64,000 bases of DNA. It comes from Actinomycetes bacterium. GTDB taxonomy: Bacteria; Actinomycetota; Acidimicrobiia; Acidimicrobiales; Microtrichaceae. Each line of letters starts with the position of its first letter. Positions within the stretch are counted from its first letter, which is position 1. The notes beneath the pieces are model-generated. The model saw only the letters and a program-made list of their open reading frames with translations, searched no databases and was not told the DNA's origin. This document shows positions 1 to 64,000 of this stretch, one piece after another. Position numbers and translations under genes: made by a program. The stretch lies in assembly GCA_029782335.1 (NCBI GenBank), contig JAKOVA010000261.1, positions 1-64,000 on the forward strand, in the 5' to 3' direction.

Positions 1-38
1 GTTCTCGGCAGGCTCCGGCCGAGATGTCGGCCGAGAAC
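1..38 (-). terminator. Inverted repeat downstream of the lipase gene, possible terminator
   Basis: Arms GTTCTCGGC (1-9) and GCCGAGAAC (30-38) are perfect complements. An inner pair, GGCCGA (17-22) with TCGGCC (27-32), would compete with the outer stem. The element lies just past the stop codon of the minus-strand lipase, so a terminator is the simplest reading. There is no clear U-tract, and the window edge hides what lies beyond. Confidence 0.45.
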
Positions 39-62
39 TGCTGAGAATCGAGCGGGTCGGGG

Positions 63-1418
63 TTACTTCGCCGCCGGAAGGAGCTTCACGGCTGCGAGGG
101 AGTTCCCCGGGGTGACAGATCCACAGTTCGACGTCGCGGCCACCCCGGCGAAGCGGTCTTTGAGCCATCTCGCCGTGGCGTCGATCCACTTCGGGGCGGT
201 GCCCACGTGGCTCAGGCTGTTGAACTGGCGGTACTCGACCGGCACGCCGCGGCCGCAGTAGGTGCGAGCGAGTTCACGGACGTCACCCGCCACCATGACC
301 CCGTCGCCCGGCCCGTACTGCTTGTTCACCGGTGTGCCCTCGGCGACACCACCTGCGCCTTGGTAGATCATCAGCGGGATTCGCGGCGTGCCCTTGCCCA
401 GGATGAGTTGGTTCACGGAGCGGACGAACTCGGGCACCATCTCGGGCTTCGCGTACTGGGGCTTGGCGAGCGACTTCCAGGTCACACCTGGGAAACGGAT
501 GATGTCGATGATCGAGGCGCGCTCGAGTTGCCGGAAGACGCTGAGGCCGCGCTTGGAGAGATACGGGGTGAGATCGATCTTGAATGCTCGGGCGACACCG
601 ACCACCGCCATCGGCATCACCCCTGCCCAGATGAGGCTGCCGTCGACGTAGGCGAGGTTGTGGCCCGGGTGCACGAGCACTCCGCCCATCGACGCCCCGA
701 TGAGCTTCGGCTGGATGTCGGGGGCGTAGGTCGGTGCGAGTTCTGCCGCCCACGACGTGGCGATGGCTCCACCCGAGTATCCGACGAGTGCAACTTTCGC
801 CTTGTCGGTGATCCCAGTCTGCTTCGTGGCGAGTGCCGCCCGGATCGCATCAAGGGTGTTGCGGCCGTACTCGGGGCCGGCAGCGAAGTTCGCGGTCTGG
901 CCCTCGGTGTCGGTGACGACGACGGTGTAGCCCTGGTTCACATAGCCCAGGGTGAGCAGCGTCTCCACGTTGGCGATACCCCCGCCGAGCTGCGTATTGC
1001 CGCGACCGGCGAGGGCGAGTGACGGCTGATCGCGGGGGTTGAGCGAGTCGTAGAACGAGCCGTAGGCGATAACCTTCTGAGAGACCGGCCGGTTGCGGGC
1101 CTTGAGCACGGAGGTCACGCTGGTTGTCGGGTTCCCGAGCATGTCGGTCGACCGGTAGAGGATCTGCACGGCGTCGTAGGGCAGCGGGATCGGGCCGAGG
1201 TGCACCTGAACGGTACGGACCCGGAGCACCGTCCCGGGCTTCATCGTGGCCAGGGATGCCGCGCTCTTGTAGTCGTAGAAGGAGTCGGCAGCCGACGCCT
1301 GCGGCATGCCGACCAGCAGCAGGAGCGCCGCGAGCACCGGGGCCCACACCGCACGACCCAGCCATGACTTCTTTCGACCCACCGTGACCCCTGTCGTCGT
1401 GATCGCCTTCACCGCCAC
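63..1418 (-). CDS. Secreted lipase, alpha/beta hydrolase of the secretory lipase (LIP) family
   Basis: A 451-residue protein that probably hydrolyses esters or triacylglycerols outside the cell. Residues 1-43 form a signal peptide: a basic start, a hydrophobic run around 24-38 and an ASA cleavage site at 41-43. The nucleophile elbow GYSGG is at 213-217 (Ser215). An Asp in the late GPGDGVM segment and a His in the SLSHVG segment are candidates for the rest of the triad. Size and layout fit the secretory lipase family typified by Candida antarctica lipase A. The start used is GTG at 1418. A second in-frame GTG at 1412 is better spaced from an AAGG Shine-Dalgarno-like stretch, so the protein may be two residues shorter. 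The gene stands alone, and the substrate cannot be read from the sequence. Confidence 0.85.
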   Translation of the reverse strand: MAVKAITTTGVTVGRKKSWLGRAVWAPVLAALLLLVGMPQASAADSFYDYKSAASLATMKPGTVLRVRTVQVHLGPIPLPYDAVQILYRSTDMLGNPTTSVTSVLKARNRPVSQKVIAYGSFYDSLNPRDQPSLALAGRGNTQLGGGIANVETLLTLGYVNQGYTVVVTDTEGQTANFAAGPEYGRNTLDAIRAALATKQTGITDKAKVALVGYSGGAIATSWAAELAPTYAPDIQPKLIGASMGGVLVHPGHNLAYVDGSLIWAGVMPMAVVGVARAFKIDLTPYLSKRGLSVFRQLERASIIDIIRFPGVTWKSLAKPQYAKPEMVPEFVRSVNQLILGKGTPRIPLMIYQGAGGVAEGTPVNKQYGPGDGVMVAGDVRELARTYCGRGVPVEYRQFNSLSHVGTAPKWIDATARWLKDRFAGVAATSNCGSVTPGNSLAAVKLLPAAK

Positions 1419-1511
1419 CCCACCTTGGCGGCGACGTTACCCCGCAGGTGTTGGCCGGATCGAGCGAGGCCGCCGGGTAGCGGTCCCCCGCACGGTGCCG
1501 GTGGGAGGCGT

Positions 1512-2276
1512 TCAGGGGATGGCGAGCGTCCGGAGCTCGGAAGCGCCGGAGTGTGCTGCGGTGCCCTCGAGGCAGAGGCCGAGGTCGAGGCCTGCGACGG
1601 CGCCCACGACGATCACCGCGGGCGACTCGACGTCGGCGGCACCGAGCTCATCGAGACGGCACCGCAGGACCTGCTGCCGGCTCGTCGCCGCGGACATCGT
1701 GACCGCGGTCGGGGTCGCGGGGTCCAGTCCGCCGGCGATGAGCGCGGCAGCGATCCGGGCGCGTCGGGCGACGCCCATCACGATGACGATCGTGCCGCCG
1801 CCGGCGGCGAGGGCAGCCCAGTTGGGCTCGTCCGCATCGGGGACACGGTGGCCGGTCACCACGGTGAAGGAGGCGGCGACGCCGCGGTGGGTGACGGGGA
1901 CCCCCGCGGCGGCCGGCGCAGCGATCGTGGAGGAGAGTCCCGGTACCACCTCGCAGCGGATGCCTGCCGCAGCGAGGGCAAGCGCCTCCTCGCCACCGCG
2001 ACCGAAGACGAACGGATCGCCCCCCTTCAGGCGCACCACCTCGCGGCCCCCTCGACCGAGCTCGACGAGCAGCGCGGAGATCATCTCCTGCGCGACGGGC
2101 CGCCCCGGGCGCTTGCCGACGTCGATCAACTCGGCGTCGGGGTGGGCCAACGCCAACACCGCGTCGTCGACGAGGGCGTCGTAGACGACGACCTCGGCCG
2201 ACGCGATCACCCGTGCGGCGCGCACGGTCAGCAGGTCGGGATCGCCCGGACCCGCGCCGACCAGCCAGACGGTCAT
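1512..2276 (-). CDS. cobA: Uroporphyrinogen-III C-methyltransferase (SUMT)
   Basis: Methylates uroporphyrinogen III twice with S-adenosylmethionine to give precorrin-2, the branch point to siroheme and cobalamin. The 254-residue length matches single-domain SUMT enzymes. The N-terminal VGAGPGDPDLLT signature (residues 6-17), VRLKGGDPFVFGRGGEE and the VVPGLSS segment are all hallmarks of the family. The ATG overlaps the stop of the upstream sulfite reductase gene (ATGA), so it is the third gene of a cysH-sulfite reductase-cobA operon. That context implies a dedicated role in making siroheme for the sulfite reductase. No CysG-type fusion is present: the oxidase/chelatase step is encoded by the separate divergent gene at 4908. 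Confidence 0.95.
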   Translation of the reverse strand: MTVWLVGAGPGDPDLLTVRAARVIASAEVVVYDALVDDAVLALAHPDAELIDVGKRPGRPVAQEMISALLVELGRGGREVVRLKGGDPFVFGRGGEEALALAAAGIRCEVVPGLSSTIAAPAAAGVPVTHRGVAASFTVVTGHRVPDADEPNWAALAAGGGTIVIVMGVARRARIAAALIAGGLDPATPTAVTMSAATSRQQVLRCRLDELGAADVESPAVIVVGAVAGLDLGLCLEGTAAHSGASELRTLAIP

Positions 2277-4054
2277 GATCGCCCCCTGCGTCGAACAGTC
2301 GGTTCGGGCAGCAGTGTTTCCAACGACTCCGCACCGGCTCGCCGGCAGAAGTCGCCGAAGGTCTCCCCGTCGGAGCGGTCGGTTGCGAAGCGTTCGACGA
2401 CCGGGGCCAGCAGGGTGGGGATGTCGTCGAGGGGGACGTCCGCCCGCAGACGGAAGCCCAGTCGGTCACCTGCTGCCGCACCGCCGACGTACACGTCGTA
2501 GGTGCGCTTGGTGCGTCCGACGATGCCGATCTCCGCGTTGTACGGCCGCGCGCAACCGTTGGGGCAGCCAGTCATGTTGAGGCGCACCGGGGTCGCCTCC
2601 GCTCCGCCCTCGGCGAATACCTTGTCGAGCCGTTCGACGAGCTGCGGCAGCACTCGTTCCGCCTCCCCGAGGGCCTGCCCACACGTCGGCAGCGCGGGGC
2701 AGGCGATCGCCAAGCGCTGCAGGGGGGTGACCTCCTCCTCGAGCTTGACGCCCGCGGCTCGGAGACGGCGTTCGACCTCGGGGCGGTCCGCGGTGGCGAT
2801 CCCCGTCAAGAGCAGGTCCTGACGGGCCGAGACGCGGATCTCTCGCACCAGGGAGGCGTCGAGCAGCTCACGGACCACCGTTCGGGGCCGGAACTCCTCG
2901 TCGTCGCGCAGGCGGCCCGACGGGATCGGGACACCGAGCACCCAGTCGCCGTCGTGGGTCGGGCTCCAGCCGTGGTGTTCGTTGTGCTCCAACCAGGGGA
3001 GCAGTTCGGGCGGGTCGGAGACGGGCGCACCGAGGCGCTCCTCGATCTGGGAACGGACCCACGCAAGGCCGCGATCGTCGACGAGGTACTTGAGACGGTT
3101 GCGTTGACGGTCCACGCGTTCACCGTGGTCGCGCTGCATTGTGACCACCGCTTCGATCGCGGGAATCAGCCGCTCGGGTTCCACCCATGCGACGGGCGTG
3201 GCGAGACGGGGATAGGTGTCCTCCTCGCGGGCGTGGCTCATCCCGAGGCCACCGCCCACGAGGATCGTCCATCCCGTCAGCTCACCTCGGTAGCCGTCGG
3301 TGAGCGTCGGGACGAGGCCGACGTCGTGGCCATGGACGTCGATGCAGTTGTCGCCGGGCCACGCCAAGCCGATCTTGAACTTTCGCGGCAGGTAGACCTC
3401 ACCGAAGATCGGTTCTTCGGCCGGGCCGGCGACCGCCGACGTGGCGGAATCTCCGGCCGTGACACCCGTGGCCGCGGTGAGATCGGGGGTCTCGGGATGG
3501 GCACTCACGGCGGGCTCGCCGTCGAGCCAAACCTCCCAGTAGGCGGCGGTCCGCGGACGGAAATGGCGGGCGATGGCTGCGACGGTCGACCCGAGGATCC
3601 GCTCGCGGCCATCCGCGTGGGGTAGCGGGCAGGCCACCGTGTTGCGCACCACGTCGCCGCAGGCGCCGAGGGTGGTGACCAGTTCGGCGTTGAGGGTCGA
3701 GATGAGCGGCTTGAGGTTCCCCTTGAGGGTGGAATGGAACTGGACGCCCTGCCGTGTGGTGAGGCGCAGCGAGCCATCCGCGAGTTCGGCCACACGGTCG
3801 AGTGCACGCCACTGCGTTGCGCTCAGGCGGCCCCCCGGAACCGACGCCCGCACCATGCACGAGTAGTCGAGTGGCAGCTTCTTCGATGCTCGCTCGCGGC
3901 GGACATCGCGGTTGTCCTGCTGGTAGATGCCGTGGAACTTCAACAACAGCGCGCTGTGGTCGTCGAAGGGATCCGACGGTCGTGTGAGCTCCTCGGCGAG
4001 ATGCCCCCGGAGCTGCACACTGGAGGCCTTGGCCGCTTCGACGTCACCGGACAT
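2273..4054 (-). CDS. Ferredoxin-dependent siroheme sulfite (or nitrite) reductase
   Basis: Catalyses the six-electron reduction of sulfite to sulfide, or of nitrite to ammonia, using a siroheme coupled to a 4Fe-4S cluster. It has the duplicated NIR/SIR architecture in 593 residues. The cluster ligands are visible as Cys452, Cys458, Cys497 and Cys501 (C-x5-C and C-x3-C), the latter in the TGCPNGCARP motif. Residues 186-215 form a low-complexity insert rich in Ala, Thr and Gly. The position between cysH and cobA, with overlaps at both ends, favours sulfite as the physiological substrate. Sequence motifs alone do not separate sulfite from nitrite reductases. The start ATG at 4054 lies 11 bases inside the end of cysH, suggesting coupling. 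Confidence 0.93.
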   Translation of the reverse strand: MSGDVEAAKASSVQLRGHLAEELTRPSDPFDDHSALLLKFHGIYQQDNRDVRRERASKKLPLDYSCMVRASVPGGRLSATQWRALDRVAELADGSLRLTTRQGVQFHSTLKGNLKPLISTLNAELVTTLGACGDVVRNTVACPLPHADGRERILGSTVAAIARHFRPRTAAYWEVWLDGEPAVSAHPETPDLTAATGVTAGDSATSAVAGPAEEPIFGEVYLPRKFKIGLAWPGDNCIDVHGHDVGLVPTLTDGYRGELTGWTILVGGGLGMSHAREEDTYPRLATPVAWVEPERLIPAIEAVVTMQRDHGERVDRQRNRLKYLVDDRGLAWVRSQIEERLGAPVSDPPELLPWLEHNEHHGWSPTHDGDWVLGVPIPSGRLRDDEEFRPRTVVRELLDASLVREIRVSARQDLLLTGIATADRPEVERRLRAAGVKLEEEVTPLQRLAIACPALPTCGQALGEAERVLPQLVERLDKVFAEGGAEATPVRLNMTGCPNGCARPYNAEIGIVGRTKRTYDVYVGGAAAGDRLGFRLRADVPLDDIPTLLAPVVERFATDRSDGETFGDFCRRAGAESLETLLPEPTVRRRGRS

Positions 4055-4781
4055 GTGCAGACCCTTCCGTGGTCGTCAACGTGATCGAGGGCGCCGGGAC
4101 CGTGGGGGTGGGCGCCGTCGTGAGATGAATCCCGCACTCGGTCTTGGCGGTGCCGGCCCAGCGGCCCGAGCGTGGGTCTTCGCCGAGTGCGACCGGCCGG
4201 GTGCACGGCCAGCAGCCGATCGAGCCGTAGCCGCGATCGCTCAGGGGGTTTCGGGGCAGGTTGTGATCGAGGTGGTACTGCTCGACCTCGTCGTCGGTCA
4301 TCCGGGCGAGCGGGTTCACCTTGACGAGGCCGTGGCCAGGGTCCCACGCAGCAACCGGTGTACCGGCCCGCAGCGGGCTGTCAGCCCGGCGAAGGCCGGT
4401 GATCCATGCCGACTTGCCCGACAGCGCCCGGCGGAGCGGCTCGACCTTGCGCGCGGCGCAGCACGCTTCGACGTCGTGGGACCACAGGTCGTCGGGAACG
4501 ACCGATGGGTCGGGCCCGATGATGGTCAGATTCGCCCCGACGCGTTCGGAGAGGTGCTGCGCGTACCAGAGCGTTTCGGCGAAGAGGTATTGCGTGTCGA
4601 TCAGGACGACGGGGGTCTCCGGGGCGTGGGTCGCGACGAGGTGCACGAGCGCGGCGTCGCCGAAGCTGGCCGTTGCGACGAGGCCGGTCGTGAACGTCTC
4701 TGCCGCCCACCCGACGATCTCTGCGGGTGTTGCGTGCTCCAGCTCCGGAAGCGCCTGGGGGGAGGCGAACGGTGTCGGCAT
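4044..4781 (-). CDS. cysH: Phosphoadenylyl-/adenylyl-sulfate reductase, 4Fe-4S type
   Basis: Reduces activated sulfate to sulfite with thioredoxin or a similar donor. The 245-residue protein has the paired-cysteine motifs of the iron-sulfur branch: CCAARKVEPL and GCWPCTR. It also has the catalytic ECGIH tail. This branch usually prefers adenylyl sulfate, although the sequence does not prove it. I chose ATG 4781 rather than a GTG nine bases upstream (4790), because a TACGGT -10 element lies exactly seven bases before the ATG and the upstream GTG would fall in the promoter. It is the first gene of the sulfur operon. Neither sulfate adenylyltransferase nor APS kinase is encoded in the window. 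Confidence 0.94.
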   Translation of the reverse strand: MPTPFASPQALPELEHATPAEIVGWAAETFTTGLVATASFGDAALVHLVATHAPETPVVLIDTQYLFAETLWYAQHLSERVGANLTIIGPDPSVVPDDLWSHDVEACCAARKVEPLRRALSGKSAWITGLRRADSPLRAGTPVAAWDPGHGLVKVNPLARMTDDEVEQYHLDHNLPRNPLSDRGYGSIGCWPCTRPVALGEDPRSGRWAGTAKTECGIHLTTAPTPTVPAPSITLTTTEGSAHVR

Positions 4782-4788
4782 GTCCCGC

Positions 4789-4825
4789 ACCGTAGATAAA
4801 GCTGAGTTATCTGGTCAACTTTATC
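4789..4825 (-). promoter_or_regulatory. cysH operon promoter with overlapping palindromic operator
   Basis: Read on the minus strand, TTGACC (4818-4813), an 18-bp spacer and TACGGT (4794-4789) form a good -35/-10 pair ending seven bases before the cysH ATG. Across the spacer and -35 lies an inverted repeat: GATAAAGCTGA (4795-4805), nine bases, TCAACTTTATC (4815-4825), matching at 10 of 11 positions. A second, nested palindrome, AGATAA (4794-4799) with TTATCT (4807-4812), overlaps it. The segment is strikingly AT-rich for this genome. It looks like the operator of a sulfur or cysteine-status regulator, which is not encoded nearby. Confidence 0.75.
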
Positions 4826-4894
4826 GAGAATGACCTGGGGACTCGCTGGGGCCATGGCGATGCGGCGCTGCTTCCTCACGGGCGGCCCGCTCCG

Positions 4895-4900
4895 TAACGT
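4895..4900 (+). promoter_or_regulatory. -10 element of the siroheme synthase gene
   Basis: TAACGT lies seven bases before ATG 4908, with no Shine-Dalgarno sequence between them. This supports a leaderless transcript and the downstream start. Confidence 0.55.
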
Positions 4901-4907
4901 CGTCCCG

Positions 4908-5513
4908 ATGAGCCCACGGTCGACTCCGCCGCTGCCGCATCCGTTTCCGGTCGTGCTCGACCTTCGGGGGGTGCCGGTGCTCGTCGTGGGTGGCGGCCGA
5001 ATCGCCGCTAGGAAGACCCGTTCGCTCCTCGACGCCGGTGCAGCGGTGACGGCGGTCGCTCCGTCGTTCGATGACTCGTTTCCCTCCGAGACCGAGCGGC
5101 GCTCCCGGGCGTACCGGAGCGCGGATCTCCTCGGGATTCGATTCGTCGTGACGGCGACTGGAGTTCCCGAGGTTGACGCTGCGGTGGCCACCGAGGCCAC
5201 TGCTGCGGGCATCTGGGTGAACGCTGCCGATGACCCGCAGCACTGCAGCGTCCTGCTGCCGGCGGTCGAACGCCACGGGTCGGTCACGATCGCGGTGAGC
5301 ACCGGCGGCGCCAGCCCCGCGCTCGCACGCTGGATCCGTGACCAGATCGCAGAGGTGATCGGCCCAGAGGTGGGCGTGGCTGCGTCTGCGCTCGCGGCGA
5401 TCCGCGCGGAGACCCACGAGCGGGGTGACTCCACCGAGGACATCGACTGGCACCCGATCATTGCGGCGGCCCTCCACGAGGCGCGCTCGAAGGTCGAGGG
5501 CGACGGTGGGTGA
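4908..5513 (+). CDS. Precorrin-2 dehydrogenase / sirohydrochlorin ferrochelatase (Met8/CysG N-terminal type)
   Basis: Oxidises precorrin-2 to sirohydrochlorin with NAD and inserts iron to give siroheme. The Rossmann segment LVVGGGRIAARK lies near the N-terminus, preceded by the usual FPVVLDLRGVPV. A later STGGASPALARWIRDQI stretch is characteristic of CysG/Met8 proteins. At 201 residues it is a stand-alone version without the methyltransferase domain, which is supplied by CobA at 1512. The start was placed at ATG 4908, because a -10 hexamer sits seven bases upstream; in-frame ATGs at 4830, 4854 and 4860 would lie in or upstream of the promoter. It is divergent from cysH and may share its operator region. 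Confidence 0.88.
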   Translation: MSPRSTPPLPHPFPVVLDLRGVPVLVVGGGRIAARKTRSLLDAGAAVTAVAPSFDDSFPSETERRSRAYRSADLLGIRFVVTATGVPEVDAAVATEATAAGIWVNAADDPQHCSVLLPAVERHGSVTIAVSTGGASPALARWIRDQIAEVIGPEVGVAASALAAIRAETHERGDSTEDIDWHPIIAAALHEARSKVEGDGG

Positions 5514-5556
5514 GGTGACCGTGCTGGCGTGACTGGGCTGAGGCGGCCGGGTTCTG

Positions 5557-6369
5557 TCAGTTCTTGAGCCGCGGGTGGCGGCTCGCGAGGAGCGGGACGA
5601 GGAGCCGGCGTGGCGCCATGCGACTCAGCAACGCTCCCGCCCGGTTGGCCGCCCCCGGGATCGCCACCGTGCGACCCTCGGCGAGCGCGTCGACCCCGCA
5701 GCGGGCAACCGCGTCGGCAGGCTCCCACATGAACTTAGGGAGCGAGGACTCCGCCTCGTCCTGGGTGATCCCGGCCGTCTCGGCAAAGCCGGTTTCCACC
5801 GGACCGGGGCAGAGTGCGCTGACGGTGACGCCGGTGCCCCGAAGCTCGCCGCTGAGCGCCTGGGTGTAGGAGAGCACGAACGCCTTCGCACCCGCGTATC
5901 CGGCCTGCCCGGGGAGCGGCTGGAAGGCGGCGGTTGACGCCACGTTGAGGATCGCACCGCTGCCGCGCTCGACCATCCCCGGCAGGAAACGGGTGCACAG
6001 GTCGACGACGGCCATCACGTCGACCTCGACCATGTTCATCTCGGCGGCGACATCAGCGCGATGGACCGGACCCATCGTCGAAAGCCCGGCGTTGTTGACC
6101 AGGATGCTCACCTCGAGCCCGAGGGCGTCGACGCGCGCCGGGATCTCGGCTCGGGCATCTCGATCGCTCAGGTCGACCGGGAGCGCCGTCGCGGTGACGC
6201 CCAGTTCTTCGATCTGGCCGGCGAGCTCACGCAGCTTCGACTCGGAGCGGGCGGCAAGGATCACGTTCTGGCCCCGCCGAGCGAGCGTCCTGGCGATCTC
6301 GGTGCCGATGCCCGATGATGCGCCGGTCACCAACGCGGCGGTAGTGGGGGCCGGTTCGGGGAGGCTCAT
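5557..6369 (-). CDS. Short-chain dehydrogenase/reductase (classical SDR)
   Basis: A 270-residue NAD(P)-dependent oxidoreductase of unknown substrate. The cofactor-binding TGASSGIG motif lies near the N-terminus, with NNAG in the middle and the catalytic YAGAK (Tyr-x3-Lys) before a PGPVETGF segment. The ATG at 6369 overlaps the stop codon of the upstream pirin gene (ATGA), so the two are co-transcribed. A longer in-frame reading to 6525 is a shadow of the pirin gene. The frequent acyl or sterol reductase role of such SDRs in actinobacteria is only a possibility here. Confidence 0.9.
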   Translation of the reverse strand: MSLPEPAPTTAALVTGASSGIGTEIARTLARRGQNVILAARSESKLRELAGQIEELGVTATALPVDLSDRDARAEIPARVDALGLEVSILVNNAGLSTMGPVHRADVAAEMNMVEVDVMAVVDLCTRFLPGMVERGSGAILNVASTAAFQPLPGQAGYAGAKAFVLSYTQALSGELRGTGVTVSALCPGPVETGFAETAGITQDEAESSLPKFMWEPADAVARCGVDALAEGRTVAIPGAANRAGALLSRMAPRRLLVPLLASRHPRLKN

Positions 6370-7313
6370 TGTGGTCCTTTGGGGTTGCTCGGGGCCCACG
6401 ATGGGCCGGGAACGGTGATTCGGTCGAGTGGGGAGGCGACATGCCCGAAACGGCCGTCCTCGGAGCACCACGACTCGTGGGCGGCGGTGATCTCGGCGCG
6501 GTCCCGGGCCACGTAGTTCCACCACATCACGAGTTCTTCCTCGAGTGGTCGACCCCCGAGCAGCATGACCCGCGCGGACGTGGTCGCCGACAACGACAAC
6601 TCGTCGCGTCCGGTGCCGAGGTAGCCGATCCCGCTGCCGGAGAGATGGCAGCCGTCAACCATGACGGTGCCGTCGAGGGGGACGACGGCGTACTCGAACG
6701 CTGCTTCAAGGGGCAGTTCGACACTCCCCGAACGGAGCGTCACTTCGACGCCGGCGTGGTCGGTGTCTCGTCGTGCGGGAGAGGAGGTGCCGGCGAAGTC
6801 GCCGACGAGGACCGTTGCCACCGCAGCGCCGAGGTCGACCTGGGGCAGCTCGCCATGGTGCTCGAACGCGGCCTCGCCGTGGCGGGTGCGTTCGGGCTGG
6901 GCGACCCACAGTTGGATGCCGAAGAGGTGGTCGGAGGAATCCGAGAGCGCCTCCTCGGAGTGGGAGACGCCGTTGCCCGCGGTCATGAGGTTCAGCTGGT
7001 GCGGCCGGATCACCTGCTCGGAGCCGAGCGAGTCACGGTGCAGTAGCGATCCGCCGAGGAGCCACGTGACCGTCTGAAGACCGATGTGGGGGTGGGGCCC
7101 GACGTTGAGCGCCCGTCCGCCGGCCGCCGTGGGCCCCATCCGATCGGCGAAGCACCACGCACCGACCGTTCGCCGCGCGCGGAGGGGAAGCATCCGACGC
7201 ACCGGGATGCCCCCGACCTCGGCGGCTCGACCGTCGATGACCTCGAGGTCGCAGCGACGAGGGGTGTCGAGCGCGTGCAGCTCGTCGCCGCCGGCTGTCA
7301 CAGGGCCGCTCAC
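6366..7313 (-). CDS. Pirin family cupin protein
   Basis: A 315-residue bicupin. The N-terminal cupin contains the metal-binding pattern of the family in the segment GPHPHIGLQTVTWLLGG, followed by the conserved MTAGNGVSHSE stretch. The C-terminal half carries the second, more degenerate cupin (FEYAVVPLDGTVMVDG). Pirins bind a single iron, and some have quercetinase activity while others modulate enzymes by protein contact; nothing here selects among these. It is the first gene of a two-gene unit with the SDR at 5557. The start at GTG 7313 is the most upstream plausible one and is not supported by a clear Shine-Dalgarno sequence. Confidence 0.88.
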   Translation of the reverse strand: MSGPVTAGGDELHALDTPRRCDLEVIDGRAAEVGGIPVRRMLPLRARRTVGAWCFADRMGPTAAGGRALNVGPHPHIGLQTVTWLLGGSLLHRDSLGSEQVIRPHQLNLMTAGNGVSHSEEALSDSSDHLFGIQLWVAQPERTRHGEAAFEHHGELPQVDLGAAVATVLVGDFAGTSSPARRDTDHAGVEVTLRSGSVELPLEAAFEYAVVPLDGTVMVDGCHLSGSGIGYLGTGRDELSLSATTSARVMLLGGRPLEEELVMWWNYVARDRAEITAAHESWCSEDGRFGHVASPLDRITVPGPSWAPSNPKGPQ

Positions 7314-7389
7314 GTTCTCGGTCTAACCCGTTTCGCCCCGCCCGGCAACGGGTGGAAGCGTCGAGACACTCAGGTTCGCGTCGCGAGGG

Positions 7390-8064
7390 TCACTCCCCGG
7401 CGGCGCTGGCGGCGGGGGTGGCGGAGCCAGAGGGCTTCCGCGCCGTCCCGGCGTACATCTGGCTCATGGTCTTCGGGCCGGCGATGACGAAGGTCGCGCA
7501 CTCGACGGGTTCGAAGCCGGCGTCGCGGAGCAACTCGTCGTGGCGATGAATGAGCTGGCAGCCCCCGGCGAGACGTTGTTGCATCGCGTTGCGTCGGTGC
7601 TGGCGGTCTGCCAGCCGGGGATCGTCAGAGAGGCCGTGTTCGAGGAAGAACAGCCGTCCACCCGGGCGCAGCACCCGGCGAACCTCGGCCACGACCCGGG
7701 CGACGTCCTGCACCGAGCACAGGGTCCAGGTGCTGACGGCGTTGTCAACCGACGCGTCGTCGAGGGGGATCGACTCGCCGACGAGGCCGACGAAGTCGAC
7801 GGGGATCGAGGTGGCGTCCAGTCGTCGCCTGGCGAGCCGACGCCCGACCGGGGAAGGTTCGACCGCGATGATGCGGGTGATGGCATCGGGGTAGTGGGGG
7901 AGGTTGGTGCCGGAACCGAATCCGATCTCGAGCACTTCACCCTCGACCTCGGCGAGCGCACGCTGCCGAAGCTTCCCGAGCGGCTTGGACCCCAACACCT
8001 TGTCGATCGCTCGGGGGACGACCTGTTCGTCGTAGAAGCGCTTGAAGGCGCTGAGGCCCGTCAC
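7390..8064 (-). CDS. Class I SAM-dependent methyltransferase (METTL7/UbiE-like)
   Basis: A 224-residue methyltransferase. Motif I is EIGFGSGTN, followed by an acidic AVEPSP loop. The later segments STWTLCSVQD and LRPGGRLFFLEHG fit motifs II and III of the small-molecule methyltransferases resembling METTL7 and phospholipid N-methyltransferases. The start was set at GTG 8064 (VTGLSAFKRFYDE), where family similarity begins. An upstream ATG at 8208 would add 48 residues of unconserved, Arg- and Pro-rich sequence and overlap the divergent lipoprotein gene region. The substrate is unknown. The C-terminus ends in an Ala-rich tail. Confidence 0.82.
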   Translation of the reverse strand: MTGLSAFKRFYDEQVVPRAIDKVLGSKPLGKLRQRALAEVEGEVLEIGFGSGTNLPHYPDAITRIIAVEPSPVGRRLARRRLDATSIPVDFVGLVGESIPLDDASVDNAVSTWTLCSVQDVARVVAEVRRVLRPGGRLFFLEHGLSDDPRLADRQHRRNAMQQRLAGGCQLIHRHDELLRDAGFEPVECATFVIAGPKTMSQMYAGTARKPSGSATPAASAAGE

Positions 8065-8240
8065 GGGGCCATGTTCGCACACGAGGATGTCGCTTCGATC
8101 CCGACCGGCCTCGTTCTCAGCAGCGTGGGGCCGGGATCTCGGCCTGAGGCTGCCGGGTTCGGGTTCGGTCGGCCGGAGGCGCCCTACGATGATCGGCCCG
8201 TGTGGCAATGGCGCCGAAGGCCGCCGGAGGGAGTTCTCGC

Positions 8241-9038
8241 ATGATCCGCAGCCGGGTAGTCGTCGTGGTCGCGGCCCTCAGCATGGCGGTGGCAGCAGCG
8301 TGCGAACCTCCCGCCCCGCCGGCGGTCGCGCCACTGCGCCCCGACCAACAGCCGCTGAAGGTCATGGTCGTGGGCGACTCGTTTGGGATGACGGTGTGGC
8401 AGGGCCTCGACCGCTACGGAACCGACAGCGGTCAGTTGATCGTGCGCGATGAGGCCCGAGTTGGGTGCCCGTTCGGGCGAGGTGGCCGCAATCGCGGTGC
8501 AGGCCTCGACCGAGAGTGGCCACCCGAGTGCCGATCCCAAGATGCCCGCCTCCTCACCGCAGTGGCCGAGTTCCGACCCGACGTGGTCGTGCTGGCGGGC
8601 GGAATGTGGGACGCGTCGGATCGCCTCCTGGAGGGGATGCGGACCTGGACCCATGTGGGACAACCCCGCTACGACCTCTACCTGGCGGGTGAGTTCCGTC
8701 ACCTGTCCGCGGTCGTCGGTGCGACCGGAGCGAAGGTGGTGTGGACGACGGCGCCGACGTGGCGGCCCGTCTACGACCCGTCGATCTTCATGGGGCCACC
8801 CCCGTACCCGGAAGCGACCCCGGGTCGGTCCGATCGCTACAACGACATCCTTCGTCGGTCGGTCGCGGACCTGCCGAACGTTTCGATCCTGGAGCTGGCA
8901 TGGTGGCTCAGGTCGCGGCCCGGCGGGGAGTTCGCTCCCGACCTCCGCCCCGACGGTGCACACCTGACCCGCGACGCGTCGGTGCGTCTGGCGACCGAGT
9001 GGCTCGGGCCCTGGCTGGTGGCGATCGGACGAGGTTGA
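8241..9038 (+). CDS. Exported SGNH/GDSL hydrolase-like protein, possible lipoprotein
   Basis: A 265-residue exported protein. A hydrophobic N-terminus (residues 4-19) ends in VAAACEPP, a weak lipobox with Cys at the likely +1 position. The SGNH fold signs are block I VVGDSFGMTVW with the nucleophile Ser, and a C-terminal DGAHLT segment providing the Asp and His. This resembles the SGNH domains found alone or fused to membrane acyltransferases that acylate cell-wall glycans. A GGAGG Shine-Dalgarno (8226-8230) ten bases before ATG 8241 fixes the start. The TGA stop lies within a tandem 18-bp repeat. Confidence 0.8.
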   Translation: MIRSRVVVVVAALSMAVAAACEPPAPPAVAPLRPDQQPLKVMVVGDSFGMTVWQGLDRYGTDSGQLIVRDEARVGCPFGRGGRNRGAGLDREWPPECRSQDARLLTAVAEFRPDVVVLAGGMWDASDRLLEGMRTWTHVGQPRYDLYLAGEFRHLSAVVGATGAKVVWTTAPTWRPVYDPSIFMGPPPYPEATPGRSDRYNDILRRSVADLPNVSILELAWWLRSRPGGEFAPDLRPDGAHLTRDASVRLATEWLGPWLVAIGRG

Positions 9039-9087
9039 ACCGGCACGGCGGGTTGAATCGGCACGGCAGGTTGAATCGGCACGGGCG
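9033..9087. repeat. Tandem 18-bp repeat, three copies
   Basis: The unit GGTTGAAYCGGCACGGCR occurs at 9033-9050, 9051-9068 and 9069-9086, and a decayed fourth copy follows to about 9106. Each unit contains TTGA, and the first supplies the stop codon of the SGNH gene. The repeat fills most of the 81-bp gap between two convergent genes. It is not strongly self-complementary, so I see no terminator in it. Confidence 0.8.
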
Positions 9088-9119
9088 AAGCTGAACCGGC
9101 GCGGGCGCCCCGGCCGTGG

Positions 9120-9926
9120 TCACATCCGAGCGGTGAGCCGTCCGATCAACCCGGCCCGTCCGGGAGCGAGACGTGACCACAGCGAGATGAGATGCGCGTC
9201 GGGCCCGACCACGACGCGGCCGCGGTTGGTTTCGATGGCGGACACGATGCGGCGAGCGACGCTCGACGGCGGCCGCATCACCACGGGCGCGAACCGCGAG
9301 CGGCCCATCTCGGCGAGCTTGCCGGCCTTCGCTCCACGGGCCGACTCGGTGATGTTGGTGCGGATCGCTCCGGGAAAGACGGTCGTCACCCCGATTCCGC
9401 TCGGCGCCAACTCACTGCGCAATGACTCGCTGAAGGCTCGGACGGCGCCCTTGGTGAGTGCGTAGGCGGCGTTGTGCGGGAGGCCGAGGAGCCCGACCAT
9501 GCTCGACATGTTGACGACGTGCGCCTCGTCGGCTCGCTGGAGCAGTGGAAGGAAGGCACGGCAGCCGTTGACGACTCCCCACACGTTGATGTCCACGATC
9601 CAACGAAGGTCGTCGAGTGATTCCTCTTCGAACGCGCCCGCGCTGGTCACCCCGGCGTTGTTCACGAGAATCTGGCAACCGCCGTGGGCGTCGTTAGCCG
9701 CATCGGCAAGCCGCGCGACCGCGTCGGCGTCCCGCACGTCGACGATGTGTTGGGACACTTCGATGCCATGACGCGCCACCGCGGTTGCCGTTTCGGACAG
9801 GGTCGGCGCCGAGATGTCGACCAGTGCGAGGTGACAACCCCGCGCCGCGAGCGCTTCGCTCGTTGCCCGGCCGATGCCGCTGCCCGCTCCGGTGACGACC
9901 GCGACGCGGCCGGTGAGTCGCTGCAT
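9120..9926 (-). CDS. Short-chain dehydrogenase/reductase
   Basis: A 268-residue classical SDR. TGAGSGIG is the dinucleotide-binding motif, an Asp after the second strand (LALVDIS) suggests NAD preference, NNAGVTSAG follows, and YALTK provides the catalytic Tyr and Lys. The FPGAIRTNITESARGAKAG segment after the catalytic site is typical of mycobacterial and acidimicrobial SDRs. The gene is transcribed alone, convergent with the SGNH gene. The substrate is unknown. Confidence 0.88.
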   Translation of the reverse strand: MQRLTGRVAVVTGAGSGIGRATSEALAARGCHLALVDISAPTLSETATAVARHGIEVSQHIVDVRDADAVARLADAANDAHGGCQILVNNAGVTSAGAFEEESLDDLRWIVDINVWGVVNGCRAFLPLLQRADEAHVVNMSSMVGLLGLPHNAAYALTKGAVRAFSESLRSELAPSGIGVTTVFPGAIRTNITESARGAKAGKLAEMGRSRFAPVVMRPPSSVARRIVSAIETNRGRVVVGPDAHLISLWSRLAPGRAGLIGRLTARM

Positions 9927-10004
9927 CGACTGATCTTCCCACGTCCTGGGGCCGAATCCCGGCGCTCGAGGCGGAGCGCCCCGGCGGGCGGGTCAACGGG
10001 TGGC

Positions 10005-11282
10005 TCAGAGCGCGTTCGCGTCCATGTCCTCCGACATCGTGGCGACCTCGCCGAGACCGCGGAGGAGTCCCTGGCTCGGGTTCGCCGGAAGCTCGCGCAG
10101 CGGCTCGGCCAACTCGGCGACCGTCGGGCCGACCTGTTCCGCCAACGGTGCGAGTGCCTCCACGTCGAAGCCGTAGAGCGCGGCGGCGTTCGCGGTGAGG
10201 ATCCGGAACTTGTCGGTCGTGTCCCAGTCGGCGAAGCGGGAGCGGATCGCCTCACGCGTGTGGGGGTAGGTGCCCTCGTCGTGGGGATAGTCGCTCGCCC
10301 ACATGCAGCGGTCGAGGCCGACCTGGGCCATCGCGGGGACGTCGGCCATGGAGGGCTGGCTCACTCCCAGCCAACAGTTCTGGGCGAATCCCTCTGAGGG
10401 GAGTAGGGAACCCACCCGCTCGTCGTCGGTGTAGCGGATCTCGCCGACCGAACCGGCGCCACGGATCGCCTTCACCATCCCGTCGAGCTGGTCGAGCAGG
10501 CCGGGCACCCACGAACAGCCCGACTCGGCCATCACGAACTTCAGGCGCGGGAAGCGGTCGAAGACGCCGGAGAGCGCGAGCTGCACGAAAGGTCGCTGCG
10601 AGTAGAAGACCACCTCGTTGATGTAGAGGAGCATCGCCGTCGGGTAGCTGCCGTAGTCGGGTGCGCCGGTTCCCCCATGGGCGTTCACGGGGATCTCGAG
10701 ATCTTCCAACACCTTCCACAACGGGTCGTAGATCGGGTCGTAGAGCGGCTTCACCCACTTCACGTCAGGGGCGATGTTCGGGAGGAGTACGCCGCCGCGG
10801 AGGCCGTTCTCCTTGATCCAGATCGCGTCCGCGATCGCGTCGTCAACGTCGTTGAGGAAGATCTGTCCCACGCCGGCGCGCCGCTCGGGAAAGCGGTCGC
10901 ACCAGTCCTTCAGCCACCGGTTGTGGGCCCGGATCCCCGCGAGACGGTGCTCGTAGTCCTCGGGCCGGGGCGGCTGTGCGAACAGCACGAAGCTCGGGAA
11001 GAAGGGCGGGACGGTGTTGGGGTAGACGACCTCCGCGACCACACCGTCCGACTCCTGTTGGGAGTTGCGCATGTCGTCGTCCCAGTTGCGCAACCGACGA
11101 TCGTCGCCGGGGGCGAGGTCCTTGTAGGGGTTGCGGTAGCGGTCCCGCCAGGCGTCGAAGTCCTCAACGAAGCGCGCCTCGAGGTACTCGCGGTACGCGG
11201 CATGGCTCGCGCCGGCGTGACAGTCGGCGGAGATGACGGCGAATCGGTCGGTGGAATCCGAGGGAGCGACGGCGGTTGTCAT
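10005..11282 (-). CDS. Amidohydrolase family (amidohydrolase_2) metalloenzyme
   Basis: A 425-residue TIM-barrel hydrolase or decarboxylase. The N-terminal ISADCHAGAS segment stands in for the usual metal-binding D-x-H. PVNAHGGTG, the MAESGCSWVPGLLDQL stretch and the WASDYPHDEGTYPHTREAI segment follow the amidohydrolase_2 pattern, with a metal-site Asp in SDYPH. The ATG at 11282 is preceded by a GGAGGTG Shine-Dalgarno at about 11 bases, so I preferred it to an in-frame start nine codons upstream. Relatives are abundant in mycobacteria and Acidimicrobiia and mostly uncharacterised. Confidence 0.85.
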   Translation of the reverse strand: MTTAVAPSDSTDRFAVISADCHAGASHAAYREYLEARFVEDFDAWRDRYRNPYKDLAPGDDRRLRNWDDDMRNSQQESDGVVAEVVYPNTVPPFFPSFVLFAQPPRPEDYEHRLAGIRAHNRWLKDWCDRFPERRAGVGQIFLNDVDDAIADAIWIKENGLRGGVLLPNIAPDVKWVKPLYDPIYDPLWKVLEDLEIPVNAHGGTGAPDYGSYPTAMLLYINEVVFYSQRPFVQLALSGVFDRFPRLKFVMAESGCSWVPGLLDQLDGMVKAIRGAGSVGEIRYTDDERVGSLLPSEGFAQNCWLGVSQPSMADVPAMAQVGLDRCMWASDYPHDEGTYPHTREAIRSRFADWDTTDKFRILTANAAALYGFDVEALAPLAEQVGPTVAELAEPLRELPANPSQGLLRGLGEVATMSEDMDANAL

Positions 11283-11341
11283 GATCGGGAACACCTCCGG
11301 GTCCGCCACGTCGGGCGTGGTTGTCGTGCAGTCTGCAGCGC

Positions 11342-12073
11342 GTGATCTACATCCACGAGCTCATCGAGATCCGCGGTCACCATCGTGCCCGCTACCAGCA
11401 TCACATGACGGCCAACTGGGTCCCGGTGGCACTCGCGGAGCGGAACCAGCGCTGCTACGGCGTCTGGTCGACGATCGGTTCGACCGGTGCGTGGCCCCAG
11501 GTCGTCAACATGTGGGAACTCGACGGTTGGGACGGGCTGGTGTCGAACTTCGAGGTCGAGGCGTCGAGCGGACGCGACCAGGACCCGAGCCTCGCGGCGT
11601 GGTGGGCGGTCGCAGCCGATCTCCGTCGCGGCGGCTTCGACCGAATCCTGCTGCCTGACGAAGCATCGGCAGGCATCGAGGAGCTCTGCGCGAGCGGGGT
11701 TCGTGGCGAGCTGTACTGCCACGAGATCGTCTCGGTCCCGCCCGGCCACTCGAGGCGGTTCCTCGATCTGGTTCGCCGGAGCGGTGCGCAACGCTGCGCC
11801 GAGTTCGGCATCGAGTTGGTGGGTGCGTTCCGAACGGCGATGCGCAGCGACGACGAGTGCGTGCTGCTGTGGGCGGCACCCACGTGGCGGGCATGGGGAC
11901 GTTTCGAGGCGTCGTGGGACGGCGGCCGGCTCTCGTCGTGGCGTGACGAGCTGCTTGCGTTCGGAGCGACGTGGCAGCGGACGTTGCTGGTCGACAGTCC
12001 CTTGTCCCCGATGCGGATCGGACGTCAGCCCGCCGTGTCGGATCGACGTCCGTTGGAGGAGATCACGGGGTGA
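11342..12073 (+). CDS. NIPSNAP-like two-domain protein
   Basis: A 243-residue protein of two similar halves. Each begins with an IHELIEI or CHEIVSV strand, followed by a helix rich in Arg and His and a VVNMWEL or VLLWAAP strand. This matches the ferredoxin-like dimeric alpha/beta barrel of NIPSNAP proteins. The start is probably GTG 11342; an upstream in-frame start at 11321 adds seven unconserved residues. The gene is divergent from the amidohydrolase at 10005, and both may act in one catabolic or detoxifying route, but that rests on position alone. It ends two bases from the convergent gene at 12075. Confidence 0.6.
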   Translation: MIYIHELIEIRGHHRARYQHHMTANWVPVALAERNQRCYGVWSTIGSTGAWPQVVNMWELDGWDGLVSNFEVEASSGRDQDPSLAAWWAVAADLRRGGFDRILLPDEASAGIEELCASGVRGELYCHEIVSVPPGHSRRFLDLVRRSGAQRCAEFGIELVGAFRTAMRSDDECVLLWAAPTWRAWGRFEASWDGGRLSSWRDELLAFGATWQRTLLVDSPLSPMRIGRQPAVSDRRPLEEITG

Positions 12074-12074
12074 A

Positions 12075-13073
12075 TCAGCCGGCGTCCGCGGAGCGGTCGG
12101 ACGACGCGTCGCGAAGGTGCCGAAGGGCGCTGGCGAACTCGTCGCGGTGTCGTAGGCCGTCAAAGGCGCGCTTGGGCAGGCAGATCAGCCCGCCGTGGTA
12201 GCGGATGTCAACGGCGCGCGAGGTGCGGATGATGCTCATCAGCGCGGAACCGGCGATCTCGAGCGAGGTCGACTCGTTGCTGAGGCGCAGCGCGTCCTCG
12301 GTGATGACACAGGATTGGGTCGCCGGCTCGGCAGCGTTCCAACCGAGCTGTGCGGCGAGGATGACGAGGCCCGCGGTGAGGGGGACGGCCGTCGAAACCG
12401 CGATCGAGGCGATCATCTGCTGGCTGGGCGAGTTCCACGTCATGAAGAGCGCGAACCCGGCCAGGCCGAGCGCGAGCACCACGAGGAGCAGAGCTCGCGC
12501 CGCAGGACGCCCAGAGGGGCGATGCGGCAGGGTCGAGGTCGGTGATCCCCACGTGAGCGTCGCCCACCGAGGTTCACCGCCCATCGCCCGGATCGTGTCC
12601 GCCCGTGCCGCCCACGCGTGGATCGCCTCGCGGTCGTCGGGTGTGAGCGCGTGATCGGGGATGGTGACCCGGAGCTGCTCGAAACGGAGCATGACCCCAA
12701 CGCCGGCGACGACGAGCGGATCCTTCATCGTCTGAAGTGCCGCGCTCCGCAGGATGCGACCGCGTCGGATGGTGATGCCCGTTTCGTCGAGCCGGAACGT
12801 GAGGGGGCGCGGCGAGCTCGCGTCGAGCACCGGGAACGAGGCGAAGGCCAACACGCAGGCTCCAACCACCAACGCCGGGTACAGCGGGAGTGAGGTCGCG
12901 GCAGCCACGACGGCCGGTGTGATCGCAACCGCGACCAGAACCAACAGCCGCGTCCGATCGACCGGGTCCGCGCTCCGCAGCCGGACGAACGCGGGGACAT
13001 CCACTCGCAGGTCAACCACCTCGACGGCGCGAGGTGGCGGCGTCGGAAGGTCCGTCTGGGGGTGCACCGCCAC
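12075..13073 (-). CDS. Membrane protein with duplicated TM-pair plus YcxB-like domain
   Basis: A 332-residue protein I cannot assign to a named function. Hydrophobic pairs lie at about 42-61 plus 65-83 and 194-213 plus 220-242. Each pair is followed by a soluble segment of about 70 residues. The second of these, ending ICLPKRAFDGLRHRDEFASALR, resembles the YcxB-like C-terminal domain, and the first (residues 90-160) looks like a diverged copy. The whole therefore reads as an internal duplication. The divergent neighbour at 13105 is a lipoprotein. The start at 13073 places an unstructured Pro-rich leader before the first helix. Confidence 0.65.
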   Translation of the reverse strand: MAVHPQTDLPTPPPRAVEVVDLRVDVPAFVRLRSADPVDRTRLLVLVAVAITPAVVAAATSLPLYPALVVGACVLAFASFPVLDASSPRPLTFRLDETGITIRRGRILRSAALQTMKDPLVVAGVGVMLRFEQLRVTIPDHALTPDDREAIHAWAARADTIRAMGGEPRWATLTWGSPTSTLPHRPSGRPAARALLLVVLALGLAGFALFMTWNSPSQQMIASIAVSTAVPLTAGLVILAAQLGWNAAEPATQSCVITEDALRLSNESTSLEIAGSALMSIIRTSRAVDIRYHGGLICLPKRAFDGLRHRDEFASALRHLRDASSDRSADAG

Positions 13074-13091
13074 AGTTCAGCGCGTCGCGGC

Positions 13092-13097
13092 TACGTT
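13092..13097 (+). promoter_or_regulatory. -10 element of the DUF3089 lipoprotein gene
   Basis: TACGTT lies seven bases before GTG 13105 with no Shine-Dalgarno sequence. It fits the leaderless pattern seen across the window. Confidence 0.55.
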
Positions 13098-13104
13098 CCG
13101 CTCG

Positions 13105-14364
13105 GTGCGACATCCCGTGTTCCGAAGCGTCGTGGTCGCCCTCACGGTGTTCGCGGCGACGCTGCTCGCCGCGTGCGGGGGTGACACCGCACCCACATCG
13201 GCGAAGGCTCCTGGGTCGAGCGACGCCTCGAAGCAAGCGAGTGGGACGGCACCACGCAGCACCCTCGATCGCTATCGCTCGTATGTCTCGCAGAACTACG
13301 ACGACCCGAGCCACTGGCTTTGCCGACCCGACACTCCCGACGACGCCTGCCACCGCGATCTCGATACGACGATCATCGCCGCCGACGGCTCGACGTCGGT
13401 CGAGCACTTCGAAGCGGCTGAGGATCCCGCGATCGACTGCTTCTACGTGTACCCCACGATCTCCAAAGATCCGACACCGTTCAGCGACTGGTTCGCCTCC
13501 GACAGCGAGGAAGGGCTCGCTGCGTACAACCAGGTCGCTCGGTTGCGTTCCCAGTGCCGGGTGTTCGCGCCGGTCTATCGACAGCGCACCCTGAGCGGGC
13601 TCATCGCCGCGTTCGCCGGCAGCCGCGCGCCAGGCCCCGAGGGAGATCCGTTCGCGGACGTCCTCGATGCCTGGCGGACCTACATGGCACGCGACAACCA
13701 CGGACGCGGGGTCGTCCTCGTTGGTCACTCGCAGGGCAGCGGCATGCTCGGGCGGCTGTTGGAGGAGGAGATCGATCCGAACGCGGACGTGCGGGCGGTG
13801 CTCGTCGGTGCGTACCTCGCCGGTGCGGCCGTTGCGGTTCCGCCGAACCAGCTCGTGGGTGGGGCGTTGCAGCACATCCCGATCTGTTCGCGTGACGGTG
13901 AGATCGGCTGCGTCACGACCTGGGCCACCTTCCGGGTGAACCGCCCGCCGGGACCTGGCGCGCTCTTCGGTACCGTTCGAGGTGGCACGACCGGCCAAGA
14001 GGCCGCATGCGCGAACCCGGCCGGCCTGTCGGGCGGCGACGTCGAACTGCACGGCTACTTCCCGTCCAACCCCGGCGTCTCGATCCTGTCCGAAGTTGGT
14101 GGATCCTCCGTCGACTCGTGGTTGCCGGGCACCACGATCACGACCCCCTTCGTCATGTTGCCGGATCTGCTCAGCGGTGAATGCGTCCACCAGGACGGCT
14201 TCCACTATCTGGCCGTGACGGTGCACCCTGACGCGGGTCCCCGGGCGGACGACATCACCGGAGACCTCACACCGCAGTGGGGGTTGCATCTCGTGGACGT
14301 CAACGTCGTGATGGGCGACATCATCGAGCGGGTCGCCGCGCAGGCCGAGGCGTTTGCCCGCTGA
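13105..14364 (+). CDS. DUF3089 alpha/beta-hydrolase lipoprotein
   Basis: A 419-residue exported lipoprotein. Residues 1-24 form a lipoprotein signal with lipobox LAAC (Cys24). A Ser/Thr/Ala-rich linker follows, then the DUF3089 domain with DCFYVYPT and the nucleophile elbow GHSQG in VLVGHSQGSGMLGRLL. A late DGFHYLAVTVHP segment may hold the catalytic His. The family is an uncharacterised branch of alpha/beta hydrolases. GTG 13105 was chosen because it directly precedes the signal peptide and follows a -10 element by seven bases; the frame is open further upstream, but that part is antisense to the gene at 12075. Confidence 0.82.
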   Translation: MRHPVFRSVVVALTVFAATLLAACGGDTAPTSAKAPGSSDASKQASGTAPRSTLDRYRSYVSQNYDDPSHWLCRPDTPDDACHRDLDTTIIAADGSTSVEHFEAAEDPAIDCFYVYPTISKDPTPFSDWFASDSEEGLAAYNQVARLRSQCRVFAPVYRQRTLSGLIAAFAGSRAPGPEGDPFADVLDAWRTYMARDNHGRGVVLVGHSQGSGMLGRLLEEEIDPNADVRAVLVGAYLAGAAVAVPPNQLVGGALQHIPICSRDGEIGCVTTWATFRVNRPPGPGALFGTVRGGTTGQEAACANPAGLSGGDVELHGYFPSNPGVSILSEVGGSSVDSWLPGTTITTPFVMLPDLLSGECVHQDGFHYLAVTVHPDAGPRADDITGDLTPQWGLHLVDVNVVMGDIIERVAAQAEAFAR

Positions 14365-14371
14365 GGGATCG

Positions 14372-15769
14372 TCAGCGGCGGTCGCCGCGAGGGTCACCGG
14401 CGCCGTGTCGCTGCGGGGCGACGGCACGCTCCGCGACGCCGAGGAGCTGTTGGAAGTCGGATCGACCGTGGAGGACGCCGAGGGGTCGTGACGTTGCGAC
14501 CCGCCGTGGATCGGGGCGCCGCTCCACGGCGGCGGTCAACCACGACATCGCGTCGTCGTCGAGGCGCCGCTGAGCCATGCCCTCGGCGATTCGGTAGAAC
14601 GCTTCGGCTTCATCGGAGCCCCGAAAGACGGCGAGTGCCGAGGCGACCAGGTCATTGGGCGGACCGTGGTACACCCGAACGTCGATCGCCGCCGGCGTCA
14701 ACGCGGCGTCGGTCGGGAGGTAGGGGAGCAACTCGCCGACGGCGGGTCGCGACGGGTCGTCCAACACCCAGCGCCGTTCGCGTCCGGCGAGGCGGCTCAA
14801 GGCGCTCGTGACCTGCTCGGCTGGGGCGCCCCCGGAGCGGGCCAAATGCGCCTCGAGCCAAGGCGACGGCCCCCAACCACGGGGAAAGTCACCGGGTTCG
14901 CCGGTGTTCCACCCCTGTCGCTCAGCGGTTCGGACCTGCCGCATGCGGAGGTCGTCGGCCGCAGAGGTCGTCGCTGCCGAGTCCGACGCGATGTCGACTC
15001 GGGATTGGGTGCCCCGAAGCGCACCCCAGGAAGCGATCCCGCAGAACAAGGCGACGAAGATCGTGGAGGTGGCAGCGATGGCCGGGACGGTGGCGAGCAG
15101 CTTGAGCACCGCGACCGGGACCGCTTCGGTGACCGCGTCGATCCGCAACGGGTTCACCCACCGTGCGACGGCGTCAGCGACGGCGTCGCCGCCGGTGAAC
15201 CCCACAACCGCCATCGTCACCGACGCGCCGAGCGTCCAGGTGAGAAAGGCGCGGGTCCCGGCCCGTCCGAAGGTCCGGTTGAGCAGGCTTTCGACGACGT
15301 GGCCACCGTCGAGGGGCCACAGGGGAAGGAGGTTGAGTCCGCCGAGGAGGATTCCCGACCACACGATCGCCGAGTGCAGATCGAGGAAGAGCGCGAGCGA
15401 CGCCTGGTCCCGCAGGGGGAGCATTGCGATGCGCAGCAGCCACATGGCGACGCCGCCGGCGAGGATCTGGACGGTCGGCCCCGCGAGGCTGATGACGTTG
15501 CGCTGCCATCGCCGCAGCGGCTGGGCACTCGAATAGCTCGCCCACCCGATGAGGAAGGTCAGGTTGATCGCGACCTGAGCGCCGAAACGTCGGGCCACGA
15601 TCGCGTGACCCAGTTCGTGGATGAGGACGAACACGGCGATGCCGACGGCGGTGAACAGCCCTTCACGGTCGCCGCCGCTGAGCGAATAGAAGACGAACAG
15701 GCCGACGAAGAACCAGGGCTCAACGGTGATGGGAATCCCGAAGAGGGTGGCGAACGGCCGGGCGCTCAT
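14372..15769 (-). CDS. Site-2 protease family (M50) intramembrane metallopeptidase
   Basis: A 465-residue multi-spanning protease. The zinc ligands are visible in VLIHELGHAIVARR near residue 55 and in LWPLDGGHVVESLL near residue 155, the two signatures of M50 enzymes. Hydrophobic segments flank both. The C-terminal 200 residues are soluble, without cysteines in a zinc pattern, and include a helical segment resembling a substrate- or regulation-linked module. Members clip membrane-bound transcription factors or signal remnants; no sigma or anti-sigma factor lies nearby to name a substrate. Confidence 0.87.
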   Translation of the reverse strand: MSARPFATLFGIPITVEPWFFVGLFVFYSLSGGDREGLFTAVGIAVFVLIHELGHAIVARRFGAQVAINLTFLIGWASYSSAQPLRRWQRNVISLAGPTVQILAGGVAMWLLRIAMLPLRDQASLALFLDLHSAIVWSGILLGGLNLLPLWPLDGGHVVESLLNRTFGRAGTRAFLTWTLGASVTMAVVGFTGGDAVADAVARWVNPLRIDAVTEAVPVAVLKLLATVPAIAATSTIFVALFCGIASWGALRGTQSRVDIASDSAATTSAADDLRMRQVRTAERQGWNTGEPGDFPRGWGPSPWLEAHLARSGGAPAEQVTSALSRLAGRERRWVLDDPSRPAVGELLPYLPTDAALTPAAIDVRVYHGPPNDLVASALAVFRGSDEAEAFYRIAEGMAQRRLDDDAMSWLTAAVERRPDPRRVATSRPLGVLHGRSDFQQLLGVAERAVAPQRHGAGDPRGDRR

Positions 15770-15823
15770 GACGAGGAGGGCCGACCGTTCGGCGTTTGCC
15801 GTGTGGTCGGGAGGCGCCGACGC

Positions 15824-16084
15824 TCAGAACTCGTGCGGGTTGTTTCTGGCCTCGTACACCGTGAAGGCCACCATTCCACCGAAGCCGGGGCCTCCGAAGA
15901 GGGCGGTGAACGCACCGACGCCGACGGCGGCTGCCGTGCCGGCGCCGGCGATGACGGCGAACATCCCGCAGAGTCCGCCGACGAACACCGCCCCGAGCAC
16001 CGTACCGATCAACACCGTTTTCGCAGCGCTCTTCCGAGGTGCCGTCGAGGCGTCCGCGGTTGCGAGGGTTCGTTCATCAGCCAT
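15824..16084 (-). CDS. Small two-helix membrane protein
   Basis: An 86-residue protein of unknown function: a polar, basic N-terminus of about 22 residues, then two Gly/Ala-rich transmembrane helices (about 24-45 and 48-70) and a short VYEARNNPHEF tail. ATG 16084 is supported by a TATCCT -10 element eight bases upstream. The open frame extends much further upstream but only as antisense of the threonine aldolase gene, from which this gene is divergent. Confidence 0.7.
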   Translation of the reverse strand: MADERTLATADASTAPRKSAAKTVLIGTVLGAVFVGGLCGMFAVIAGAGTAAAVGVGAFTALFGGPGFGGMVAFTVYEARNNPHEF

Positions 16085-16092
16085 CACCGCCA

Positions 16093-16098
16093 AGGATA
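16093..16098 (-). promoter_or_regulatory. -10 element of the small membrane protein gene
   Basis: On the minus strand TATCCT lies eight bases before ATG 16084. This is a leaderless-type arrangement. Confidence 0.5.
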
Positions 16099-16147
16099 GT
16101 GTCCGCTCCGACCTCGCCCGCCTATCCGAGCGGGTGGCCCCGATCTG

Positions 16148-17212
16148 ATGAGCGACCAGCCACAGCTCCCACCGCCACCTCGTGCGTCGTTCGCGAGCGA
16201 CAACGCGGCGGGGGTCGCGCCACAGGTCATGGAGGCACTCGTCGCCGCCAACACGACGTCGGCCGCTGCCTATGGCGAGGACCCGTGGACCCGCGACGCC
16301 GAACGTCTGGTGCGCGAGCTGTTCGATGCTCCCGTGGAAATGCTGGCGTGCTGGGGTGGAACCGGCGCCAACGTGGTCGCCATCGGCAGCGTGATCCAGC
16401 CGTGGCAGGCTGTCATCGCAGCAGAGACCGCCCACATCGTCGTCGATGAGTGTGGTGCGCCCGCACGCTTCACCGGCGCGACCATCGCCCCGGTCACGCC
16501 GCTCGACGGGAAGCTGCTGCCCGCCGCGCTCGAGGAGTTCCGCTCGTGGTCGGGGAGCCAACACCACCCCCAGCCAGCGCTCGTGTCGGTGAGCCAGACC
16601 ACCGAGATGGGCACCGTCTACTCGGTCGAGGAACTCGGCGTGCTCGCGGAGACGGCGCACCGGCTGGGGATGTTGGTGCATGTCGACGGCGCCCGGATCG
16701 CGAACGCGGTTGTGGCCACCGGCGCGACGCTCCCCGAGATGCTGCGGGACACCGGGGTCGACCTGGTGAGCTTCGGCCTGACCAAGAACGGCGCGATGTT
16801 CGGGGAACTCGTCGTGTACGTGCGGCCGGAGTTGGCGCTGAACGCCGCGTACGTCCGCAAGCAAGCCGGTCAGCTGGCGTCCAAGGGGCGTTTCGTCTCC
16901 GCGCAGGCGATCGCGTTGCTGGAAGACGGCCTGTGGCTGAGAAACGCCGCCCACGCGAACCGGATGGCGGCACTGCTCGCAGCGGGGCTCGGCCCGTTGC
17001 GGGAGGTCGATCTCGTTCTCGAACCGGCGGCCAACGCCGTATTCGCACGGCTCGATCGAAGTTCGATCCGGCAGTTGCAGGAGTGGTCGTTCTTCTGGGA
17101 TTGGGACCTCGGAAGGTCGGTCGTTCGCTGGATGACCAGCTTCGCGACCGGCGAGCAGGACGTCGCCACCTTCCTCGCGGGGATCGAGGCGGTGACCGTG
17201 CAACGACGCTGA
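16148..17212 (+). CDS. Low-specificity L-threonine aldolase (beta-eliminating lyase fold)
   Basis: A PLP enzyme that cleaves L-threonine or allo-threonine to glycine and acetaldehyde. The 354-residue protein has SFASDNAAGVAPQVMEAL at its start, the YGEDPWT cofactor-pocket motif, HVDGARIANA with the PLP-binding Asp, and the Schiff-base lysine in SFGLTKNGAMFGE. All match the threonine aldolase group of fold-type I enzymes. The ATG at 16148 has no strong Shine-Dalgarno. Related family members include phenylserine aldolase, so the substrate is a family-level inference. Confidence 0.88.
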   Translation: MSDQPQLPPPPRASFASDNAAGVAPQVMEALVAANTTSAAAYGEDPWTRDAERLVRELFDAPVEMLACWGGTGANVVAIGSVIQPWQAVIAAETAHIVVDECGAPARFTGATIAPVTPLDGKLLPAALEEFRSWSGSQHHPQPALVSVSQTTEMGTVYSVEELGVLAETAHRLGMLVHVDGARIANAVVATGATLPEMLRDTGVDLVSFGLTKNGAMFGELVVYVRPELALNAAYVRKQAGQLASKGRFVSAQAIALLEDGLWLRNAAHANRMAALLAAGLGPLREVDLVLEPAANAVFARLDRSSIRQLQEWSFFWDWDLGRSVVRWMTSFATGEQDVATFLAGIEAVTVQRR

Positions 17213-17257
17213 AGGAGCCGTTGGGCCGCGGTGCGTCTCGCTGTCAGACGCCCTCGG

Positions 17258-17263
17258 TATGGT
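17258..17263 (+). promoter_or_regulatory. -10 element of the recCBD operon
   Basis: TATGGT lies seven bases before ATG 17271 with no Shine-Dalgarno between. An in-frame ATG at 17259 lies inside this hexamer and is unlikely to be used. I see no convincing -35 and no SOS box. Confidence 0.5.
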
Positions 17264-17270
17264 CCGTTCC

Positions 17271-20200
17271 ATGTTGCACGTCGCCGTCGCCGAGAGCGCT
17301 CCGCTCGTCGTAGACGAACTCGCCGAGGTCTTCCGTTCGGTGACGGCCGACCCCTTCGACCCCGAGTGGGTCGCCGTGCCGACGGCCGCGATGCGGCGAT
17401 GGATCGCGTTGGAACTCGCCGCTCGCCTCGGTGCGTCACCCGGCGGGAGCGACGGCATCGCCGCAAACATCCGTTTCGAGTTCCCTGGCGTGTTGCCCCG
17501 GTTGATCTACGAGGCGGGCGAGGCGGACCACGCGCTCGCGGTGCAACGTTGGCGGTCAGATCGTCTGCCCTGGAGCGTGCTCCGCGTGCTCGAAGGCCAC
17601 CGAGACGATCCCCACCTCGGCCCGCTCGCGGCGATGGAGTCCGCGACCACGCCGTTGAGCGCGGCACAGCGGGTTGCGACCCTCTTCGATCGTTACCACC
17701 AGCATCGTCCGGAGATGGTCCGGCACTGGGCGGCGGGGCGCGATCTCGACGCGCTCGGCGCTCCCCTCGGTGTCGACCATCGTTGGCAGCCGTACCTCTG
17801 GCGGCTCGTTCGCCACGAGATCGGCGTCGCGAGCCTCCCCGAGGCGCTTCCCGCGCATCTGGCGCGTCTCCGCAGCGCCGAGCTCGAGGTCGACCTGCCC
17901 AGCCGGATTGCTGTCGTGGGGCTCGCGAACCTGCCCGGTGGTGCGTCATATCTCGAGGTCCTCGAAGCCCTCTCGGCGCACCGCAACGTGCACGTCGTGC
18001 TGATCGCGCCGTCGGTCGCGGCGTTCGCGTCCGCCGCACAGCTCCGCGCTCCGTCCGCCACGGCACGCCTCCGTTCCGAGGTCGACTTCGACCGTGACGG
18101 TTCCCATCCGTTGGGCAGGTCGTGGGGGCGGCTGCACTTCGAGACGGCACTCCTGCTCGCCGACGCCGGAATCCCCGTCTCTCACCGCGCCGCGCCTCGC
18201 TCACCCGCAGCGGGCACGCGGCTGGCCACGTTCCGCGCCGCGGTCCGGGCCGATCTCGACCCGCGCAGCGACAGCGGAGGCGACGATCCGCGTCCGGGCC
18301 CGCCGGCGTCCGATTCGAGCGTGCAGTTTCATGCGTGTCACGGGATGACCCGCCAGGTCGAGGTGCTTCGCGATGCCCTGCTCCACCTGTTTGTCGCCGA
18401 CCCGACGCTCACCGAAGACGACGTCGTGGTGGTGTGCCCGAGCATTGACCGCTTCGAGCCGGTCATCCGGGCGGTGCTGGGTCCTTCGGTGGACGCCGGG
18501 TCGTCAGTTCACAACGAAGCGGTTGCTGCGCCGGCGTTGCGATACCGGATCACCGATCGTTCCATCCGGGCGCTCAACCCGATCCTGAGCGCCCTCGAGG
18601 TGCTGCTGGAAGCGGCTGCCGGTCGTTTCGAGGCGTCCACGGTGCTCGACCTGTTGGCGATGGGTCCGCTGCGGAGGCGATTCGGCCTCGGGGAAGACGA
18701 CCTGGGTCGAATCGCGGACTGGGTGCAGGCGACGACCGTCCGCTGGGGCCTCGATGCCGAGGACCGAGTTCGATTCGGTCTCCCCCGTGAGCTGAACGCC
18801 TACACCTGGCGGCACGGTCTCGATCAGGTGCTGGTCGGCGCTGCGGTCAGGGCAGACGGGGAAGACGGTGAGTTTGCGATCGGCGAGACGGCGCCGGTCG
18901 ATGTCGACGGTGACGATGTCTCGGTTCTCGCTGCGTTCAGCTCCGTGCTCGCCCACTTCGACATCCTTGCGACCGAGGCCCGGCAGCCCCGGCCGATCGA
19001 CGAGTGGGTGCAGCTCCTCGAGGGTCTCATCGACGACCTCCTCGCGGCGGAGCCCGACAACGACTGGCAGACGCGCGCTGCGATCGACGCACTCCACCTC
19101 GTCGTCGCGCGTTCCGAGGGCGTCGAGGGGCCGTCCCCGGTGGCGGTGTCCTTCGACGATCTCCGCCTGGCCCTCAGCGATGCGTTCGCAGGCGCACCGG
19201 GCCGTCCCGATCACTTCCGGGGCGGGGTCACGATCACCTCGATCCGTCCGATGGGATGGCTGCCGTTCCGCGTCGTGTGCCTGCTCGGAATGGATCAGGC
19301 GTCGCTGGGCGCGGAGGGCGTCGACGCCGACGACGTGTTGGCGCAGACCGCGCTCATCGGAGACCGGGATCCGCGTGCCGAGTTCCGTCAGTCCCTGCTG
19401 TCGGTCGTGGTCTCGGCGGTCGATCACCTCATCGTCGTCCGGGACGGCCACGACGTGCTGACCAATCAGACGGTGCCCCAGGCGGTTCCGGTCGCAGAGC
19501 TTCACGATGCGCTTCTGGGCTCGACACGCTCCAGCATCCCCGGGACGGCTGCTCGCATCGAGGTGGATCATCCTCGGCAGGCCTACGACGTCCGATGTTT
19601 CGAACCCGGGGCGCTGGGTGTGGCGGGTGCCTGGAGTTTCGATCCGCTGGCCGCGGCGGGCGCCCAAGCGCGGCAACAGCGTGACGGCATCGCGTCGCCC
19701 TTCCTCACCGCGCCCCTGGAGCCGACACCGACCGATTCGATCTCCCTCGATGATCTGCGCGCCGTGCTGATCCACCCGATACGTGGGTTTCTCACCCGCC
19801 GGCTGGAGGTGGGCATCGGGGGATCCGAAGATCCAGCGAGCTCGCTGCTCCCGGTGGTGTTGGACCCCCTCGAAGAATGGGCCGCGGGCGACCGCTTGCT
19901 GCGCATGAGACGCGACGGACACACCGTTGCCGAGTGGACCCGCTACGAAAGTTTCCGCGGGTCACTGCCTCCGGGTCGTCTCGGCGACACCACGGAGCAG
20001 GCCCTGGCGGAGGAGGTCGAGTCGATGCTCGACTCCTACGAGCTTCTCGGCGGCGGTCGGGACGAACCCACCCCGGTCAATGTGACGCTGCCCTCGGGGG
20101 TGCAACTCCACGGTGAGGCGAACCGTGCGGTGGGGCCGACACCAGACGGGCAGTTCTCCGGGGACGGGCCGGGCAGCATTCGCTTCACCCGGCCGAGACC

Positions 20201-20708
20201 AGACCGCTTCATCACACCTTGGATCGACCTGATGATGCTGACGGCGTGTTGGCCCGAGACCACTTGGCGGGCCCTCATTGTCCGGCGCGCACCGAAGCGC
20301 GACGGACAGCCGACCGTCGACCACCTCGGTGTCGCCGGCCGCGATCCGAGCGAACGTCATTCGACCGCGATCGCGGCGCTGACCCTCGCGGTCGATGCGT
20401 ACCGACGGGCCCTGAGCGAACCGATCCCACTGTTTCCGAAACTGTCGCGGCGACTCGTCGTCGACGACGGCACCCCTATCAGATCCGCATGGAGCAGCCA
20501 GCATGGTTTCGGCGATCAGCGTGACGCCGCGGTGGCTCTGGCCTACGGCTCGTACGGCTTCAACGAGCTGATGCAACTCCCGGCTCGAACCGACGATCCG
20601 CCGGGAGCTGTGCCGGGGCGGGTCCAACGGTTCGCGGCGTGGTTCTGGGGCGGCCTGGGCGACTCGGTCGTCGCTCTCGGCGAGGGGGGAGGTCGCCATG
20701 GTGGGTGA
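17271..20708 (+). CDS. recC: Exodeoxyribonuclease V gamma subunit
   Basis: The 1145-residue RecC scaffold and recombination-hotspot-reading subunit of the RecBCD helicase-nuclease. The start LHVAVAESAPLVVDELAEVF and the FDPEWVAVPTAAMRRWIALELA segment match RecC N-termini. The protein lacks working helicase motifs, as expected: it has the superfamily-1 fold without Walker residues. PMGWLPFRVVCLLGMDQASLG near residue 670 is a well-conserved RecC block. The recC-recB-recD order, with recB overlapping by 11 bp and recD by 4 bp, matches other actinobacteria. RecC is the most variable subunit, and this one is typical in length. Confidence 0.95.
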   Translation: MLHVAVAESAPLVVDELAEVFRSVTADPFDPEWVAVPTAAMRRWIALELAARLGASPGGSDGIAANIRFEFPGVLPRLIYEAGEADHALAVQRWRSDRLPWSVLRVLEGHRDDPHLGPLAAMESATTPLSAAQRVATLFDRYHQHRPEMVRHWAAGRDLDALGAPLGVDHRWQPYLWRLVRHEIGVASLPEALPAHLARLRSAELEVDLPSRIAVVGLANLPGGASYLEVLEALSAHRNVHVVLIAPSVAAFASAAQLRAPSATARLRSEVDFDRDGSHPLGRSWGRLHFETALLLADAGIPVSHRAAPRSPAAGTRLATFRAAVRADLDPRSDSGGDDPRPGPPASDSSVQFHACHGMTRQVEVLRDALLHLFVADPTLTEDDVVVVCPSIDRFEPVIRAVLGPSVDAGSSVHNEAVAAPALRYRITDRSIRALNPILSALEVLLEAAAGRFEASTVLDLLAMGPLRRRFGLGEDDLGRIADWVQATTVRWGLDAEDRVRFGLPRELNAYTWRHGLDQVLVGAAVRADGEDGEFAIGETAPVDVDGDDVSVLAAFSSVLAHFDILATEARQPRPIDEWVQLLEGLIDDLLAAEPDNDWQTRAAIDALHLVVARSEGVEGPSPVAVSFDDLRLALSDAFAGAPGRPDHFRGGVTITSIRPMGWLPFRVVCLLGMDQASLGAEGVDADDVLAQTALIGDRDPRAEFRQSLLSVVVSAVDHLIVVRDGHDVLTNQTVPQAVPVAELHDALLGSTRSSIPGTAARIEVDHPRQAYDVRCFEPGALGVAGAWSFDPLAAAGAQARQQRDGIASPFLTAPLEPTPTDSISLDDLRAVLIHPIRGFLTRRLEVGIGGSEDPASSLLPVVLDPLEEWAAGDRLLRMRRDGHTVAEWTRYESFRGSLPPGRLGDTTEQALAEEVESMLDSYELLGGGRDEPTPVNVTLPSGVQLHGEANRAVGPTPDGQFSGDGPGSIRFTRPRPDRFITPWIDLMMLTACWPETTWRALIVRRAPKRDGQPTVDHLGVAGRDPSERHSTAIAALTLAVDAYRRALSEPIPLFPKLSRRLVVDDGTPIRSAWSSQHGFGDQRDAAVALAYGSYGFNELMQLPARTDDPPGAVPGRVQRFAAWFWGGLGDSVVALGEGGGRHGG

Positions 20709-23700
20709 GGCGGTCCTCGATCTGTGCGCCCCACTGCCCGGTGCGCGACTCGTTGTCGAAGCCAGCGCCGGTACCGGCAAGACGTTCGCGCTCACCTCGA
20801 TGGCGACTCGGCTCATCGTGGAGGATGGGCTCGCTCCGGCAGAGCTCCTCGTCGTGACCTTCACCCGAGCTGCGACCGCCGAGCTCCGCTCCCGGCTCCG
20901 AGACCGCCTGAGCGCCGCGTTGTCCCACCTCAGCGCGAGCGCGCAACCCTCGACCGACGATCTCCTGTTGCAGCATCTCTGGCTCGACGATGACGCCCAA
21001 CGCGGGCTGCGGGTGCGGCGCCTTCGTCGTGCGCTCGCGGAGTTCGATGCGGCGACGATCACCACGATCCACGGTTTCGCCGCTCAGGTGTTGGCGGCAA
21101 CGGGAATCTCCCAACGCGGTCTGGGGGCGATCGTCGACGACCTGGCGACCAAGAGCAAGGAAGTCTGCGCCGACGTTCTGGCGGCTGCATCGCTCGAGGT
21201 GCCCTCTGCCGATGCCCTCCCGTCCTACACGACGCTGCTCGGGGCGACCCGCACGGTCATGAACTCGCCGGATCTCCTCGTGGTGCCCGCGGCGGGCGAA
21301 CCGGGAGCAACCGACGATGAACTGCGCAAGGCCGAACTCGTCCGCCGTTCCGTGGCCGAACTGCGACGCCGTCGGCTCATCGAGCGCAGCGTTGGATTCG
21401 ATGACCTCATCGGTTTGTTGCGCGATGCGCTCGAGGGGCCCCGGCGCGGGAGCTTCGTCGAACTGCTCCGCCGCCGCTTCCGCGTTGCGCTCATCGACGA
21501 GTTTCAAGACACCGATCCAGCGCAGTGGGCGGTTTTCGAGGCGGTCTTCGGTGCGGATCCAGCCGTGCCGATGGTGCTGGTGGGCGACCCGAAGCAGGCG
21601 ATCTACTCGTTCCGCGGCGCAAACGTCCACACCTATCTGGCCGCGATCGCGCCGATGCCGGGAACCTCCCAGGCGTCGCTGGTGGTGAATTGGCGTTCCG
21701 ACGGGGCCATGCTGCGCGCCCTCGATCTGCTCTTTCGAGGTGCCACCTTCGGTGATGAGCGGATCCGCTTCACGTCCGTCGAGCCGGCTCCAGCGAATCG
21801 CGACGCCACGATTCGAGACACGAGTGGCACTCCACTGCCAGCGCTCGTGATTCGGTGCGCGCTCGACCAGAGCATCCAGCGAACCTCCAGAAACAAAGTC
21901 GCCGTCGACGACGCCGGTCGGGCGATCGCGGTCGACCTCGCCCAACAGGTGCACCGCCTCCTCGACGGAGCGACGATTCCGCTTCGTGAGCGGGACGGGG
22001 AGACCCGCCGCCGCGTTCGCCCGAGCGACGTAGCGGTCCTCGTGCGGACCCGTGCCGAGGCAGAGGACTTCCAGCAGGCCCTCCTCCGCCAGGGGATTCC
22101 CGCGGTGCTCGCACGAGGGACGTCCGTCCTCGAGTCTCCGGCTGCCGAACAATGGCGAACGTTGCTCGTGGCGCTCACGCGTCCCTCCAATCCGCGCACG
22201 GCACGCGCCTTCGCGTTGTCGTGGTTCGTCGGCTGGAACGGCGACGATCTCGCCCGTTGCGGGGACGCCGAGCTCGCGGAGCTCCAGCAGCGACTCGCCG
22301 GGTGGGCCGAGACGCTCGCGGCGGACGGCGTCGCATCGTTCGTGCGTCAGGTGTGGGCAGATGGTCGGGTCGCCGCACGAGTCCTAGCGCAACCCGATGG
22401 TGATCGGAGCCTCACCGATCTCGAGCACGTGGGCGAACTGCTCCAGATGAGCGGCGGCCTCCGTCACCCAGGCCCTGCGGCACTACTGAAGGCGTTGGAG
22501 GTCGACCCGCTCGCCCGCGAGGAGGGCGAGGAGCATGTTGATCTGTCGGCTCGGCGAATTGAGTCCGACGCGGACGCCGTGCAGGTGATGACGATCTGGG
22601 TGTCGAAGGGGTTGCAGTTTCCGATCGTGTGTGTGCCGTCGCTGTGGCGCAAACCGAAGTCCACCTCGGGAATCTCCACCGATCCCGACACGGGCGAGCG
22701 GATCCTCGACGTCACCAGCACCAAGGCCTCCTGGCCCGACCGTGCGACGGCGAAGGAGCGACGTGCCCGTGCGGCGGCCGAGGCGCTGGGGGAGCAGCTT
22801 CGACTCGCATACGTCGCGCTCACCCGCGCGCAGCACCAGACGCTCCTGTGGTGGTCGAACGGCAGTCAGAGCGAACAGACGTCGCTCGCGCACCTGCTTT
22901 TCGCCCGCGGCGACTCCGGGGACATCGACCCGGAGCTCTGGGCGGCCCAGAAGGTGCACCTCCCGAGCGACGATTCGACCCCGTCATGGTTGCGGCACGC
23001 GCTTGGCGATCGCTCCGACGGAACAATCGCCATCGAGTTCCAACCCGAATGCGTCCCCACTGCCGGGTGGGTCGATCCTGCTGCGCCGCCCGCCGCGGAA
23101 ACGCTCGATCCTGCCGTCGGGCCGGCGGCTCTCGACCGGACGGCTCGGCGGTGGTCCTTCACGATGGTCGCCCGGTACCTCGACGTCGATCTGGCAATGC
23201 CGCACGTCGGACCAGACCACCATCGCGACGCCGGAGCGGCGGACGAGGTCGAGGCCGAGGTTGCGGCGATCGACCAATCGAGGTCCACCATTCCGGGTCC
23301 CTATGCGGATCTCCCCGCCGGAACCGCGTTCGGGACCCTCCTCCACACGGTGCTGGAGCACCTCGACTTCACCGGCCCGGACCTCGCAGCCCAGGCCGGC
23401 GCCTTGGGCCGGAGTTTCGATCGTGGTCAGATGGTGCTGCTGGCCGGTGACACGGAACGGTTCGGTGCGGCGGTCGAGGCGACGTTGCGAACACCGCTCG
23501 GGCCGAGCTTCGGAGACCTCACCCTCGCGGGGCTGTCCCGGCAGGACCGCCTCGACGAAATGACGTTCGACTTCCGCCTCGCTGGGGGAAGCGCAGCGGC
23601 GACGGTGGCGGAGATCGCGGAGCTCGTCGCCCTCTTCCTCCCCGAGGATGACCCATTGCTGCCGTGGGCAACGGCGGTGGCGGCAGGCACGTGGGTGCCC

Positions 23701-24126
23701 GACCTCTCGGGCCATCTCACCGGTGCGATCGACCTGGTGTTGCGCCGTCGTGATCCGGATGGCACGACCCGCTTCGTCGTCTGCGACTACAAGACCAACC
23801 AACTGCCCGGCTACGGCCGTGAGCAGCTTGCGGCTGCCATGGCCGCTCACCACTACCCCCTCCAGGCGCTCCTCTATGAGGTTGCGTTGCATCGGTATCT
23901 GCGGTGGCGGCTCGTCGATTACGAACCGGCTCTCCATCTGGGCGGCGTCGCCTATCTCTTCGTCCGGGGAATGGCCGGCGAGGCGACGCCGGCCGACGGT
24001 CAAGACGTCGAGGGGGTCTTTCGTTGGATCGTCCCGAGCGAACTCGTCGTCGCGCTCAGCGACCTGCTCGACGGGCGTCATCACCGTTCCCAGGCCCCTT
24101 CGCCGCGGCGAGGTTCGCGGCCATGA
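20698..24126 (+). CDS. recB: Exodeoxyribonuclease V beta subunit (helicase-nuclease)
   Basis: The 1142-residue 3'-5' helicase and nuclease of RecBCD. Motif I is ASAGTGKTFAL near residue 22; VVTFTRAATAELRSRL follows; motif II is LIDEFQDTDPAQW; motif III VGDPKQAIYSFRGA; motif VI LRLAYVALTRAQH. The C-terminal nuclease domain is intact: AIDLVLRRRDPDGTTRFVV leads into CDYKTN around residue 1030, giving the D-x-K metal-binding core. Overlaps on both sides imply coordinated translation with recC and recD. Confidence 0.96.
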   Translation: MVGEAVLDLCAPLPGARLVVEASAGTGKTFALTSMATRLIVEDGLAPAELLVVTFTRAATAELRSRLRDRLSAALSHLSASAQPSTDDLLLQHLWLDDDAQRGLRVRRLRRALAEFDAATITTIHGFAAQVLAATGISQRGLGAIVDDLATKSKEVCADVLAAASLEVPSADALPSYTTLLGATRTVMNSPDLLVVPAAGEPGATDDELRKAELVRRSVAELRRRRLIERSVGFDDLIGLLRDALEGPRRGSFVELLRRRFRVALIDEFQDTDPAQWAVFEAVFGADPAVPMVLVGDPKQAIYSFRGANVHTYLAAIAPMPGTSQASLVVNWRSDGAMLRALDLLFRGATFGDERIRFTSVEPAPANRDATIRDTSGTPLPALVIRCALDQSIQRTSRNKVAVDDAGRAIAVDLAQQVHRLLDGATIPLRERDGETRRRVRPSDVAVLVRTRAEAEDFQQALLRQGIPAVLARGTSVLESPAAEQWRTLLVALTRPSNPRTARAFALSWFVGWNGDDLARCGDAELAELQQRLAGWAETLAADGVASFVRQVWADGRVAARVLAQPDGDRSLTDLEHVGELLQMSGGLRHPGPAALLKALEVDPLAREEGEEHVDLSARRIESDADAVQVMTIWVSKGLQFPIVCVPSLWRKPKSTSGISTDPDTGERILDVTSTKASWPDRATAKERRARAAAEALGEQLRLAYVALTRAQHQTLLWWSNGSQSEQTSLAHLLFARGDSGDIDPELWAAQKVHLPSDDSTPSWLRHALGDRSDGTIAIEFQPECVPTAGWVDPAAPPAAETLDPAVGPAALDRTARRWSFTMVARYLDVDLAMPHVGPDHHRDAGAADEVEAEVAAIDQSRSTIPGPYADLPAGTAFGTLLHTVLEHLDFTGPDLAAQAGALGRSFDRGQMVLLAGDTERFGAAVEATLRTPLGPSFGDLTLAGLSRQDRLDEMTFDFRLAGGSAAATVAEIAELVALFLPEDDPLLPWATAVAAGTWVPDLSGHLTGAIDLVLRRRDPDGTTRFVVCDYKTNQLPGYGREQLAAAMAAHHYPLQALLYEVALHRYLRWRLVDYEPALHLGGVAYLFVRGMAGEATPADGQDVEGVFRWIVPSELVVALSDLLDGRHHRSQAPSPRRGSRP

Positions 24127-25952
24127 GCTTCCCGGTCCCGCAACGTGTGGCAACCCTGACGCCCTTCGTCGAGGCGGGGGTCTTCGGGGCTGCCGACGTC
24201 AACCTCGCCGAGGTGGTCGATCGACGGGTCGGCGGCGTCGATCCGATGCTGCATCTGGCGCTGGCGCTCGCCCTCCGAGCGACACGGCTCGGCCACGCGT
24301 GTTGCGCGTTGGGTGTCCCCGTGGATCTCAGCGGCGAGGGCGAGGCGGCCCTGCCCTGGCCCGACACTGCGGCATGGCGCGCTGCGTTGCTCGCTGCACC
24401 CGAGGTCGTCGCGGATGTGTCGACCGACGCGACTGCCGCTGATCGTTCGCCGCTTCGCCCCTTGGTCTGGGACGGACACGCGCTCTACCTCCATCGCTAT
24501 TGGTGGATCGAGCGGGCCGTCGCCGATCGCCTCCTCCAGCGGGCGTCAGGGTCCACGCCCGAGGCATCGCACGAGTTCCTCGAGGATCTCGACGCGCTGT
24601 TCGGGCCCACCGATCCGGCGGAGGATGATCTCCAGCGCCGCGCCGCGGCCACCGCCCTCCAAGGCCGATTCGCTGTGGTCGCAGGTGGGCCTGGAACCGG
24701 CAAGACCCGCACGATCGCGAGGCTTTCCGCCGCGATCCTGGCGAGTGCCACTCGTCGAGGTGCGCCCCTTCCGCGACTGGCGCTCGCAGCCCCGACGGGT
24801 AAGGCCGCGGCGCGGATGGGCGACGCGGTCGGGGTCGAGGTCGCCTCCGCGCTCGCCGACGGCCTCATCACCGACGAGGTCGCGACCGCCCTGGGAGGTC
24901 TCCACCCCACAACCATCCACCGGCTCATCGGCGCCGCTCCCGGACGTCGGCCCCTCTTCGGCCCAGACCGCCCGCTCCCATTCGATTGGGTCATCGTCGA
25001 CGAGGTCTCGATGGTTTCGCTGCCGCTGATGCAGCACCTGCTCGACGCGGTCGACCCCGACGCGGGCCTGGTGCTCGTCGGCGATCCAGACCAGTTGGTG
25101 AGCGTGGACGTCGGCACCGTCATGGCCGACGTCGTGGGGCCCTTGCGTCACGGGGAGGTGGGGTCCGGGCCGCTCCACGAGTTCGTCACGGTGCTGCGCC
25201 GGCCGCGGCGCTTTGGCGTCGGTTCTCCGGTTGCACTGCTCGCCGATGCCGTCCGGCGCGGCGACGCCGAGGCGCTCCACGCGGCGTTCGAGGGCGGTGG
25301 CGTCCTCCGGTGGGTCACCCCCGAGGATCACGCGGCCCTCCGCGCTGTCGAGGAGGAGGTCGTCGCCGCAGCGCGGTCGGTGCTCGACGCGGCGGGCCAC
25401 GATGGGCCCGGAGACCCGAGCCGCGCCCTCCGGGCGTTGCGCTCCGTGGCCGTTCTTGCCGCGCATCGCGACGGACCACTTGGCGTCGCCGATTGGGTGC
25501 GGCGCACCGAGGTGGGCCTCGGGTTGGCGGGGACGTCGGGACGGAGGCCCGAGTGGTACGTCGGCCGTCCGGTCATGGCAACCGCCAACGACCCGCTCAA
25601 CGGGATCTCCAACGGCGATGTCGGTGTGGTCATGGGCGCCGTCGACGGGAACCGGCTGGTCGCGGTCGGAACTCCCGAGGCATCCCGACTCCTCCCGCCG
25701 AGCAGGCTTGATCGTGTCGAGACCTGCTGGGCGACCACGATCCACAAGAGCCAGGGTTCGGAGGTCGATCACGCCGTGATCTCCCTGCCGGCGCAGGCGT
25801 CGCCGCTGCTCACACGCGAGCTCCTCTACACGGCGGTCACCCGCGCCCGCTCAGCGGTGACGGTCATCGCGACGAACGAGGCGCTGGTCGCCGCCCTCGG
25901 TACCGCCGTGGAGCGGGCGTCGGGTCTCCCACGGCGGCTCTGGGGCAGGTGA
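24123..25952 (+). CDS. recD: Exodeoxyribonuclease V alpha subunit (5'-3' helicase)
   Basis: The 609-residue RecD motor. An N-terminal domain that contacts RecBC is followed by Walker A GGPGTGKTRT near residue 189, DEVSMVS as Walker B, VGDPDQLVSVDVG as motif III, and the C-terminal TIHKSQGSEVDHAVI plus YTAVTRARSAVTVIA motifs. ATG 24123 overlaps the recB stop (ATGA), fixing the start; open frame upstream of it is a shadow of recB. The length is that of RecBCD-associated RecD, not the longer stand-alone RecD2. Confidence 0.95.
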   Translation: MSFPVPQRVATLTPFVEAGVFGAADVNLAEVVDRRVGGVDPMLHLALALALRATRLGHACCALGVPVDLSGEGEAALPWPDTAAWRAALLAAPEVVADVSTDATAADRSPLRPLVWDGHALYLHRYWWIERAVADRLLQRASGSTPEASHEFLEDLDALFGPTDPAEDDLQRRAAATALQGRFAVVAGGPGTGKTRTIARLSAAILASATRRGAPLPRLALAAPTGKAAARMGDAVGVEVASALADGLITDEVATALGGLHPTTIHRLIGAAPGRRPLFGPDRPLPFDWVIVDEVSMVSLPLMQHLLDAVDPDAGLVLVGDPDQLVSVDVGTVMADVVGPLRHGEVGSGPLHEFVTVLRRPRRFGVGSPVALLADAVRRGDAEALHAAFEGGGVLRWVTPEDHAALRAVEEEVVAAARSVLDAAGHDGPGDPSRALRALRSVAVLAAHRDGPLGVADWVRRTEVGLGLAGTSGRRPEWYVGRPVMATANDPLNGISNGDVGVVMGAVDGNRLVAVGTPEASRLLPPSRLDRVETCWATTIHKSQGSEVDHAVISLPAQASPLLTRELLYTAVTRARSAVTVIATNEALVAALGTAVERASGLPRRLWGR

Positions 25953-26000
25953 GGGTCCCGGCGCGCCTCGGGTCCCGCCGAGAATGTCACACCCCTTGGT

Positions 26001-26006
26001 TACGTT
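26001..26006 (+). promoter_or_regulatory. -10 element of the SbcD-like gene
   Basis: TACGTT lies seven bases before GTG 26014. The hexamers GTCACA (25986-25991) and TGTGAC (26008-26013) form an inverted repeat around it, which could be an operator but is short. Confidence 0.5.
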
Positions 26007-26013
26007 CTGTGAC

Positions 26014-27150
26014 GTGATTCGCTTCCTGCACACCTCCGACTGGCAACTCGGCATGACCCGCCGGTTCCTCGGCCCCGAGGCACAGGCACGCTTCGGAGAC
26101 GCACGGATCGAGGCGCTGCGAACGCTGGGCCGTCTCGCACATCAGGAGGGCTGTGCGTTCGTGGTCGTCGCGGGCGACGTCTACGAGTCGAACCACGTCG
26201 AGCGGCAGGTGCTGGTCCGCTCGCTCGAGGCGATGGCGGCAACCCCTGAGGTCACCTTCTACCTGCTGCCCGGCAATCACGACCCGCTCGACGCGTCGTC
26301 GGTGTTCCGATCGCGCACCTTCGTCGAACACGTCCCGTCGAACGTCGTCGTACTCGATTCCACCACGCCCCGAAGCGTCGGTGAGGGGGTCGAGCTGATC
26401 GCCGCACCGTGGACGTCGAAGCGCCCCCTGGTCGACTTGATTGCCGCAGCGATACCGGCCGACCTTCCACCATCGGATTCGACGGTTCGGATCGTGGTCG
26501 GCCACGGAGCCGCCGACCTGCTTGCGCCGGAAACGTCTGATCCCGCAGTCATCGACATCCGCTCGCTCGAGGCCCGCATCGAAGCCGGCATGATCCACTA
26601 CGTCGCCCTCGGCGATCGCCACTCCACAACCGACGTCGGGTCGTCGGGTCGAATCTGGTACTCCGGCGCCCCCGAGCCCACAGACTTCGTCGAGACCGAC
26701 CCAGCGAACGCGCTCGTCGTCGAGATCGACGGCCCAGAGCTCAACGTGACGTCGCATCGTGTCGGCACGTGGCGCTTCCTTCGAAGCGACCACGACCTCA
26801 CGGGAGCGACCGATATCGAGTCGCTGTCGCGACGCCTCGACGCAATCGACGAGAAGCACCGGACGGTCCTCCGGCTGAGCCTGGTCGGCCAACTCGGCCT
26901 CGCCGAGTACGCGCGTCTCCAAGACGTGCTGTCCCACTACCAGGATCTCTTCGCCGCGGTTGAGGTGTGGGAGGCAACGAGCGACCTCGTCGTCCTCCCC
27001 GCCGACGCGGACTTCGCCCATCTGCCGTTGGCGGGCTTCGCTCGCGCCGCGCTCGATGACCTTCGCGGCGAGCTCGCGCAGCCAGCGTCGGCCGAGGTCG
27101 CACGAGACGCGTTGGGGCTCTTGTACCGGCTGACGGGGGCGGCGTCGTGA
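26014..27150 (+). CDS. SbcD/Mre11-like metallophosphoesterase (DNA repair exonuclease, YhaO-like)
   Basis: A 378-residue nuclease subunit. The phosphoesterase motifs are in order: I FLHTSDWQLG, II VVAGDVYES, III LLPGNHDPLD, then VVGHGAADL and LGDRHSTT. The helix after motif I (RRFLGPEAQARFGDARIEAL) resembles the YhaO branch. The C-terminal part (about 260-378) would be the ATPase-docking region. GTG 26014 was preferred to ATG 25984, because a -10 element lies seven bases upstream of the GTG and family members begin with IRFLHT(S/A)DWQLG. The next gene overlaps by GTGA. The pair follows recD directly, forming a 12.5-kb block for DNA-end processing. Confidence 0.88.
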   Translation: MIRFLHTSDWQLGMTRRFLGPEAQARFGDARIEALRTLGRLAHQEGCAFVVVAGDVYESNHVERQVLVRSLEAMAATPEVTFYLLPGNHDPLDASSVFRSRTFVEHVPSNVVVLDSTTPRSVGEGVELIAAPWTSKRPLVDLIAAAIPADLPPSDSTVRIVVGHGAADLLAPETSDPAVIDIRSLEARIEAGMIHYVALGDRHSTTDVGSSGRIWYSGAPEPTDFVETDPANALVVEIDGPELNVTSHRVGTWRFLRSDHDLTGATDIESLSRRLDAIDEKHRTVLRLSLVGQLGLAEYARLQDVLSHYQDLFAAVEVWEATSDLVVLPADADFAHLPLAGFARAALDDLRGELAQPASAEVARDALGLLYRLTGAAS

Positions 27151-29786
27151 AGCTGCATCGGATCGTGCTCCGCAACTACCGCGGCGTAGAAGCGTCAACC
27201 GTGGAGATTGCCGGGGACGGGGTCACGATCATCGAGGGTCGCAACGAGGTCGGAAAGTCGTCGCTCGCCGAAGCACTCGACCTGGTGCTCTCCGTGCCCG
27301 ACTCTTCCAAGAGTTCCCGGGTTCGTTCGGTGCAGCCGGTTCACCATGACGTCGGTCCCGAGGTCGAGGTCGACATCGAGAGCGGGCCGTACCGGTTCCG
27401 CTACCACAAGCGCTGGCTGAAGCGAGCCGCAACGCATCTCGAGGTGCTCGAGCCGCAACGCGAGCAGCTGACGGGCCGTGACGCGCACCAGCGGGTCGAG
27501 GAGATCCTCGCGGAAACCCTCGACGTCGACCTGTTCGCGACGTTGCGATTCGTGCAGGGCGACGCGGTGGTCATGCCGACGTTCGAGTTGGTGTCGCTGA
27601 GCCGGGCGCTCGACGCAGCGGCGGCCGACGACCGGGCAGGTGACCGCGAAGACGCACTGTGGGCGGCGATCTGTGCTGAGCGAGGCCGCTACTGGACGCC
27701 GACCGGCATGCCACGAGGCGACCGGGCCGACTCCGCCCGCCGCGTCGCCGAAGCGGAGACAGAGGTGGCTGAACTGCTCGAATCGATCCGCCAACTCGAC
27801 GCGGAAGTCGCTGAGGTAGCAGACCTCGACGCGCGGATCATCGCGATCCGCGCGGAGCTCGAATCACAGCGCGAACTCGCCGAGAAGCTCGGCGAGGAGG
27901 CGCGAGTCACCGAGCGCCTGCACACCGAGGTGGAACGCGTCGGCGCACTTCACGCGGCAGCGATCGCCGCCGTGGAACAGGCCACCTCCGCAGCGGAGCG
28001 TCGCCAGGAACTGCTCGACGAGGTCAGCGAGGCGCTCGATGCCGTGGAGAAGTATCGGCAGGAAGCCGAGCGGGTGGCACCGACCCGCGCCGCTGCGGAG
28101 GCGAATCTCGCCGCAGCACGGGAGGCGGCGGCGACGGCGCACGAAGCGTGGCGCCGCGCCGAGGACCGTCATGCGCTCGCGGTCTTCGACGCCGACCTCC
28201 GCCGTCGCGAGATCGAGGTCGAGCAGCTCACCGAGCGCCGCGATCGAATCGTCGACGCACGCAGCCGTCTTGCACTCGCCGAAGGGACCCTCGCGGGGAT
28301 CCACGTCGATGAGTCAGCGGTCGCCGCAATCGAGGCGGCACATATCGAACTGGTGAAGGCGGAGGCGGCGGCGAAGGCCGGCGCCCCGACGATTCGGGTC
28401 GAGGCGTTCCGCTCCCTGCCAGTGGAGATCGACGGGGTCATCGAGTCGCTCGGCCCGAACGACCACCAGGAGTACCGAGCTTCCGAGCGTTTCGAAGTTG
28501 CCGTCGAGGGACTGATGCGGCTCGAGGTCGTCCCAGGTGATGACGCTCGTGGACTCGTCGATCGGGTCCACGAGGCGCGACGAGAGCTGCAACGTCGATG
28601 CGAGGCAGTGTCGGCGGCGTCGCTCTCCGACGCGCGTGCTCTCCTGGCGCAACGCGAGCACGCGCAACGCGAGCGAGACGACTCACAGGCCGCGATCCGT
28701 CGCGACCTTCGAGATCTCAGCTTCGAGGAGCTCTCCGCGAAGGTCGATCGGCTCCATGAGCGCATCGACGAACAGCGACGAACCCGGGCGGAAACGCCAC
28801 CGCTGCCGGTCGACCTCAGCGCGGCGCAGCATCTCGTGGACGAGTCGAACCGTCATCTCGACGGCCTCGCGGAGGTGGCGGAACGTGCCGATCGCCGAGT
28901 CTCGGACGCGGAAGCAACCCAGCGAGAAGTCTCCGAAGCCGACATCACCTCGACGCTGCGACTCGAGGACGCGACCGCCGCTGCAGCCAGGCTGGAAGAC
29001 CAGCTCGAAGTGGCCCGCCAGACGTGCCCCGATTCCGAGCTGCACGAGCGGGTGCGCGACGCATCCGAGCGGGTCGCCGCAAGCGAAGCGGCGCTCGACG
29101 CCGCCCGCGGCGCGCTCGCTGCCGCAGATCCGGCCTCCCTCGAAGTTCGTCGAAACAACCTGCGCTCCACCATCGATCGAGCAGAGGAGGCACTCGCGAC
29201 AAGCACGGAACGGCGCATCAAGCTGTTGACGCACCTCGAGCTCGCCGGTGAGCAGGGCCTCGGACACCAGCTCGGCGCCGCCGAGGCAGAACTCGAACAT
29301 CGCCGCCGAGCGTACGAACAGCATGAAGCGAGGGCGAGAGCCGCCGAGCGGCTCTACGAGGTCTTCGCCGCCCGGCGCGAGGAGGCTCGGGACCGCTACT
29401 CCGCACCGTTCCGCACGAAGATCGAAGAGTTCGGACGCATCGTCTTCGGACCCGACTTCTCCGTCGAACTCGACGGGCTTCGGGTGCGAACCCGAACGCT
29501 CGACGGCGTCACACTCGATGTCGAGGAGCTTTCGGTCGGAGCGAAGGAGCAACTCGGGATTCTCGCCAGGCTCGCGTGCGCCGTGTTGGTCGCTGCAGAC
29601 GGCGGCGCGCCCGTGATTCTCGACGACGCGTTGGGCTGGACCGACCAGCGACGCCTCGAGCGGATGGGCGCAGCGATTTCGCTCGCGGCGCGCTCGTGTC
29701 AGGTGATCGTGCTGACCTGCATGCCGAGCCGGTACGCGTCGGTGGGAAACGCAACGTTGGTCACGTTGGATTCCCCGTCTCGGTGA
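27147..29786 (+). CDS. SbcC/Rad50-like AAA ATPase (YhaN-like), coiled-coil, no zinc hook
   Basis: An 879-residue SMC-like ATPase partner of the SbcD-like nuclease. Walker A is GRNEVGKSS at 31-39, with a Q-loop at RFVQGD; the ABC signature-like LSVGAKEQL lies near 795 and Walker B PVILDDAL near 821. Between them lie long heptad-rich coiled coils (about 190-310, 480-560, 590-760). No CxxC is present at the apex, so the Rad50 zinc hook is missing; isolated cysteines (for example in QTCPDSEL) do not replace it. The start is GTG 27147, overlapping the upstream stop. Its 3' end overlaps the convergent engB by 26 bp. Confidence 0.87.
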   Translation: MKLHRIVLRNYRGVEASTVEIAGDGVTIIEGRNEVGKSSLAEALDLVLSVPDSSKSSRVRSVQPVHHDVGPEVEVDIESGPYRFRYHKRWLKRAATHLEVLEPQREQLTGRDAHQRVEEILAETLDVDLFATLRFVQGDAVVMPTFELVSLSRALDAAAADDRAGDREDALWAAICAERGRYWTPTGMPRGDRADSARRVAEAETEVAELLESIRQLDAEVAEVADLDARIIAIRAELESQRELAEKLGEEARVTERLHTEVERVGALHAAAIAAVEQATSAAERRQELLDEVSEALDAVEKYRQEAERVAPTRAAAEANLAAAREAAATAHEAWRRAEDRHALAVFDADLRRREIEVEQLTERRDRIVDARSRLALAEGTLAGIHVDESAVAAIEAAHIELVKAEAAAKAGAPTIRVEAFRSLPVEIDGVIESLGPNDHQEYRASERFEVAVEGLMRLEVVPGDDARGLVDRVHEARRELQRRCEAVSAASLSDARALLAQREHAQRERDDSQAAIRRDLRDLSFEELSAKVDRLHERIDEQRRTRAETPPLPVDLSAAQHLVDESNRHLDGLAEVAERADRRVSDAEATQREVSEADITSTLRLEDATAAAARLEDQLEVARQTCPDSELHERVRDASERVAASEAALDAARGALAAADPASLEVRRNNLRSTIDRAEEALATSTERRIKLLTHLELAGEQGLGHQLGAAEAELEHRRRAYEQHEARARAAERLYEVFAARREEARDRYSAPFRTKIEEFGRIVFGPDFSVELDGLRVRTRTLDGVTLDVEELSVGAKEQLGILARLACAVLVAADGGAPVILDDALGWTDQRRLERMGAAISLAARSCQVIVLTCMPSRYASVGNATLVTLDSPSR

Positions 29787-30369
29787 GCCACGAACGAATG
29801 CGGCCTCGAAGTTCCCCGATGTTCACGTTCTTCGCAGCACTCACCCACAGCACATCACGCTGGTCGACACCACAGCCGGTGGCGAGCTCGCGACGGCGCT
29901 TGTCCCGCCGCGCCGGCCGGACCTTGTCGTGTTTGGTGGCGATGATTTCGATGCGCCGACCCTGTGTCCGGAACCACTCGAGCGTCGTCACGTCGAGCGC
30001 CGTCGGTCCGACCTCCGCGTCGACGAGCACCATCACCACGCGCAGGTTCTCCCGACCGAGGAGGTACCCCTCGATCATCGGTGCCCACGACGCCTTGACC
30101 GCGGCGGGAACATTCGCGTAGCCGTAGCCCGGCAGGTCAACGATCGTGCCCCCGTGCTCCACCTCGAACAGGTTGAGCAGTTGCGTGCGGCCGGGTGTCT
30201 TGGAGACCTTCGCGAGTTGGTTCCGATTGGCGAGTGCGTTGATCAGCGACGACTTGCCCACATTCGAACGACCCACAACGGCGATCTCGGCGTCACTCGG
30301 AGGAAGGTCCTCGAGGCGCGTCGCCGAACTGATGAATCGAAGCGGCAGGGGGGAGAGGTCCGGCACCAC
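29761..30369 (-). CDS. engB: Ribosome biogenesis GTP-binding protein YsxC/EngB
   Basis: A 202-residue GTPase needed for late large-subunit assembly. G1 is GRSNVGKSSLINAL, the G2 region KTPGRTQ, G3 DLPGYGYA, G4 TKHDK and G5 WVSAAK. The length fits EngB when translation starts at one of two tandem GTG codons (30369 or 30366). An ATG at 30405 would add 12 residues and overlap the start of the divergent thiolase gene. I use 30369 but cannot exclude the longer form. No other ribosome gene is nearby. Confidence 0.9.
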   Translation of the reverse strand: MVPDLSPLPLRFISSATRLEDLPPSDAEIAVVGRSNVGKSSLINALANRNQLAKVSKTPGRTQLLNLFEVEHGGTIVDLPGYGYANVPAAVKASWAPMIEGYLLGRENLRVVMVLVDAEVGPTALDVTTLEWFRTQGRRIEIIATKHDKVRPARRDKRRRELATGCGVDQRDVLWVSAAKNVNIGELRGRIRSWLTETGNPT

Positions 30370-30383
30370 CTGAGTCTGCCCGC

Positions 30384-30389
30384 TACCGT
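30384..30389 (+). promoter_or_regulatory. -10 element of the thiolase-like gene
   Basis: TACCGT lies eight bases before GTG 30398, within the 28-bp gap between two divergent genes. No Shine-Dalgarno sequence is present. Confidence 0.5.
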
Positions 30390-30397
30390 CGGCGGCC

Positions 30398-31894
30398 GTG
30401 CCCATCGATCCCCGGACCCCGGTACTCGTTGGCGTTGGAACGGCGGGGAACCCCAGCGAGGATCCACTCGATACGCCCGACGCCATCGAGCTGATGGCGA
30501 TGGCGGCACATGCGGCCGGATCCGACAGCGGCGCGCCGGCGTTGCTCTCACAGACCAGGATGATCAGTGTTCCGGAGGGCACGTGGCCCTACCGTGACCC
30601 CGGTCGCCTCCTGGCGCCGCTGATCGGTGTTGACCCTGCCGAGATCCACACCGTCCTCGGCGCCGTCGGAGTGACCCAAGAGGCGGTGATCGCGCATCTC
30701 TGGGATCGCATCGGACGCGGTGAGCTCGACGTGGGGCTGATCGTGGGCGGCGAAGCACGAGCTCGCGCCGCTGCGGCGAAGTCGGCCGGAGTCGCGCTCG
30801 AGGAACGCGAGCAGCCTGAGGGTTGCGTCCCTGACGAGACCCTGTCACCGCACAGCCTCGGCATCGCGGACCTTGAGCTCGTGCGCAACATCGTCACGCC
30901 GACCGTCGCCTACGCCGTGATGGACCAGGCGCGACGCCACCTGCTCGGCAGGACTCCCGACCAACAGCGAGGACTCACCGGCACGAGATACGCAGCGATG
31001 TCGCAGGTCGCCGCGCTCCGCCGCGAATCGTGGGATCGTCGCACCTACACCCCCGCCGAGATCGTCGAGGCCGGCCCCGACAACCGGATGGTGGCGTGGC
31101 CGTACACGAAGCGGCTCTGCTCCCAGTGGAACGTCGATCAGAGCGCGGCGCTCCTGATGTGTTCGTACGCCACGGCGCTGGCCGCGGGTGTCCCCCCGGA
31201 GCGGATGGTCTTTCCCCGCTCGTCGGCGGTGTCGGACCACGCGGTACCCGTGCTGCAGCGACCGAGCATCGGCGAAAGCCCCAACGCCGACGCCGCGCTC
31301 CGAGCAGCGTTTGCGGCCGCCGGCCTCGCAGCGTCCGACGAGTGCTCGGTGGTCGACCTCTACAGCTGCTTTCCGGTCGCGCTCGACGTGCTGGCCTCGA
31401 CCCTCGGGCGTTCCGATGCTGATGGCCTGACGGTGACCGGCGGAATGTCCTTCGCCGGTGGCCCGCTCAACAACTACGTCCTCGGCGCTGTCGCAGCGCT
31501 CGCCCGGCTCCTCCGGGGCGACCCGAACGCGTTCGGGTTGAGCACCAGCGTCAGCGGGTTTCTCACCAAAGTTGGCGCGGGCATCTGGTCGGCGTCACCG
31601 CCGCCGAGCTTGGTGCGTCCGCTCGACGTCACCGAGCAGACCCGCGCCGCGACCGAAGCCGACGAACGGCCGATCGACGACGCCTATGTCGGTGACGCCG
31701 AGGTTGTCGCCTGGACGGTCGAGCATCTCGGGGGTGCGCCGCACCGGGCGGTCGTCGTACTCGACGCGCCGACCGGCGGACGAACGATGGCGTCGAGCGG
31801 CGACCCGGAGATCTGCTCGGCGATGCTCGAAGGGGAGTGGATCGGAGCCTCCGTCGGGGTTCGCTCCGACGGTAGCTTCAGGCTCGGGGGGTGA
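30398..31894 (+). CDS. Thiolase-like acetyl-CoA acetyltransferase family protein (TLP1-like)
   Basis: A 498-residue thiolase-superfamily protein. The N-terminal PRTPVLVGVGTAGNPSED and a central QSAALLMCSYATALAAG are thiolase-like. DLYSCFPVALDV and GGMSFAGGPLNNYVLGA cover the C-terminal catalytic region. A further C-terminal domain (about 410-498) matches the extra module of mycobacterial thiolase-like protein type 1. The usual nucleophile motif of degradative thiolases is not evident, so true thiolase activity is uncertain; a role in acyl-CoA or steroid metabolism is inferred from relatives. Its 3' end overlaps the convergent SWIM gene by 17 bp. Confidence 0.8.
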   Translation: MPIDPRTPVLVGVGTAGNPSEDPLDTPDAIELMAMAAHAAGSDSGAPALLSQTRMISVPEGTWPYRDPGRLLAPLIGVDPAEIHTVLGAVGVTQEAVIAHLWDRIGRGELDVGLIVGGEARARAAAAKSAGVALEEREQPEGCVPDETLSPHSLGIADLELVRNIVTPTVAYAVMDQARRHLLGRTPDQQRGLTGTRYAAMSQVAALRRESWDRRTYTPAEIVEAGPDNRMVAWPYTKRLCSQWNVDQSAALLMCSYATALAAGVPPERMVFPRSSAVSDHAVPVLQRPSIGESPNADAALRAAFAAAGLAASDECSVVDLYSCFPVALDVLASTLGRSDADGLTVTGGMSFAGGPLNNYVLGAVAALARLLRGDPNAFGLSTSVSGFLTKVGAGIWSASPPPSLVRPLDVTEQTRAATEADERPIDDAYVGDAEVVAWTVEHLGGAPHRAVVVLDAPTGGRTMASSGDPEICSAMLEGEWIGASVGVRSDGSFRLGG

Positions 31895-33140
31895 CCGGGG
31901 GAGCCGGTTCGGGCGACGTCGACGGCGGTGGATCGACGAGGTCGCAGATGTCTTCGGAGGGGGCACGCTCGACGTGGAGCTCACGGCGTTGGCCGCGTTC
32001 CCGGAGCCGATACCAGCGATGATCGGGCCCGAGGGCGAGCCAGACGTTGCCCCGCATGCGAAGGCTGTCGTAGTTCAACGACACCGATCGGCGTGAGTAG
32101 CCCAACTCGACGAGATCCTCGCGACCGGCGGCGAGCGCCGTCTGATCGGTGGACCAGGCCCCGTCGTCCTGCAGCATCGCGACGCCGGTCGCACCGGCGA
32201 TCCGCCAGGCTTCACTCCACGCCACCAACGTCTCGGGCCGCATTCCGATCCGTCGCGCGAGCTGTCGAAGCGCGGCGCCATCGAGATTCGCCGCTCGACG
32301 CGCGAGGTCGGCGTCGTGGTTGAGGCCGAGTCCGAGTGATGCGCCGTCTCGGAGCGACGCGGCAGCGCGTTCGGCTGCATCCGCGCCGAGTTGATCGAGA
32401 TCCGCCGCGCGGAACCACGCGTCGGCGGGGATCTCGAGGTCGGACGGCGGCGGCGTCGTAGCCTCGTCGCCGACCCGGCCGAGCAGCGCCGTGAGCACTG
32501 CGGGAACGGGAGGAAGCGGCGTGTCGAGCGGGGCGTCGCCCCAGCGGGACCAACCGTCGCTCGCGTCGATCCCGAGGCTCTCGGCGTCGCGGTCGCGATC
32601 TGGGGTGGCCCCACGGTGGTGTCGGATCAGCTCGAGCAGATCCGACCGTGAGATTCCTCGGAGCTCGAAGAGGACGAACGGATCGCGGTCGATCTCCGCT
32701 GCCAGCAGGTAGCAGAGGGCCGCCGCGTGCTTGCACGGCTCTGCCCAGTCGGGGCAGCTGCAGTCGGGACGTAGATCGCCCGGGCCCGGCAACAGGCGCA
32801 CGTCGAGCTCCGCGGCATCGGCGACGATGTCGGGGGGCAGCTCACCGTCGAGGAGGGCCGCAGCGTGACCGGAACGGGTGCTGATCGCTGCGGCGACCTG
32901 GTCCCACTCGCTCGGCGCCAGCGAGCGAACCGCAACGTCGGTCCGGTAGCGGTGGCCGTGGCGGCCCCGCACCACTGCCGAGGCAAAGCCCGGTTGGATG
33001 GTGATCGCGCCGACGTTGCCACCGCGTGCGTAGGTGCGGCCACGGCTGAGCCGGGTTGGGTCGAGGGCGGCGGCCTCCTCGAGCGCCTCGACCCAGGCTT
33101 TGCCCCACCACGTGGTCGCGAATGTCCCACGGCCCGCCAC
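31878..33140 (-). CDS. SWIM zinc-finger protein
   Basis: A 420-residue protein with a SWIM zinc finger at about 123-140 (CSCPDWAEPCKHAAALC, giving C-x-C...C-x-H). Before it are the typical FATTWWGKAWVEALE and SRGRTYARGGNVG stretches of SWIM proteins that accompany SNF2 helicases. The gene directly follows the SNF2 gene on the same strand with one base between them, a widespread pairing. SWIM domains bind DNA or proteins, and the pair is thought to remodel nucleoprotein or assist repair, but its role is not established. The C-terminal tail is Pro-rich. Confidence 0.88.
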   Translation of the reverse strand: MAGRGTFATTWWGKAWVEALEEAAALDPTRLSRGRTYARGGNVGAITIQPGFASAVVRGRHGHRYRTDVAVRSLAPSEWDQVAAAISTRSGHAAALLDGELPPDIVADAAELDVRLLPGPGDLRPDCSCPDWAEPCKHAAALCYLLAAEIDRDPFVLFELRGISRSDLLELIRHHRGATPDRDRDAESLGIDASDGWSRWGDAPLDTPLPPVPAVLTALLGRVGDEATTPPPSDLEIPADAWFRAADLDQLGADAAERAAASLRDGASLGLGLNHDADLARRAANLDGAALRQLARRIGMRPETLVAWSEAWRIAGATGVAMLQDDGAWSTDQTALAAGREDLVELGYSRRSVSLNYDSLRMRGNVWLALGPDHRWYRLRERGQRRELHVERAPSEDICDLVDPPPSTSPEPAPPVTPRA

Positions 33141-33141
33141 T

Positions 33142-35862
33142 TCAGGACTCCGCCAGTCGTACGAGCTCCGCGAGCTCCTCGTCGGAGAGTTCGCTGATCC
33201 ACGCTTCGCCCGCTCCCACCACCGCGTCGGCGAGCGCCGCCTTCTCGCTGAGCAACGTTGCGATGCGCTCCTCGATCGTCCCCTCGGAGATCAGGCGGTG
33301 CACCTGCACCGTGCGTGTTTGGCCGATGCGCCACGCACGGTCGGAGGCCTGTGCCTCGACAGCCGGATTCCACCAGCGGTCGTAGTGCACGACGTGGGTG
33401 GCGCGAGTGAGGTTGAGCCCGGTGCCACCCGCCTTCAGCGACACGACGAAGACCGGGAACGCCCCCGCCTGGAAGCGCTCGACGGTTCGGGTGCGAGCCG
33501 CGAGCGACTGTCCGCCGTGCAGCAGGTCGTGGCCGACACGGAGCTCATCGAGGCGGCGGCCGAGCAGTTCGGCCATCTGCACGTACTGCGTGAAGACGAG
33601 CACCGAGTCGCCGGCGTCTGCGATCGCGGTGACGAGCTCCTCGAACGCGTCGAGTTTGCCCGAACGGCGAGCCAGGGGGCCGGCCTCACCCAGATAGTGG
33701 GCAGGGTGATTGCAGACCTGTTTGAGTGCCGTGAGGAGCTTGAACACGAGGCCTCGGCGCGCGATGCCCTCGGTCGACTCGATGCGCTTGAGGCTCTCCT
33801 CGACGACGGCGCGGTACAGGCCGGCCTGCTCCGGGGTGAGGGTGACGAGCTGATCGGTCTCGATCTTGGGGGGGAGGTCGGGGGCGATGTCGGGATCGGT
33901 CTTGCGGCGTCGGAGGACGAACGGAGCCGAAAGGCGCCGGAATCGATCGATCGTGTCGCGGTCGCCCATGCGTTCGATCGGGATCGCGAAGTCGCGGCGG
34001 AATCGCTCCAAGGGGCCCAACAGCCCCGGCGTCGTCCAATCCAGCAAGGCCCACAGCTCGCTGAGGCGGTTCTCGACCGGTGTTCCCGTGAGCGCGAATC
34101 GCACGGCCGCCGGGATGGCCCGCAGCGCCCGGGAGATCGCCGCGTTCGGATTCTTCGCGTGCTGGGCCTCGTCGGCGACGACCATGCCCCAACCCACCGC
34201 AGCGAGCTGGGGGACGTCGCGCCGTACGACGCCGTAGGTCGTGACGACGACGGCTGCCCGCTCGAGGTCGGCCAGTGTGCGTTCAGCGCCGTGGTAGCGG
34301 CGGACCACGAGGCCGGGAGCGAATCGGGCGAGCTCGTGCTCCCAGTTGGTGACGACCGAGGCCGGACAGACCACCAACGTCGGGCGCTCCTCAGCCGCTT
34401 CTGCCCGGAGGAGGTGCAGAGCGATGAGCTGGATCGTCTTGCCGAGGCCCATGTCGTCAGCGAGGATCCCCCCGAGGCCGAGCTGGGCCATCTCGCTGAG
34501 CCATCCGAGCCCGCGGCGCTGATACGGGCGCAGCTCTGCGACGAGGCCTGCCGGCGGCTCGAGCGCACGAGGGGTCGTGGCCGACCGGAGGCGGGACGCG
34601 AGATCCGCGAGGGCACCTGACGCCGTGACCGGCACCAGTTCGTCTTCGATGCGGCCCGCATGGCCGAGAACGGCGGCAAGGGCGTCACCAACGGTGATCG
34701 TGTGCGCTCGCTGCAGCTTTGCGAGCACGGACGGATCGACGAGCACCCACTCGTCGCGCAGACGCACCACCGGACGTCGGGCTTCGGCGAGCGCAGCGAG
34801 CTCGTCGTCGCTCAGGGGTGTGCCGTCGAGGGTGGGTCGGTAGGTGAGCTCGCACAGCGCGGCGAGGTCGAAGCGTTGCGTGCTGCTGCGGTCGCTTGCC
34901 GGCGCCGCAACGTGTGCGCTCGCGCGAAGGGTGCGCGTCGCAGAGGCGGGGACGAGTACCTCGACACCGACGGCGGCGAGCTGCCCGGCGAGCGGGCCGA
35001 GCAAGGCAGGGGCATCGTCGTCGTCGAGATCGAGGCGCTCCGGGGTCGACTCCTCGAGCAGGCGTCCGAGAGCGGGCCAGACTCTCGACGCGCGCCGGAG
35101 GCCGAGCAACAGGTCGGCCTCGGGGTGATCACCGAAGCCCTGGAGGCGGCCACTCCACACCTCTGATGCGTCGACCACCCGGGTCGGGTCCGACGCCGAT
35201 CGCAACTGCAGTTCGACCACGACCGGCGCCTCCCCACCGGTGGGGAGACGAAGCCGCAGACCGAGCACTGATCGCTCGCGGTCATCGCCCACGATCGCTG
35301 CGAGCCCGGGTAATTCGATGGCCTCGCGGGTTGCGAAGGGCGGCCGTCCGACAACGGTGGCGGCGGCAGCTGTTCTCGGGAGGGCGTCCGCAACGCTGTC
35401 GCAGAATGCGGCGAGCACGGGGCCTGGCGCCGCGATCCGGGGCGGCAGATGCTCACCCACGACGATGCCGTACGCCTCCGGAGGCATCCACTCGCCGAGG
35501 GCCGCGCGCGCCTCGCGGTCTGTTGGGTCGAGGGGCCCCGCTCGCCACGCGTCGACCCCGGCCGCGACGCTGGGCCGGATGCGTCCGCGGGCGACGAGCC
35601 CCACGGCGAAGCGCGCCGCGGTCGCCCACGCCTGCAGCGAGCGCGACGCCTCGTCTTCTGTGCCGAGCGCCAGCAGTTCGTCGAGGACGCCTCCCACGGG
35701 GCACAACACTGCCGGGACTTCCGTCACGACGACCTCGCCGTTGCGGGGGAGCGCAAGCGTGACCGACTTCGCGAACGACTCGGGGGAGGGCCAGAGCGCG
35801 AAATTGGCGAGCCGCGGTACCTCAGCGGGAACGAAGGTGGCGTGAAGTCCGCGTTGCAGCAC
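33142..35862 (-). CDS. SNF2/Swi2 family DNA translocase (HelZ-like)
   Basis: A 906-residue superfamily-2 ATPase. The N-terminal 400 residues form the bacterial SNF2-associated domain. The motor follows: LADDMGLGKT (motif I, near residue 466), DEAQHAKNP (motif II, near 564), LTGTPVENRLSELWALLDW (motif III) and, in the second lobe, VFTQYVQM, LKAGGTGLNLTRATHVVHYDRWWNPAVE and QASDRAWRIGQT. This is the standard bacterial RapA/HepA-distant group linked to SWIM proteins. It is probably the first gene of a two-gene operon with the SWIM gene. Confidence 0.93.
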   Translation of the reverse strand: MLQRGLHATFVPAEVPRLANFALWPSPESFAKSVTLALPRNGEVVVTEVPAVLCPVGGVLDELLALGTEDEASRSLQAWATAARFAVGLVARGRIRPSVAAGVDAWRAGPLDPTDREARAALGEWMPPEAYGIVVGEHLPPRIAAPGPVLAAFCDSVADALPRTAAAATVVGRPPFATREAIELPGLAAIVGDDRERSVLGLRLRLPTGGEAPVVVELQLRSASDPTRVVDASEVWSGRLQGFGDHPEADLLLGLRRASRVWPALGRLLEESTPERLDLDDDDAPALLGPLAGQLAAVGVEVLVPASATRTLRASAHVAAPASDRSSTQRFDLAALCELTYRPTLDGTPLSDDELAALAEARRPVVRLRDEWVLVDPSVLAKLQRAHTITVGDALAAVLGHAGRIEDELVPVTASGALADLASRLRSATTPRALEPPAGLVAELRPYQRRGLGWLSEMAQLGLGGILADDMGLGKTIQLIALHLLRAEAAEERPTLVVCPASVVTNWEHELARFAPGLVVRRYHGAERTLADLERAAVVVTTYGVVRRDVPQLAAVGWGMVVADEAQHAKNPNAAISRALRAIPAAVRFALTGTPVENRLSELWALLDWTTPGLLGPLERFRRDFAIPIERMGDRDTIDRFRRLSAPFVLRRRKTDPDIAPDLPPKIETDQLVTLTPEQAGLYRAVVEESLKRIESTEGIARRGLVFKLLTALKQVCNHPAHYLGEAGPLARRSGKLDAFEELVTAIADAGDSVLVFTQYVQMAELLGRRLDELRVGHDLLHGGQSLAARTRTVERFQAGAFPVFVVSLKAGGTGLNLTRATHVVHYDRWWNPAVEAQASDRAWRIGQTRTVQVHRLISEGTIEERIATLLSEKAALADAVVGAGEAWISELSDEELAELVRLAES

Positions 35863-35883
35863 GGGCGTCGAGGCTACGGCCCG

Positions 35884-36711
35884 TCACTGACAGCGACGGC
35901 GGGCCGGCTCCTCGTGTGGTGCGCGGCCGACGGCAAGGAGTTGCTTTGCTCCGTCGGCGAGAGCGGAGACCGCCGACAGTTCCCGTTCCAGCGCCACCAA
36001 CGAGTCGAAGTCCGTTTCCGCCATGCGATTCCAGGCATCACGACCCATTGCTCCGAACCCCACGAGCAGCCCGCTGACCCGCACGTCGGTGAGCCCCGCT
36101 GCGGCGAGGTCGTCGCGCAGGGTGGCGGCATCGAGGAGGTGGTGGGTGACGGCGAGGCCGTTGCGCACCCACCGGGCACGCCGCGTGCGGGCACGCTCGG
36201 TCGCTTCGCCGAGATCACCCCGGCCGAGCAGTTCGTTGACGAGGCCGCCGAGGGAGTCACAGAGCACCACGAGGTGCCCGCCTGGCCGTACCCACCCGGC
36301 CATGCGGCGGAGTGCTGCGTGGGGATCGGGGGTGAACTGCACGGAACCCATCGCCATGACGAGCGTTGCGGTGCGCGCGGCGATCGGTGCGTCGTCGATG
36401 CCGCAGCGGTGCAGCGTGAAGCGGTCGCCGAGTTGGCGGCGTTGCGCCGCGTCGGCCATCGCGGCGGCGGGTTCGACGCCGATGACCCGGTGACCTGCGT
36501 CGATGAGCCGCGCCGCGAGTCGGGCGGTGCCGCATCCGGCGTCGACGATGTCGCCGGCCGAGTCCCCGAGGAGATCGCAGACAACCTCCCACGCCAGATC
36601 GTCATAGGCCCGCCGGTGGGGCACCTCGAACTCCAGGTCGTAGCCGTCGGCGAGCGGGTCGTAGAAGGCGGTGGCCTCGACGAGTCGTCCCTGTTCCTCG
36701 GAGGTGCTCAT
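35884..36711 (-). CDS. SAM-dependent methyltransferase, last gene of the glycosyltransferase/radical SAM operon
   Basis: A 275-residue class I methyltransferase. ATAFYDPLADGYDLEFE is the usual lead-in, motif I is VDAGCGTARLA and the acidic loop GVEPAAAM, and LVMAMGSVQFTPDPHAAL precedes the motif III region VRPGGHLVVLCDSLGG. Its ATG overlaps the stop of the radical SAM gene (ATGA), so it belongs to the four-gene operon at 35884-38910. The substrate is unknown; a sugar or lipid-linked glycan product is suggested by the glycosyltransferase genes upstream. Confidence 0.85.
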   Translation of the reverse strand: MSTSEEQGRLVEATAFYDPLADGYDLEFEVPHRRAYDDLAWEVVCDLLGDSAGDIVDAGCGTARLAARLIDAGHRVIGVEPAAAMADAAQRRQLGDRFTLHRCGIDDAPIAARTATLVMAMGSVQFTPDPHAALRRMAGWVRPGGHLVVLCDSLGGLVNELLGRGDLGEATERARTRRARWVRNGLAVTHHLLDAATLRDDLAAAGLTDVRVSGLLVGFGAMGRDAWNRMAETDFDSLVALERELSAVSALADGAKQLLAVGRAPHEEPARRRCQ

Positions 36712-37916
36712 CGCCGACCACTCCGGAAACGATCAGCGAGGGCGACACCCGTGTTTCGGACCCAGGATCGGGGTCGCCAGCGAAGGTTCAGGCTGTAGTT
36801 GCTGCCGCATCCCACGCATTCCTTGCGGAAGAACCGCTCGTGTTCGTCCCGGTACGCGGCGCTGTCGATGATCGAGCGGATGGACTGCGCCCGGACCGAC
36901 ATCGTCGGGTCGTGTCCCCAGCATCCTCCGACCTGGCCCTGGGAGTGGACCATCAGCTTGAGCTGCGACTCGGCGCACGGCACGCTCCGCTGGAGCCGGT
37001 CCTCGAAATGGTCGGCGACGTACGCGAGGTCTGCAGGCGACGGGAGACGCCGGCGATCGGCACGGGCCATGGCCTGCACCTCGGCGAGCGCAGCGCGGAG
37101 CGTCTCCGCCTCGACCGCCGTCTCGGGGGTCACCTCGGAGGTGCGGAACAGGAACGTCGAGTCGCTCGCCAGGTTGAGGTACAGCCGCACGTCGAGGTCG
37201 CGGGCGAGGCGAGCCATCTCCGGGAGCAGGTGCGCGTTCGAGCGCATCACCGTGAAGTTCATGCGCACCGCGAGGCGGTAGCGGTCTCGTTGATCGAGCA
37301 CGCCGAGGAGGTGCTGCATCGTTGTTTCAAACGCACCTTCTGACCCGCGGACGGCATCGTGGGTGGCTGCGTCTGGCCCGTCCACGGAGACGTTGAAGCT
37401 TCGGACACCCGCTGCGAGCACCCGTTCCAGGGTCGGCTGGTCGAGCCGGATCGCGTTCGTGTTGAGATGCACCTCCCGAATCCCTCGGTTGGTCGCATAG
37501 GCCATGAGGCCGATGGCGTCACGGCGAATCAGCGGCTCGCCGCCGGTGAAGTTCACCTTGAGGATCCCGGCGTCCGCGAGTTGGTCGAGGACGTCACACC
37601 ACTCCTCGGTCCGCAACTCATCTCGCGTCGTGGTCCGCCAACACGCACAACTGACGCAACGGAGGTTGCAGTTCTCGGTCAGGAACAACTCTGCGACGAG
37701 CGGGCGGACGTGCAGCCGCGGTGCGAGGTGCTCCTTGACCGCGAGCCGAGCGAAGAACGACGCCAGCTCGGCGCTTCGCTGGAGCCGGTCACGGCGCGTC
37801 CAGGTGTCGAACCCCTCGGGGGCACGCTCGGGCAGGGCGATGCGTGAACGCTCGAGCGACACCGCCACCGCCCTCGCTTGGAGGCCCGACGGTGTGGAGA
37901 GGTCCGGAGAGGTCAT
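36708..37916 (-). CDS. Radical SAM enzyme with SPASM/twitch-like C-terminus
   Basis: A 402-residue radical SAM protein. The cluster motif is CNLRCVSC (C-x3-C-x2-C), followed by NFTGGEPLIRRD and NVSVDGPDAATHDAVRG, as in the MoaA/PqqE/SPASM group. The C-terminus has extra cysteines in VPCAESQ, GGCWGHDP and ECVGCGSNY, suggesting one auxiliary iron-sulfur cluster. ATG 37916 overlaps the stop of the glycosyltransferase gene, and a GTG 15 codons further up is less likely. No precursor-peptide gene is visible beside it, so a peptide-maturase role is not supported. A sugar or lipid modification fits the operon better. Confidence 0.87.
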   Translation of the reverse strand: MTSPDLSTPSGLQARAVAVSLERSRIALPERAPEGFDTWTRRDRLQRSAELASFFARLAVKEHLAPRLHVRPLVAELFLTENCNLRCVSCACWRTTTRDELRTEEWCDVLDQLADAGILKVNFTGGEPLIRRDAIGLMAYATNRGIREVHLNTNAIRLDQPTLERVLAAGVRSFNVSVDGPDAATHDAVRGSEGAFETTMQHLLGVLDQRDRYRLAVRMNFTVMRSNAHLLPEMARLARDLDVRLYLNLASDSTFLFRTSEVTPETAVEAETLRAALAEVQAMARADRRRLPSPADLAYVADHFEDRLQRSVPCAESQLKLMVHSQGQVGGCWGHDPTMSVRAQSIRSIIDSAAYRDEHERFFRKECVGCGSNYSLNLRWRPRSWVRNTGVALADRFRSGRR

Positions 37917-38443
37917 CGGCTGCTCGCCTCCACGTGGAGTTCGTGGAGCAGGAGGCGCCACGCCCGATCGAGATCGATCTCCGGCGGCTTCGGCCGTGTC
38001 GCGAGTAACGCCGCCTCAACAGCCGGGTGCCCGGCGATCGCTGCGGCGAGGTCGTCGAGTTCTCCCCAGAGGCCGACGGCGAGGCCGCTGCGCTGCTCGT
38101 GGCGGAGGAACTGCACCTGATGGTCGTTCGCCATCTCGCCACGGCGTTGCTCCCGCGCCACGCAGATCGGCACCTTGCCGAGGCGCTGCACGAGGCGGAC
38201 CGTGTTGCCGGCGTGCGTGACGACCACGTCGGCAGCCTGCATGCGATCGCGGAGTTCGCTCGGTGAGACGAATCGGGGCGCCGGACATGCGAGCGGCACA
38301 TCGGAGGTGCCGCGTTGGACGAACAGGTCGTAGTCGTCGCCGAGCGCGCCGACCGCGCGGAGGAGACGGTCGAACGGCCAGCGGCCCATGCCGACGGTGA
38401 CGACGACCGTTCGGGGCGGGTCGTGGGGGTTCGGGGCCGTCAC
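37913..38443 (-). CDS. Alg13/PssE-like glycosyltransferase catalytic subunit
   Basis: A 176-residue protein equal to the C-terminal, nucleotide-sugar-binding half of GT28 glycosyltransferases. TVVVTVGMGRWPFDRLLRAV is the N-terminal strand and glycine turn, and MQAADVVVTHAGNTVRLVQ is the donor-binding block. The preceding gene encodes the partner half, so the two should form a bipartite enzyme like eukaryotic Alg13/Alg14 or bacterial PssE/PssD. The start is GTG 38443, overlapping the upstream stop (GTGA). Upstream in-frame sequence is antisense to the Alg14-like gene. Confidence 0.82.
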   Translation of the reverse strand: MTAPNPHDPPRTVVVTVGMGRWPFDRLLRAVGALGDDYDLFVQRGTSDVPLACPAPRFVSPSELRDRMQAADVVVTHAGNTVRLVQRLGKVPICVAREQRRGEMANDHQVQFLRHEQRSGLAVGLWGELDDLAAAIAGHPAVEAALLATRPKPPEIDLDRAWRLLLHELHVEASSR

Positions 38444-38910
38444 ATCAACTCCCCGACGAGGACGCTTCGGAGGTGGACGCCGAGGCGGGCCGGATGCTGC
38501 ACCGCCACGAGGGTGGCGATTCGTGCGCAGACCCGTGCCGCGAGGCCTTGTCGATCGATGATGTTGAAGGTCTCGACCCACACGCGCGGCACGCGGAGTA
38601 CCGCAGCGGCGACAAACCATGGAACCGCGAGCGCGGTGCCCGCAGAGAGGACGAGACCGGGTCGGCGTCGTCGCATCGACCGCCACGCCACGACGCTTTC
38701 GGCAAGGAGGCCGAGGGGCCGGCGGAGCGACGGCTCACGGCGGAACTCGACGTGCTCGGCGGCGAGCTCCTCGCGGGTGTCGACGGCATCGACGGCGACG
38801 AACGAACACGAGCCGGGGTAGGAGCGACCGAGTGCGAGCGCGTCGAGCAGCACTCCTCCGGCGCTGCTCACCACCAGAAGGTCGCCGAGCTGCGCTGATC
38901 CCGTCGTCAT
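38440..38910 (-). CDS. Alg14/PssD-like glycosyltransferase membrane subunit
   Basis: A 156-residue protein with the Alg14 layout. LLVVSSAGGVLLDALAL is the N-terminal Rossmann strand with the SSAGG turn, GLVLSAGTALAVPWFVAAAV a hydrophobic membrane-associating segment, and VWVETFNIIDRQGLAARVC the conserved ETF block. It would anchor the Alg13-like protein encoded next and bind the lipid-linked acceptor. First gene of a four-gene operon whose members all overlap by four bases. Start ATG 38910; a weak GGAGG lies upstream at a long spacing. Confidence 0.82.
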   Translation of the reverse strand: MTTGSAQLGDLLVVSSAGGVLLDALALGRSYPGSCSFVAVDAVDTREELAAEHVEFRREPSLRRPLGLLAESVVAWRSMRRRRPGLVLSAGTALAVPWFVAAAVLRVPRVWVETFNIIDRQGLAARVCARIATLVAVQHPARLGVHLRSVLVGELM

Positions 38911-38992
38911 GTCGAGCGTGTTGCCTCCCGCTCCGCTGTCATCGGGCAGTTCCGCCGGCCCGGCCCGTCGAGGAGTTGTAGCAGACGCGCCG

Positions 38993-39054
38993 GAAGGGGT
39001 CCCCTTCGAGCCGTGGCCCTATGCTCGCCGCCGGGCGGGGCGTACGGCTGGAGG
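38993..39054 (+). promoter_or_regulatory. Promoter, palindromic operator and RBS of the DegT-type gene
   Basis: GAAGGGG-T-CCCCTTC (38993-39007) is a perfect palindrome. It sits where the -35 should be for a TATGCT -10 at 39020-39025. A GGAGG Shine-Dalgarno (39050-39054) precedes ATG 39064 by nine bases. Unlike many genes here, this one therefore appears to have a proper leader. The same 153-bp gap separates it from the divergent glycosyltransferase operon. Confidence 0.6.
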
Positions 39055-39063
39055 ATGAAAGTT

Positions 39064-40182
39064 ATGGGGAACGCCGCGGACGGCATTCCGTTGGTCACAC
39101 CCGCGGGCGTCGGCTCGCGTGGCGCGGAGCTCGACGCGCTCCTCGCCGAGATCGGCGAGATCATCGTCTCGGGTCGCTATCGGGTCGCCGACGGGTACGC
39201 CGAGCGAGCCGGGGCGCTGCTTGCCGAGGAGTACCGCCTGCCCGACGACTGGCGTGTCCTCACGTTCCGCTCCGGAACCGACGCACTCGCCCGCTCACTC
39301 GCCGGATGGGGCATCGGCGCCGGCGCGCGGGTCGGTGTGCCGGATCTCGCGTACCACGCGGTCGCCGGGGTCGTGATGATGGCCGGTGCCATACCCGTCG
39401 CGCTCGATGTCCGCGCCGATGACTGGAACCTCGACGTCGAGGCGGTGGCTCGCGTCGTCGACTCCCTCGACGCCGTGATCGCCGTCGACAACTACGGCAC
39501 GCCCTGCGACCGGGCGGCGCTCGGGGCAGTCGGTCGTGCGGCAGGGATTCCGGTGGTCCTCGACGCCTGCGAGAGTCTCGGGTCGGCTCACCCCGAACAC
39601 GGCCTCGCCGCAGCCGTGGACGCCATCGCCGTGAGCTTCAGCTTCACCAAGCCGATCCACGCCGCCGGCGCAGGGGGAGCGCTCGCGGTTCCCGGTGAGG
39701 TCGCGGACCGGATCCTCGCCACCGACGCGCTGTTGAGCCGCCAGGTTCAGCTTCCGGAACTGAACGCCGCGGCGCTCGTTCGCTCCTGGCCCGAACTGCG
39801 CACCAACGTGGCGCGTCTACGCGGGCAGTACGACGCGTACCGCTCCGTGCTCGAGCCGATGGGCTTGCAGCCACAGGTCGAACACGCTCGAGGGACGCGC
39901 CTGCATGCGCCGTTCCTGCTTCCGGTCGACACGACCGCCGAGGCGCGCGACGAGCTGATCGAACAACTGGGCGCCGCGGGAATCGAGGCGCGGGCGATGT
40001 TCCCCTCACAGTCACGTCTGTTGGGTCTGGGCGCGCCGCCGCCGGTCGCCGCGTCGGTCGATCGGCGGGTGGTGTGCCTGCCGACCGGCTCGGGGGTGCT
40101 CGCCGCGAACCTTGCCGAGCGCGTGGCTGGCGTCGTCGGGCAGTGGCGTTCCGAGCAGGCTCCGGAGTCGCTCAGCGCCTGA
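39064..40182 (+). CDS. DegT/DnrJ/EryC1-like PLP-dependent sugar aminotransferase
   Basis: A 372-residue fold-type I PLP enzyme. FRSGTDALARSLAGWGI is the cofactor phosphate loop, VIAVDNYGTPCD and VVLDACESLGS carry the PLP-ring Asp, and the Schiff-base Lys is in SFSFTKPIHAAGAGG. These match sugar aminotransferases making 3- or 4-amino sugars, although the group also includes dehydratases. ATG 39064 was chosen over the in-frame ATG at 39055 for its spacing from GGAGG. It is divergent from the glycosyltransferase operon, so it may supply an amino-sugar donor to it. Confidence 0.82.
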   Translation: MGNAADGIPLVTPAGVGSRGAELDALLAEIGEIIVSGRYRVADGYAERAGALLAEEYRLPDDWRVLTFRSGTDALARSLAGWGIGAGARVGVPDLAYHAVAGVVMMAGAIPVALDVRADDWNLDVEAVARVVDSLDAVIAVDNYGTPCDRAALGAVGRAAGIPVVLDACESLGSAHPEHGLAAAVDAIAVSFSFTKPIHAAGAGGALAVPGEVADRILATDALLSRQVQLPELNAAALVRSWPELRTNVARLRGQYDAYRSVLEPMGLQPQVEHARGTRLHAPFLLPVDTTAEARDELIEQLGAAGIEARAMFPSQSRLLGLGAPPPVAASVDRRVVCLPTGSGVLAANLAERVAGVVGQWRSEQAPESLSA

Positions 40183-40193
40183 CGTCGCGAGGT

Positions 40194-41204
40194 TCAGTCC
40201 GCGTGGGCGCTCACCCAGGCGTCAACCTCGGCCCAGCGGTCATACAGCCACTCGAGCAACTCCTCACGCGGCTCGGGGATCTGCTCGCTCGGGATCCTCC
40301 ACATCTCGAAGCGGACCGCATGACGGAACGGGGCGACTCGCCACAAGTCCAATGGACCGGCGAGGCCTTCGAGGCCGGTGTGGGCGATCACCACGACATC
40401 CGCGCCCTTCGGACGGCGGGAGAGGGCTTCGAGCGGGCCACCCGTTCGCGGTGGCATCGTGGCGGTCAGCTTGCGTGCGCGTTCTGCCGCCGCCGGGTTC
40501 GAGACGCTCAGCTTCTCGATCGCTCGATCCCGTTTCTCCTCAGTGAATCGTGAACCCTCGGGGAAGATGATGAACGCCTCGGTGTCCCGCGTGCCGGCGG
40601 CGAGATCCCCGACTGCTGCCACGGCCGCCTCGGAGTTGCCCCCGGAGCGGTCGACGAAGTGGTTCGGGAAGCGGTGGCCCATCAGGTCGAGGGCCGGATC
40701 CCACAGGAGTTCGTCCTTGAGGACGTAGCGGCATCCGAGGCCGACGTCGTCGGCCAACTGGATCGGGATCAGCGTGTCGACCATCGACGCGTGCCGTGAC
40801 AAGACGATGACGGGCCCCGGGCCGAGAAGCTCCGCGCCGGTCACTTCGAGACGCATGTTGAGGAAGCGACGAAGGTTCCGGATGTTGCTCCGCGCCCAGT
40901 GGACCTGCACCTTGCGGTGCGCCTCCTGGAAGGCGCGGGTTCGGAGCAACAGTCCGAAACCACTCGCCACCCACAAGGCGGCCGACACCATGATCGCGAC
41001 GACTTCCCAGCCCAGGTATGTGAGCCCGAAGCCCAGCACCCGGAGCGTAGGAAGGCGCGGCCGGCCCCTGAGCAGATCGAACACGAGCGCAGCGGGCAGC
41101 ACCAGGAGCGAGGCCGGATACAGGACGAGTGCAGCGAGCAGGACGGCGGGAACGGTGACGGCCCGGCGCCCGAGGCGTGACTCGCGCAGCGAACTGGCGG
41201 ACAT
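40194..41204 (-). CDS. 1-acyl-glycerol-3-phosphate acyltransferase family (PlsC-like)
   Basis: A 336-residue membrane acyltransferase. Hydrophobic segments near residues 14-42 and 55-82 precede the catalytic block: SRHASMVD is the HxxxxD motif, VDRSGG follows, and FPEGSRFT is the FPEGxR-type acceptor motif. VVVIAHTGLEGL is a later conserved strand. At over 300 residues it is longer than classical PlsC, closer to the lysocardiolipin-type branch. Start ATG 41204 is favoured, but ATG 41213 is also possible. The acyl acceptor is not evident. Confidence 0.85.
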   Translation of the reverse strand: MSASSLRESRLGRRAVTVPAVLLAALVLYPASLLVLPAALVFDLLRGRPRLPTLRVLGFGLTYLGWEVVAIMVSAALWVASGFGLLLRTRAFQEAHRKVQVHWARSNIRNLRRFLNMRLEVTGAELLGPGPVIVLSRHASMVDTLIPIQLADDVGLGCRYVLKDELLWDPALDLMGHRFPNHFVDRSGGNSEAAVAAVGDLAAGTRDTEAFIIFPEGSRFTEEKRDRAIEKLSVSNPAAAERARKLTATMPPRTGGPLEALSRRPKGADVVVIAHTGLEGLAGPLDLWRVAPFRHAVRFEMWRIPSEQIPEPREELLEWLYDRWAEVDAWVSAHAD

Positions 41205-41327
41205 CGGCCGCATTCTTGCAGTCCCGGGCATCAACAGACACCACGCGCCGTATCCCTGCCACGAGCGGGCCGCCCGAGGGGTTGGGCGACGATGGCCGCC
41301 CAACCCCTCGGCTCGGGGGCTGCAAGC

Positions 41328-41942
41328 TCATCGCGGAGGCTGCAGCCCGTGCGCGGCGAGTAACTCGACTCCGTTCTCGACGCCGGCCACCGCGAGCAGA
41401 TGGCGCCCGAACGACGCGCCGTCGAACCACGCCACCGCTGCGGGTTCGAGGTGCAGGAAGCCGCCCCCGGACTCGAGTACCTCGCGGTGCACCTCCTCCC
41501 AGGTTGAAGGTCCGTCCTCGCCGAAGATGAGCCGCGGGCCGACCGGCTCGTCAGCCGTCGGGAGCCCCAGCACTCGTCGGCAGTAGTCGGCGACACGGCC
41601 GACGGGACGATCGCCGTCGTCGACGACCTCGCGTTCGGCGCCGTGGGACAACACCGACACCGTCGCCCCGTCGCGGGCGAACGCGGCGGCGAGCCGGATC
41701 CGCTTCGGCGCTTCGTCGCCGTCGAGCGCCAGCGCACGACCCGTGAAGATGACGGCGACGCCGTCCCACAGCGGCGGAGCGAAGAAGCCGACGAGGTCCT
41801 CTGGGTCCTCGATGGTGGGGCCGTTCACGACGTCCCAGCGTTGATCGCCGGCGATGAGCCCCACGACCGCGGGTGCGTCCGCGTCGACGAGTTCCTCGCA
41901 AATCGGGGTGAGAGACGGATAGGTGGTTCGACCGGTCGCCAT
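41328..41942 (-). CDS. Conserved hypothetical protein, 204 residues
   Basis: I do not recognise this protein. It is acidic, soluble, has no signal peptide or metal motif, and alternates hydrophobic strands (AVVGLIAG, GVAVIFTGRALAL, ATVSVLSHG) with charged helices. This suggests a compact alpha/beta domain. A GAGGAG Shine-Dalgarno seven bases before ATG 41942 supports the start; longer in-frame reading upstream is Ser/Arg-rich shadow sequence. It lies directly downstream of the exonuclease gene on the same strand with an 82-bp gap, so co-transcription is possible. Confidence 0.6.
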   Translation of the reverse strand: MATGRTTYPSLTPICEELVDADAPAVVGLIAGDQRWDVVNGPTIEDPEDLVGFFAPPLWDGVAVIFTGRALALDGDEAPKRIRLAAAFARDGATVSVLSHGAEREVVDDGDRPVGRVADYCRRVLGLPTADEPVGPRLIFGEDGPSTWEEVHREVLESGGGFLHLEPAAVAWFDGASFGRHLLAVAGVENGVELLAAHGLQPPR

Positions 41943-42024
41943 GAGCGCTCCTCGGGTACTCGGCATCGCTGCCGGATTGGTGAGAGGAACGGCCTGGGTA
42001 TCGGGAGGTCGTGACCCGGTGCGC

Positions 42025-42669
42025 TCAGTGTGCCACGAGGGGGTGACACTCATCGAGCGGGTCTTGCCGCTCGGGCTCGGGGAGACGGTCGAGTGCCCGA
42101 AGCGCCGCCGGGAGGCGCCGGTCGACGAGTTGCCGGGCGAGGCGTGCGTCGCTCGAGACGTAGGCAGCAACTTCCTCGGCGGATAACAGGTGCAGCCGGC
42201 TCGCGTCAACGGTGATCGCCGGGAGGCCGACCGTCTTCGCGATCGCCTTCAGCGCGCACGACAAGCCGAGGGTGCGACCCACATCTGCCCGGTAGAGGCG
42301 GTAGCCGTCGAGGTGGCGGTGCTCATGCCAGCCTGCCAACTGCGGGTGGACGAGGCCCGGCATCGGGTCGCGAAGGCGAGCGGAGCGGTCGTCGCAGAGC
42401 CGGAGGCCGGTGCGCAGCCCGTGCATCGCCGCGCGACGGACGATGAATGGCAGGTCGAAGCCCGACCCGTTCCAGGTGACGATGATGCCCGGCTGCAGCG
42501 TTGCGAGGTACTCGTCGACGGCACGTAGCAACGATGCCTCGGGGCCCTCGAAGACCCGATCGTCGCCTTCGGAGGAGACGGCGACCGCGACGATTCCGGC
42601 GAGTTGAGGGTCGAGGCCGCCCGCCCGGGTGTCGGTCTCGATGTCGAATCCGTAGCGCGGCGGAACCAC
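42025..42669 (-). CDS. DEDD-type 3'-5' exonuclease (RNase H-like)
   Basis: A 214-residue nuclease. Exo I is GFDIETD (Asp and Glu), Exo II TWNGSGFDLPFI (the central Asp) and Exo III AAYVSSDARLARQL (the Tyr-x3-Asp pattern). This resembles the stand-alone PolB-type exonuclease domains more than DnaQ. Start GTG 42669 (VVPPRYGF) lies six bases after a TACGAT -10 element; a reading from 42801 would run into the divergent HIT gene. The biological role is unknown: repair, RNA processing or antiphage nuclease functions are all compatible. Confidence 0.8.
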   Translation of the reverse strand: MVPPRYGFDIETDTRAGGLDPQLAGIVAVAVSSEGDDRVFEGPEASLLRAVDEYLATLQPGIIVTWNGSGFDLPFIVRRAAMHGLRTGLRLCDDRSARLRDPMPGLVHPQLAGWHEHRHLDGYRLYRADVGRTLGLSCALKAIAKTVGLPAITVDASRLHLLSAEEVAAYVSSDARLARQLVDRRLPAALRALDRLPEPERQDPLDECHPLVAH

Positions 42670-42675
42670 AAGGGG

Positions 42676-42681
42676 ATCGTA
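42676..42681 (-). promoter_or_regulatory. -10 element of the exonuclease gene
   Basis: On the minus strand TACGAT lies six bases before GTG 42669, again without a Shine-Dalgarno sequence. Confidence 0.5.
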
Positions 42682-42716
42682 TGGCCGGGGACCGACACTG
42701 ACGGGTGACGCGGCCG

Positions 42717-42722
42717 TAGGGT
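42717..42722 (+). promoter_or_regulatory. -10 element of the HIT gene
   Basis: TAGGGT lies six bases before GTG 42729. It is divergent from the exonuclease promoter 36 bp away. Confidence 0.5.
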
Positions 42723-42728
42723 GCCGCC

Positions 42729-43163
42729 GTGGCGTGCGCGTTCTGCTCGATCGTGGAGGGGACACTCGACGCGTCGATCGTGTTTCGGGACGACACGGCA
42801 ACGGGCTTCCTCGATGCTCGGCCCCTCTTCGTCGGTCACGTGCTCATCGTCCCCAACACCCACGTCGAGACCCTCGCGGATCTCCCCGAGAGCGCAGTGG
42901 GCCCGCTGTTCACCCGTGTGGCGCGTACGCAGACCGCGGTCGAAACCGCGCTCGGTGCGCAGGGGGCGTTCGTGGCGGTGAACAACCGGGTCAGCCAGTC
43001 GGTACCCCATCTCCACGTGCACGTGGTGCCCCGCACCCGGGGTGACGGCCTGCGCGGGTTCTTCTGGCCCCGGGTCCGCTATGAGACGCTCGAGCGGCGA
43101 AACGAGATCGCGGCGCTCCTCGCTGCCGCCTACTCGCGCAGCACAACGGGCGGGTCCCGTTAG
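42729..43163 (+). CDS. HIT family nucleotide hydrolase/transferase
   Basis: A 144-residue histidine-triad protein. ACAFCSIVEG at the N-terminus is typical of HINT/Fhit-like bacterial members. The active site HLHVHVVPR provides the H-x-H-x-H triad with the central nucleophilic His. Such proteins hydrolyse AMP-lysine, adenylyl or dinucleoside polyphosphate substrates. Start GTG 42729 follows a -10 element by six bases. It ends ten bases before metG, which has its own -10 in the gap. Confidence 0.9.
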   Translation: MACAFCSIVEGTLDASIVFRDDTATGFLDARPLFVGHVLIVPNTHVETLADLPESAVGPLFTRVARTQTAVETALGAQGAFVAVNNRVSQSVPHLHVHVVPRTRGDGLRGFFWPRVRYETLERRNEIAALLAAAYSRSTTGGSR

Positions 43164-43166
43164 CCT
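43161..43166 (+). promoter_or_regulatory. -10 element of metG
   Basis: TAGCCT lies seven bases before ATG 43174 and overlaps the stop codon of the HIT gene. No Shine-Dalgarno sequence is present. Confidence 0.5.
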
Positions 43167-43173
43167 CCGGGCC

Positions 43174-44883
43174 ATGGCCCGACATCTCATCACCAGCGCG
43201 CTGCCGTACATCAACGGCGTCAAGCACCTGGGGAACCTCGTCGGATCGATGCTGCCGGCCGACGTCTCGGCACGCTTTTTCCGGGCTGCGGGCCACGAGG
43301 TGCTCGCGATCTGCGCGACCGACGAGCACGGCACCCCCGCCGAGTTGGCCGCTGCGGCGGAAGGGATGAGCGTCGCGGACTACTGCGACCGGTACCACGA
43401 CGTGCAGCGCCGCCTCGGCGAGCAGTTCCTGCTGTCGTGGGACTGGTTCGGACGGACGTCGCGACCCCAGAACCACGAGCTCACCAACCACCTCGCGTCA
43501 CGGCTCAAGGCCGAGGGTTTCCTCGAGATTCGCGCGACCGAGCAGGTGTACTCGATCGCCGACCAGCGGTTCCTGCCCGATCGCTACGTCATCGGAACCT
43601 GTCCGAACTGTGGCTATGAACGAGCGCGAGGCGACCAGTGCGAGAACTGTGGCAAGCAGCTCGACCCGACCGATCTCATCGACGCCCGCTCCGCGATCTC
43701 CGGTTCCTCGGCGCTCGAGGTCCGGGAGTCGAATCACGTCTTTCTCCGCCAGTCGTTGCTGTCGGAACGGATCCGTGCGTGGGTCGACGCACAGGTCGAG
43801 TGGCCGCAGCTCACCCGTTCGATCGCCTACAAGTGGCTCGACGAAGGCCTCCGCGATCGGGGGATCACCCGGGATCTCACCTGGGGGATCCCCGTCGACC
43901 CCGTCGAGTTCCCCGAGGTTGCCGGCAAGGTCTGGTACGTCTGGTTCGACGCACCGATCGGCTACATCGCCGCGACGAAGGAATGGGCGGACGCGGACCC
44001 CAGCGGTGGACGTGACTGGCAGCGGTGGTGGCGCCTGGACCGTGGCGCCGACGACGTCCGCTACACGGAGTTCATGGGCAAGGACAACGTTCCCTTCCAC
44101 ACGCTGAGCTTCCCCGGCACGTTGTTGGGTTCCGGTGAACCGTGGAAGCTCGTGGATCAGCTCAAGTCGTTCAACTGGTTGACCTACTACGGCGGGAAGT
44201 TCTCGACCTCAGAAGGCCGTGGCGTGTTCATGGACCAGGCTTTGGACCTGCTCCCCGCGGACTGCTGGCGATGGTTCCTCATGTCCAACGCCCCCGAGAA
44301 CGACGACGCGAACTTCACGTGGGATCTCGTGGGCGAGGCGGTGAACAAAGACCTCGTCGCGACGCTCGGAAATTTCGTCAACCGGACCACCACACAGATC
44401 TCGCGACATTTCGGCGACGCCGTCCCCGACACCGGCGAGCCGGCGGAGCCCGAGTTCGAGTTCGTCGCCCGGGTCCGCTCGGCGCTCAGCGCCTATCTCG
44501 ACCACATGGAGCGGCTGGAGTTCCGCAAGGCGACCGCCGCGCTGCGCGCCGTGTGGTCCGAGGGCAACACGTATCTCGAACAGCGCGAGCCCTGGCGAGC
44601 GATCAAGACCGACCGGGACGCCGCTGCGGTCACCCTCCGCACCGCCGTCGGGTTCGCGCGGCTGGTGGCCAGTGCCTCGAGCCCGTATCTGCCCGAGACC
44701 GCCGACCGCATCGCCCAGATGCTGCCCGACGATCGACTCGACGCCCCGTTGTCACCGGAGTTGGCAGACTCGATCCTCGAGGTCAGCGGCGGGACACGCT
44801 TCGTCGCGCCCGGCCTGTTGTTCGGCAAGCTCGACGACGAGCAGCTCGCGGCGTGGACCGAACGCTTCGCGGGTGCCGGATAG
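43174..44883 (+). CDS. metG: Methionyl-tRNA synthetase
   Basis: Charges tRNA-Met. In 569 residues it has the class I signature as PYINGVKHLGN (HIGH-like), ICATDEHGTP, and a zinc knuckle CPNCGYERARGDQCENCGK with two CxxC pairs. KFSTSEGRG takes the place of KMSKS, and a helical anticodon-binding domain lies at about 440-560. There is no C-terminal Trbp111-like domain, as in many actinobacteria. ATG 43174 is supported by the -10 seven bases upstream; a longer frame to 43042 reads through the HIT gene. Confidence 0.96.
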   Translation: MARHLITSALPYINGVKHLGNLVGSMLPADVSARFFRAAGHEVLAICATDEHGTPAELAAAAEGMSVADYCDRYHDVQRRLGEQFLLSWDWFGRTSRPQNHELTNHLASRLKAEGFLEIRATEQVYSIADQRFLPDRYVIGTCPNCGYERARGDQCENCGKQLDPTDLIDARSAISGSSALEVRESNHVFLRQSLLSERIRAWVDAQVEWPQLTRSIAYKWLDEGLRDRGITRDLTWGIPVDPVEFPEVAGKVWYVWFDAPIGYIAATKEWADADPSGGRDWQRWWRLDRGADDVRYTEFMGKDNVPFHTLSFPGTLLGSGEPWKLVDQLKSFNWLTYYGGKFSTSEGRGVFMDQALDLLPADCWRWFLMSNAPENDDANFTWDLVGEAVNKDLVATLGNFVNRTTTQISRHFGDAVPDTGEPAEPEFEFVARVRSALSAYLDHMERLEFRKATAALRAVWSEGNTYLEQREPWRAIKTDRDAAAVTLRTAVGFARLVASASSPYLPETADRIAQMLPDDRLDAPLSPELADSILEVSGGTRFVAPGLLFGKLDDEQLAAWTERFAGAG

Positions 44884-44886
44884 GTT
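44881..44886 (+). promoter_or_regulatory. -10 element within the metG stop codon
   Basis: TAGGTT overlaps the TAG stop of metG and lies seven bases before GTG 44894. Confidence 0.5.
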
Positions 44887-44893
44887 GTCGCGG

Positions 44894-45829
44894 GTGGCGA
44901 ACCCCGCATCAACGTCGCGGTCGGGCCTGTGGGTCCGGCGCGCAGCGACCACGACCGGCCGGGTCGTGCTGCTCGCCGGCATCGTCGTGGTGTGCGGCCT
45001 CGCCGTCGGCTTCGCGATCGGCTACCCGGTTTCGCAGTTGCATCTCACCACCAGCAACGCGGTGGCGTTGGATCAGAACTCGATCCGTTCCTTCGACCTG
45101 GAATCCGCATTGGTCAGCGCCGACGATCTGCCCGACGGCTGGGCGCTGAGCGAACTCGATCTTTCCCCCTTCTCAATGGTCGGTCAGCCGATCTGTGGTC
45201 AGACCCCGGTCGTCGACAACCAGATGGGACGCAGCCTCAGCCGGACCTACCAGAATCCGCGGGACGGCGCCTTGCTGTTGAGCGAGGCGATCCGGGTGCG
45301 TCGGGTCACCGACGCGGTGCGGTACGTCTCGGAGATGGGCAAGACCTTCGATGGGTGCAAGCGAGGGTTCTTCCGCAAGAACCAGGACGGCACCTCGACG
45401 AAAGTCGAGCTTCGTGCCGGCCAGCCCGACCCGCCGATCACCGACTACCAGAGCCGAACGCTGCAACCGCCGAAGGGCGAACACACCCAGTTGGTCGTGT
45501 TCATGGCCGTCGGTGACGTGATCATCTCGCTCCAACACGTCGGTCCGAGCGCGCCGCCCCGCGATCTGTTCGCGGATGTGCAACGCAAGCTGTTGGCGCG
45601 GCTCGCCCCCGACCAGTTCGGCACCCGCTCCACGGTTCCCGGAGAGCGGAACCTGCCCAGCGAACCGACCACGACGACGACCTCGACGACCACCACCACG
45701 TTGCCACCGACGACCCTCGCTCCCACGACGACGACCCGGCCGAAATCCCGTTCCACCCGTCGGCCGACGACGACGGCGGCGCCACCCGCAACCGCGGCCC
45801 CGGCGGCACCAGGAGCTCCGGGCAATTGA
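44894..45829 (+). CDS. Membrane-anchored extracytoplasmic protein with Thr/Pro-rich tail
   Basis: A 311-residue protein of unknown function. A single hydrophobic anchor at about 20-43 (VVLLAGIVVVCGLAVGFAIG) follows a basic N-terminus, so the bulk should lie outside the membrane. The folded part (about 60-240) has two Cys (GQPICGQ, FDGCKRG) that might form a disulfide. Residues about 255-311 are almost wholly Thr, Pro, Ala and Arg, probably a disordered cell-wall-spanning tail. GTG 44894 lies seven bases after a -10; TTG 44885 is an alternative. Its stop overlaps the next start. Confidence 0.72.
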   Translation: MANPASTSRSGLWVRRAATTTGRVVLLAGIVVVCGLAVGFAIGYPVSQLHLTTSNAVALDQNSIRSFDLESALVSADDLPDGWALSELDLSPFSMVGQPICGQTPVVDNQMGRSLSRTYQNPRDGALLLSEAIRVRRVTDAVRYVSEMGKTFDGCKRGFFRKNQDGTSTKVELRAGQPDPPITDYQSRTLQPPKGEHTQLVVFMAVGDVIISLQHVGPSAPPRDLFADVQRKLLARLAPDQFGTRSTVPGERNLPSEPTTTTTSTTTTTLPPTTLAPTTTTRPKSRSTRRPTTTAAPPATAAPAAPGAPGN

Positions 45830-46617
45830 GCGGCTACGACGCGCTCATCTCCGATCTGCGGGCCGAATCCGATGCACTCGACGCGTGCGTCGATCCGCTC
45901 ACCGTCGACGAACTCCTCCGACCGACCCCGGCAGACGGATGGACCATCGCGGATCAGCTCGCGCATTTGGCAGGCTTCGATGAGGCGGCGCTCCTGGCGA
46001 TCGAGGATCCCGAAGCCTTCAGCGAGGATGTGCAGCGGCGGATCGCCGAGGGCGACGATCCCATCGCCGGGTACACGGCCCGCGGCCGGGACCTCGATCC
46101 GCTCGACGTCGTCGCCTGGTGGAGGGGTGCACGCTCGGCGCTGATCGACGCCGCCCCGCAGGCGGAGGGCCGCCGCGTCCCCTGGTACGGCCCGCCGATG
46201 TCCGCGATGTCGTTCCTGACGGCCCGGCTCATGGAGACATGGGCGCACGGCCAGGATGTCCGCGACGCGCTCGGAATCGCCCCGGAACAGAGCCCGCGGC
46301 TTCGCCACGTGGCCCATATCGGCGTTGGCGCACGCGGCTACAGCTTCACCGTCCGTGGCCTCGATGTTCCGTCGGCCGAGATCGACGTTCGGCTCTCCGG
46401 TTCGGCGGGTGAGCAGTGGAGTTGGGGGCCCGGCGACGCCGCCCAGTACGTCGAGGGTCCTGCGGTCGACTTTTGTCTGCTCGTGACCCAGCGTCGCCAC
46501 CGCGACGACTGCGCGCTCCACGTCGTGGGTGACGATGCAGACCGCTGGATGGACATCGCGCAGGCGTTCGCCGGTGGGCCGGGCCCCGGACGCCCAAAGC
46601 CCGATCGAGGCGCCTGA
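45826..46617 (+). CDS. TIGR03084-like DinB/MDMPI-type (mycothiol-linked) metal-binding protein
   Basis: A 263-residue four-helix-bundle protein. WTIADQLAHLAGFDEAALLA is the DinB/MDMPI_N helix with a metal-ligand His, and MSFLTARLMETWAHGQDVRDALG supplies the other two ligand positions, Glu and His, in the usual spacing. The C-terminal 90 residues form the additional domain seen in TIGR03084 proteins. The start is TTG 45826, overlapping the previous stop (TTGA). Mycothiol-dependent isomerisation or thiol transfer is known for relatives; the specific substrate is unknown. Confidence 0.8.
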   Translation: MSGYDALISDLRAESDALDACVDPLTVDELLRPTPADGWTIADQLAHLAGFDEAALLAIEDPEAFSEDVQRRIAEGDDPIAGYTARGRDLDPLDVVAWWRGARSALIDAAPQAEGRRVPWYGPPMSAMSFLTARLMETWAHGQDVRDALGIAPEQSPRLRHVAHIGVGARGYSFTVRGLDVPSAEIDVRLSGSAGEQWSWGPGDAAQYVEGPAVDFCLLVTQRRHRDDCALHVVGDDADRWMDIAQAFAGGPGPGRPKPDRGA

Positions 46618-46627
46618 CCCTCCTCCC

Positions 46628-47374
46628 TCAGCGGGTGGAGATCCGGGCGAACGCCTCCCCGAGGGGGACGCCGGCGAGGTCGCCCATCTCGACGAGCTTG
46701 GCGCGTTCGCGGTCGCGGAACGCCGCGAGGGCATCGCCGTCCTGGACGTCGCCGAGGAGGTGAAGGTGCGTGGTCTCGAACTGGGAGCGGTGGGCTTCGA
46801 GAGCTCGGCAGCGGGCGGCGAACGCCGCTTCGTCCGCGGGCTCGACCAGGTTGGGCTCGTCGGCCTCGAACAACAGCAGATCGTCCGGGCGATGGGGTTC
46901 GGGGCCGAGATCGGGGAAGAAGTGCGGATCGCGAGCGGCGACCACCGCGTCGACGGTGAGCCATCCAGCGGCGCGATGGTCGGGGTGGAGGCGGTAGCGC
47001 TTCCAGGGGTCGTGCCCCAAGACGACGTCGGGCCGGTGGCGGCGGATGGCGGCAACCACGAGCCGGCGCGTTGCGACGTCGGCCTCGAGTTCTCCGTCGA
47101 CCCGCCCGAGGAACTCCACGACCCCGGACCCGCCGAGCGCCAGCGACGCCGCGCGCTGCTCCTCGCGGCGACGTTCGACGAGCGCGTCGAGGTCTGCGCC
47201 GGGATCCCACGTTCCCTTGGAGCCGTCCGTGCAGATCACGTGGACGATCTCGGTTCCCGCCGCCGCCCAGCGCGCCAGGGTCGCGCCGCACCCGAACTCG
47301 ACGTCATCGGGATGCGCAGCGATCGCCATGGCCCGGGCCGGTGGCGGAGCGGCGCTCAACTCGACCGCGCTCAC
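46628..47374 (-). CDS. PIG-L family N-acetyl deacetylase (MshB-like fold)
   Basis: A 248-residue zinc-dependent deacetylase. The metal-binding AIAAHPDDVEFGCG (Asp and His ligands) is near the N-terminus and the third ligand is in LHPDHRAAG. VICTDGSKGTWDP and RREEQRAAS are family blocks. MshB, which deacetylates the mycothiol precursor GlcNAc-inositol, belongs here, but the protein is too generic to assert that function. Start GTG 47374 overlaps the cofC stop by four bases (GTGA); an ATG at 47392 would give six more residues and a longer overlap. Confidence 0.85.
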   Translation of the reverse strand: MSAVELSAAPPPARAMAIAAHPDDVEFGCGATLARWAAAGTEIVHVICTDGSKGTWDPGADLDALVERRREEQRAASLALGGSGVVEFLGRVDGELEADVATRRLVVAAIRRHRPDVVLGHDPWKRYRLHPDHRAAGWLTVDAVVAARDPHFFPDLGPEPHRPDDLLLFEADEPNLVEPADEAAFAARCRALEAHRSQFETTHLHLLGDVQDGDALAAFRDRERAKLVEMGDLAGVPLGEAFARISTR

Positions 47375-47970
47375 CGCCGGACCGCCCGCCATGACGGGAT
47401 GCCCCACGTGGGCGGGGTGTCGAGGTCCTCCGGAACGTCGACGTCCCACCCGAGCAGATCGTGACGCACGACGTGGGGGCGGAGGCCACGGCGGTGGGCC
47501 TCCCGGAGGTGTCGTCGGAACGAGCCCGGCCCGTAGGAGGTTCGGAAACCGGGCGTGGCCGGCATGACGATCACGTTGGTGCCGTCGTCGTGGCGGTCGG
47601 GGACGAGCAGCACCTCGCCGGGTTGTTGTTCGGCGGCAACGTCCCGAAGTCCGGCGGGGAACGGCAGGTCGGAATGAGCGACGAGCAGCCGGCGGTACCC
47701 GGCGCTGCGCGCAACATCGGCGGCAGCATCGACTGCCGCGTCGAGACCGCTCGCGGGGTCCTCGACCGTCGTCACGCCATGGGTGGCCGCGAGCTGCGCG
47801 ACCTCCGCATCGCCGGTGACCACGTAGGTCGGGAGGTCGGCGAGCGCGATCAGGACGCCGATGGTCAACTCCCTGGCCAGATGCTCGCGGTCGGCGTCGC
47901 CGAGATGGGTCGCCAAGCGCTGTTTCGCCCCGCGGAAACTGCGTACCGGGACGATGGCGGCGAGTGACAC
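47371..47970 (-). CDS. cofC: 2-phospho-L-lactate / phosphoenolpyruvate guanylyltransferase
   Basis: A 199-residue nucleotidyltransferase of coenzyme F420 biosynthesis (CofC/FbiD). It activates phospholactate or PEP with GTP for transfer to Fo. IVPVRSFRGAKQRLA is the nucleotide-binding N-terminus, LVAHSDLPFP carries the metal-binding Asp, and RHDDGTNVIVMP and FRTSYGPGSFRRHL are diagnostic CofC motifs. Start GTG 47970 lies six bases after a TACACT -10. The other fbi genes are not in the window. Its presence shows an F420-producing host. Confidence 0.9.
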   Translation of the reverse strand: MSLAAIVPVRSFRGAKQRLATHLGDADREHLARELTIGVLIALADLPTYVVTGDAEVAQLAATHGVTTVEDPASGLDAAVDAAADVARSAGYRRLLVAHSDLPFPAGLRDVAAEQQPGEVLLVPDRHDDGTNVIVMPATPGFRTSYGPGSFRRHLREAHRRGLRPHVVRHDLLGWDVDVPEDLDTPPTWGIPSWRAVRR

Positions 47971-47976
47971 ACGGGG

Positions 47977-47982
47977 AGTGTA
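47977..47982 (-). promoter_or_regulatory. -10 element of the cofC unit
   Basis: On the minus strand TACACT lies six bases before GTG 47970. Confidence 0.5.
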
Positions 47983-48021
47983 CGGCGCTTGATGATTGCC
48001 GCCGTGCGGAGCCCAGGCGGC

Positions 48022-48576
48022 TCAGGCGGCGTCGCGTGAACCGCAGAACGACCAGTCGTGGCCGGGGAGCGGCGCTTCGGTCGCGGCGAAGGGGCGTGGC
48101 CGGGGAGGCGTCACCGAGTCGGTGTGGAGCACCGGTAGGGAGCGTCGTGCCTCGGCCTCGTGCACGCGCCCGTTCAGGAACGGGGCGAGCAGGCCGCTGA
48201 GCGAGCCGGCGCGGCTCTGCACACACACGACCACCGTCCGCTGCTGGTGGCCTTCGTAACGCACCTGCACCCGCACGTCGGCGGGGTCCTGCCCGCTGCG
48301 GGCTTTCGCGAGGCAGAACAGTCGGCGTGTCGCCTCGGGTGTGTCGCGGGGCACCCGCAGCGAGCAGGTGGTGTCGCCGGTCGGCTGAGCGGCGTCGAGG
48401 GCGCGGGCGGCGGTCACCGCTGCGTCGCGGGTTTGTGCGTCGTCACCGTGGTTCACCCCGAGGTCGACCATGGCGATGAGCAGCACCAGGAAGACGGGAA
48501 AACAGATCAGGAACTCGACGAGGGACCCGGCGCGTGCTCCCACGCGCTTGGCGCGCCGCGGACTCCTGCCGTTCAT
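48022..48576 (-). CDS. TadE-like pilus-assembly/pseudopilin-type protein
   Basis: A 184-residue protein with the TadE N-terminus: a basic leader ending RAGSLVEFLICFPVFLVLL, in which Gly and the following Glu resemble the pseudopilin processing site and a transmembrane helix follows. The rest is exported, with four Cys (including CSLRVP and CLAKARSG) that could pair, and a Pro/Arg-rich C-terminus. ATG 48576 is preceded by GGAGG at about eleven bases; a GTG at 48594 is an alternative. No other tad gene is visible, so it is either an orphan or acts with a locus elsewhere. Confidence 0.68.
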   Translation of the reverse strand: MNGRSPRRAKRVGARAGSLVEFLICFPVFLVLLIAMVDLGVNHGDDAQTRDAAVTAARALDAAQPTGDTTCSLRVPRDTPEATRRLFCLAKARSGQDPADVRVQVRYEGHQQRTVVVCVQSRAGSLSGLLAPFLNGRVHEAEARRSLPVLHTDSVTPPRPRPFAATEAPLPGHDWSFCGSRDAA

Positions 48577-48691
48577 CCCCGCGCCGTCCTCCACACCGCC
48601 AGGATCGAGATGACCAGCCGTATCCGCAAGGGTGAATCGCCGCGAGCGCCTGGGTATCTTCCCCGGCCGCCCACGGTTCGCAGGCGGGTTC

Positions 48692-48697
48692 TACAGT
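48692..48697 (+). promoter_or_regulatory. -10 element of gpsA
   Basis: TACAGT lies six bases before ATG 48704. Confidence 0.55.
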
Positions 48698-48703
48698 GCG
48701 GCC

Positions 48704-49714
48704 ATGCACATTCGGGTTGCGGTCATCGGGGGTGGATCGTGGGGCACGACTGTCGCCCACCTCGCTGCACACAACGCCCCGACGACGCTGTGGGCGCGCC
48801 GGGAGGACACGTGTGAGGAGATCAACTCCCTGCACACCAACAGTCGCTACCTGAGCGGATACGAACTCCATCCGTCGCTGCGGGCCGACCCCGACCTGCA
48901 CTCGGTCGTCGCGAACGCGGACGTGATCGTGATGGGCGTGCCGTCGCATTCCTATCGGGAGACCCTCGAGCAGGTGGCGGGACACATCCGTGCGTGGGTG
49001 CCGGTGGTGAGCCTCACCAAGGGCCTCGAGCAGGGCACTCGGGCTCGCATGAGTGAGATCGCACATCAGGTGCTGCCCGGCCACCCCGCAGCGGTGCTGA
49101 CCGGGCCGAACCTCGCGAAGGAGATCCTCGCCGGCGACGCCGCCGCGTCGGTGGTCGCGACACACGACCCGGTGGTCGCAGACCACCTTCAGCGCATCTT
49201 CAACACGCAGTTGTTTCGTGTCTATACGAACCCCGACGTCATCGGGTGCGAGCTCGGTGGCGCCTTCAAGAACGTGATCGCGATCGCCGCAGGGATGGCC
49301 GACGGCCTCGGAGCGGGCGACAACACGAAGGCGGCGGTCATCACCCGCGGGCTCAACGAGTTGTCACGACTCGGTGAGGCAATGGGAGGCAAGGCGGTGA
49401 CCTTTGCCGGCCTTGCCGGGATGGGCGATCTGATCGCGACGTGCATGTCACCCCAGAGCCGCAACCGCCACGTCGGTGAACAACTCGGCCGGGGTCGCAC
49501 GATCGAGGAGGTGATCTCCGAGATGCGAATGGTCGCGGAAGGGGTGAAGACCAGCCCGGTCGTCTTGCAGCTCGCCGAGGAACTCGGAATCGAGATGCCG
49601 ATCTCGACGGAGGTTCGTGCCGTCTGCCACGAGGGTGCAACCGCAACCGACGCCTACCGGGGACTACTCCGTCAGGACGGGTCGCGCCTCGAGCACCACG
49701 CCCTGAAGTTCTGA
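48704..49714 (+). CDS. gpsA: Glycerol-3-phosphate dehydrogenase [NAD(P)+]
   Basis: Makes sn-glycerol 3-phosphate for phospholipids. The 336-residue protein has the nucleotide-binding VIGGGSWGTTVAHL at its start, VVSLTKGLEQGTRARMSEI and LTGPNLAKEILAGDAAASVVA in the middle, and the catalytic ELGGAFKNVIAIAAGMADGL with the active-site Lys. The ATG at 48704 is leaderless-type, six bases after its -10. It stands between the TadE-like gene (divergent) and an unknown gene, with no operon partner. Confidence 0.95.
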   Translation: MHIRVAVIGGGSWGTTVAHLAAHNAPTTLWARREDTCEEINSLHTNSRYLSGYELHPSLRADPDLHSVVANADVIVMGVPSHSYRETLEQVAGHIRAWVPVVSLTKGLEQGTRARMSEIAHQVLPGHPAAVLTGPNLAKEILAGDAAASVVATHDPVVADHLQRIFNTQLFRVYTNPDVIGCELGGAFKNVIAIAAGMADGLGAGDNTKAAVITRGLNELSRLGEAMGGKAVTFAGLAGMGDLIATCMSPQSRNRHVGEQLGRGRTIEEVISEMRMVAEGVKTSPVVLQLAEELGIEMPISTEVRAVCHEGATATDAYRGLLRQDGSRLEHHALKF

Positions 49715-49775
49715 TCCGACGCCACCACCGGCACGTCGGTTGCGGTCGGCGCGTGTCGGCTGGTGTGCTGAGGAG

Positions 49776-51347
49776 ATGACCGACCAACTCCTCGGCACCG
49801 TTTCCTCCGGTCCCGTCGCCGGCGTGGACCCCAACGGCGCCCTCCATCCGCTCGACGCCAAATGGGAGGTGTCGTGGTGGGTGGCGAGTGAGGAACGGTG
49901 GCACCACCCCGAGTCGGAACCCAGCCGACGTCAACGTCGCGTCGAGGAGTTGCCGATCATCGAGACGGCAATTCGCGTGCCCTCCGGCGACGTCGTCGGC
50001 ACCGCGTTCGCATATGTCGGCCACCACGGTCGCACCGAGGTCTCCTTCGGGCTGAGGAACGAGTCGCCGGTCCCAGTCGCTGTCGCCTTCGTCGTCGGCC
50101 CCGCCGACGCGATCGAGGTCGAGGGCCGGGAGGTCCGGGTGGGCGGTGAGGTCGCATTGCGACTGTCACGCCCGGTCGCGGTCGCGGTCTCGGCGCCGAG
50201 CCGAGCGGAGTTGTGTGAACGCGTCGTCGACGCCTCGGCCATCGAGACGGGACCGATGTCGGGATACGTCGCCGTCGTCGTTCCCCTCCCGCACGCCCAG
50301 GCCTGTGACGGGCTGGTGCTGCCCGGCGAGTCGCCCCCCGAAGCGCCCAGCGTCGAACGGCTCACGGCGGGTTGGGCCACCCACCTCGAACGCGGCGCGA
50401 CCTTCGCCTTGCCGGACCCGCTCGCCGCTCGCGCCCGTGGAGCGCTCGCAGAGGTCGCGCTGGGGCCGGCCGATCACGGCGAGTTGAGGGTGGTTGCCGA
50501 CCACCTGCGTGCGGTGCTGCACCTCGGGTGGTTCGACGAGGCGGCCGATCCGACCGAGCGTCTTCTGCGCGCGCAGCGCGGACGCGGAGCGATCGGAGAC
50601 GAGGCCACGACGATCGCAGCGATCTCCGCGTTGAGCTCGTGGCGGCTCGCGGCGGTGCCCGCCGCCACCATGGAAGGGGTGGTGATGGCGGTGGCCGCAG
50701 CGTCGCGGTGGATCGCCCGCCGCCTGCGGCATCTCGACGACCCGACGCGTCTCGCCGCGCGGGACGCGTTGATCGAGTCGGGCCGCTTCCTCGTCGCCGC
50801 CGGTCAACCACAGGCGGCCATCCCCGTCGCGACGCTCGACGCATCCTCGTCGCGAGCGAACGACGGTCGGTCACCCGGTGACGAAGCGGAGTCCCCCGCC
50901 GCTCGCACAGCGGCGCGGACGGTCGTCGAGGTGATCGAGGGACTGGTGGTCGACACCGACGAAGGCGTTGAGTTGCTCTCGGGCTGGACATCGGCGTGGT
51001 GGGGCGCGCCCGTCGAGGCGACGAGTGTCCCGACCCGTTGGGGTCGTGTCAGCTTCGCGGTGCGGTGGCACGGCGAACGCCCGGCGTTGCTGTGGGAGGT
51101 CGTCCCGTGGGATCCGCAGCATGAGGCGACCCCGCTGTTGCGCGCGCCCGTGCTGGATCCGGCGTGGAGCTCATCGCGGCCGAGCGGGGACGCGCTGTTG
51201 GCTCCGCGTTCCGATCGCCCGACGGACGCCCCCCGTGTCGAAGTCGACCATGGCTCGGGCTTCGCCGTGTGGGATCCGCCGAGCCCGACCCGTCCCGACG
51301 TTGCCGACGCTCCGCCGGGCCCGGCGGCGGGGGAGTCCTTCTCGTGA
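49776..51347 (+). CDS. Hypothetical protein, 523 residues, coupled to an RpiB-like gene
   Basis: I do not recognise this protein. It has no signal peptide or transmembrane helix. Residues about 20-190 are strand-rich and resemble an immunoglobulin-like beta domain (VGTAFAYVGHHGRTEVSFGL, VAVAFVVGPADAIEV). Residues about 240-340 are helical and Ala/Arg-rich, like alpha/alpha toroid segments of glycan-active enzymes, but no catalytic motif stands out. The final 150 residues are again strand-rich with a Pro-rich end. The next gene starts on its stop codon (GTGA), so the two act together. ATG 49776 has GAGGAG immediately adjacent, too close to be a normal Shine-Dalgarno. Confidence 0.62.
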   Translation: MTDQLLGTVSSGPVAGVDPNGALHPLDAKWEVSWWVASEERWHHPESEPSRRQRRVEELPIIETAIRVPSGDVVGTAFAYVGHHGRTEVSFGLRNESPVPVAVAFVVGPADAIEVEGREVRVGGEVALRLSRPVAVAVSAPSRAELCERVVDASAIETGPMSGYVAVVVPLPHAQACDGLVLPGESPPEAPSVERLTAGWATHLERGATFALPDPLAARARGALAEVALGPADHGELRVVADHLRAVLHLGWFDEAADPTERLLRAQRGRGAIGDEATTIAAISALSSWRLAAVPAATMEGVVMAVAAASRWIARRLRHLDDPTRLAARDALIESGRFLVAAGQPQAAIPVATLDASSSRANDGRSPGDEAESPAARTAARTVVEVIEGLVVDTDEGVELLSGWTSAWWGAPVEATSVPTRWGRVSFAVRWHGERPALLWEVVPWDPQHEATPLLRAPVLDPAWSSSRPSGDALLAPRSDRPTDAPRVEVDHGSGFAVWDPPSPTRPDVADAPPGPAAGESFS

Positions 51348-51772
51348 GCGATGCCGGCACCACTCGGCGGCTGGCCTTCGGGACCGACGAGGTCACGGCG
51401 CTGAGCGATGCCGTCGAGGCGATCCTCGGCTCCGCCGGGGAGGTCGTCTTGAGTATCCACGGCGCGCCTTGGCCGGAGGTTGGTGCTCGGGTGGGCGCCG
51501 CGGTCGCCTCCGGGGACGCGGACGTCGGTGTCGTGATGTGCTGGACGGGCACGGGAGTCTCGATCGCAGCGAACAAGGTGCCGGGGGTACGCGCTGCGCT
51601 CTGTGTCGACGCGCCAACCGCGGCAGGAGCCCGTCGTTGGAACGACGCGAACGTGTTGGCCTTGGGGATGCGCCTGACCTCGCCAGCGGTGGCGGCGGAG
51701 ATCGTCGAGGCCTTTCTCGGTACCGACGCGGATCCCGATGAGCGCCCGATGATCGATTCCCTGGAACCCTGA
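51344..51772 (+). CDS. RpiB/LacA/LacB-like sugar-phosphate isomerase
   Basis: A 142-residue protein of the ribose-5-phosphate isomerase B fold. VVMCWTGTGVSIAANKVPGVRAALC contains the catalytic-loop Cys and anion-binding GTG, and RRWNDANVLALGMRLTS is the conserved C-terminal block. The N-terminal part is diverged and lacks the usual GSDHAG start, which makes classical RpiB activity doubtful. Start GTG 51344 overlaps the previous stop. Pairing with the unknown 523-residue protein suggests a dedicated sugar-phosphate substrate rather than the pentose pathway. Confidence 0.78.
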   Translation: MSDAGTTRRLAFGTDEVTALSDAVEAILGSAGEVVLSIHGAPWPEVGARVGAAVASGDADVGVVMCWTGTGVSIAANKVPGVRAALCVDAPTAAGARRWNDANVLALGMRLTSPAVAAEIVEAFLGTDADPDERPMIDSLEP

Positions 51773-51804
51773 GCGTCGCTGGTTCGCGCGGGAACCCGAA
51801 CCGC

Positions 51805-52059
51805 TCAGCGTCCGACGAGTCGAGCCTCGCGCACGTCGAGGGGTGGGAACGCCACCGGCAGGACCGATCCGTCGGAGAGCCGGCGGAGTCGGTAACGGCC
51901 GTCCGAGCAGTCGGCGACGGTGAATCCCCGTGCCCATCCGCCGTCGAATCGTCGACGAACCTCGACCTCGGTGCCGACGGTGAGGGTCATCTCGGCGGGT
52001 TCCCCGTGCGATGCGTGGCCGGGGTGGTCGACGGGTGCTTCGATCATGCGAATCGTCAT
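51805..52059 (-). CDS. Small SH3/Tudor-like hypothetical protein
   Basis: An 84-residue protein with a single barrel-like core: VGTEVEVRRRFDGGWARGFTV, then GRYRLRRLSDGSVLPVAF. This resembles SH3 or Tudor-type folds, which bind nucleic acids or peptides. A GAGGGGG Shine-Dalgarno six to seven bases before ATG 52059 supports expression. It is divergent from rnhB and separated from it by a palindrome at 52085-52106, which may control it. Confidence 0.6.
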   Translation of the reverse strand: MTIRMIEAPVDHPGHASHGEPAEMTLTVGTEVEVRRRFDGGWARGFTVADCSDGRYRLRRLSDGSVLPVAFPPLDVREARLVGR

Positions 52060-52084
52060 CGTGAGACCCCCTCGTATCGGACGG

Positions 52085-52106
52085 AGAGTGTTTATGCAAA
52101 CGCTCT
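52085..52106. promoter_or_regulatory. 22-bp palindrome, candidate operator between divergent genes
   Basis: AGAGTGTTT (52085-52093), ATGC, AAACGCTCT (52098-52106) forms an inverted repeat matching at eight of nine arm positions. It is AT-rich at its core and lies in the 130-bp gap between the 84-residue protein gene and rnhB. Size and symmetry fit a helix-turn-helix repressor site; no regulator gene is adjacent. Confidence 0.5.
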
Positions 52107-52178
52107 AAGTGAGAGTGTGACGAACTTCACCGCCTCGTGCAACCGCTTTTCCCAAATTCTGCGGAGAACTACCGCGGC

Positions 52179-52184
52179 TACGGT
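52179..52184 (+). promoter_or_regulatory. -10 element of rnhB
   Basis: TACGGT lies five bases before GTG 52190 and eight before GTG 52193. Either could be the leaderless start. Confidence 0.45.
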
Positions 52185-52189
52185 CGGTC

Positions 52190-52876
52190 GTGGTGAGTCC
52201 CCGCAGCCTCCGCAGCACGCCACCCGGACTCAGCGTCGAGCGCACCCACTGGGATGCAGGACGTGAGCTGGTCGTCGGGATCGACGAGGTCGGCCGCGGG
52301 GCCTGGGCCGGACCGCTCACCGTCGCCGCGGTGGTGATCCCCAGGGATCGGCGGCTGTATCGGATCCGGGAGTCCAAGCAACTCAGTCCTGCTCGTCGGG
52401 AGGAGTTGTACGGGCGGATCGTGACGTGGGCCGTGGCGTGGGGCGTTGGTCACGCCGACGCTGCGGAGTGCGATGCGCTCGGAATGTCCGCGGCGCAGCG
52501 GTTGGCCTGCCGGCGGGCCCTCGAGGACCTCGCGGTCGAGCCGGATGCGGCGATTGTCGACGGCAAGTGGGACTTCGTCGGTCTGCCGAACACGACCATG
52601 GTCGTCAAAGGCGATGCGCGATGTCTGTCGGTCGCCGCGGCGTCGGTCGTCGCGAAGGTCACCCGCGACGCCATGATGCGGGCGGAAGCCGAGCACTTCC
52701 CGGCGTTCGCGTTCGATCAGAACAAGGGCTACCCGTGTCCCCGCCACAAGGTTGCCTTGGCGGGATACGGACCAACGGCGATTCATCGTCGTTCGTGGGC
52801 GTTCATGGACAATCTGGCGTGGCGTGGCGTGCAACGAACGGTGCCGGAACGCGCGCAGATGTCGCTGTTCATGTGA
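52190..52876 (+). CDS. rnhB: Ribonuclease HII
   Basis: Removes RNA from RNA:DNA hybrids and misincorporated ribonucleotides. The 228-residue protein has GIDEVGRGAWAGPLTVAAVV with the Asp-Glu catalytic pair, IRESKQLSPARREEL, and the remaining metal-ligand Asp positions in AAIVDGKWDF and the KVTRDAMM helix. The start is one of two tandem GTG codons (52190 or 52193). The N-terminal 25 residues are a variable leader. It is not linked to rplS or lepB, its frequent neighbours elsewhere. Confidence 0.95.
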   Translation: MVSPRSLRSTPPGLSVERTHWDAGRELVVGIDEVGRGAWAGPLTVAAVVIPRDRRLYRIRESKQLSPARREELYGRIVTWAVAWGVGHADAAECDALGMSAAQRLACRRALEDLAVEPDAAIVDGKWDFVGLPNTTMVVKGDARCLSVAAASVVAKVTRDAMMRAEAEHFPAFAFDQNKGYPCPRHKVALAGYGPTAIHRRSWAFMDNLAWRGVQRTVPERAQMSLFM

Positions 52877-52954
52877 CTTCTGCCCGCCTGCGCTGATGCT
52901 TGCAAAAGTACGCAACCGCCGTACCATGGAAGCCCGATCGACTCGGAAGCGGAT

Positions 52955-53710
52955 ATGGCCCCTCCTCGTTCAACCCGTCCTGCTGCACAGAAGCGCCCGA
53001 AGGCGGCAGCCCCCCTCGACGCCGCGGAGCGTGCGCTGCGGCGGATCCTGACCTCCGGCGACGATGCCGTGCCGTCGCCGACCGAGGAGATCCCACTCGT
53101 ACCGCTCACCGGCACCGGCGTGGAGCGTCCGGTTCCCGAATGGGTGGAGATCTCCCAGTCGCTGTACCGGGTCTTCGCGTTCGTCGATGTCTGCGGCTTC
53201 ACCGCGTTCACCGACCAACACGGGACTCACGCCGCCATCGAGGTGCTCACCCGCTTCCGGTCCGCGGCGCGCGACGTCACCGGCCGTCGTGGGGTGCGGG
53301 TCATCAAGTGGCTCGGCGACGGGGTGATGCTCGTCGGCGTCGAACCCGGCCCAGTGATCGCAGCAACCGCAGAGTTGTTGTTGCGGTTCCGTGGCGACGA
53401 GTTCGAGATCCACGGGGGGATCGCCGGCGGCCCGGTGTTGCTCTTCGAGGGCGACGACTACATCGGACGGCCCGTCAACCTGGCGGCGCGCCTGTGCGAG
53501 GCGGCGGCCCCGAGCGAGATCCTCGCCCACGGCCTGTCCGCCGACCTGCCCGAATGGGTCGACCTCGGCGGACACGTCACCGTTCGCGCGATGGGCATCG
53601 GCGACATTCCCGAGGTCGCCCAACTTCGTGTCTCCGACGACGCCTGGGCCGTCGCTCCGCCGGTCGCAGCAACGGCGGAGGCCGTCCCGACCTCGGGCGC
53701 CGATCTCTGA
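52955..53710 (+). CDS. Class III adenylate/guanylate cyclase domain protein
   Basis: A 251-residue soluble protein with a single cyclase catalytic domain (about 65-210). The metal-binding aspartates are in FAFVDVCGFTAFTD and IKWLGDGVML; the Lys of IKWLGDG fits a substrate-base contact, and GRPVNLAARLCE supplies the transition-state Asn and Arg. All key residues are present, so activity is likely. The N-terminal 50 residues are basic and Ala/Pro-rich, with no sensory domain. GGAAGCGG eight bases or fewer before ATG 52955 may serve as Shine-Dalgarno. Confidence 0.85.
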   Translation: MAPPRSTRPAAQKRPKAAAPLDAAERALRRILTSGDDAVPSPTEEIPLVPLTGTGVERPVPEWVEISQSLYRVFAFVDVCGFTAFTDQHGTHAAIEVLTRFRSAARDVTGRRGVRVIKWLGDGVMLVGVEPGPVIAATAELLLRFRGDEFEIHGGIAGGPVLLFEGDDYIGRPVNLAARLCEAAAPSEILAHGLSADLPEWVDLGGHVTVRAMGIGDIPEVAQLRVSDDAWAVAPPVAATAEAVPTSGADL

Positions 53711-53723
53711 CGGGCTGACGCAA

Positions 53724-53729
53724 TAGCCT
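53724..53729 (+). promoter_or_regulatory. -10 element of the four-helix membrane protein gene
   Basis: TAGCCT lies seven bases before ATG 53737. Confidence 0.5.
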
Positions 53730-53736
53730 GCCACCG

Positions 53737-54132
53737 ATGATGTCGCCACGAACTCGCCTCTTGAGCGTGCTGACCGCAGCGTTCATGGTGCTGGTCTGGG
53801 TCACCCGGATCCGCAATGCGGCGGCCGACGACTCGATCTCCACAGCGACCCGCACCGGTGCCTACGCGTTGTCGGCCGCTGGTCTCGTGGGGGCCGTCTT
53901 GTTGTTGGTGTTCGCCGCTCGCCGTTCCCGGCCGATCTGGGCGGTGCTCGTCGCCGGGGTGCACGCCGTGGTGTGGGCCGTGCGTGGCCTCCAGATCGCG
54001 CTCGGGCCACGGCCGGTCGGGTTCAAGGTGGTGCACGTCGTGCTCGCCCTCGTGGCGATCGGACTGGCGATAGCGGTGGCTCGTTCCACCCGCTCCCACC
54101 GATCGGCCGTCTCCCTCAGCGCTGCGCCCTGA
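53737..54132 (+). CDS. Small four-helix membrane protein
   Basis: A 131-residue protein of unknown function with four predicted transmembrane helices, at about 8-25, 43-60, 66-88 and 95-115. It has no catalytic motif. ATG 53737 is supported by the -10 seven bases upstream. It ends twelve bases before the metallopeptidase gene on the same strand, so the two are probably co-transcribed. Confidence 0.68.
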   Translation: MMSPRTRLLSVLTAAFMVLVWVTRIRNAAADDSISTATRTGAYALSAAGLVGAVLLLVFAARRSRPIWAVLVAGVHAVVWAVRGLQIALGPRPVGFKVVHVVLALVAIGLAIAVARSTRSHRSAVSLSAAP

Positions 54133-54144
54133 GCTGGAGCGGTT

Positions 54145-55125
54145 GTGGAGTTCGAGGACCCGGCTGATCCGGGCGACCTGATCGACCGTCGTGGCGATAC
54201 CGGCGGGCTGGGTGGCGGCGGTGGCAGCGGTGCGCTGCTCGGCGCGGTGCTCGGAGGACTGCTCGCGGGGAGGCGTCGACGCGCGGGCGGCGGGATGGGG
54301 ATCCTCATCGCGGTGATCGTGGTGGTCTTCGTGATCCGGGGTTGCGGCGCCGCAGGGTTCGACCTCAGCTCGATGAGCGGCCTCAACCGACTTCCCCAGG
54401 CTCCGTCGGCCTCCCCGGGTGGGGGCCTTCCTTCGGGGGGCGACCCGGGCGAAGTCGCCGGAGCCGACCCGGAGGCCGCCGACGTGCAGTTCGCCAACGC
54501 CGTGGTGACCGACGCCAACAACGTCTGGACCGACCAGTTCCGCAGTGCCGGGCAGCGCTACAGCCGCACGAAGATCGTGCTGTACCGGGATGCCGTGAAC
54601 ACCGGATGCGGCCAGGGAAGCGCTTCGGCCGGGCCCTTCTACTGCCCGGCGGACTCGCTCGTGTATCTCGACTTGGCGTTCTGGAACGAGTTGTCGAACC
54701 GCTTCGGCGCCGGCGGGGATTTCGCTCGTGCCTATGTGATCGCGCACGAGGTCGGCCATCACGTCCAGAACGAGTTGGGGATCAGCGAGCAGGTGCGTCG
54801 ACTCGAAGCGGACGATCCCTCGGCCGCCAACGGCGAGACGGGGCTCTCGGTGCGCACCGAGTTGCAGGCCGATTGCCTCGCAGGCGTGTGGGCGCACACC
54901 GCGTACGAGCGTCGGCTCCTCGATACGGGCGATATCGATGAGGCGCTCCGTGCTGCGCAGGCGGTGGGTGACGACACGATTCAGCGCAGCAGCGTCGGTC
55001 GTGTCCGCCCCGACACCTTCACCCACGGGACCGCCCACCAGCGGCAGCAATGGTTCCGTCGGGGCTACGAGTCGGGTTCCTCGGATCGTTGTGACACCTT
55101 CTCGGTGGACGACCTCGACATCTAG
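54145..55125 (+). CDS. Neutral zinc metallopeptidase of the YpfJ family
   Basis: A 326-residue membrane-anchored peptidase. A Gly-rich cytoplasmic start and a transmembrane helix (about 52-68) precede the family domain. YVIAHEVGHHVQ gives the HExxH zinc site, and ELQADCLAGVWAH follows with the third ligand. FYCPADSLVYLDLAF is a conserved strand before the active site. Start GTG 54145, following the small membrane protein. The YpfJ family is widespread but its substrate is not known. Confidence 0.9.
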   Translation: MEFEDPADPGDLIDRRGDTGGLGGGGGSGALLGAVLGGLLAGRRRRAGGGMGILIAVIVVVFVIRGCGAAGFDLSSMSGLNRLPQAPSASPGGGLPSGGDPGEVAGADPEAADVQFANAVVTDANNVWTDQFRSAGQRYSRTKIVLYRDAVNTGCGQGSASAGPFYCPADSLVYLDLAFWNELSNRFGAGGDFARAYVIAHEVGHHVQNELGISEQVRRLEADDPSAANGETGLSVRTELQADCLAGVWAHTAYERRLLDTGDIDEALRAAQAVGDDTIQRSSVGRVRPDTFTHGTAHQRQQWFRRGYESGSSDRCDTFSVDDLDI

Positions 55126-55160
55126 GACGCTCCGGTTCGGGCCTCAGCCGGGTGGGGGAC

Positions 55161-55166
55161 TACCGT
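55161..55166 (+). promoter_or_regulatory. -10 element of the Nfu_N-like gene
   Basis: TACCGT lies seven bases before ATG 55174. Confidence 0.5.
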
Positions 55167-55173
55167 GGCGGCC

Positions 55174-55506
55174 ATGGGTCAGCTGGTGACGGTCCTCGAG
55201 AAGCACGCACGCCGCCGTGGGGTGGTGCGCTTTGAACTCAACCGGGTGTTGACCGGCACCGGCCACGAGATCTACCGGGCGGCAACGCCGGTCGAGGGCA
55301 CCCGGCCACCCGACGAGCTGGCCCGACGCTTCTTCGCCCGTGGCGGTATCGAGACGGTCGCGATCAACGGCAACGTTGTCACCGTCGATCTCGAGAAGGG
55401 CGGCAACGCCGAGGGGCTCAAGGAGATCATCGAGGACCTCTACACCTACTACCGGCCCGGTGTTGAGGTTCCGACCTTCGTCGCGGAGGAACCCGCAGCG
55501 GGTTGA
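55174..55506 (+). CDS. Small protein resembling the Nfu/NifU N-terminal domain
   Basis: A 110-residue protein. The segment RFFARGGIETVAINGNVVTVDLEKGGNAEGLKE is cut here in two for reading: RRFFARGGIETVAINGN matches the helix-strand of Nfu_N, and VVTVDLEKGG the following strand. Unlike full NfuA it lacks the cysteine-bearing C-terminal domain, and there is no Cys at all, so it cannot itself carry an iron-sulfur cluster. It ends about ten bases before the imuA SOS box. A role as a chaperone-like domain is conjecture. Confidence 0.6.
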   Translation: MGQLVTVLEKHARRRGVVRFELNRVLTGTGHEIYRAATPVEGTRPPDELARRFFARGGIETVAINGNVVTVDLEKGGNAEGLKEIIEDLYTYYRPGVEVPTFVAEEPAAG

Positions 55507-55515
55507 TCGGGTTGC

Positions 55516-55541
55516 CAGTATCGAACGTTTGTTCGATACTG
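55516..55541 (+). promoter_or_regulatory. SOS box (LexA site) and -10 of imuA-imuB
   Basis: CAGTATCGAAC (55516-55526), GTTT, GTTCGATACTG (55531-55541) has perfect 11-bp arms and contains the actinobacterial LexA consensus TCGAAC-N4-GTTCGA. The -10 GATACT (55535-55540) lies inside the right arm, six bases before ATG 55547. LexA binding would therefore block the promoter directly. Confidence 0.93.
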
Positions 55542-55546
55542 GCGGG

Positions 55547-56206
55547 ATGGCGACACTGGCGGAACTTCGCAGTCTGGTTCAGCCGACCACCCTCGCCCAC
55601 GAGCGACTCCTCCCCGTCGGGTCCCCCCTCGACGGACTCTTCCCTGGCGGGGGCTTGGCCCGCGGCACGACGGTTCGCGTCGACGAGTCGACATCGCTCG
55701 CTCTGGCGTTGATTGCCGAGGCCACACGCAGCGGTTCATGGGTCGCGGTCGTGGGGACCGCTGCGATTGGGTGGGCGGCCGCCGCCGATCTCGGTGTCGA
55801 GTTGCGCCGTCTGCTCGTCATCCCGCGCCTGGCACGCGCGACGTGGGCGGAGGTCGTCGCTGCGTTGGTGGACAACATGGCCGTCGTCGTGGTCCGCCCG
55901 GCGGTTCCCGTACCTGAACGCGACGCGCGCCGTATTGCTGCCCGTGCTCGCGAACGCGGTGCGGTGCTCATCGTCGATGGCCCCGCGCGCTGTTGGCCCA
56001 TCGAAGCCGACGTCGTGATGGGGGTGAGCGGCCACTGGAGCGGCCTTGGTGCGGGGCACGGCCGTTTGCAGTCGCGGCGCGTCGCCGTCTCGCTCTCGGG
56101 GCGTCGCGCTGCGAACCGTCATCGAACGGTGGAGGCATGGCTTCCCGGGGCGGACGGCTCGTTGCGCGCCGTCCCGACGGGCCGACCCGTCACTGTGGTG
56201 AGGTGA
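55547..56206 (+). CDS. imuA: ImuA-like (RecA-related) mutasome protein
   Basis: A 219-residue RecA-fold relative that acts with ImuB and DnaE2 in SOS mutagenesis. LDGLFPGGGLARGTTVRVDE corresponds to the RecA region just before its P-loop, but the GxxGKT is lost (VDESTSLALALIAEA), so nucleotide binding is doubtful. WVAVVGTAAIGWAAAADLGV and VIPRLARATWAEVVAAL are further ImuA-like blocks. ATG 55547 lies six bases after the -10 in the SOS box. It overlaps imuB by GTGA. Confidence 0.85.
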   Translation: MATLAELRSLVQPTTLAHERLLPVGSPLDGLFPGGGLARGTTVRVDESTSLALALIAEATRSGSWVAVVGTAAIGWAAAADLGVELRRLLVIPRLARATWAEVVAALVDNMAVVVVRPAVPVPERDARRIAARARERGAVLIVDGPARCWPIEADVVMGVSGHWSGLGAGHGRLQSRRVAVSLSGRRAANRHRTVEAWLPGADGSLRAVPTGRPVTVVR

Positions 56207-57792
56207 CACCACAACGCACCCTCGTGGTGTGGTGCCGCGATTGGCCGATCGTCGCGCTCGGGGCGTCGGCGGGGGAGCCGATCGCCGTGATGAAGGCGAA
56301 CCACGTCGTCGCGACATCTCCCTCGGCACGGGTCGCGGGGGTCGCCGAAGGCATGCGGCGTCGGGAAGCGCAGCGCCGTTGCCCCGAGATCCGTCTTGCC
56401 GACCACGATGCGGACCGCGACGCCCGAGCCTTCGAGCAGATCGTGGTGGCGCTCGAGGCGGTCACCCCGCGGCTCGAAATCTGCCGTTCCGGGAGTTGCG
56501 CGTTCCCCACTCGGGGACCGTCTCGCTACTTCGGAGGCGACGAAGCCCTCGCCGGCCGGGTTCATGAACTCGTGGGCGGCCTCCTCGCAGAGCGCGACGC
56601 CTGCGGCGTGGGGATCGCCGACGGAACCTTCGCCGCCACGCTGGCGGCACGTCGCAGCCTGCAGCGTGCCGGGTCCCCACCGGTGGTCGTGGCCCCCGGG
56701 CGCAGCGCCGGCTTCGTGGCGCCGTTCCCGGTGTCGGCGCTCGCTGCACTTGGATCGGTTCCCGCTGATGTCGTCGACGTCCTCGGCCGCTTGGGGATCC
56801 GTCGACTGGGAGAGCTCACTGACCTTCCCCGGGCGGATCTGCTCGCTCGCTTCGGTCGCCCCGGCGTCCTCGCGCACGCTCTGGCCAGCGGCGAAGACGA
56901 CCGTCCGGCTCGTTTGGGGGACCCTCCCGCGGATCTCGATCAGTGCGCTGAGTTCGATCCGCCGGCAGAACACGTCGAACAGGTGGCCTTCGTTGCGAAG
57001 ACGCTCGCCGATCGGCTCGTCGCGGAACTCGCTGGCCGAGGCCTGGCGTGTACCCGTCTGCTGATCGCCTTCGAGACTGCCCACGAATCCGCCGGCGGTG
57101 CTGAATCCGTCGAACGTCGCTGGCGCGATGAGGGTGCATTGAGCGCAGCAGCAATGGTCCAGCGCGTCCGTTGGCAGCTCGAAGGCTGGTTGTCGCGCCC
57201 GGGGGCTCGTTCGGTTGGTGGACTCCGCAGCATTCGCCTGCACCCCGAGCGGGTCGGCCCGGCGACAGGTCGTCACGTGGGGTTCTGGGGCGATGTCGAC
57301 AACGCCGCAGCGTCGGCGATGCGGGCGGCGGCGCGGGTTGACGCCATCCTCGGGGCGGGAAGTGTGATGGTTCCCCGACCCTCCGGCGGCAGAGGGGTCG
57401 GGGAGCAGGTTCGGCTCGTCCCGATCGACTCGATGGACGCAGCCCTCGATCCCTCGGCGGCTGCGGTGCCGTGGCCCGGTCGGGTGACGCGACCACATCC
57501 CGCGTCGGTGTGGCCCACTCCGGTTGTGGCGGAACTCCTCGCTGACTCGGGTGACACGGTCGGTGTCTCGGGGCGTGGTGTGCTCGACGGGACCCCGGCG
57601 CGGCTGTCCATCGACGGTGGGCCGTGGCAGCCGGTTGTCGGCTGGGCGGGGCCGTGGTTGGTCGATGAACGCTGGTGGGACCCGCTCGCGCATCGCCGCC
57701 GGGCACGTTTCCAGGTGGAGGTCGCAACCGGCGCTGCGCACCTCCTGGCGCTGGAGGCGAGCACCTGGTGGGTCGAGGCCACCTATGACTGA
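56203..57792 (+). CDS. imuB: ImuB, catalytically inactive Y-family polymerase homologue
   Basis: A 529-residue DinB/UmuC relative that links DnaE2 to the clamp. The start TLVVWCRDWPIVALG replaces the acidic V-D-M-D-C-F-F catalytic core of Y-family polymerases, and SGSCAFPTRGPSRYFGG replaces SIDEAFLD. The metal-binding acidic residues are thus missing, as in known ImuB proteins. LGRLGIRRLGELTDLPRADLLARFG is the helix-hairpin-helix of the thumb. I could not identify a clear clamp-binding peptide by eye. Start GTG 56203 overlaps the imuA stop. Confidence 0.9.
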   Translation: MTPQRTLVVWCRDWPIVALGASAGEPIAVMKANHVVATSPSARVAGVAEGMRRREAQRRCPEIRLADHDADRDARAFEQIVVALEAVTPRLEICRSGSCAFPTRGPSRYFGGDEALAGRVHELVGGLLAERDACGVGIADGTFAATLAARRSLQRAGSPPVVVAPGRSAGFVAPFPVSALAALGSVPADVVDVLGRLGIRRLGELTDLPRADLLARFGRPGVLAHALASGEDDRPARLGDPPADLDQCAEFDPPAEHVEQVAFVAKTLADRLVAELAGRGLACTRLLIAFETAHESAGGAESVERRWRDEGALSAAAMVQRVRWQLEGWLSRPGARSVGGLRSIRLHPERVGPATGRHVGFWGDVDNAAASAMRAAARVDAILGAGSVMVPRPSGGRGVGEQVRLVPIDSMDAALDPSAAAVPWPGRVTRPHPASVWPTPVVAELLADSGDTVGVSGRGVLDGTPARLSIDGGPWQPVVGWAGPWLVDERWWDPLAHRRRARFQVEVATGAAHLLALEASTWWVEATYD

Positions 57793-57817
57793 GCACGCGC
57801 GTCGGGGAATCGACGGG

Positions 57818-57823
57818 CACAAT
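57818..57823 (+). promoter_or_regulatory. Possible -10 of the response-regulator gene
   Basis: CACAAT lies six bases before GTG 57830. It fits only part of the TAnnnT pattern. If used, the two-component genes would have a promoter separate from the imuAB SOS promoter. Confidence 0.35.
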
Positions 57824-57829
57824 GGCGAG

Positions 57830-58516
57830 GTGCGCGTGCTCGTGGTTGAAGACGAAGTGGCTCTGGCAGAGGGGATCGCACGCGGCCTGACCGCGGAGGG
57901 CTTCGAGGTCGCGGTCTCCCACGACGGCATCGACGGCTACGAACAGGCGCGTAGCGGCGACTTCGATCTCATCGTCTTGGACATCATGTTGCCCGGGATG
58001 AACGGCTACCGGGTCTGTCGCTCCCTCCGCGACGCCGAGGTCTGGACTCCGATCCTGATGCTCACCGCGAAGAGCGGTGAGTACGACGAAGCCGAAGCCC
58101 TCGACACCGGGGCCGACGACTTCCTCTCCAAGCCCTTCTCGTTCGTGGTCCTCGTCGCACGGCTCCGAGCCCTGGCCCGCCGGCGCACCGACCACAACCT
58201 CCAGCCGCTGGAGCTCGGCGATCTGGTCCTCGACGTGGTGGCGAGGACGTGTCGTCGTGGGACGACCGACATCCCGTTGTCGCCGCGCGAGTTCGCGCTC
58301 CTCGAGGTGCTGCTGCGCAACCGCGGCCAGGTGCTCGCCAAGGGGGATCTGCTGCACACGGTGTGGGGCGAGGACTTCGAGGGCGACCCGAACGTCGTCG
58401 AGGTCTATGTCGGCTACCTCCGCCGCAAGATCGATCGTCCCTTCGGTCGCTCCGACCTCGAGACCGTGCGCGGCGAGGGCTACCGGCTCGGGTCGGCCGA
58501 CCTCGCCGTGCGCTGA
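57830..58516 (+). CDS. OmpR/PhoB-family response regulator
   Basis: A 228-residue regulator. The receiver domain has the acidic pair in VLVVEDE, the phospho-acceptor Asp51 in LIVLDIMLPG and the conserved Lys in FLSKPFS. A winged-helix DNA-binding domain follows (FALLEVLLRNRGQVLAKGDLL, YVGYLRRKID, VRGEGYRLG). GTG 57830 places the protein start where family members start; an ATG at 57785, overlapping imuB, would add 15 residues. It lies between imuB and dnaE2 and is followed four bases later by its histidine kinase. Confidence 0.9.
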   Translation: MRVLVVEDEVALAEGIARGLTAEGFEVAVSHDGIDGYEQARSGDFDLIVLDIMLPGMNGYRVCRSLRDAEVWTPILMLTAKSGEYDEAEALDTGADDFLSKPFSFVVLVARLRALARRRTDHNLQPLELGDLVLDVVARTCRRGTTDIPLSPREFALLEVLLRNRGQVLAKGDLLHTVWGEDFEGDPNVVEVYVGYLRRKIDRPFGRSDLETVRGEGYRLGSADLAVR

Positions 58517-58519
58517 CAG

Positions 58520-59965
58520 GTGCTCCGCCTGCTCGGATCGGTTCGGTTCCGGCTCACGTTGATCGTGAGCCTCGTCTTCGCCGCCTTCATCACCGTGGGT
58601 GCCTACGGACTCGTCCGGCAGGTCAACGCGGCGCTGGTCAACGACATCCAGGTCCGGAACGACACGGTGACCGCGGCGCTGAGCCGGGTATTGCAGAGCG
58701 GTGCCGTCGCGCCCGAATCGTTGGCGCTGAGCAGCGACGGGCTTCCGAACGTCGAGGGCGGGTTCGATCTCGACGTGCTGCGCGAGGGCATTCAGGGCAG
58801 CTACATCTTCGTGACCGGCCAGGTGGTCAGTCGCCAAGCCGGTGTCTGGTCGCGGTTGCGCCCGATCGCCGATTCGACGGCGACGTCGCTGTTCGGGAAG
58901 GCCCTGCCGGCGGATCTGAGTTCCGGCGGCTACGTCGTCAGCCAGGCCATGGTGGACACACCTTCGGGGCGGCTCGAACTCAACGTCGCCAGCTCGCTGC
59001 GGGACGTGCGGCTCACGGTGAGCCGGGTCACCAATGCGCTGCTGATCGCCACCCCCGCGCTGGTGTTGATGGTGGGGATCCTCACCTGGCTGATCGTCGG
59101 GCGTGCGCTGCGTCCGGTCGAGGCGATCACCACTCGCGTCCAGGAGATCAGCGGCTCGACGCTGCACGAACGGGTCCCGGTGCCGAGCGGTGATGATGAG
59201 GTGAGCGGCCTGGCCCGGACGATGAACGCCATGTTGGACCGCCTCGAGGCCTCGGCTGATCGTCAGAAGCGGTTCATGTCCGACGCCAGCCACGAGTTGA
59301 GAAGCCCCGTCGCCTCGATCCGCCTGCAACTCGAGACGGCGTTGCTCGCCCCCGGCAACACCGATTGGGAGCAGGTGGCCCGGACGGTGCTCCAGGAGGA
59401 CACCCGGCTCGCGTCGCTGGTGGACAACATGTTGACCCTCGCTCGCATCGAGGAAGGGGTGGAGCGGCCGATCGTGGAGGTCGACCTCGACGAGGTGATC
59501 TTCGACCAGACGTCCCGTCCGACGGAGCGGACGATCGACCGTTCCCAGGTCGGCGCCGGGCGGGTCATGGGCGTGGCCGCAGAGATGGCGTCAGTGGTGC
59601 GGAACCTGTTCGACAACGCCGTGCGACACGCCCGAAGCACCGTCGCGATCGCTCTGGTGAGCCGGGATGGGTGGGTGTGTTTCAGCGTGGACGACGACGG
59701 CCCAGGGGTCGCCGAGGCCGACCGGGAGCGGATCTTCGAGCGGTTCGCCCGCCTGCAGGAGGGCCGGGCTCGCGACTCGGGTGGATCGGGGCTGGGGCTC
59801 GCCCTGACGCGCCGGATCGTCGAGGCGCACGGCGGAACCGTCACCGTGGCCCAAAGCGCGCTCGGCGGTGCACGCTTCATGGTGGACCTTCCCGCTGCCG
59901 AAGAGCACTCGACGACGTCGTGGCGCGAAGGGCCACGAGCGCGGCTGCGACGCAAGACGACCTAG
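58520..59965 (+). CDS. Sensor histidine kinase
   Basis: A 481-residue membrane kinase, partner of the upstream response regulator. Transmembrane helices at about 11-33 and 172-194 enclose an extracytoplasmic sensor region of about 135 residues. HAMP follows to about 248. HisKA carries the phospho-acceptor His258 in MSDASHELRSPVASI. The ATPase domain has VRNLFDNAVRH, DDDGPGV and GGSGLGLAL. Start GTG 58520. Its stop ends one base before the SOS palindrome of dnaE2 begins, so dnaE2 has its own promoter. Confidence 0.92.
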   Translation: MLRLLGSVRFRLTLIVSLVFAAFITVGAYGLVRQVNAALVNDIQVRNDTVTAALSRVLQSGAVAPESLALSSDGLPNVEGGFDLDVLREGIQGSYIFVTGQVVSRQAGVWSRLRPIADSTATSLFGKALPADLSSGGYVVSQAMVDTPSGRLELNVASSLRDVRLTVSRVTNALLIATPALVLMVGILTWLIVGRALRPVEAITTRVQEISGSTLHERVPVPSGDDEVSGLARTMNAMLDRLEASADRQKRFMSDASHELRSPVASIRLQLETALLAPGNTDWEQVARTVLQEDTRLASLVDNMLTLARIEEGVERPIVEVDLDEVIFDQTSRPTERTIDRSQVGAGRVMGVAAEMASVVRNLFDNAVRHARSTVAIALVSRDGWVCFSVDDDGPGVAEADRERIFERFARLQEGRARDSGGSGLGLALTRRIVEAHGGTVTVAQSALGGARFMVDLPAAEEHSTTSWREGPRARLRRKTT

Positions 59966-59992
59966 CCGTATCGAACATATGTTCGATACGGT
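59966..59992 (+). promoter_or_regulatory. SOS box (LexA site) and -10 of dnaE2
   Basis: CCGTATCGAAC (59966-59976), ATAT, GTTCGATACGG (59981-59991) is a fully symmetric 26-bp palindrome containing TCGAAC-N4-GTTCGA. The -10 TACGGT (59987-59992) lies in its right arm, six bases before ATG 59999, the same geometry as at imuA. Confidence 0.94.
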
Positions 59993-59998
59993 GCGAGG

Positions 59999-62900
59999 AT
60001 GGGGTTCACCAACCCAGACCTTCCCTGGCACGAACTGGAACGCCGCCTCTCGGGCCGGCCGCCGGCGCGGCGATCCGGCCGCCGCATCGACCTTCCCGGC
60101 GACGGGTCGGATTCGCCCGCATGGTCCCGTCGGCGGGCGCCCTACGAGCCGGCGGTCCGTCGCAGCAGCGCAGCGGTGGCCTACGCCGAGTTGCACGCCC
60201 ATTCCAACTTCAGCTTCCTCGACGGCGCCTCCCACCCCGAGGAACTCGTCGAGGAAGGTGCGCGTCTCGGCCTCGAAGCCCTGGCGTTGTGCGACCACAA
60301 CGGCTTCTACGGGATCGTCCGCTTCGCGGAAGCGGCACGAGCCGTCGGCCTGCCGACCATCTTCGGCGCGGAACTGACCCTGTCGGCACCCGGCCCGCGC
60401 ACCGGCGACGCCGATCCCGCTGGCGCCCACCTCGTGGTGCTGGCCCGTGATCCGACGGGATACGGGCGGTTGGCCCGTGCCATCAGCCGTGCCCAGATCT
60501 CCGGGTCGAAGGGCCGGCCTCGGGCCACCCTCGAGCAGTTGGCGGCCGACTTGGGCAGCGGTCACCACCTGGTGTTGACCGGTTGCCGCAAGGGTGCGGT
60601 TCCTGCGGCGATGGTCGCGGATGGCCCCGCAGCCGCTCGGCGGGAGGCGGAGCGGCTCGTCGAGGCGTTCGGTCGCGACCAGGTGGTGGTGGAGTTGTGG
60701 GACCACGGCGACCCACTCGACGGGGCCCGCAACGACGCCATGGCCGAGTTGGCCGTCGGCATGGACCTCGACGTGGTGGCCACCAACAACGTCCACTACG
60801 CAACGCCGGGTCGCCGCCGCCTGGCCACGGCGCTCGCCGCCGTGCGGGCCCGACGCTCCCTTGACGATCTCGACGGATGGCTTCCCGCAGCGGGGACGGC
60901 CCACCTGCGTTCCGGGGTCGAACAGGCGCAGCGCTTCGCCCGCTACCCCGGGGTGGTCGACGCTGCGGCGCGGCTGGGGCGTGAGTGCGCGTTCGACCTG
61001 GCCCTCGTCGCACCGAAGTTGCCGCCGTACCCCTGTCCGGTCGACAAGGACGGTTCACCGCTCGATGAGATGACCTACCTCCGCCGGCTCGTCCGCCGAG
61101 GAGCCGAGCGTCGCTACGGCGAACCGAGCAGCTCCCGGCTCGCCGAGTTCGTCGCGCGGCACGGCCGCGACCCTTATGTCACCCTCGCCCACGAACTCGA
61201 TCTCATCGAGTCGCTGGGCTTCGCCGGCTACTTCCTCATCGTGTGGGACATCGTCGAGTTCTGCCGGCGCTCGAACATCTTCTGCCAGGGCCGCGGATCG
61301 GCCGCCAACTCGGCGGTGTGCTACTCGCTCGGGATCACCAATGCCGACGCGGTCGGCCTGGGGTTGCTCTTCGAGCGCTTCCTGTCACCCGAGCGTGACG
61401 GGCCACCCGACATCGACATCGACATCGAGTCAGGCCGCCGCGAAGAGGTGATCCAGTACGTCTACGGGCGGTACGGGCGTGAACACGCCGCCCAGGTGGC
61501 GAACGTCATCACGTATCGGGCGAAGTCGTCGGTCCGGGACATGGCCCGGGCGCTGGGGTACGCGCCGGGCCAGCAGGACGCGTGGTCCAAAGAGATCGAC
61601 CGGTGGGGGAGTCCGCCGCGACCGGGTGAGGGCGATCGTCACGGCGTCTCGGCCCCCGACTCGGTCCTCGAACTCGCCGCCCAGGTGGAACACTTCCCCC
61701 GTCATCTCGGGATCCACTCCGGCGGCATGGTCATCTGCGACCGGCCGGTGGTGGAGGTGTGCCCGACGGAGTGGGCGGCCATGGCGGACCGCTCGGTGCT
61801 GCAGTGGGACAAGGACGACTGCGCGGCGGTGGGATTGGTGAAGTTCGACCTGCTGGGCCTCGGGATGCTCTCGGCGCTGCACCATGCGGTCGACCTCATT
61901 GAAGAACACCGCGGGACCCGTCTCGACCTGGCGCTGCTGCCGCAGGAGCCGGAGGTCTACGACATGATCTGTCGCGCCGACACCGTCGGGGTCTTCCAGA
62001 TCGAGTCGCGAGCCCAGATGGCGACCTTGCCGCGGTTGCGGCCACGGACCTTTTACGACCTGGTGGTTGAGGTGGCGCTCATCCGACCGGGGCCCATCCA
62101 GGGTGGGTCGGTGCACCCCTACATCCGGCGCCGCAACGGTCAGGAGCCGGTCACCTACCTGCATCCGCTGATGGAACCGTCGTTGGCCAAGACGCTCGGG
62201 GTGCCGCTCTTCCAGGAGCAACTCATGCAGATCGCCATGGACGTGGCGGGCTTCAGTGCCGCCGAAGCCGACGAGTTGCGTCAGGCCATGGGCTCGAAGC
62301 GCTCGCGTGAGCGCATGGAGCGGCTGCGGTCACGGCTCTACGCCGGGATGGCGGAGCGGGGGATCGTCGGTGCCGTCGCCGATGAGATCTTCGAGAAACT
62401 CGCGGCGTTCGCCAACTACGGGTTCCCCGAGTCGCACTCGGTGAGCTTTGCGTATCTCGTCTACGCCTCGTGTTGGATCAAGTACCACGAGCCCGCCGCC
62501 TTCTGCGCTGCCCTGCTGCGTTCGCAGCCCATGGGGTTCTATTCGCCGCACTCGCTGGTGCAGGACGCCCGGCGCCACGGCGTGCGCACCTACACGCCGG
62601 ACATCAATGCCTCGGATTGGTGCGCGACCCTCGAGCCGGCGGAAGGTTCGACGGGTGGGCTGGCGGTGCGGTTGGGGTTGGGCTCGGTGCGATCGGTGGG
62701 CGAGGAGTTGGCGAAGACGATCGCTGCGGGGCGCCCGTACCGTTCGGTGGAGGATCTCGCCCGACGGAGTGGCGTGCCCCGGCCGGCCCTCGAGGCGCTC
62801 GCCACCGCCGGTGCTCTCGATTCGATCCTCCCCGCCGCCCTTCCTGAACCCGCCGCCCCCGCCACCCCTTCTCCCGCCACCCCTTCTGAAGTTGCGTCCG

Positions 62901-63616
62901 ATTCCGTCGTGGAGGGTCGGTTTTCGACGCAGGTTCGGGAGGGGTCGGGGGTTCTTTCTGAAGTTGCGTGCGATTCCGTCGTGGGGGGTCGGTTTTCGAC
63001 GCAGGTTCGGGAGGGGTCGGGGGTTCGGGAGGGGTCGGGGGTTCGGGAGGGGCCGGGGGTTCGGGAGGGGCCGGGGGTTTGGGAGGGGGAGCGCCTGCCG
63101 CGGCGTCGTGAGGCGTTATGGGTCGCCGGGGCCGCCTCGCAGGCGCGTGCGGATCGCCTCGAGGGAATCGTGGTCGGCATGGATCCGCCCCATCTGCCGG
63201 GCATGACCCCTCTCGAAGAAGCCGTCGCAGACCTGTGGGCCACTGGCATTGCCCCTGATGGACACCCCACCAGGTTCCTCCGTGGCCGCCTCGATGAACT
63301 CGGCGTTTCCTCCGCTCATGGACTCGTAGCGATCGAGTCGGGTTCGAAAGTGCTCGTTGGTGGGCTCGTCACGCACCGACAACGCCCAGCAACGGCGGGG
63401 GGCACCATGTTCATCAACCTCGAGGATGAGACGGGCCTCATCAACGTCATCTGTTCGCCGGGTTGCTGGGCCAGACACCAGCGGATCGCCCGGAGCGCCC
63501 CGGCGTTGTTGATTCGCGGACGTCTTGAGCGTGCCGAAGGGGTGACGAACGTGATCGCCGAGCGAATCGATGCGCTGCCGAGCGTTGCCGTCACCCCTTC
63601 GCGCGACTTCCGCTGA
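59999..63616 (+). CDS. dnaE2: Error-prone DNA polymerase III alpha subunit DnaE2
   Basis: A 1205-residue C-family polymerase that carries out damage-induced mutagenic synthesis with ImuA and ImuB. The PHP domain starts with ELHAHSNFSFLDGAS near residue 65. The polymerase aspartates lie in PPDIDIDIESGRR (near 468) and VKFDLLGLGML (near 615). Helix-hairpin-helix residues are at about 920-942, and the OB fold around 1110-1180. The unusual part is a linker of about 90 residues (about 946-1033), Pro/Ala-rich and then repeated Val-Arg-Glu-Gly-(Ser/Pro)-Gly, inserted before REALWVAGAA, where related DnaE2 proteins pass straight on. The reading frame stays open throughout. Confidence 0.95.
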   Translation: MGFTNPDLPWHELERRLSGRPPARRSGRRIDLPGDGSDSPAWSRRRAPYEPAVRRSSAAVAYAELHAHSNFSFLDGASHPEELVEEGARLGLEALALCDHNGFYGIVRFAEAARAVGLPTIFGAELTLSAPGPRTGDADPAGAHLVVLARDPTGYGRLARAISRAQISGSKGRPRATLEQLAADLGSGHHLVLTGCRKGAVPAAMVADGPAAARREAERLVEAFGRDQVVVELWDHGDPLDGARNDAMAELAVGMDLDVVATNNVHYATPGRRRLATALAAVRARRSLDDLDGWLPAAGTAHLRSGVEQAQRFARYPGVVDAAARLGRECAFDLALVAPKLPPYPCPVDKDGSPLDEMTYLRRLVRRGAERRYGEPSSSRLAEFVARHGRDPYVTLAHELDLIESLGFAGYFLIVWDIVEFCRRSNIFCQGRGSAANSAVCYSLGITNADAVGLGLLFERFLSPERDGPPDIDIDIESGRREEVIQYVYGRYGREHAAQVANVITYRAKSSVRDMARALGYAPGQQDAWSKEIDRWGSPPRPGEGDRHGVSAPDSVLELAAQVEHFPRHLGIHSGGMVICDRPVVEVCPTEWAAMADRSVLQWDKDDCAAVGLVKFDLLGLGMLSALHHAVDLIEEHRGTRLDLALLPQEPEVYDMICRADTVGVFQIESRAQMATLPRLRPRTFYDLVVEVALIRPGPIQGGSVHPYIRRRNGQEPVTYLHPLMEPSLAKTLGVPLFQEQLMQIAMDVAGFSAAEADELRQAMGSKRSRERMERLRSRLYAGMAERGIVGAVADEIFEKLAAFANYGFPESHSVSFAYLVYASCWIKYHEPAAFCAALLRSQPMGFYSPHSLVQDARRHGVRTYTPDINASDWCATLEPAEGSTGGLAVRLGLGSVRSVGEELAKTIAAGRPYRSVEDLARRSGVPRPALEALATAGALDSILPAALPEPAAPATPSPATPSEVASDSVVEGRFSTQVREGSGVLSEVACDSVVGGRFSTQVREGSGVREGSGVREGPGVREGPGVWEGERLPRRREALWVAGAASQARADRLEGIVVGMDPPHLPGMTPLEEAVADLWATGIAPDGHPTRFLRGRLDELGVSSAHGLVAIESGSKVLVGGLVTHRQRPATAGGTMFINLEDETGLINVICSPGCWARHQRIARSAPALLIRGRLERAEGVTNVIAERIDALPSVAVTPSRDFR
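62858..62887. repeat. Tandem 15-bp repeat in dnaE2
   Basis: Two exact copies of CCCGCCACCCCTTCT (62858-62872 and 62873-62887) encode Pro-, Ala-, Thr- and Ser-rich sequence at the start of the DnaE2 linker. Confidence 0.85.
62884..63027. repeat. 72-bp direct duplication in dnaE2
   Basis: Two 72-bp copies, 62884-62955 and 62956-63027, differ at only a few positions. They encode two 24-residue units of the pattern SEVA(S/C)DSVV(E/G)GRF, then STQVREGSGV plus Leu or Arg. The unit is lower in GC than its surroundings at its start and is followed by the 18-bp repeats. Confidence 0.9.
63005..63076. repeat. 18-bp minisatellite in dnaE2, four copies plus a partial fifth
   Basis: The unit GTTCGGGAGGGGYCGGGG occurs at 63005, 63023, 63041 and 63059, then degenerates from 63077. 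Each unit encodes VREG(S/P)G in frame. The G-runs are long enough that the strand could fold into G-quadruplex-like structures. Confidence 0.9.
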
Positions 63617-63655
63617 CTACGGAGAGTGCTCCGGTGATCTCACTTTCCGTAGTCA
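63614..63655 (+). terminator. Stem-loop at the dnaE2 stop codon
   Basis: TGACTACGGAGAGTG (63614-63628) pairs with CACTTTCCGTAGTCA (63641-63655) at 14 of 15 positions around a 12-nt loop. The TGA stop codon forms the foot of the stem. There is no U-tract, so it may be a Rho-type or structure-only terminator, or a stability element. Confidence 0.6.
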
Positions 63656-63687
63656 CTTGAGTGCGCCGAGGCGTTTGCCGATAGAGA

Positions 63688-64000
63688 ATGGTGCTCGTGT
63701 TGCGTCCGCGCCTGTTCCGTCGCCCCGTCGCGGGCGCGTTCACTGCTGCCGTCGCGTTGTTCGCAACCGCCCTGCTCGCTCCGGCGCCCGTCGCTGCGCA
63801 GAACGCCGATGCGACTCCTGACGCCACAACGACGACCGTGGATCTCGCCACGCAGAGGGCCCAGGCGAAGCGCAACCGCAAGCAGGTCGGCGGGGAGATC
63901 TCATCGCTGCGCGCCAGCGACGACCAGGTGCGCGACCTCCTCGCATCCCTCGACAGCCAGCTCGCGACGGCGAACGCCGCGCTCGACGGAGCAACGCAGC
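63688..64000 (+). CDS. Secreted coiled-coil protein, 5' part (possible murein hydrolase or EnvC-like)
   Basis: Only the first 104 codons lie in the window. A basic start and a hydrophobic run (about 17-34) end in APVAAQN, a signal-peptide cleavage region. A Thr-rich stretch follows, then a helical segment (LATQRAQAKRNRKQVGGEI, LRASDDQVRDLLASLDSQL) with coiled-coil heptads. This layout is that of EnvC/PcsB-type peptidoglycan hydrolase activators or M23 peptidases, but the catalytic part is beyond the edge. ATG 63688, GTG 63691 or GTG 63697 could each be the start. Confidence 0.65.
   Translation, partial: MVLVLRPRLFRRPVAGAFTAAVALFATALLAPAPVAAQNADATPDATTTTVDLATQRAQAKRNRKQVGGEISSLRASDDQVRDLLASLDSQLATANAALDGATQ

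Follow-up and report, generated by a model that had tools for sequence, protein, structure and literature searches.

The question raised by this locus is whether five neighboring genes, found in a 64,000-nucleotide stretch of actinobacterial DNA (the window), work as one set and, if so, what they would make. Four of them lie on the minus strand (35884-38910) in the order Alg14-like, Alg13-like, radical SAM and methyltransferase, and the fifth, a DegT-type gene, diverges from them on the plus strand; the open reading frames, strands and overlaps proved to be those described in an earlier, sequence-only reading of the region.

Gene layout and distribution of the module

The features of the region are the following:

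35884..36711, minus strand: class I SAM-dependent methyltransferase, MT-B (PF08241; alignment; AlphaFold2 pLDDT 93.4)
36708..37916, minus strand: orphan radical SAM enzyme (PF04055, 77.7 bits; CNLRCxSCxCW motif and four invariant C-terminal cysteines)
37913..38443, minus strand: Alg13/PssE-like donor half, GTG start (NCBIfam PssE, 50.7 bits; HAG-NTVR...NDHQ donor motif)
38440..38910, minus strand: Alg14/PssD-like acceptor half of a split GT-B glycosyltransferase (PssD, 39.8 bits; loop I GGVLLD)
38911..39063, no strand: divergent intergenic region (7-1-7 perfect palindrome at 38993-39007)
39064..40182, plus strand: divergent DegT/DnrJ/EryC1/StrS-type PLP aminotransferase (PF01041, 127 bits; invariant catalytic Lys, SFxK)

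On the coding strand, the Alg14/Alg13 junction reads ...TTGATGTGACGG, with a GTGA overlap, while ATGA overlaps occur at the junctions of Alg13 with the radical SAM gene (...CCGATGACC) and of the latter with the methyltransferase gene (...GCGATGAGC). The radical SAM gene likely starts at the ATG at 37916, preferred over the GTG at 37961; as for the DegT gene, the ATG at 39064 is the likely start, since the one at 39055 directly adjoins the GGAGG sequence. All module genes of the window have intact reading frames. They are flanked by genes for an LPAAT acyltransferase (40194-41303) and an SNF2 helicase, both rejected as module members because they are common only to the window and its nearest relative.

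Regarding the intergenic region, the DegT gene had been credited with a palindromic promoter. The palindrome itself, GAAGGGG-T-CCCCTTC, is real, but its promoter role is weak: no sigma-70 consensus was found, and the relative L002 lacks this sequence, with only CCCTATGMT, a -10-like stretch, recurring there. For this lack of conservation, the palindromic promoter was rejected as a meaningful feature.

Beyond the window, all five genes are also clustered in 12 genomes that belong to three actinobacterial groups, giving 13 loci in total, and this shared synteny excludes that their neighborhood is due to chance. Flanks change from locus to locus, and gene order is rearranged into several layouts; when the five proteins are compared by their pairwise distance matrices, the correlations are 0.83-0.95. 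With this co-location and these congruent distances, the five genes are a real module and one functional set, as first proposed, and they are not dispersed in relatives. The module is self-contained and patchily, or horizontally, scattered among distantly related actinobacteria, with a frequency of about 2 in 395 genomes of the class and 1 in 397 of the phylum; its carriers include strains of Micromonospora, Actinoplanes (Amorphoplanes), Kribbella and Actinoallomurus. A search of plasmid and viral sequences returned no module orthologue, and the weaker plasmid matches were mostly PqqE and pseudo-SAM proteins. In unrooted trees of all five proteins, the window groups with L002 and L014 (support 0.55 to 1.0); the branch of DegT stands out by its length (1.5), and a mosaic origin of this gene was considered and rejected because the grouping is found in all five trees.

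In other genomes, the module is usually larger than in the window: a second methyltransferase (MT-A) adjoins or is fused to Alg13 in 11 of the 12 other genomes, with the fusion present in four loci, and an SDR domain is fused to the N-terminus of DegT in most relatives. Both are absent from the window and from the locus of its nearest relative, and searching the rest of the host genome (about 75% complete) gave only generic homologues; on account of this absence, the window module may give a simpler product or may be decaying. The loci have no conserved gene for a transporter, a regulator or the synthesis of an acceptor. Finally, no NCBIfam or published pathway matched this gene set and a literature search found no paper describing such a pathway, in agreement with the initial remark that no named pathway has this composition.

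A split glycosyltransferase with an altered acceptor loop

The adjacent Alg14-like and Alg13-like genes encode the two halves of a GT28-type glycosyltransferase, in line with the sequence-only reading. The organization, with two short adjacent genes for the acceptor and then the donor half, is the same as in PssD/PssE, Cps14F/Cps14G, EpsE/EpsF and Alg14/Alg13, and the HxG...DHQ donor signature is common to all of them. However, both proteins fall below the NCBIfam cut-offs, with 39.8 bits against PssD for the Alg14-like half (cut-off 110) and 50.7 bits against PssE for the Alg13-like half (cut-off 120); the Pfam families Glyco_tran_28_C and Alg14 match the window proteins weakly and their orthologues better. 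In the tree, the Alg14 proteins of the module form a clade (support 1.000) nested among actinobacterial PssD proteins.

The main difference is in loop I of the acceptor half. A hallmark attributed to MurG, Alg14 and Agl24 is the histidine of their GGH loop. All 16 actinobacterial PssD proteins compared have GGH, whereas the loop is GGV in all 13 Alg14 proteins of the module. In the resulting GGVLLD sequence, the aspartate, three residues past the valine that replaces the histidine, is invariant. As for the donor half, its loop (HAG-NTVR) is one residue shorter than that of PssE. The pair forms a divergent two-subunit GT-B glycosyltransferase, in which the acceptor-side histidine has become valine and the donor loop has been rebuilt.

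These changes bear on the acceptor, for which a lipid or a polysaccharide had been suggested. According to this proposal, a radical-modified, methylated amino sugar would be transferred to a lipid-linked precursor or a surface polysaccharide, with the pair using an undecaprenyl-diphosphate sugar like its relatives; indeed, the nearest characterized glycosyltransferases (PssD/PssE and Cps14F/Cps14G) work in exopolysaccharide or capsule assembly, and 12 of the 13 module Alg14 proteins retain the glutamate of the acceptor region. Against it, the histidine lost in every module protein is essential in MurG and Agl24, where its proposed contact is the lipid diphosphate of the acceptor (PMC8993221), and no lipid-sugar priming transferase, flippase, polymerase or other polysaccharide gene is conserved around the module, which lacks the polysaccharide context of PssD/PssE-type systems. 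The complete loss of this histidine weakens the case for a lipid or polysaccharide acceptor, making this assignment unlikely, and favors a soluble acceptor or an altered catalysis. Alternatively, the acceptor could still be a lipid, with catalysis altered, or the aspartate of the GGVLLD loop could have taken on a new role.

An orphan radical SAM enzyme

The third protein of the operon contains a Radical_SAM domain (PF04055, 77.7 bits, cut-off 29.5) and, as the sequence-only reading had noticed, extra cysteines: alignment of 13 sequences gave eight invariant cysteines, namely C83, C87 and C90 of the CX3CX2C motif, together with C92, C314, C332, C367 and C370. The four C-terminal ones are probable ligands of an auxiliary Fe-S cluster, although there is no match to the SPASM Pfam family; the C-terminal region gave no match by sequence to solved chains. 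With SPASM/twitch proteins such as AhbD, TIGR04053, PqqE and SkfB, the enzyme has in common the radical SAM core followed by a cysteine-bearing C-terminal region, but the matches are mostly restricted to the core. Overall, 61 NCBIfam models match the protein, the best with 106.5 bits against a cut-off of 500, so that the enzyme is an orphan, far below every cut-off. The AlphaFold2 model (pLDDT 80.3, pTM 0.83) has BlsE (PDB 7vob) as its nearest solved fold, with an E value of 1.5e-14 and a TM score of 0.71 by target length; BlsE is also among the top PDB sequence matches, with 24% identity. This similarity is at the superfamily level, and the corresponding model, TIGR04466, is matched with 68.8 bits, short of its cut-off of 400.

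BlsE, a cytosylglucuronate decarboxylase like MilG and ArgF, acts on a glycoside, as proposed for the module enzyme, and its gene likewise adjoins that of a glycosyltransferase; its fold is the nearest over most of the length. A pathway of the blasticidin type would be a specific form of glycoside tailoring, in which the pair links glucuronic acid, or a sugar related to it, to a small or base-like acceptor; the attached sugar is decarboxylated or dehydrated by the radical SAM enzyme, the ketone that results is aminated by DegT, and methyltransferases complete the synthesis. This scheme is consistent with the use of UDP-GlcA by related PssDE transferases and with the UXS-like (UDP-xylose-synthase-like, UDP-glucuronate-using) SDRs adjoining the module in Kribbella and Nocardioides (L010 and L011), and it has a precedent in BlsE itself, which decarboxylates the cytosylglucuronic acid made by BlsD (PMC3715490). 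Nevertheless, the low identity with BlsE, the higher profile score of SkfB, the partner genes from other families, the restriction of UXS-like genes to 2 of the 13 loci and the lack of base-making genes at the loci make it quite improbable; C92 and the four C-terminal cysteines also count as differences, seen from the side of the window protein only.

A role in decorating mycofactocin or another known small cofactor, or the glycan of such a cofactor, is suggested by the MftF glycosyltransferase gene beside the module in Actinoallomurus (L004:2516-3901, 433.8 bits, cut-off 280), with a homologue in L005; these two sister loci are the only ones with MftF, nothing similar occurs within 8 kb of the others, and this role is very improbable. 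The least plausible proposal is a RiPP pathway, with the radical SAM enzyme maturing a short precursor peptide that is then glycosylated and methylated: the closest structures include SkfB, SuiB and PqqE, and many of the NCBIfam matches are peptide maturases, but every maturase score is far below its cut-off, the enzyme does not group with a peptide-modifying family, the search for a precursor across the module loci gave only chance or antisense matches and no conserved small ORF, and most RiPP systems have no use for a set of DegT/SDR and glycosyltransferase.

Proposed pathway and significance

The two remaining enzymes are of the types first assigned to them. The DegT protein matches PF01041 with 127.4 bits (cut-off 19.8), and K199 and D170 are invariant in 12 sequences; the catalytic lysine indicates the aminotransferase type, not the His-type dehydratase. 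MT-B has a Methyltransf_11/25 domain (PF08241, 55 bits) and a class I fold; its nearest folds are 2avn, CmoM, RebM and AtmM, and sugar methyltransferases are among the nearest structures. Sugar amination, a radical step and methylation form a trio of reactions also found in the DesI/DesII desosamine pathway, which combines a DegT aminotransferase, a radical SAM deaminase and an N-methyltransferase; however, the module radical SAM enzyme is a weak match to DesII (23 bits by profile, TM below 0.5), and DegT scores 55.6 bits against DesI, whose cut-off is 650.

The module probably belongs with the amino-sugar and glycoside tailoring systems. The preferred reading, whose chances of proving right or wrong appear evenly balanced, is that it is a self-contained glycoside-tailoring module that builds a methylated amino-sugar glycoside by means of a radical enzyme; its parts are linked by two kinds of gene fusion, Alg13 with MT-A and SDR with DegT. 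In this scheme, which fixes no sequence of reactions, DegT would aminate a keto-sugar, which in relatives may be made or processed by the fused SDR and which in the window host could come from a general NDP-glucose 4,6-dehydratase; a dTDP-glucose 4,6-dehydratase is above cut-off in the host genome. The Alg14/Alg13 pair would transfer a sugar to a small or unusual acceptor, not to a polyprenyl-diphosphate sugar, and the radical SAM enzyme would alter the sugar or glycoside by a one-electron reaction, which may be an oxidation, a dehydration, a decarboxylation or an epimerization, with one auxiliary cluster taking up or holding an electron. The methyltransferase, one here and two in most relatives, would cap amino or hydroxyl groups. 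The product would be small and methylated, either an amino-sugar glycoside or a nucleoside-like metabolite. A bolder version, put forward tentatively and judged possible but not probable, is that the repurposed pair, with a non-lipid acceptor, feeds a new twitch-type radical SAM family in an undescribed small-molecule pathway leading to a new structural class.

In MurG and Agl24, replacement of the GGH histidine abolishes activity (PMC8993221). A clade in which every member is devoid of this residue is a natural test of its role, and of the way in which an enzyme that glycosylates lipids can switch to another acceptor. In conclusion, the module is a compact and movable set of genes, and its orphan radical SAM family has no name in genome-mining models; the presence of the module in named strains of Micromonospora, Actinoplanes (Amorphoplanes), Kribbella and Actinoallomurus makes discovery of the product practical.

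Gene layout and distribution of the module

Regarding its layout, the module comprises five open frames that Pfam and NCBIfam assign to known families:

35884-36711, minus strand: class I methyltransferase MT-B, the core methyltransferase
36708-37916, minus strand: radical SAM protein (rSAM)
37913-38443, minus strand: Alg13-like, PssE-like glycosyltransferase half
38440-38910, minus strand: Alg14-like, PssD-like glycosyltransferase half
39064-40182, plus strand: DegT aminotransferase

The first four (35884-38910) overlap at GTGA, ATGA and ATGA junctions and the fifth is divergent from them; coordinates, overlaps and families agree with the sequence-only reading of four overlapping genes facing a DegT-type enzyme. 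The palindrome it described as a promoter is present 5' of DegT, but it is not conserved, and no promoter consensus was found ahead of this gene. GC content is the same in the cluster as in the window (0.70 vs 0.69), and the surrounding genes look, by eye, like ordinary chromosome. They include a SNF2 helicase followed by a SWIM zinc-finger protein (31878-35862, minus strand), the helicase scoring 1106.5 bits against the NCBIfam SCO1167/SCO6262 family, slightly below the cut-off of 1200; farther off, a RecC/RecB/RecD-like run and a SbcD/SbcC-like pair (17259-29786, plus strand) appear to be ordinary repair genes.

Scanning about 85,000 species genomes turned up 11 further loci, and searching the window's own order added one. 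In all 13 loci, window included, Alg14, Alg13, rSAM, MT-B and DegT lie inside ~11 kb, and the five-gene set stays together through rearrangement and among mostly unrelated flanks. Depending on the locus, DegT diverges from the operon, converges on it, runs in its direction or sits a few kb off, and Kribbella and Nocardioides have the operon in two pieces. The window's flanks, including the helicase/zinc-finger pair (63-64% identity), recur only in the nearest relative, L002. The hosts are a Microthrixaceae MAG, a member of the same order, Amorphoplanes (2), Micromonospora (3), Actinoallomurus (2), Kribbella, Nocardioides and a Solirubrobacterales MAG. Correlations between the five proteins' distance matrices span 0.83-0.95, and the main groups are concordant between their unrooted trees. 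The module is nevertheless rare, occurring in 2/198 genomes of the order, 1/397 of the phylum and 2/395 of the class, each count including the window's own genome; being both cohesive and patchy, it has probably spread horizontally or been lost repeatedly.

As for the fuller form, 11 of the 12 relatives have MT-A, a second methyltransferase unrelated to the first, after Alg13 or fused to it (L008, L010, L011 and L014), and ten carry an SDR (NAD-dependent epimerase/dehydratase) domain fused N-terminal of DegT; the L003 locus stops short of this region. Both are absent from the window and L002 loci, and elsewhere in the window's genome (~75% complete) only generic homologues were found; this genome encodes a dTDP-glucose 4,6-dehydratase, scoring above cut-off, that could supply the keto sugar. 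The SDR-DegT fusion of L014 (13020-15110) has an SDR half with hardly any relation to its counterparts elsewhere, suggesting that it arose by a separate fusion or that the sugar-making part has changed very rapidly. Adjoining the Alg13-MT-A fusion in Kribbella and Nocardioides is a UXS-like SDR that matches dTDP-glucose dehydratase and UDP-xylose synthase models, with 64% identity between the loci:

L010, 13652-14611: SDR with a UDP-glucuronate decarboxylase look (STSEVYGDP...YWGN)
L011, 14565-15596: SDR of the same look

Other neighbours were recorded. In both Actinoallomurus species, the mycofactocin glycosyltransferase MftF lies ~2-3 kb from the module (L004, 2516-3901, 433.8 bits against a cut-off of 280; L005, 2592-3983). 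The Solirubrobacterales MAG has a second, quite different DegT gene (L008, 10179-11429; PF01041, 348 bits) ~4-6 kb from the module's own. Private to L014 (genome G027), arylmalonate decarboxylase-like, sulfotransferase and F420-hydrogenase beta-subunit-like genes adjoin the module (6330-9192).

The Alg14/Alg13 pair and its acceptor

The window pair is PssD/PssE-like, yet it falls under the curated NCBIfam cut-offs (PssD 39.8 vs 110; PssE 50.7 vs 120). The 13 module Alg14 proteins, which form a single clade (support 1.000, branch 0.75), were aligned to 16 PssD proteins from other Actinobacteria gathered with the NCBIfam model: loop I reads GGV in 13/13 of the former and GGH in 16/16 of the latter, and an invariant Asp follows the GGV (GGVLLD; GGVLPD in L014). 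Most PssE proteins have the donor loop HxGxGx, whereas all 13 module Alg13 proteins have HAG-NTVR, shorter by one residue; the DHQ part of the motif is retained. The GGH histidine occurs in MurG, Alg14 and Agl24. MurG and Agl24 become inactive when it is changed to Ala, and a role in binding the lipid acceptor's diphosphate has been proposed for the loop; archaeal pseudomurein homologues without this His are thought to use a different acceptor (PMC8993221). Given this role, we infer from the GGV motif a different acceptor or a different way of catalysis for the module pair. Transfer to a lipid or polysaccharide, as proposed earlier, is rather unlikely, the histidine loss being the strongest argument against it, though an indirect one.

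The radical SAM enzyme, MT-B and DegT

The extra cysteines noticed earlier in rSAM hold across 13 sequences: eight are invariant, five of them beyond the CX3CX2C triad (C92 right behind it and four near the C-terminus), a pattern consistent with one auxiliary cluster. No NCBIfam family approaches its cut-off, so by its sequence rSAM is an orphan family and no named peptide maturase; no short peptide gene is conserved at the module loci. The AlphaFold2 model (pLDDT 80.3, pTM 0.83) has BlsE as its top PDB match (E 1.5e-14, TM 0.71 by target length, 24% identity), followed by SkfB, PqqE, SuiB and DesII; in sequence comparison, the closest solved chains are SkfB and BlsE. The substrate that BlsE decarboxylates is cytosylglucuronic acid, the product of the synthase BlsD (PMC3715490). 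A blasticidin-like route with glucuronate would fit this match, but the likeness of BlsE to rSAM is at superfamily level only, and we regard such a route as improbable.

The MT-B model (pLDDT 93.4) has TM1389, CmoM, RebM and AtmM as nearest folds, and sugar N-methyltransferases are also among its profile matches; the predicted fold leaves the methylated atom unspecified. DegT retains the aminotransferase-type lysine and aspartate.

Proposed pathway

One by one, the genes all come from known superfamilies. No description of the rSAM family, the GGV glycosyltransferase clade or the gene combination was found in NCBIfam and the open-access literature, and for the combination this accords with the earlier remark that no named pathway has this exact set. 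Beyond the observed gene content, cohesion, and motif losses and gains, the enzymatic steps can be outlined conditionally: DegT, with the SDR where one exists, would make an amino sugar; the altered Alg14/Alg13 pair would glycosylate a small or unusual acceptor; rSAM would oxidise, dehydrate, decarboxylate or epimerise the glycoside, and the methyltransferases would cap it. We give this outline an even chance of describing what the module does in its hosts.
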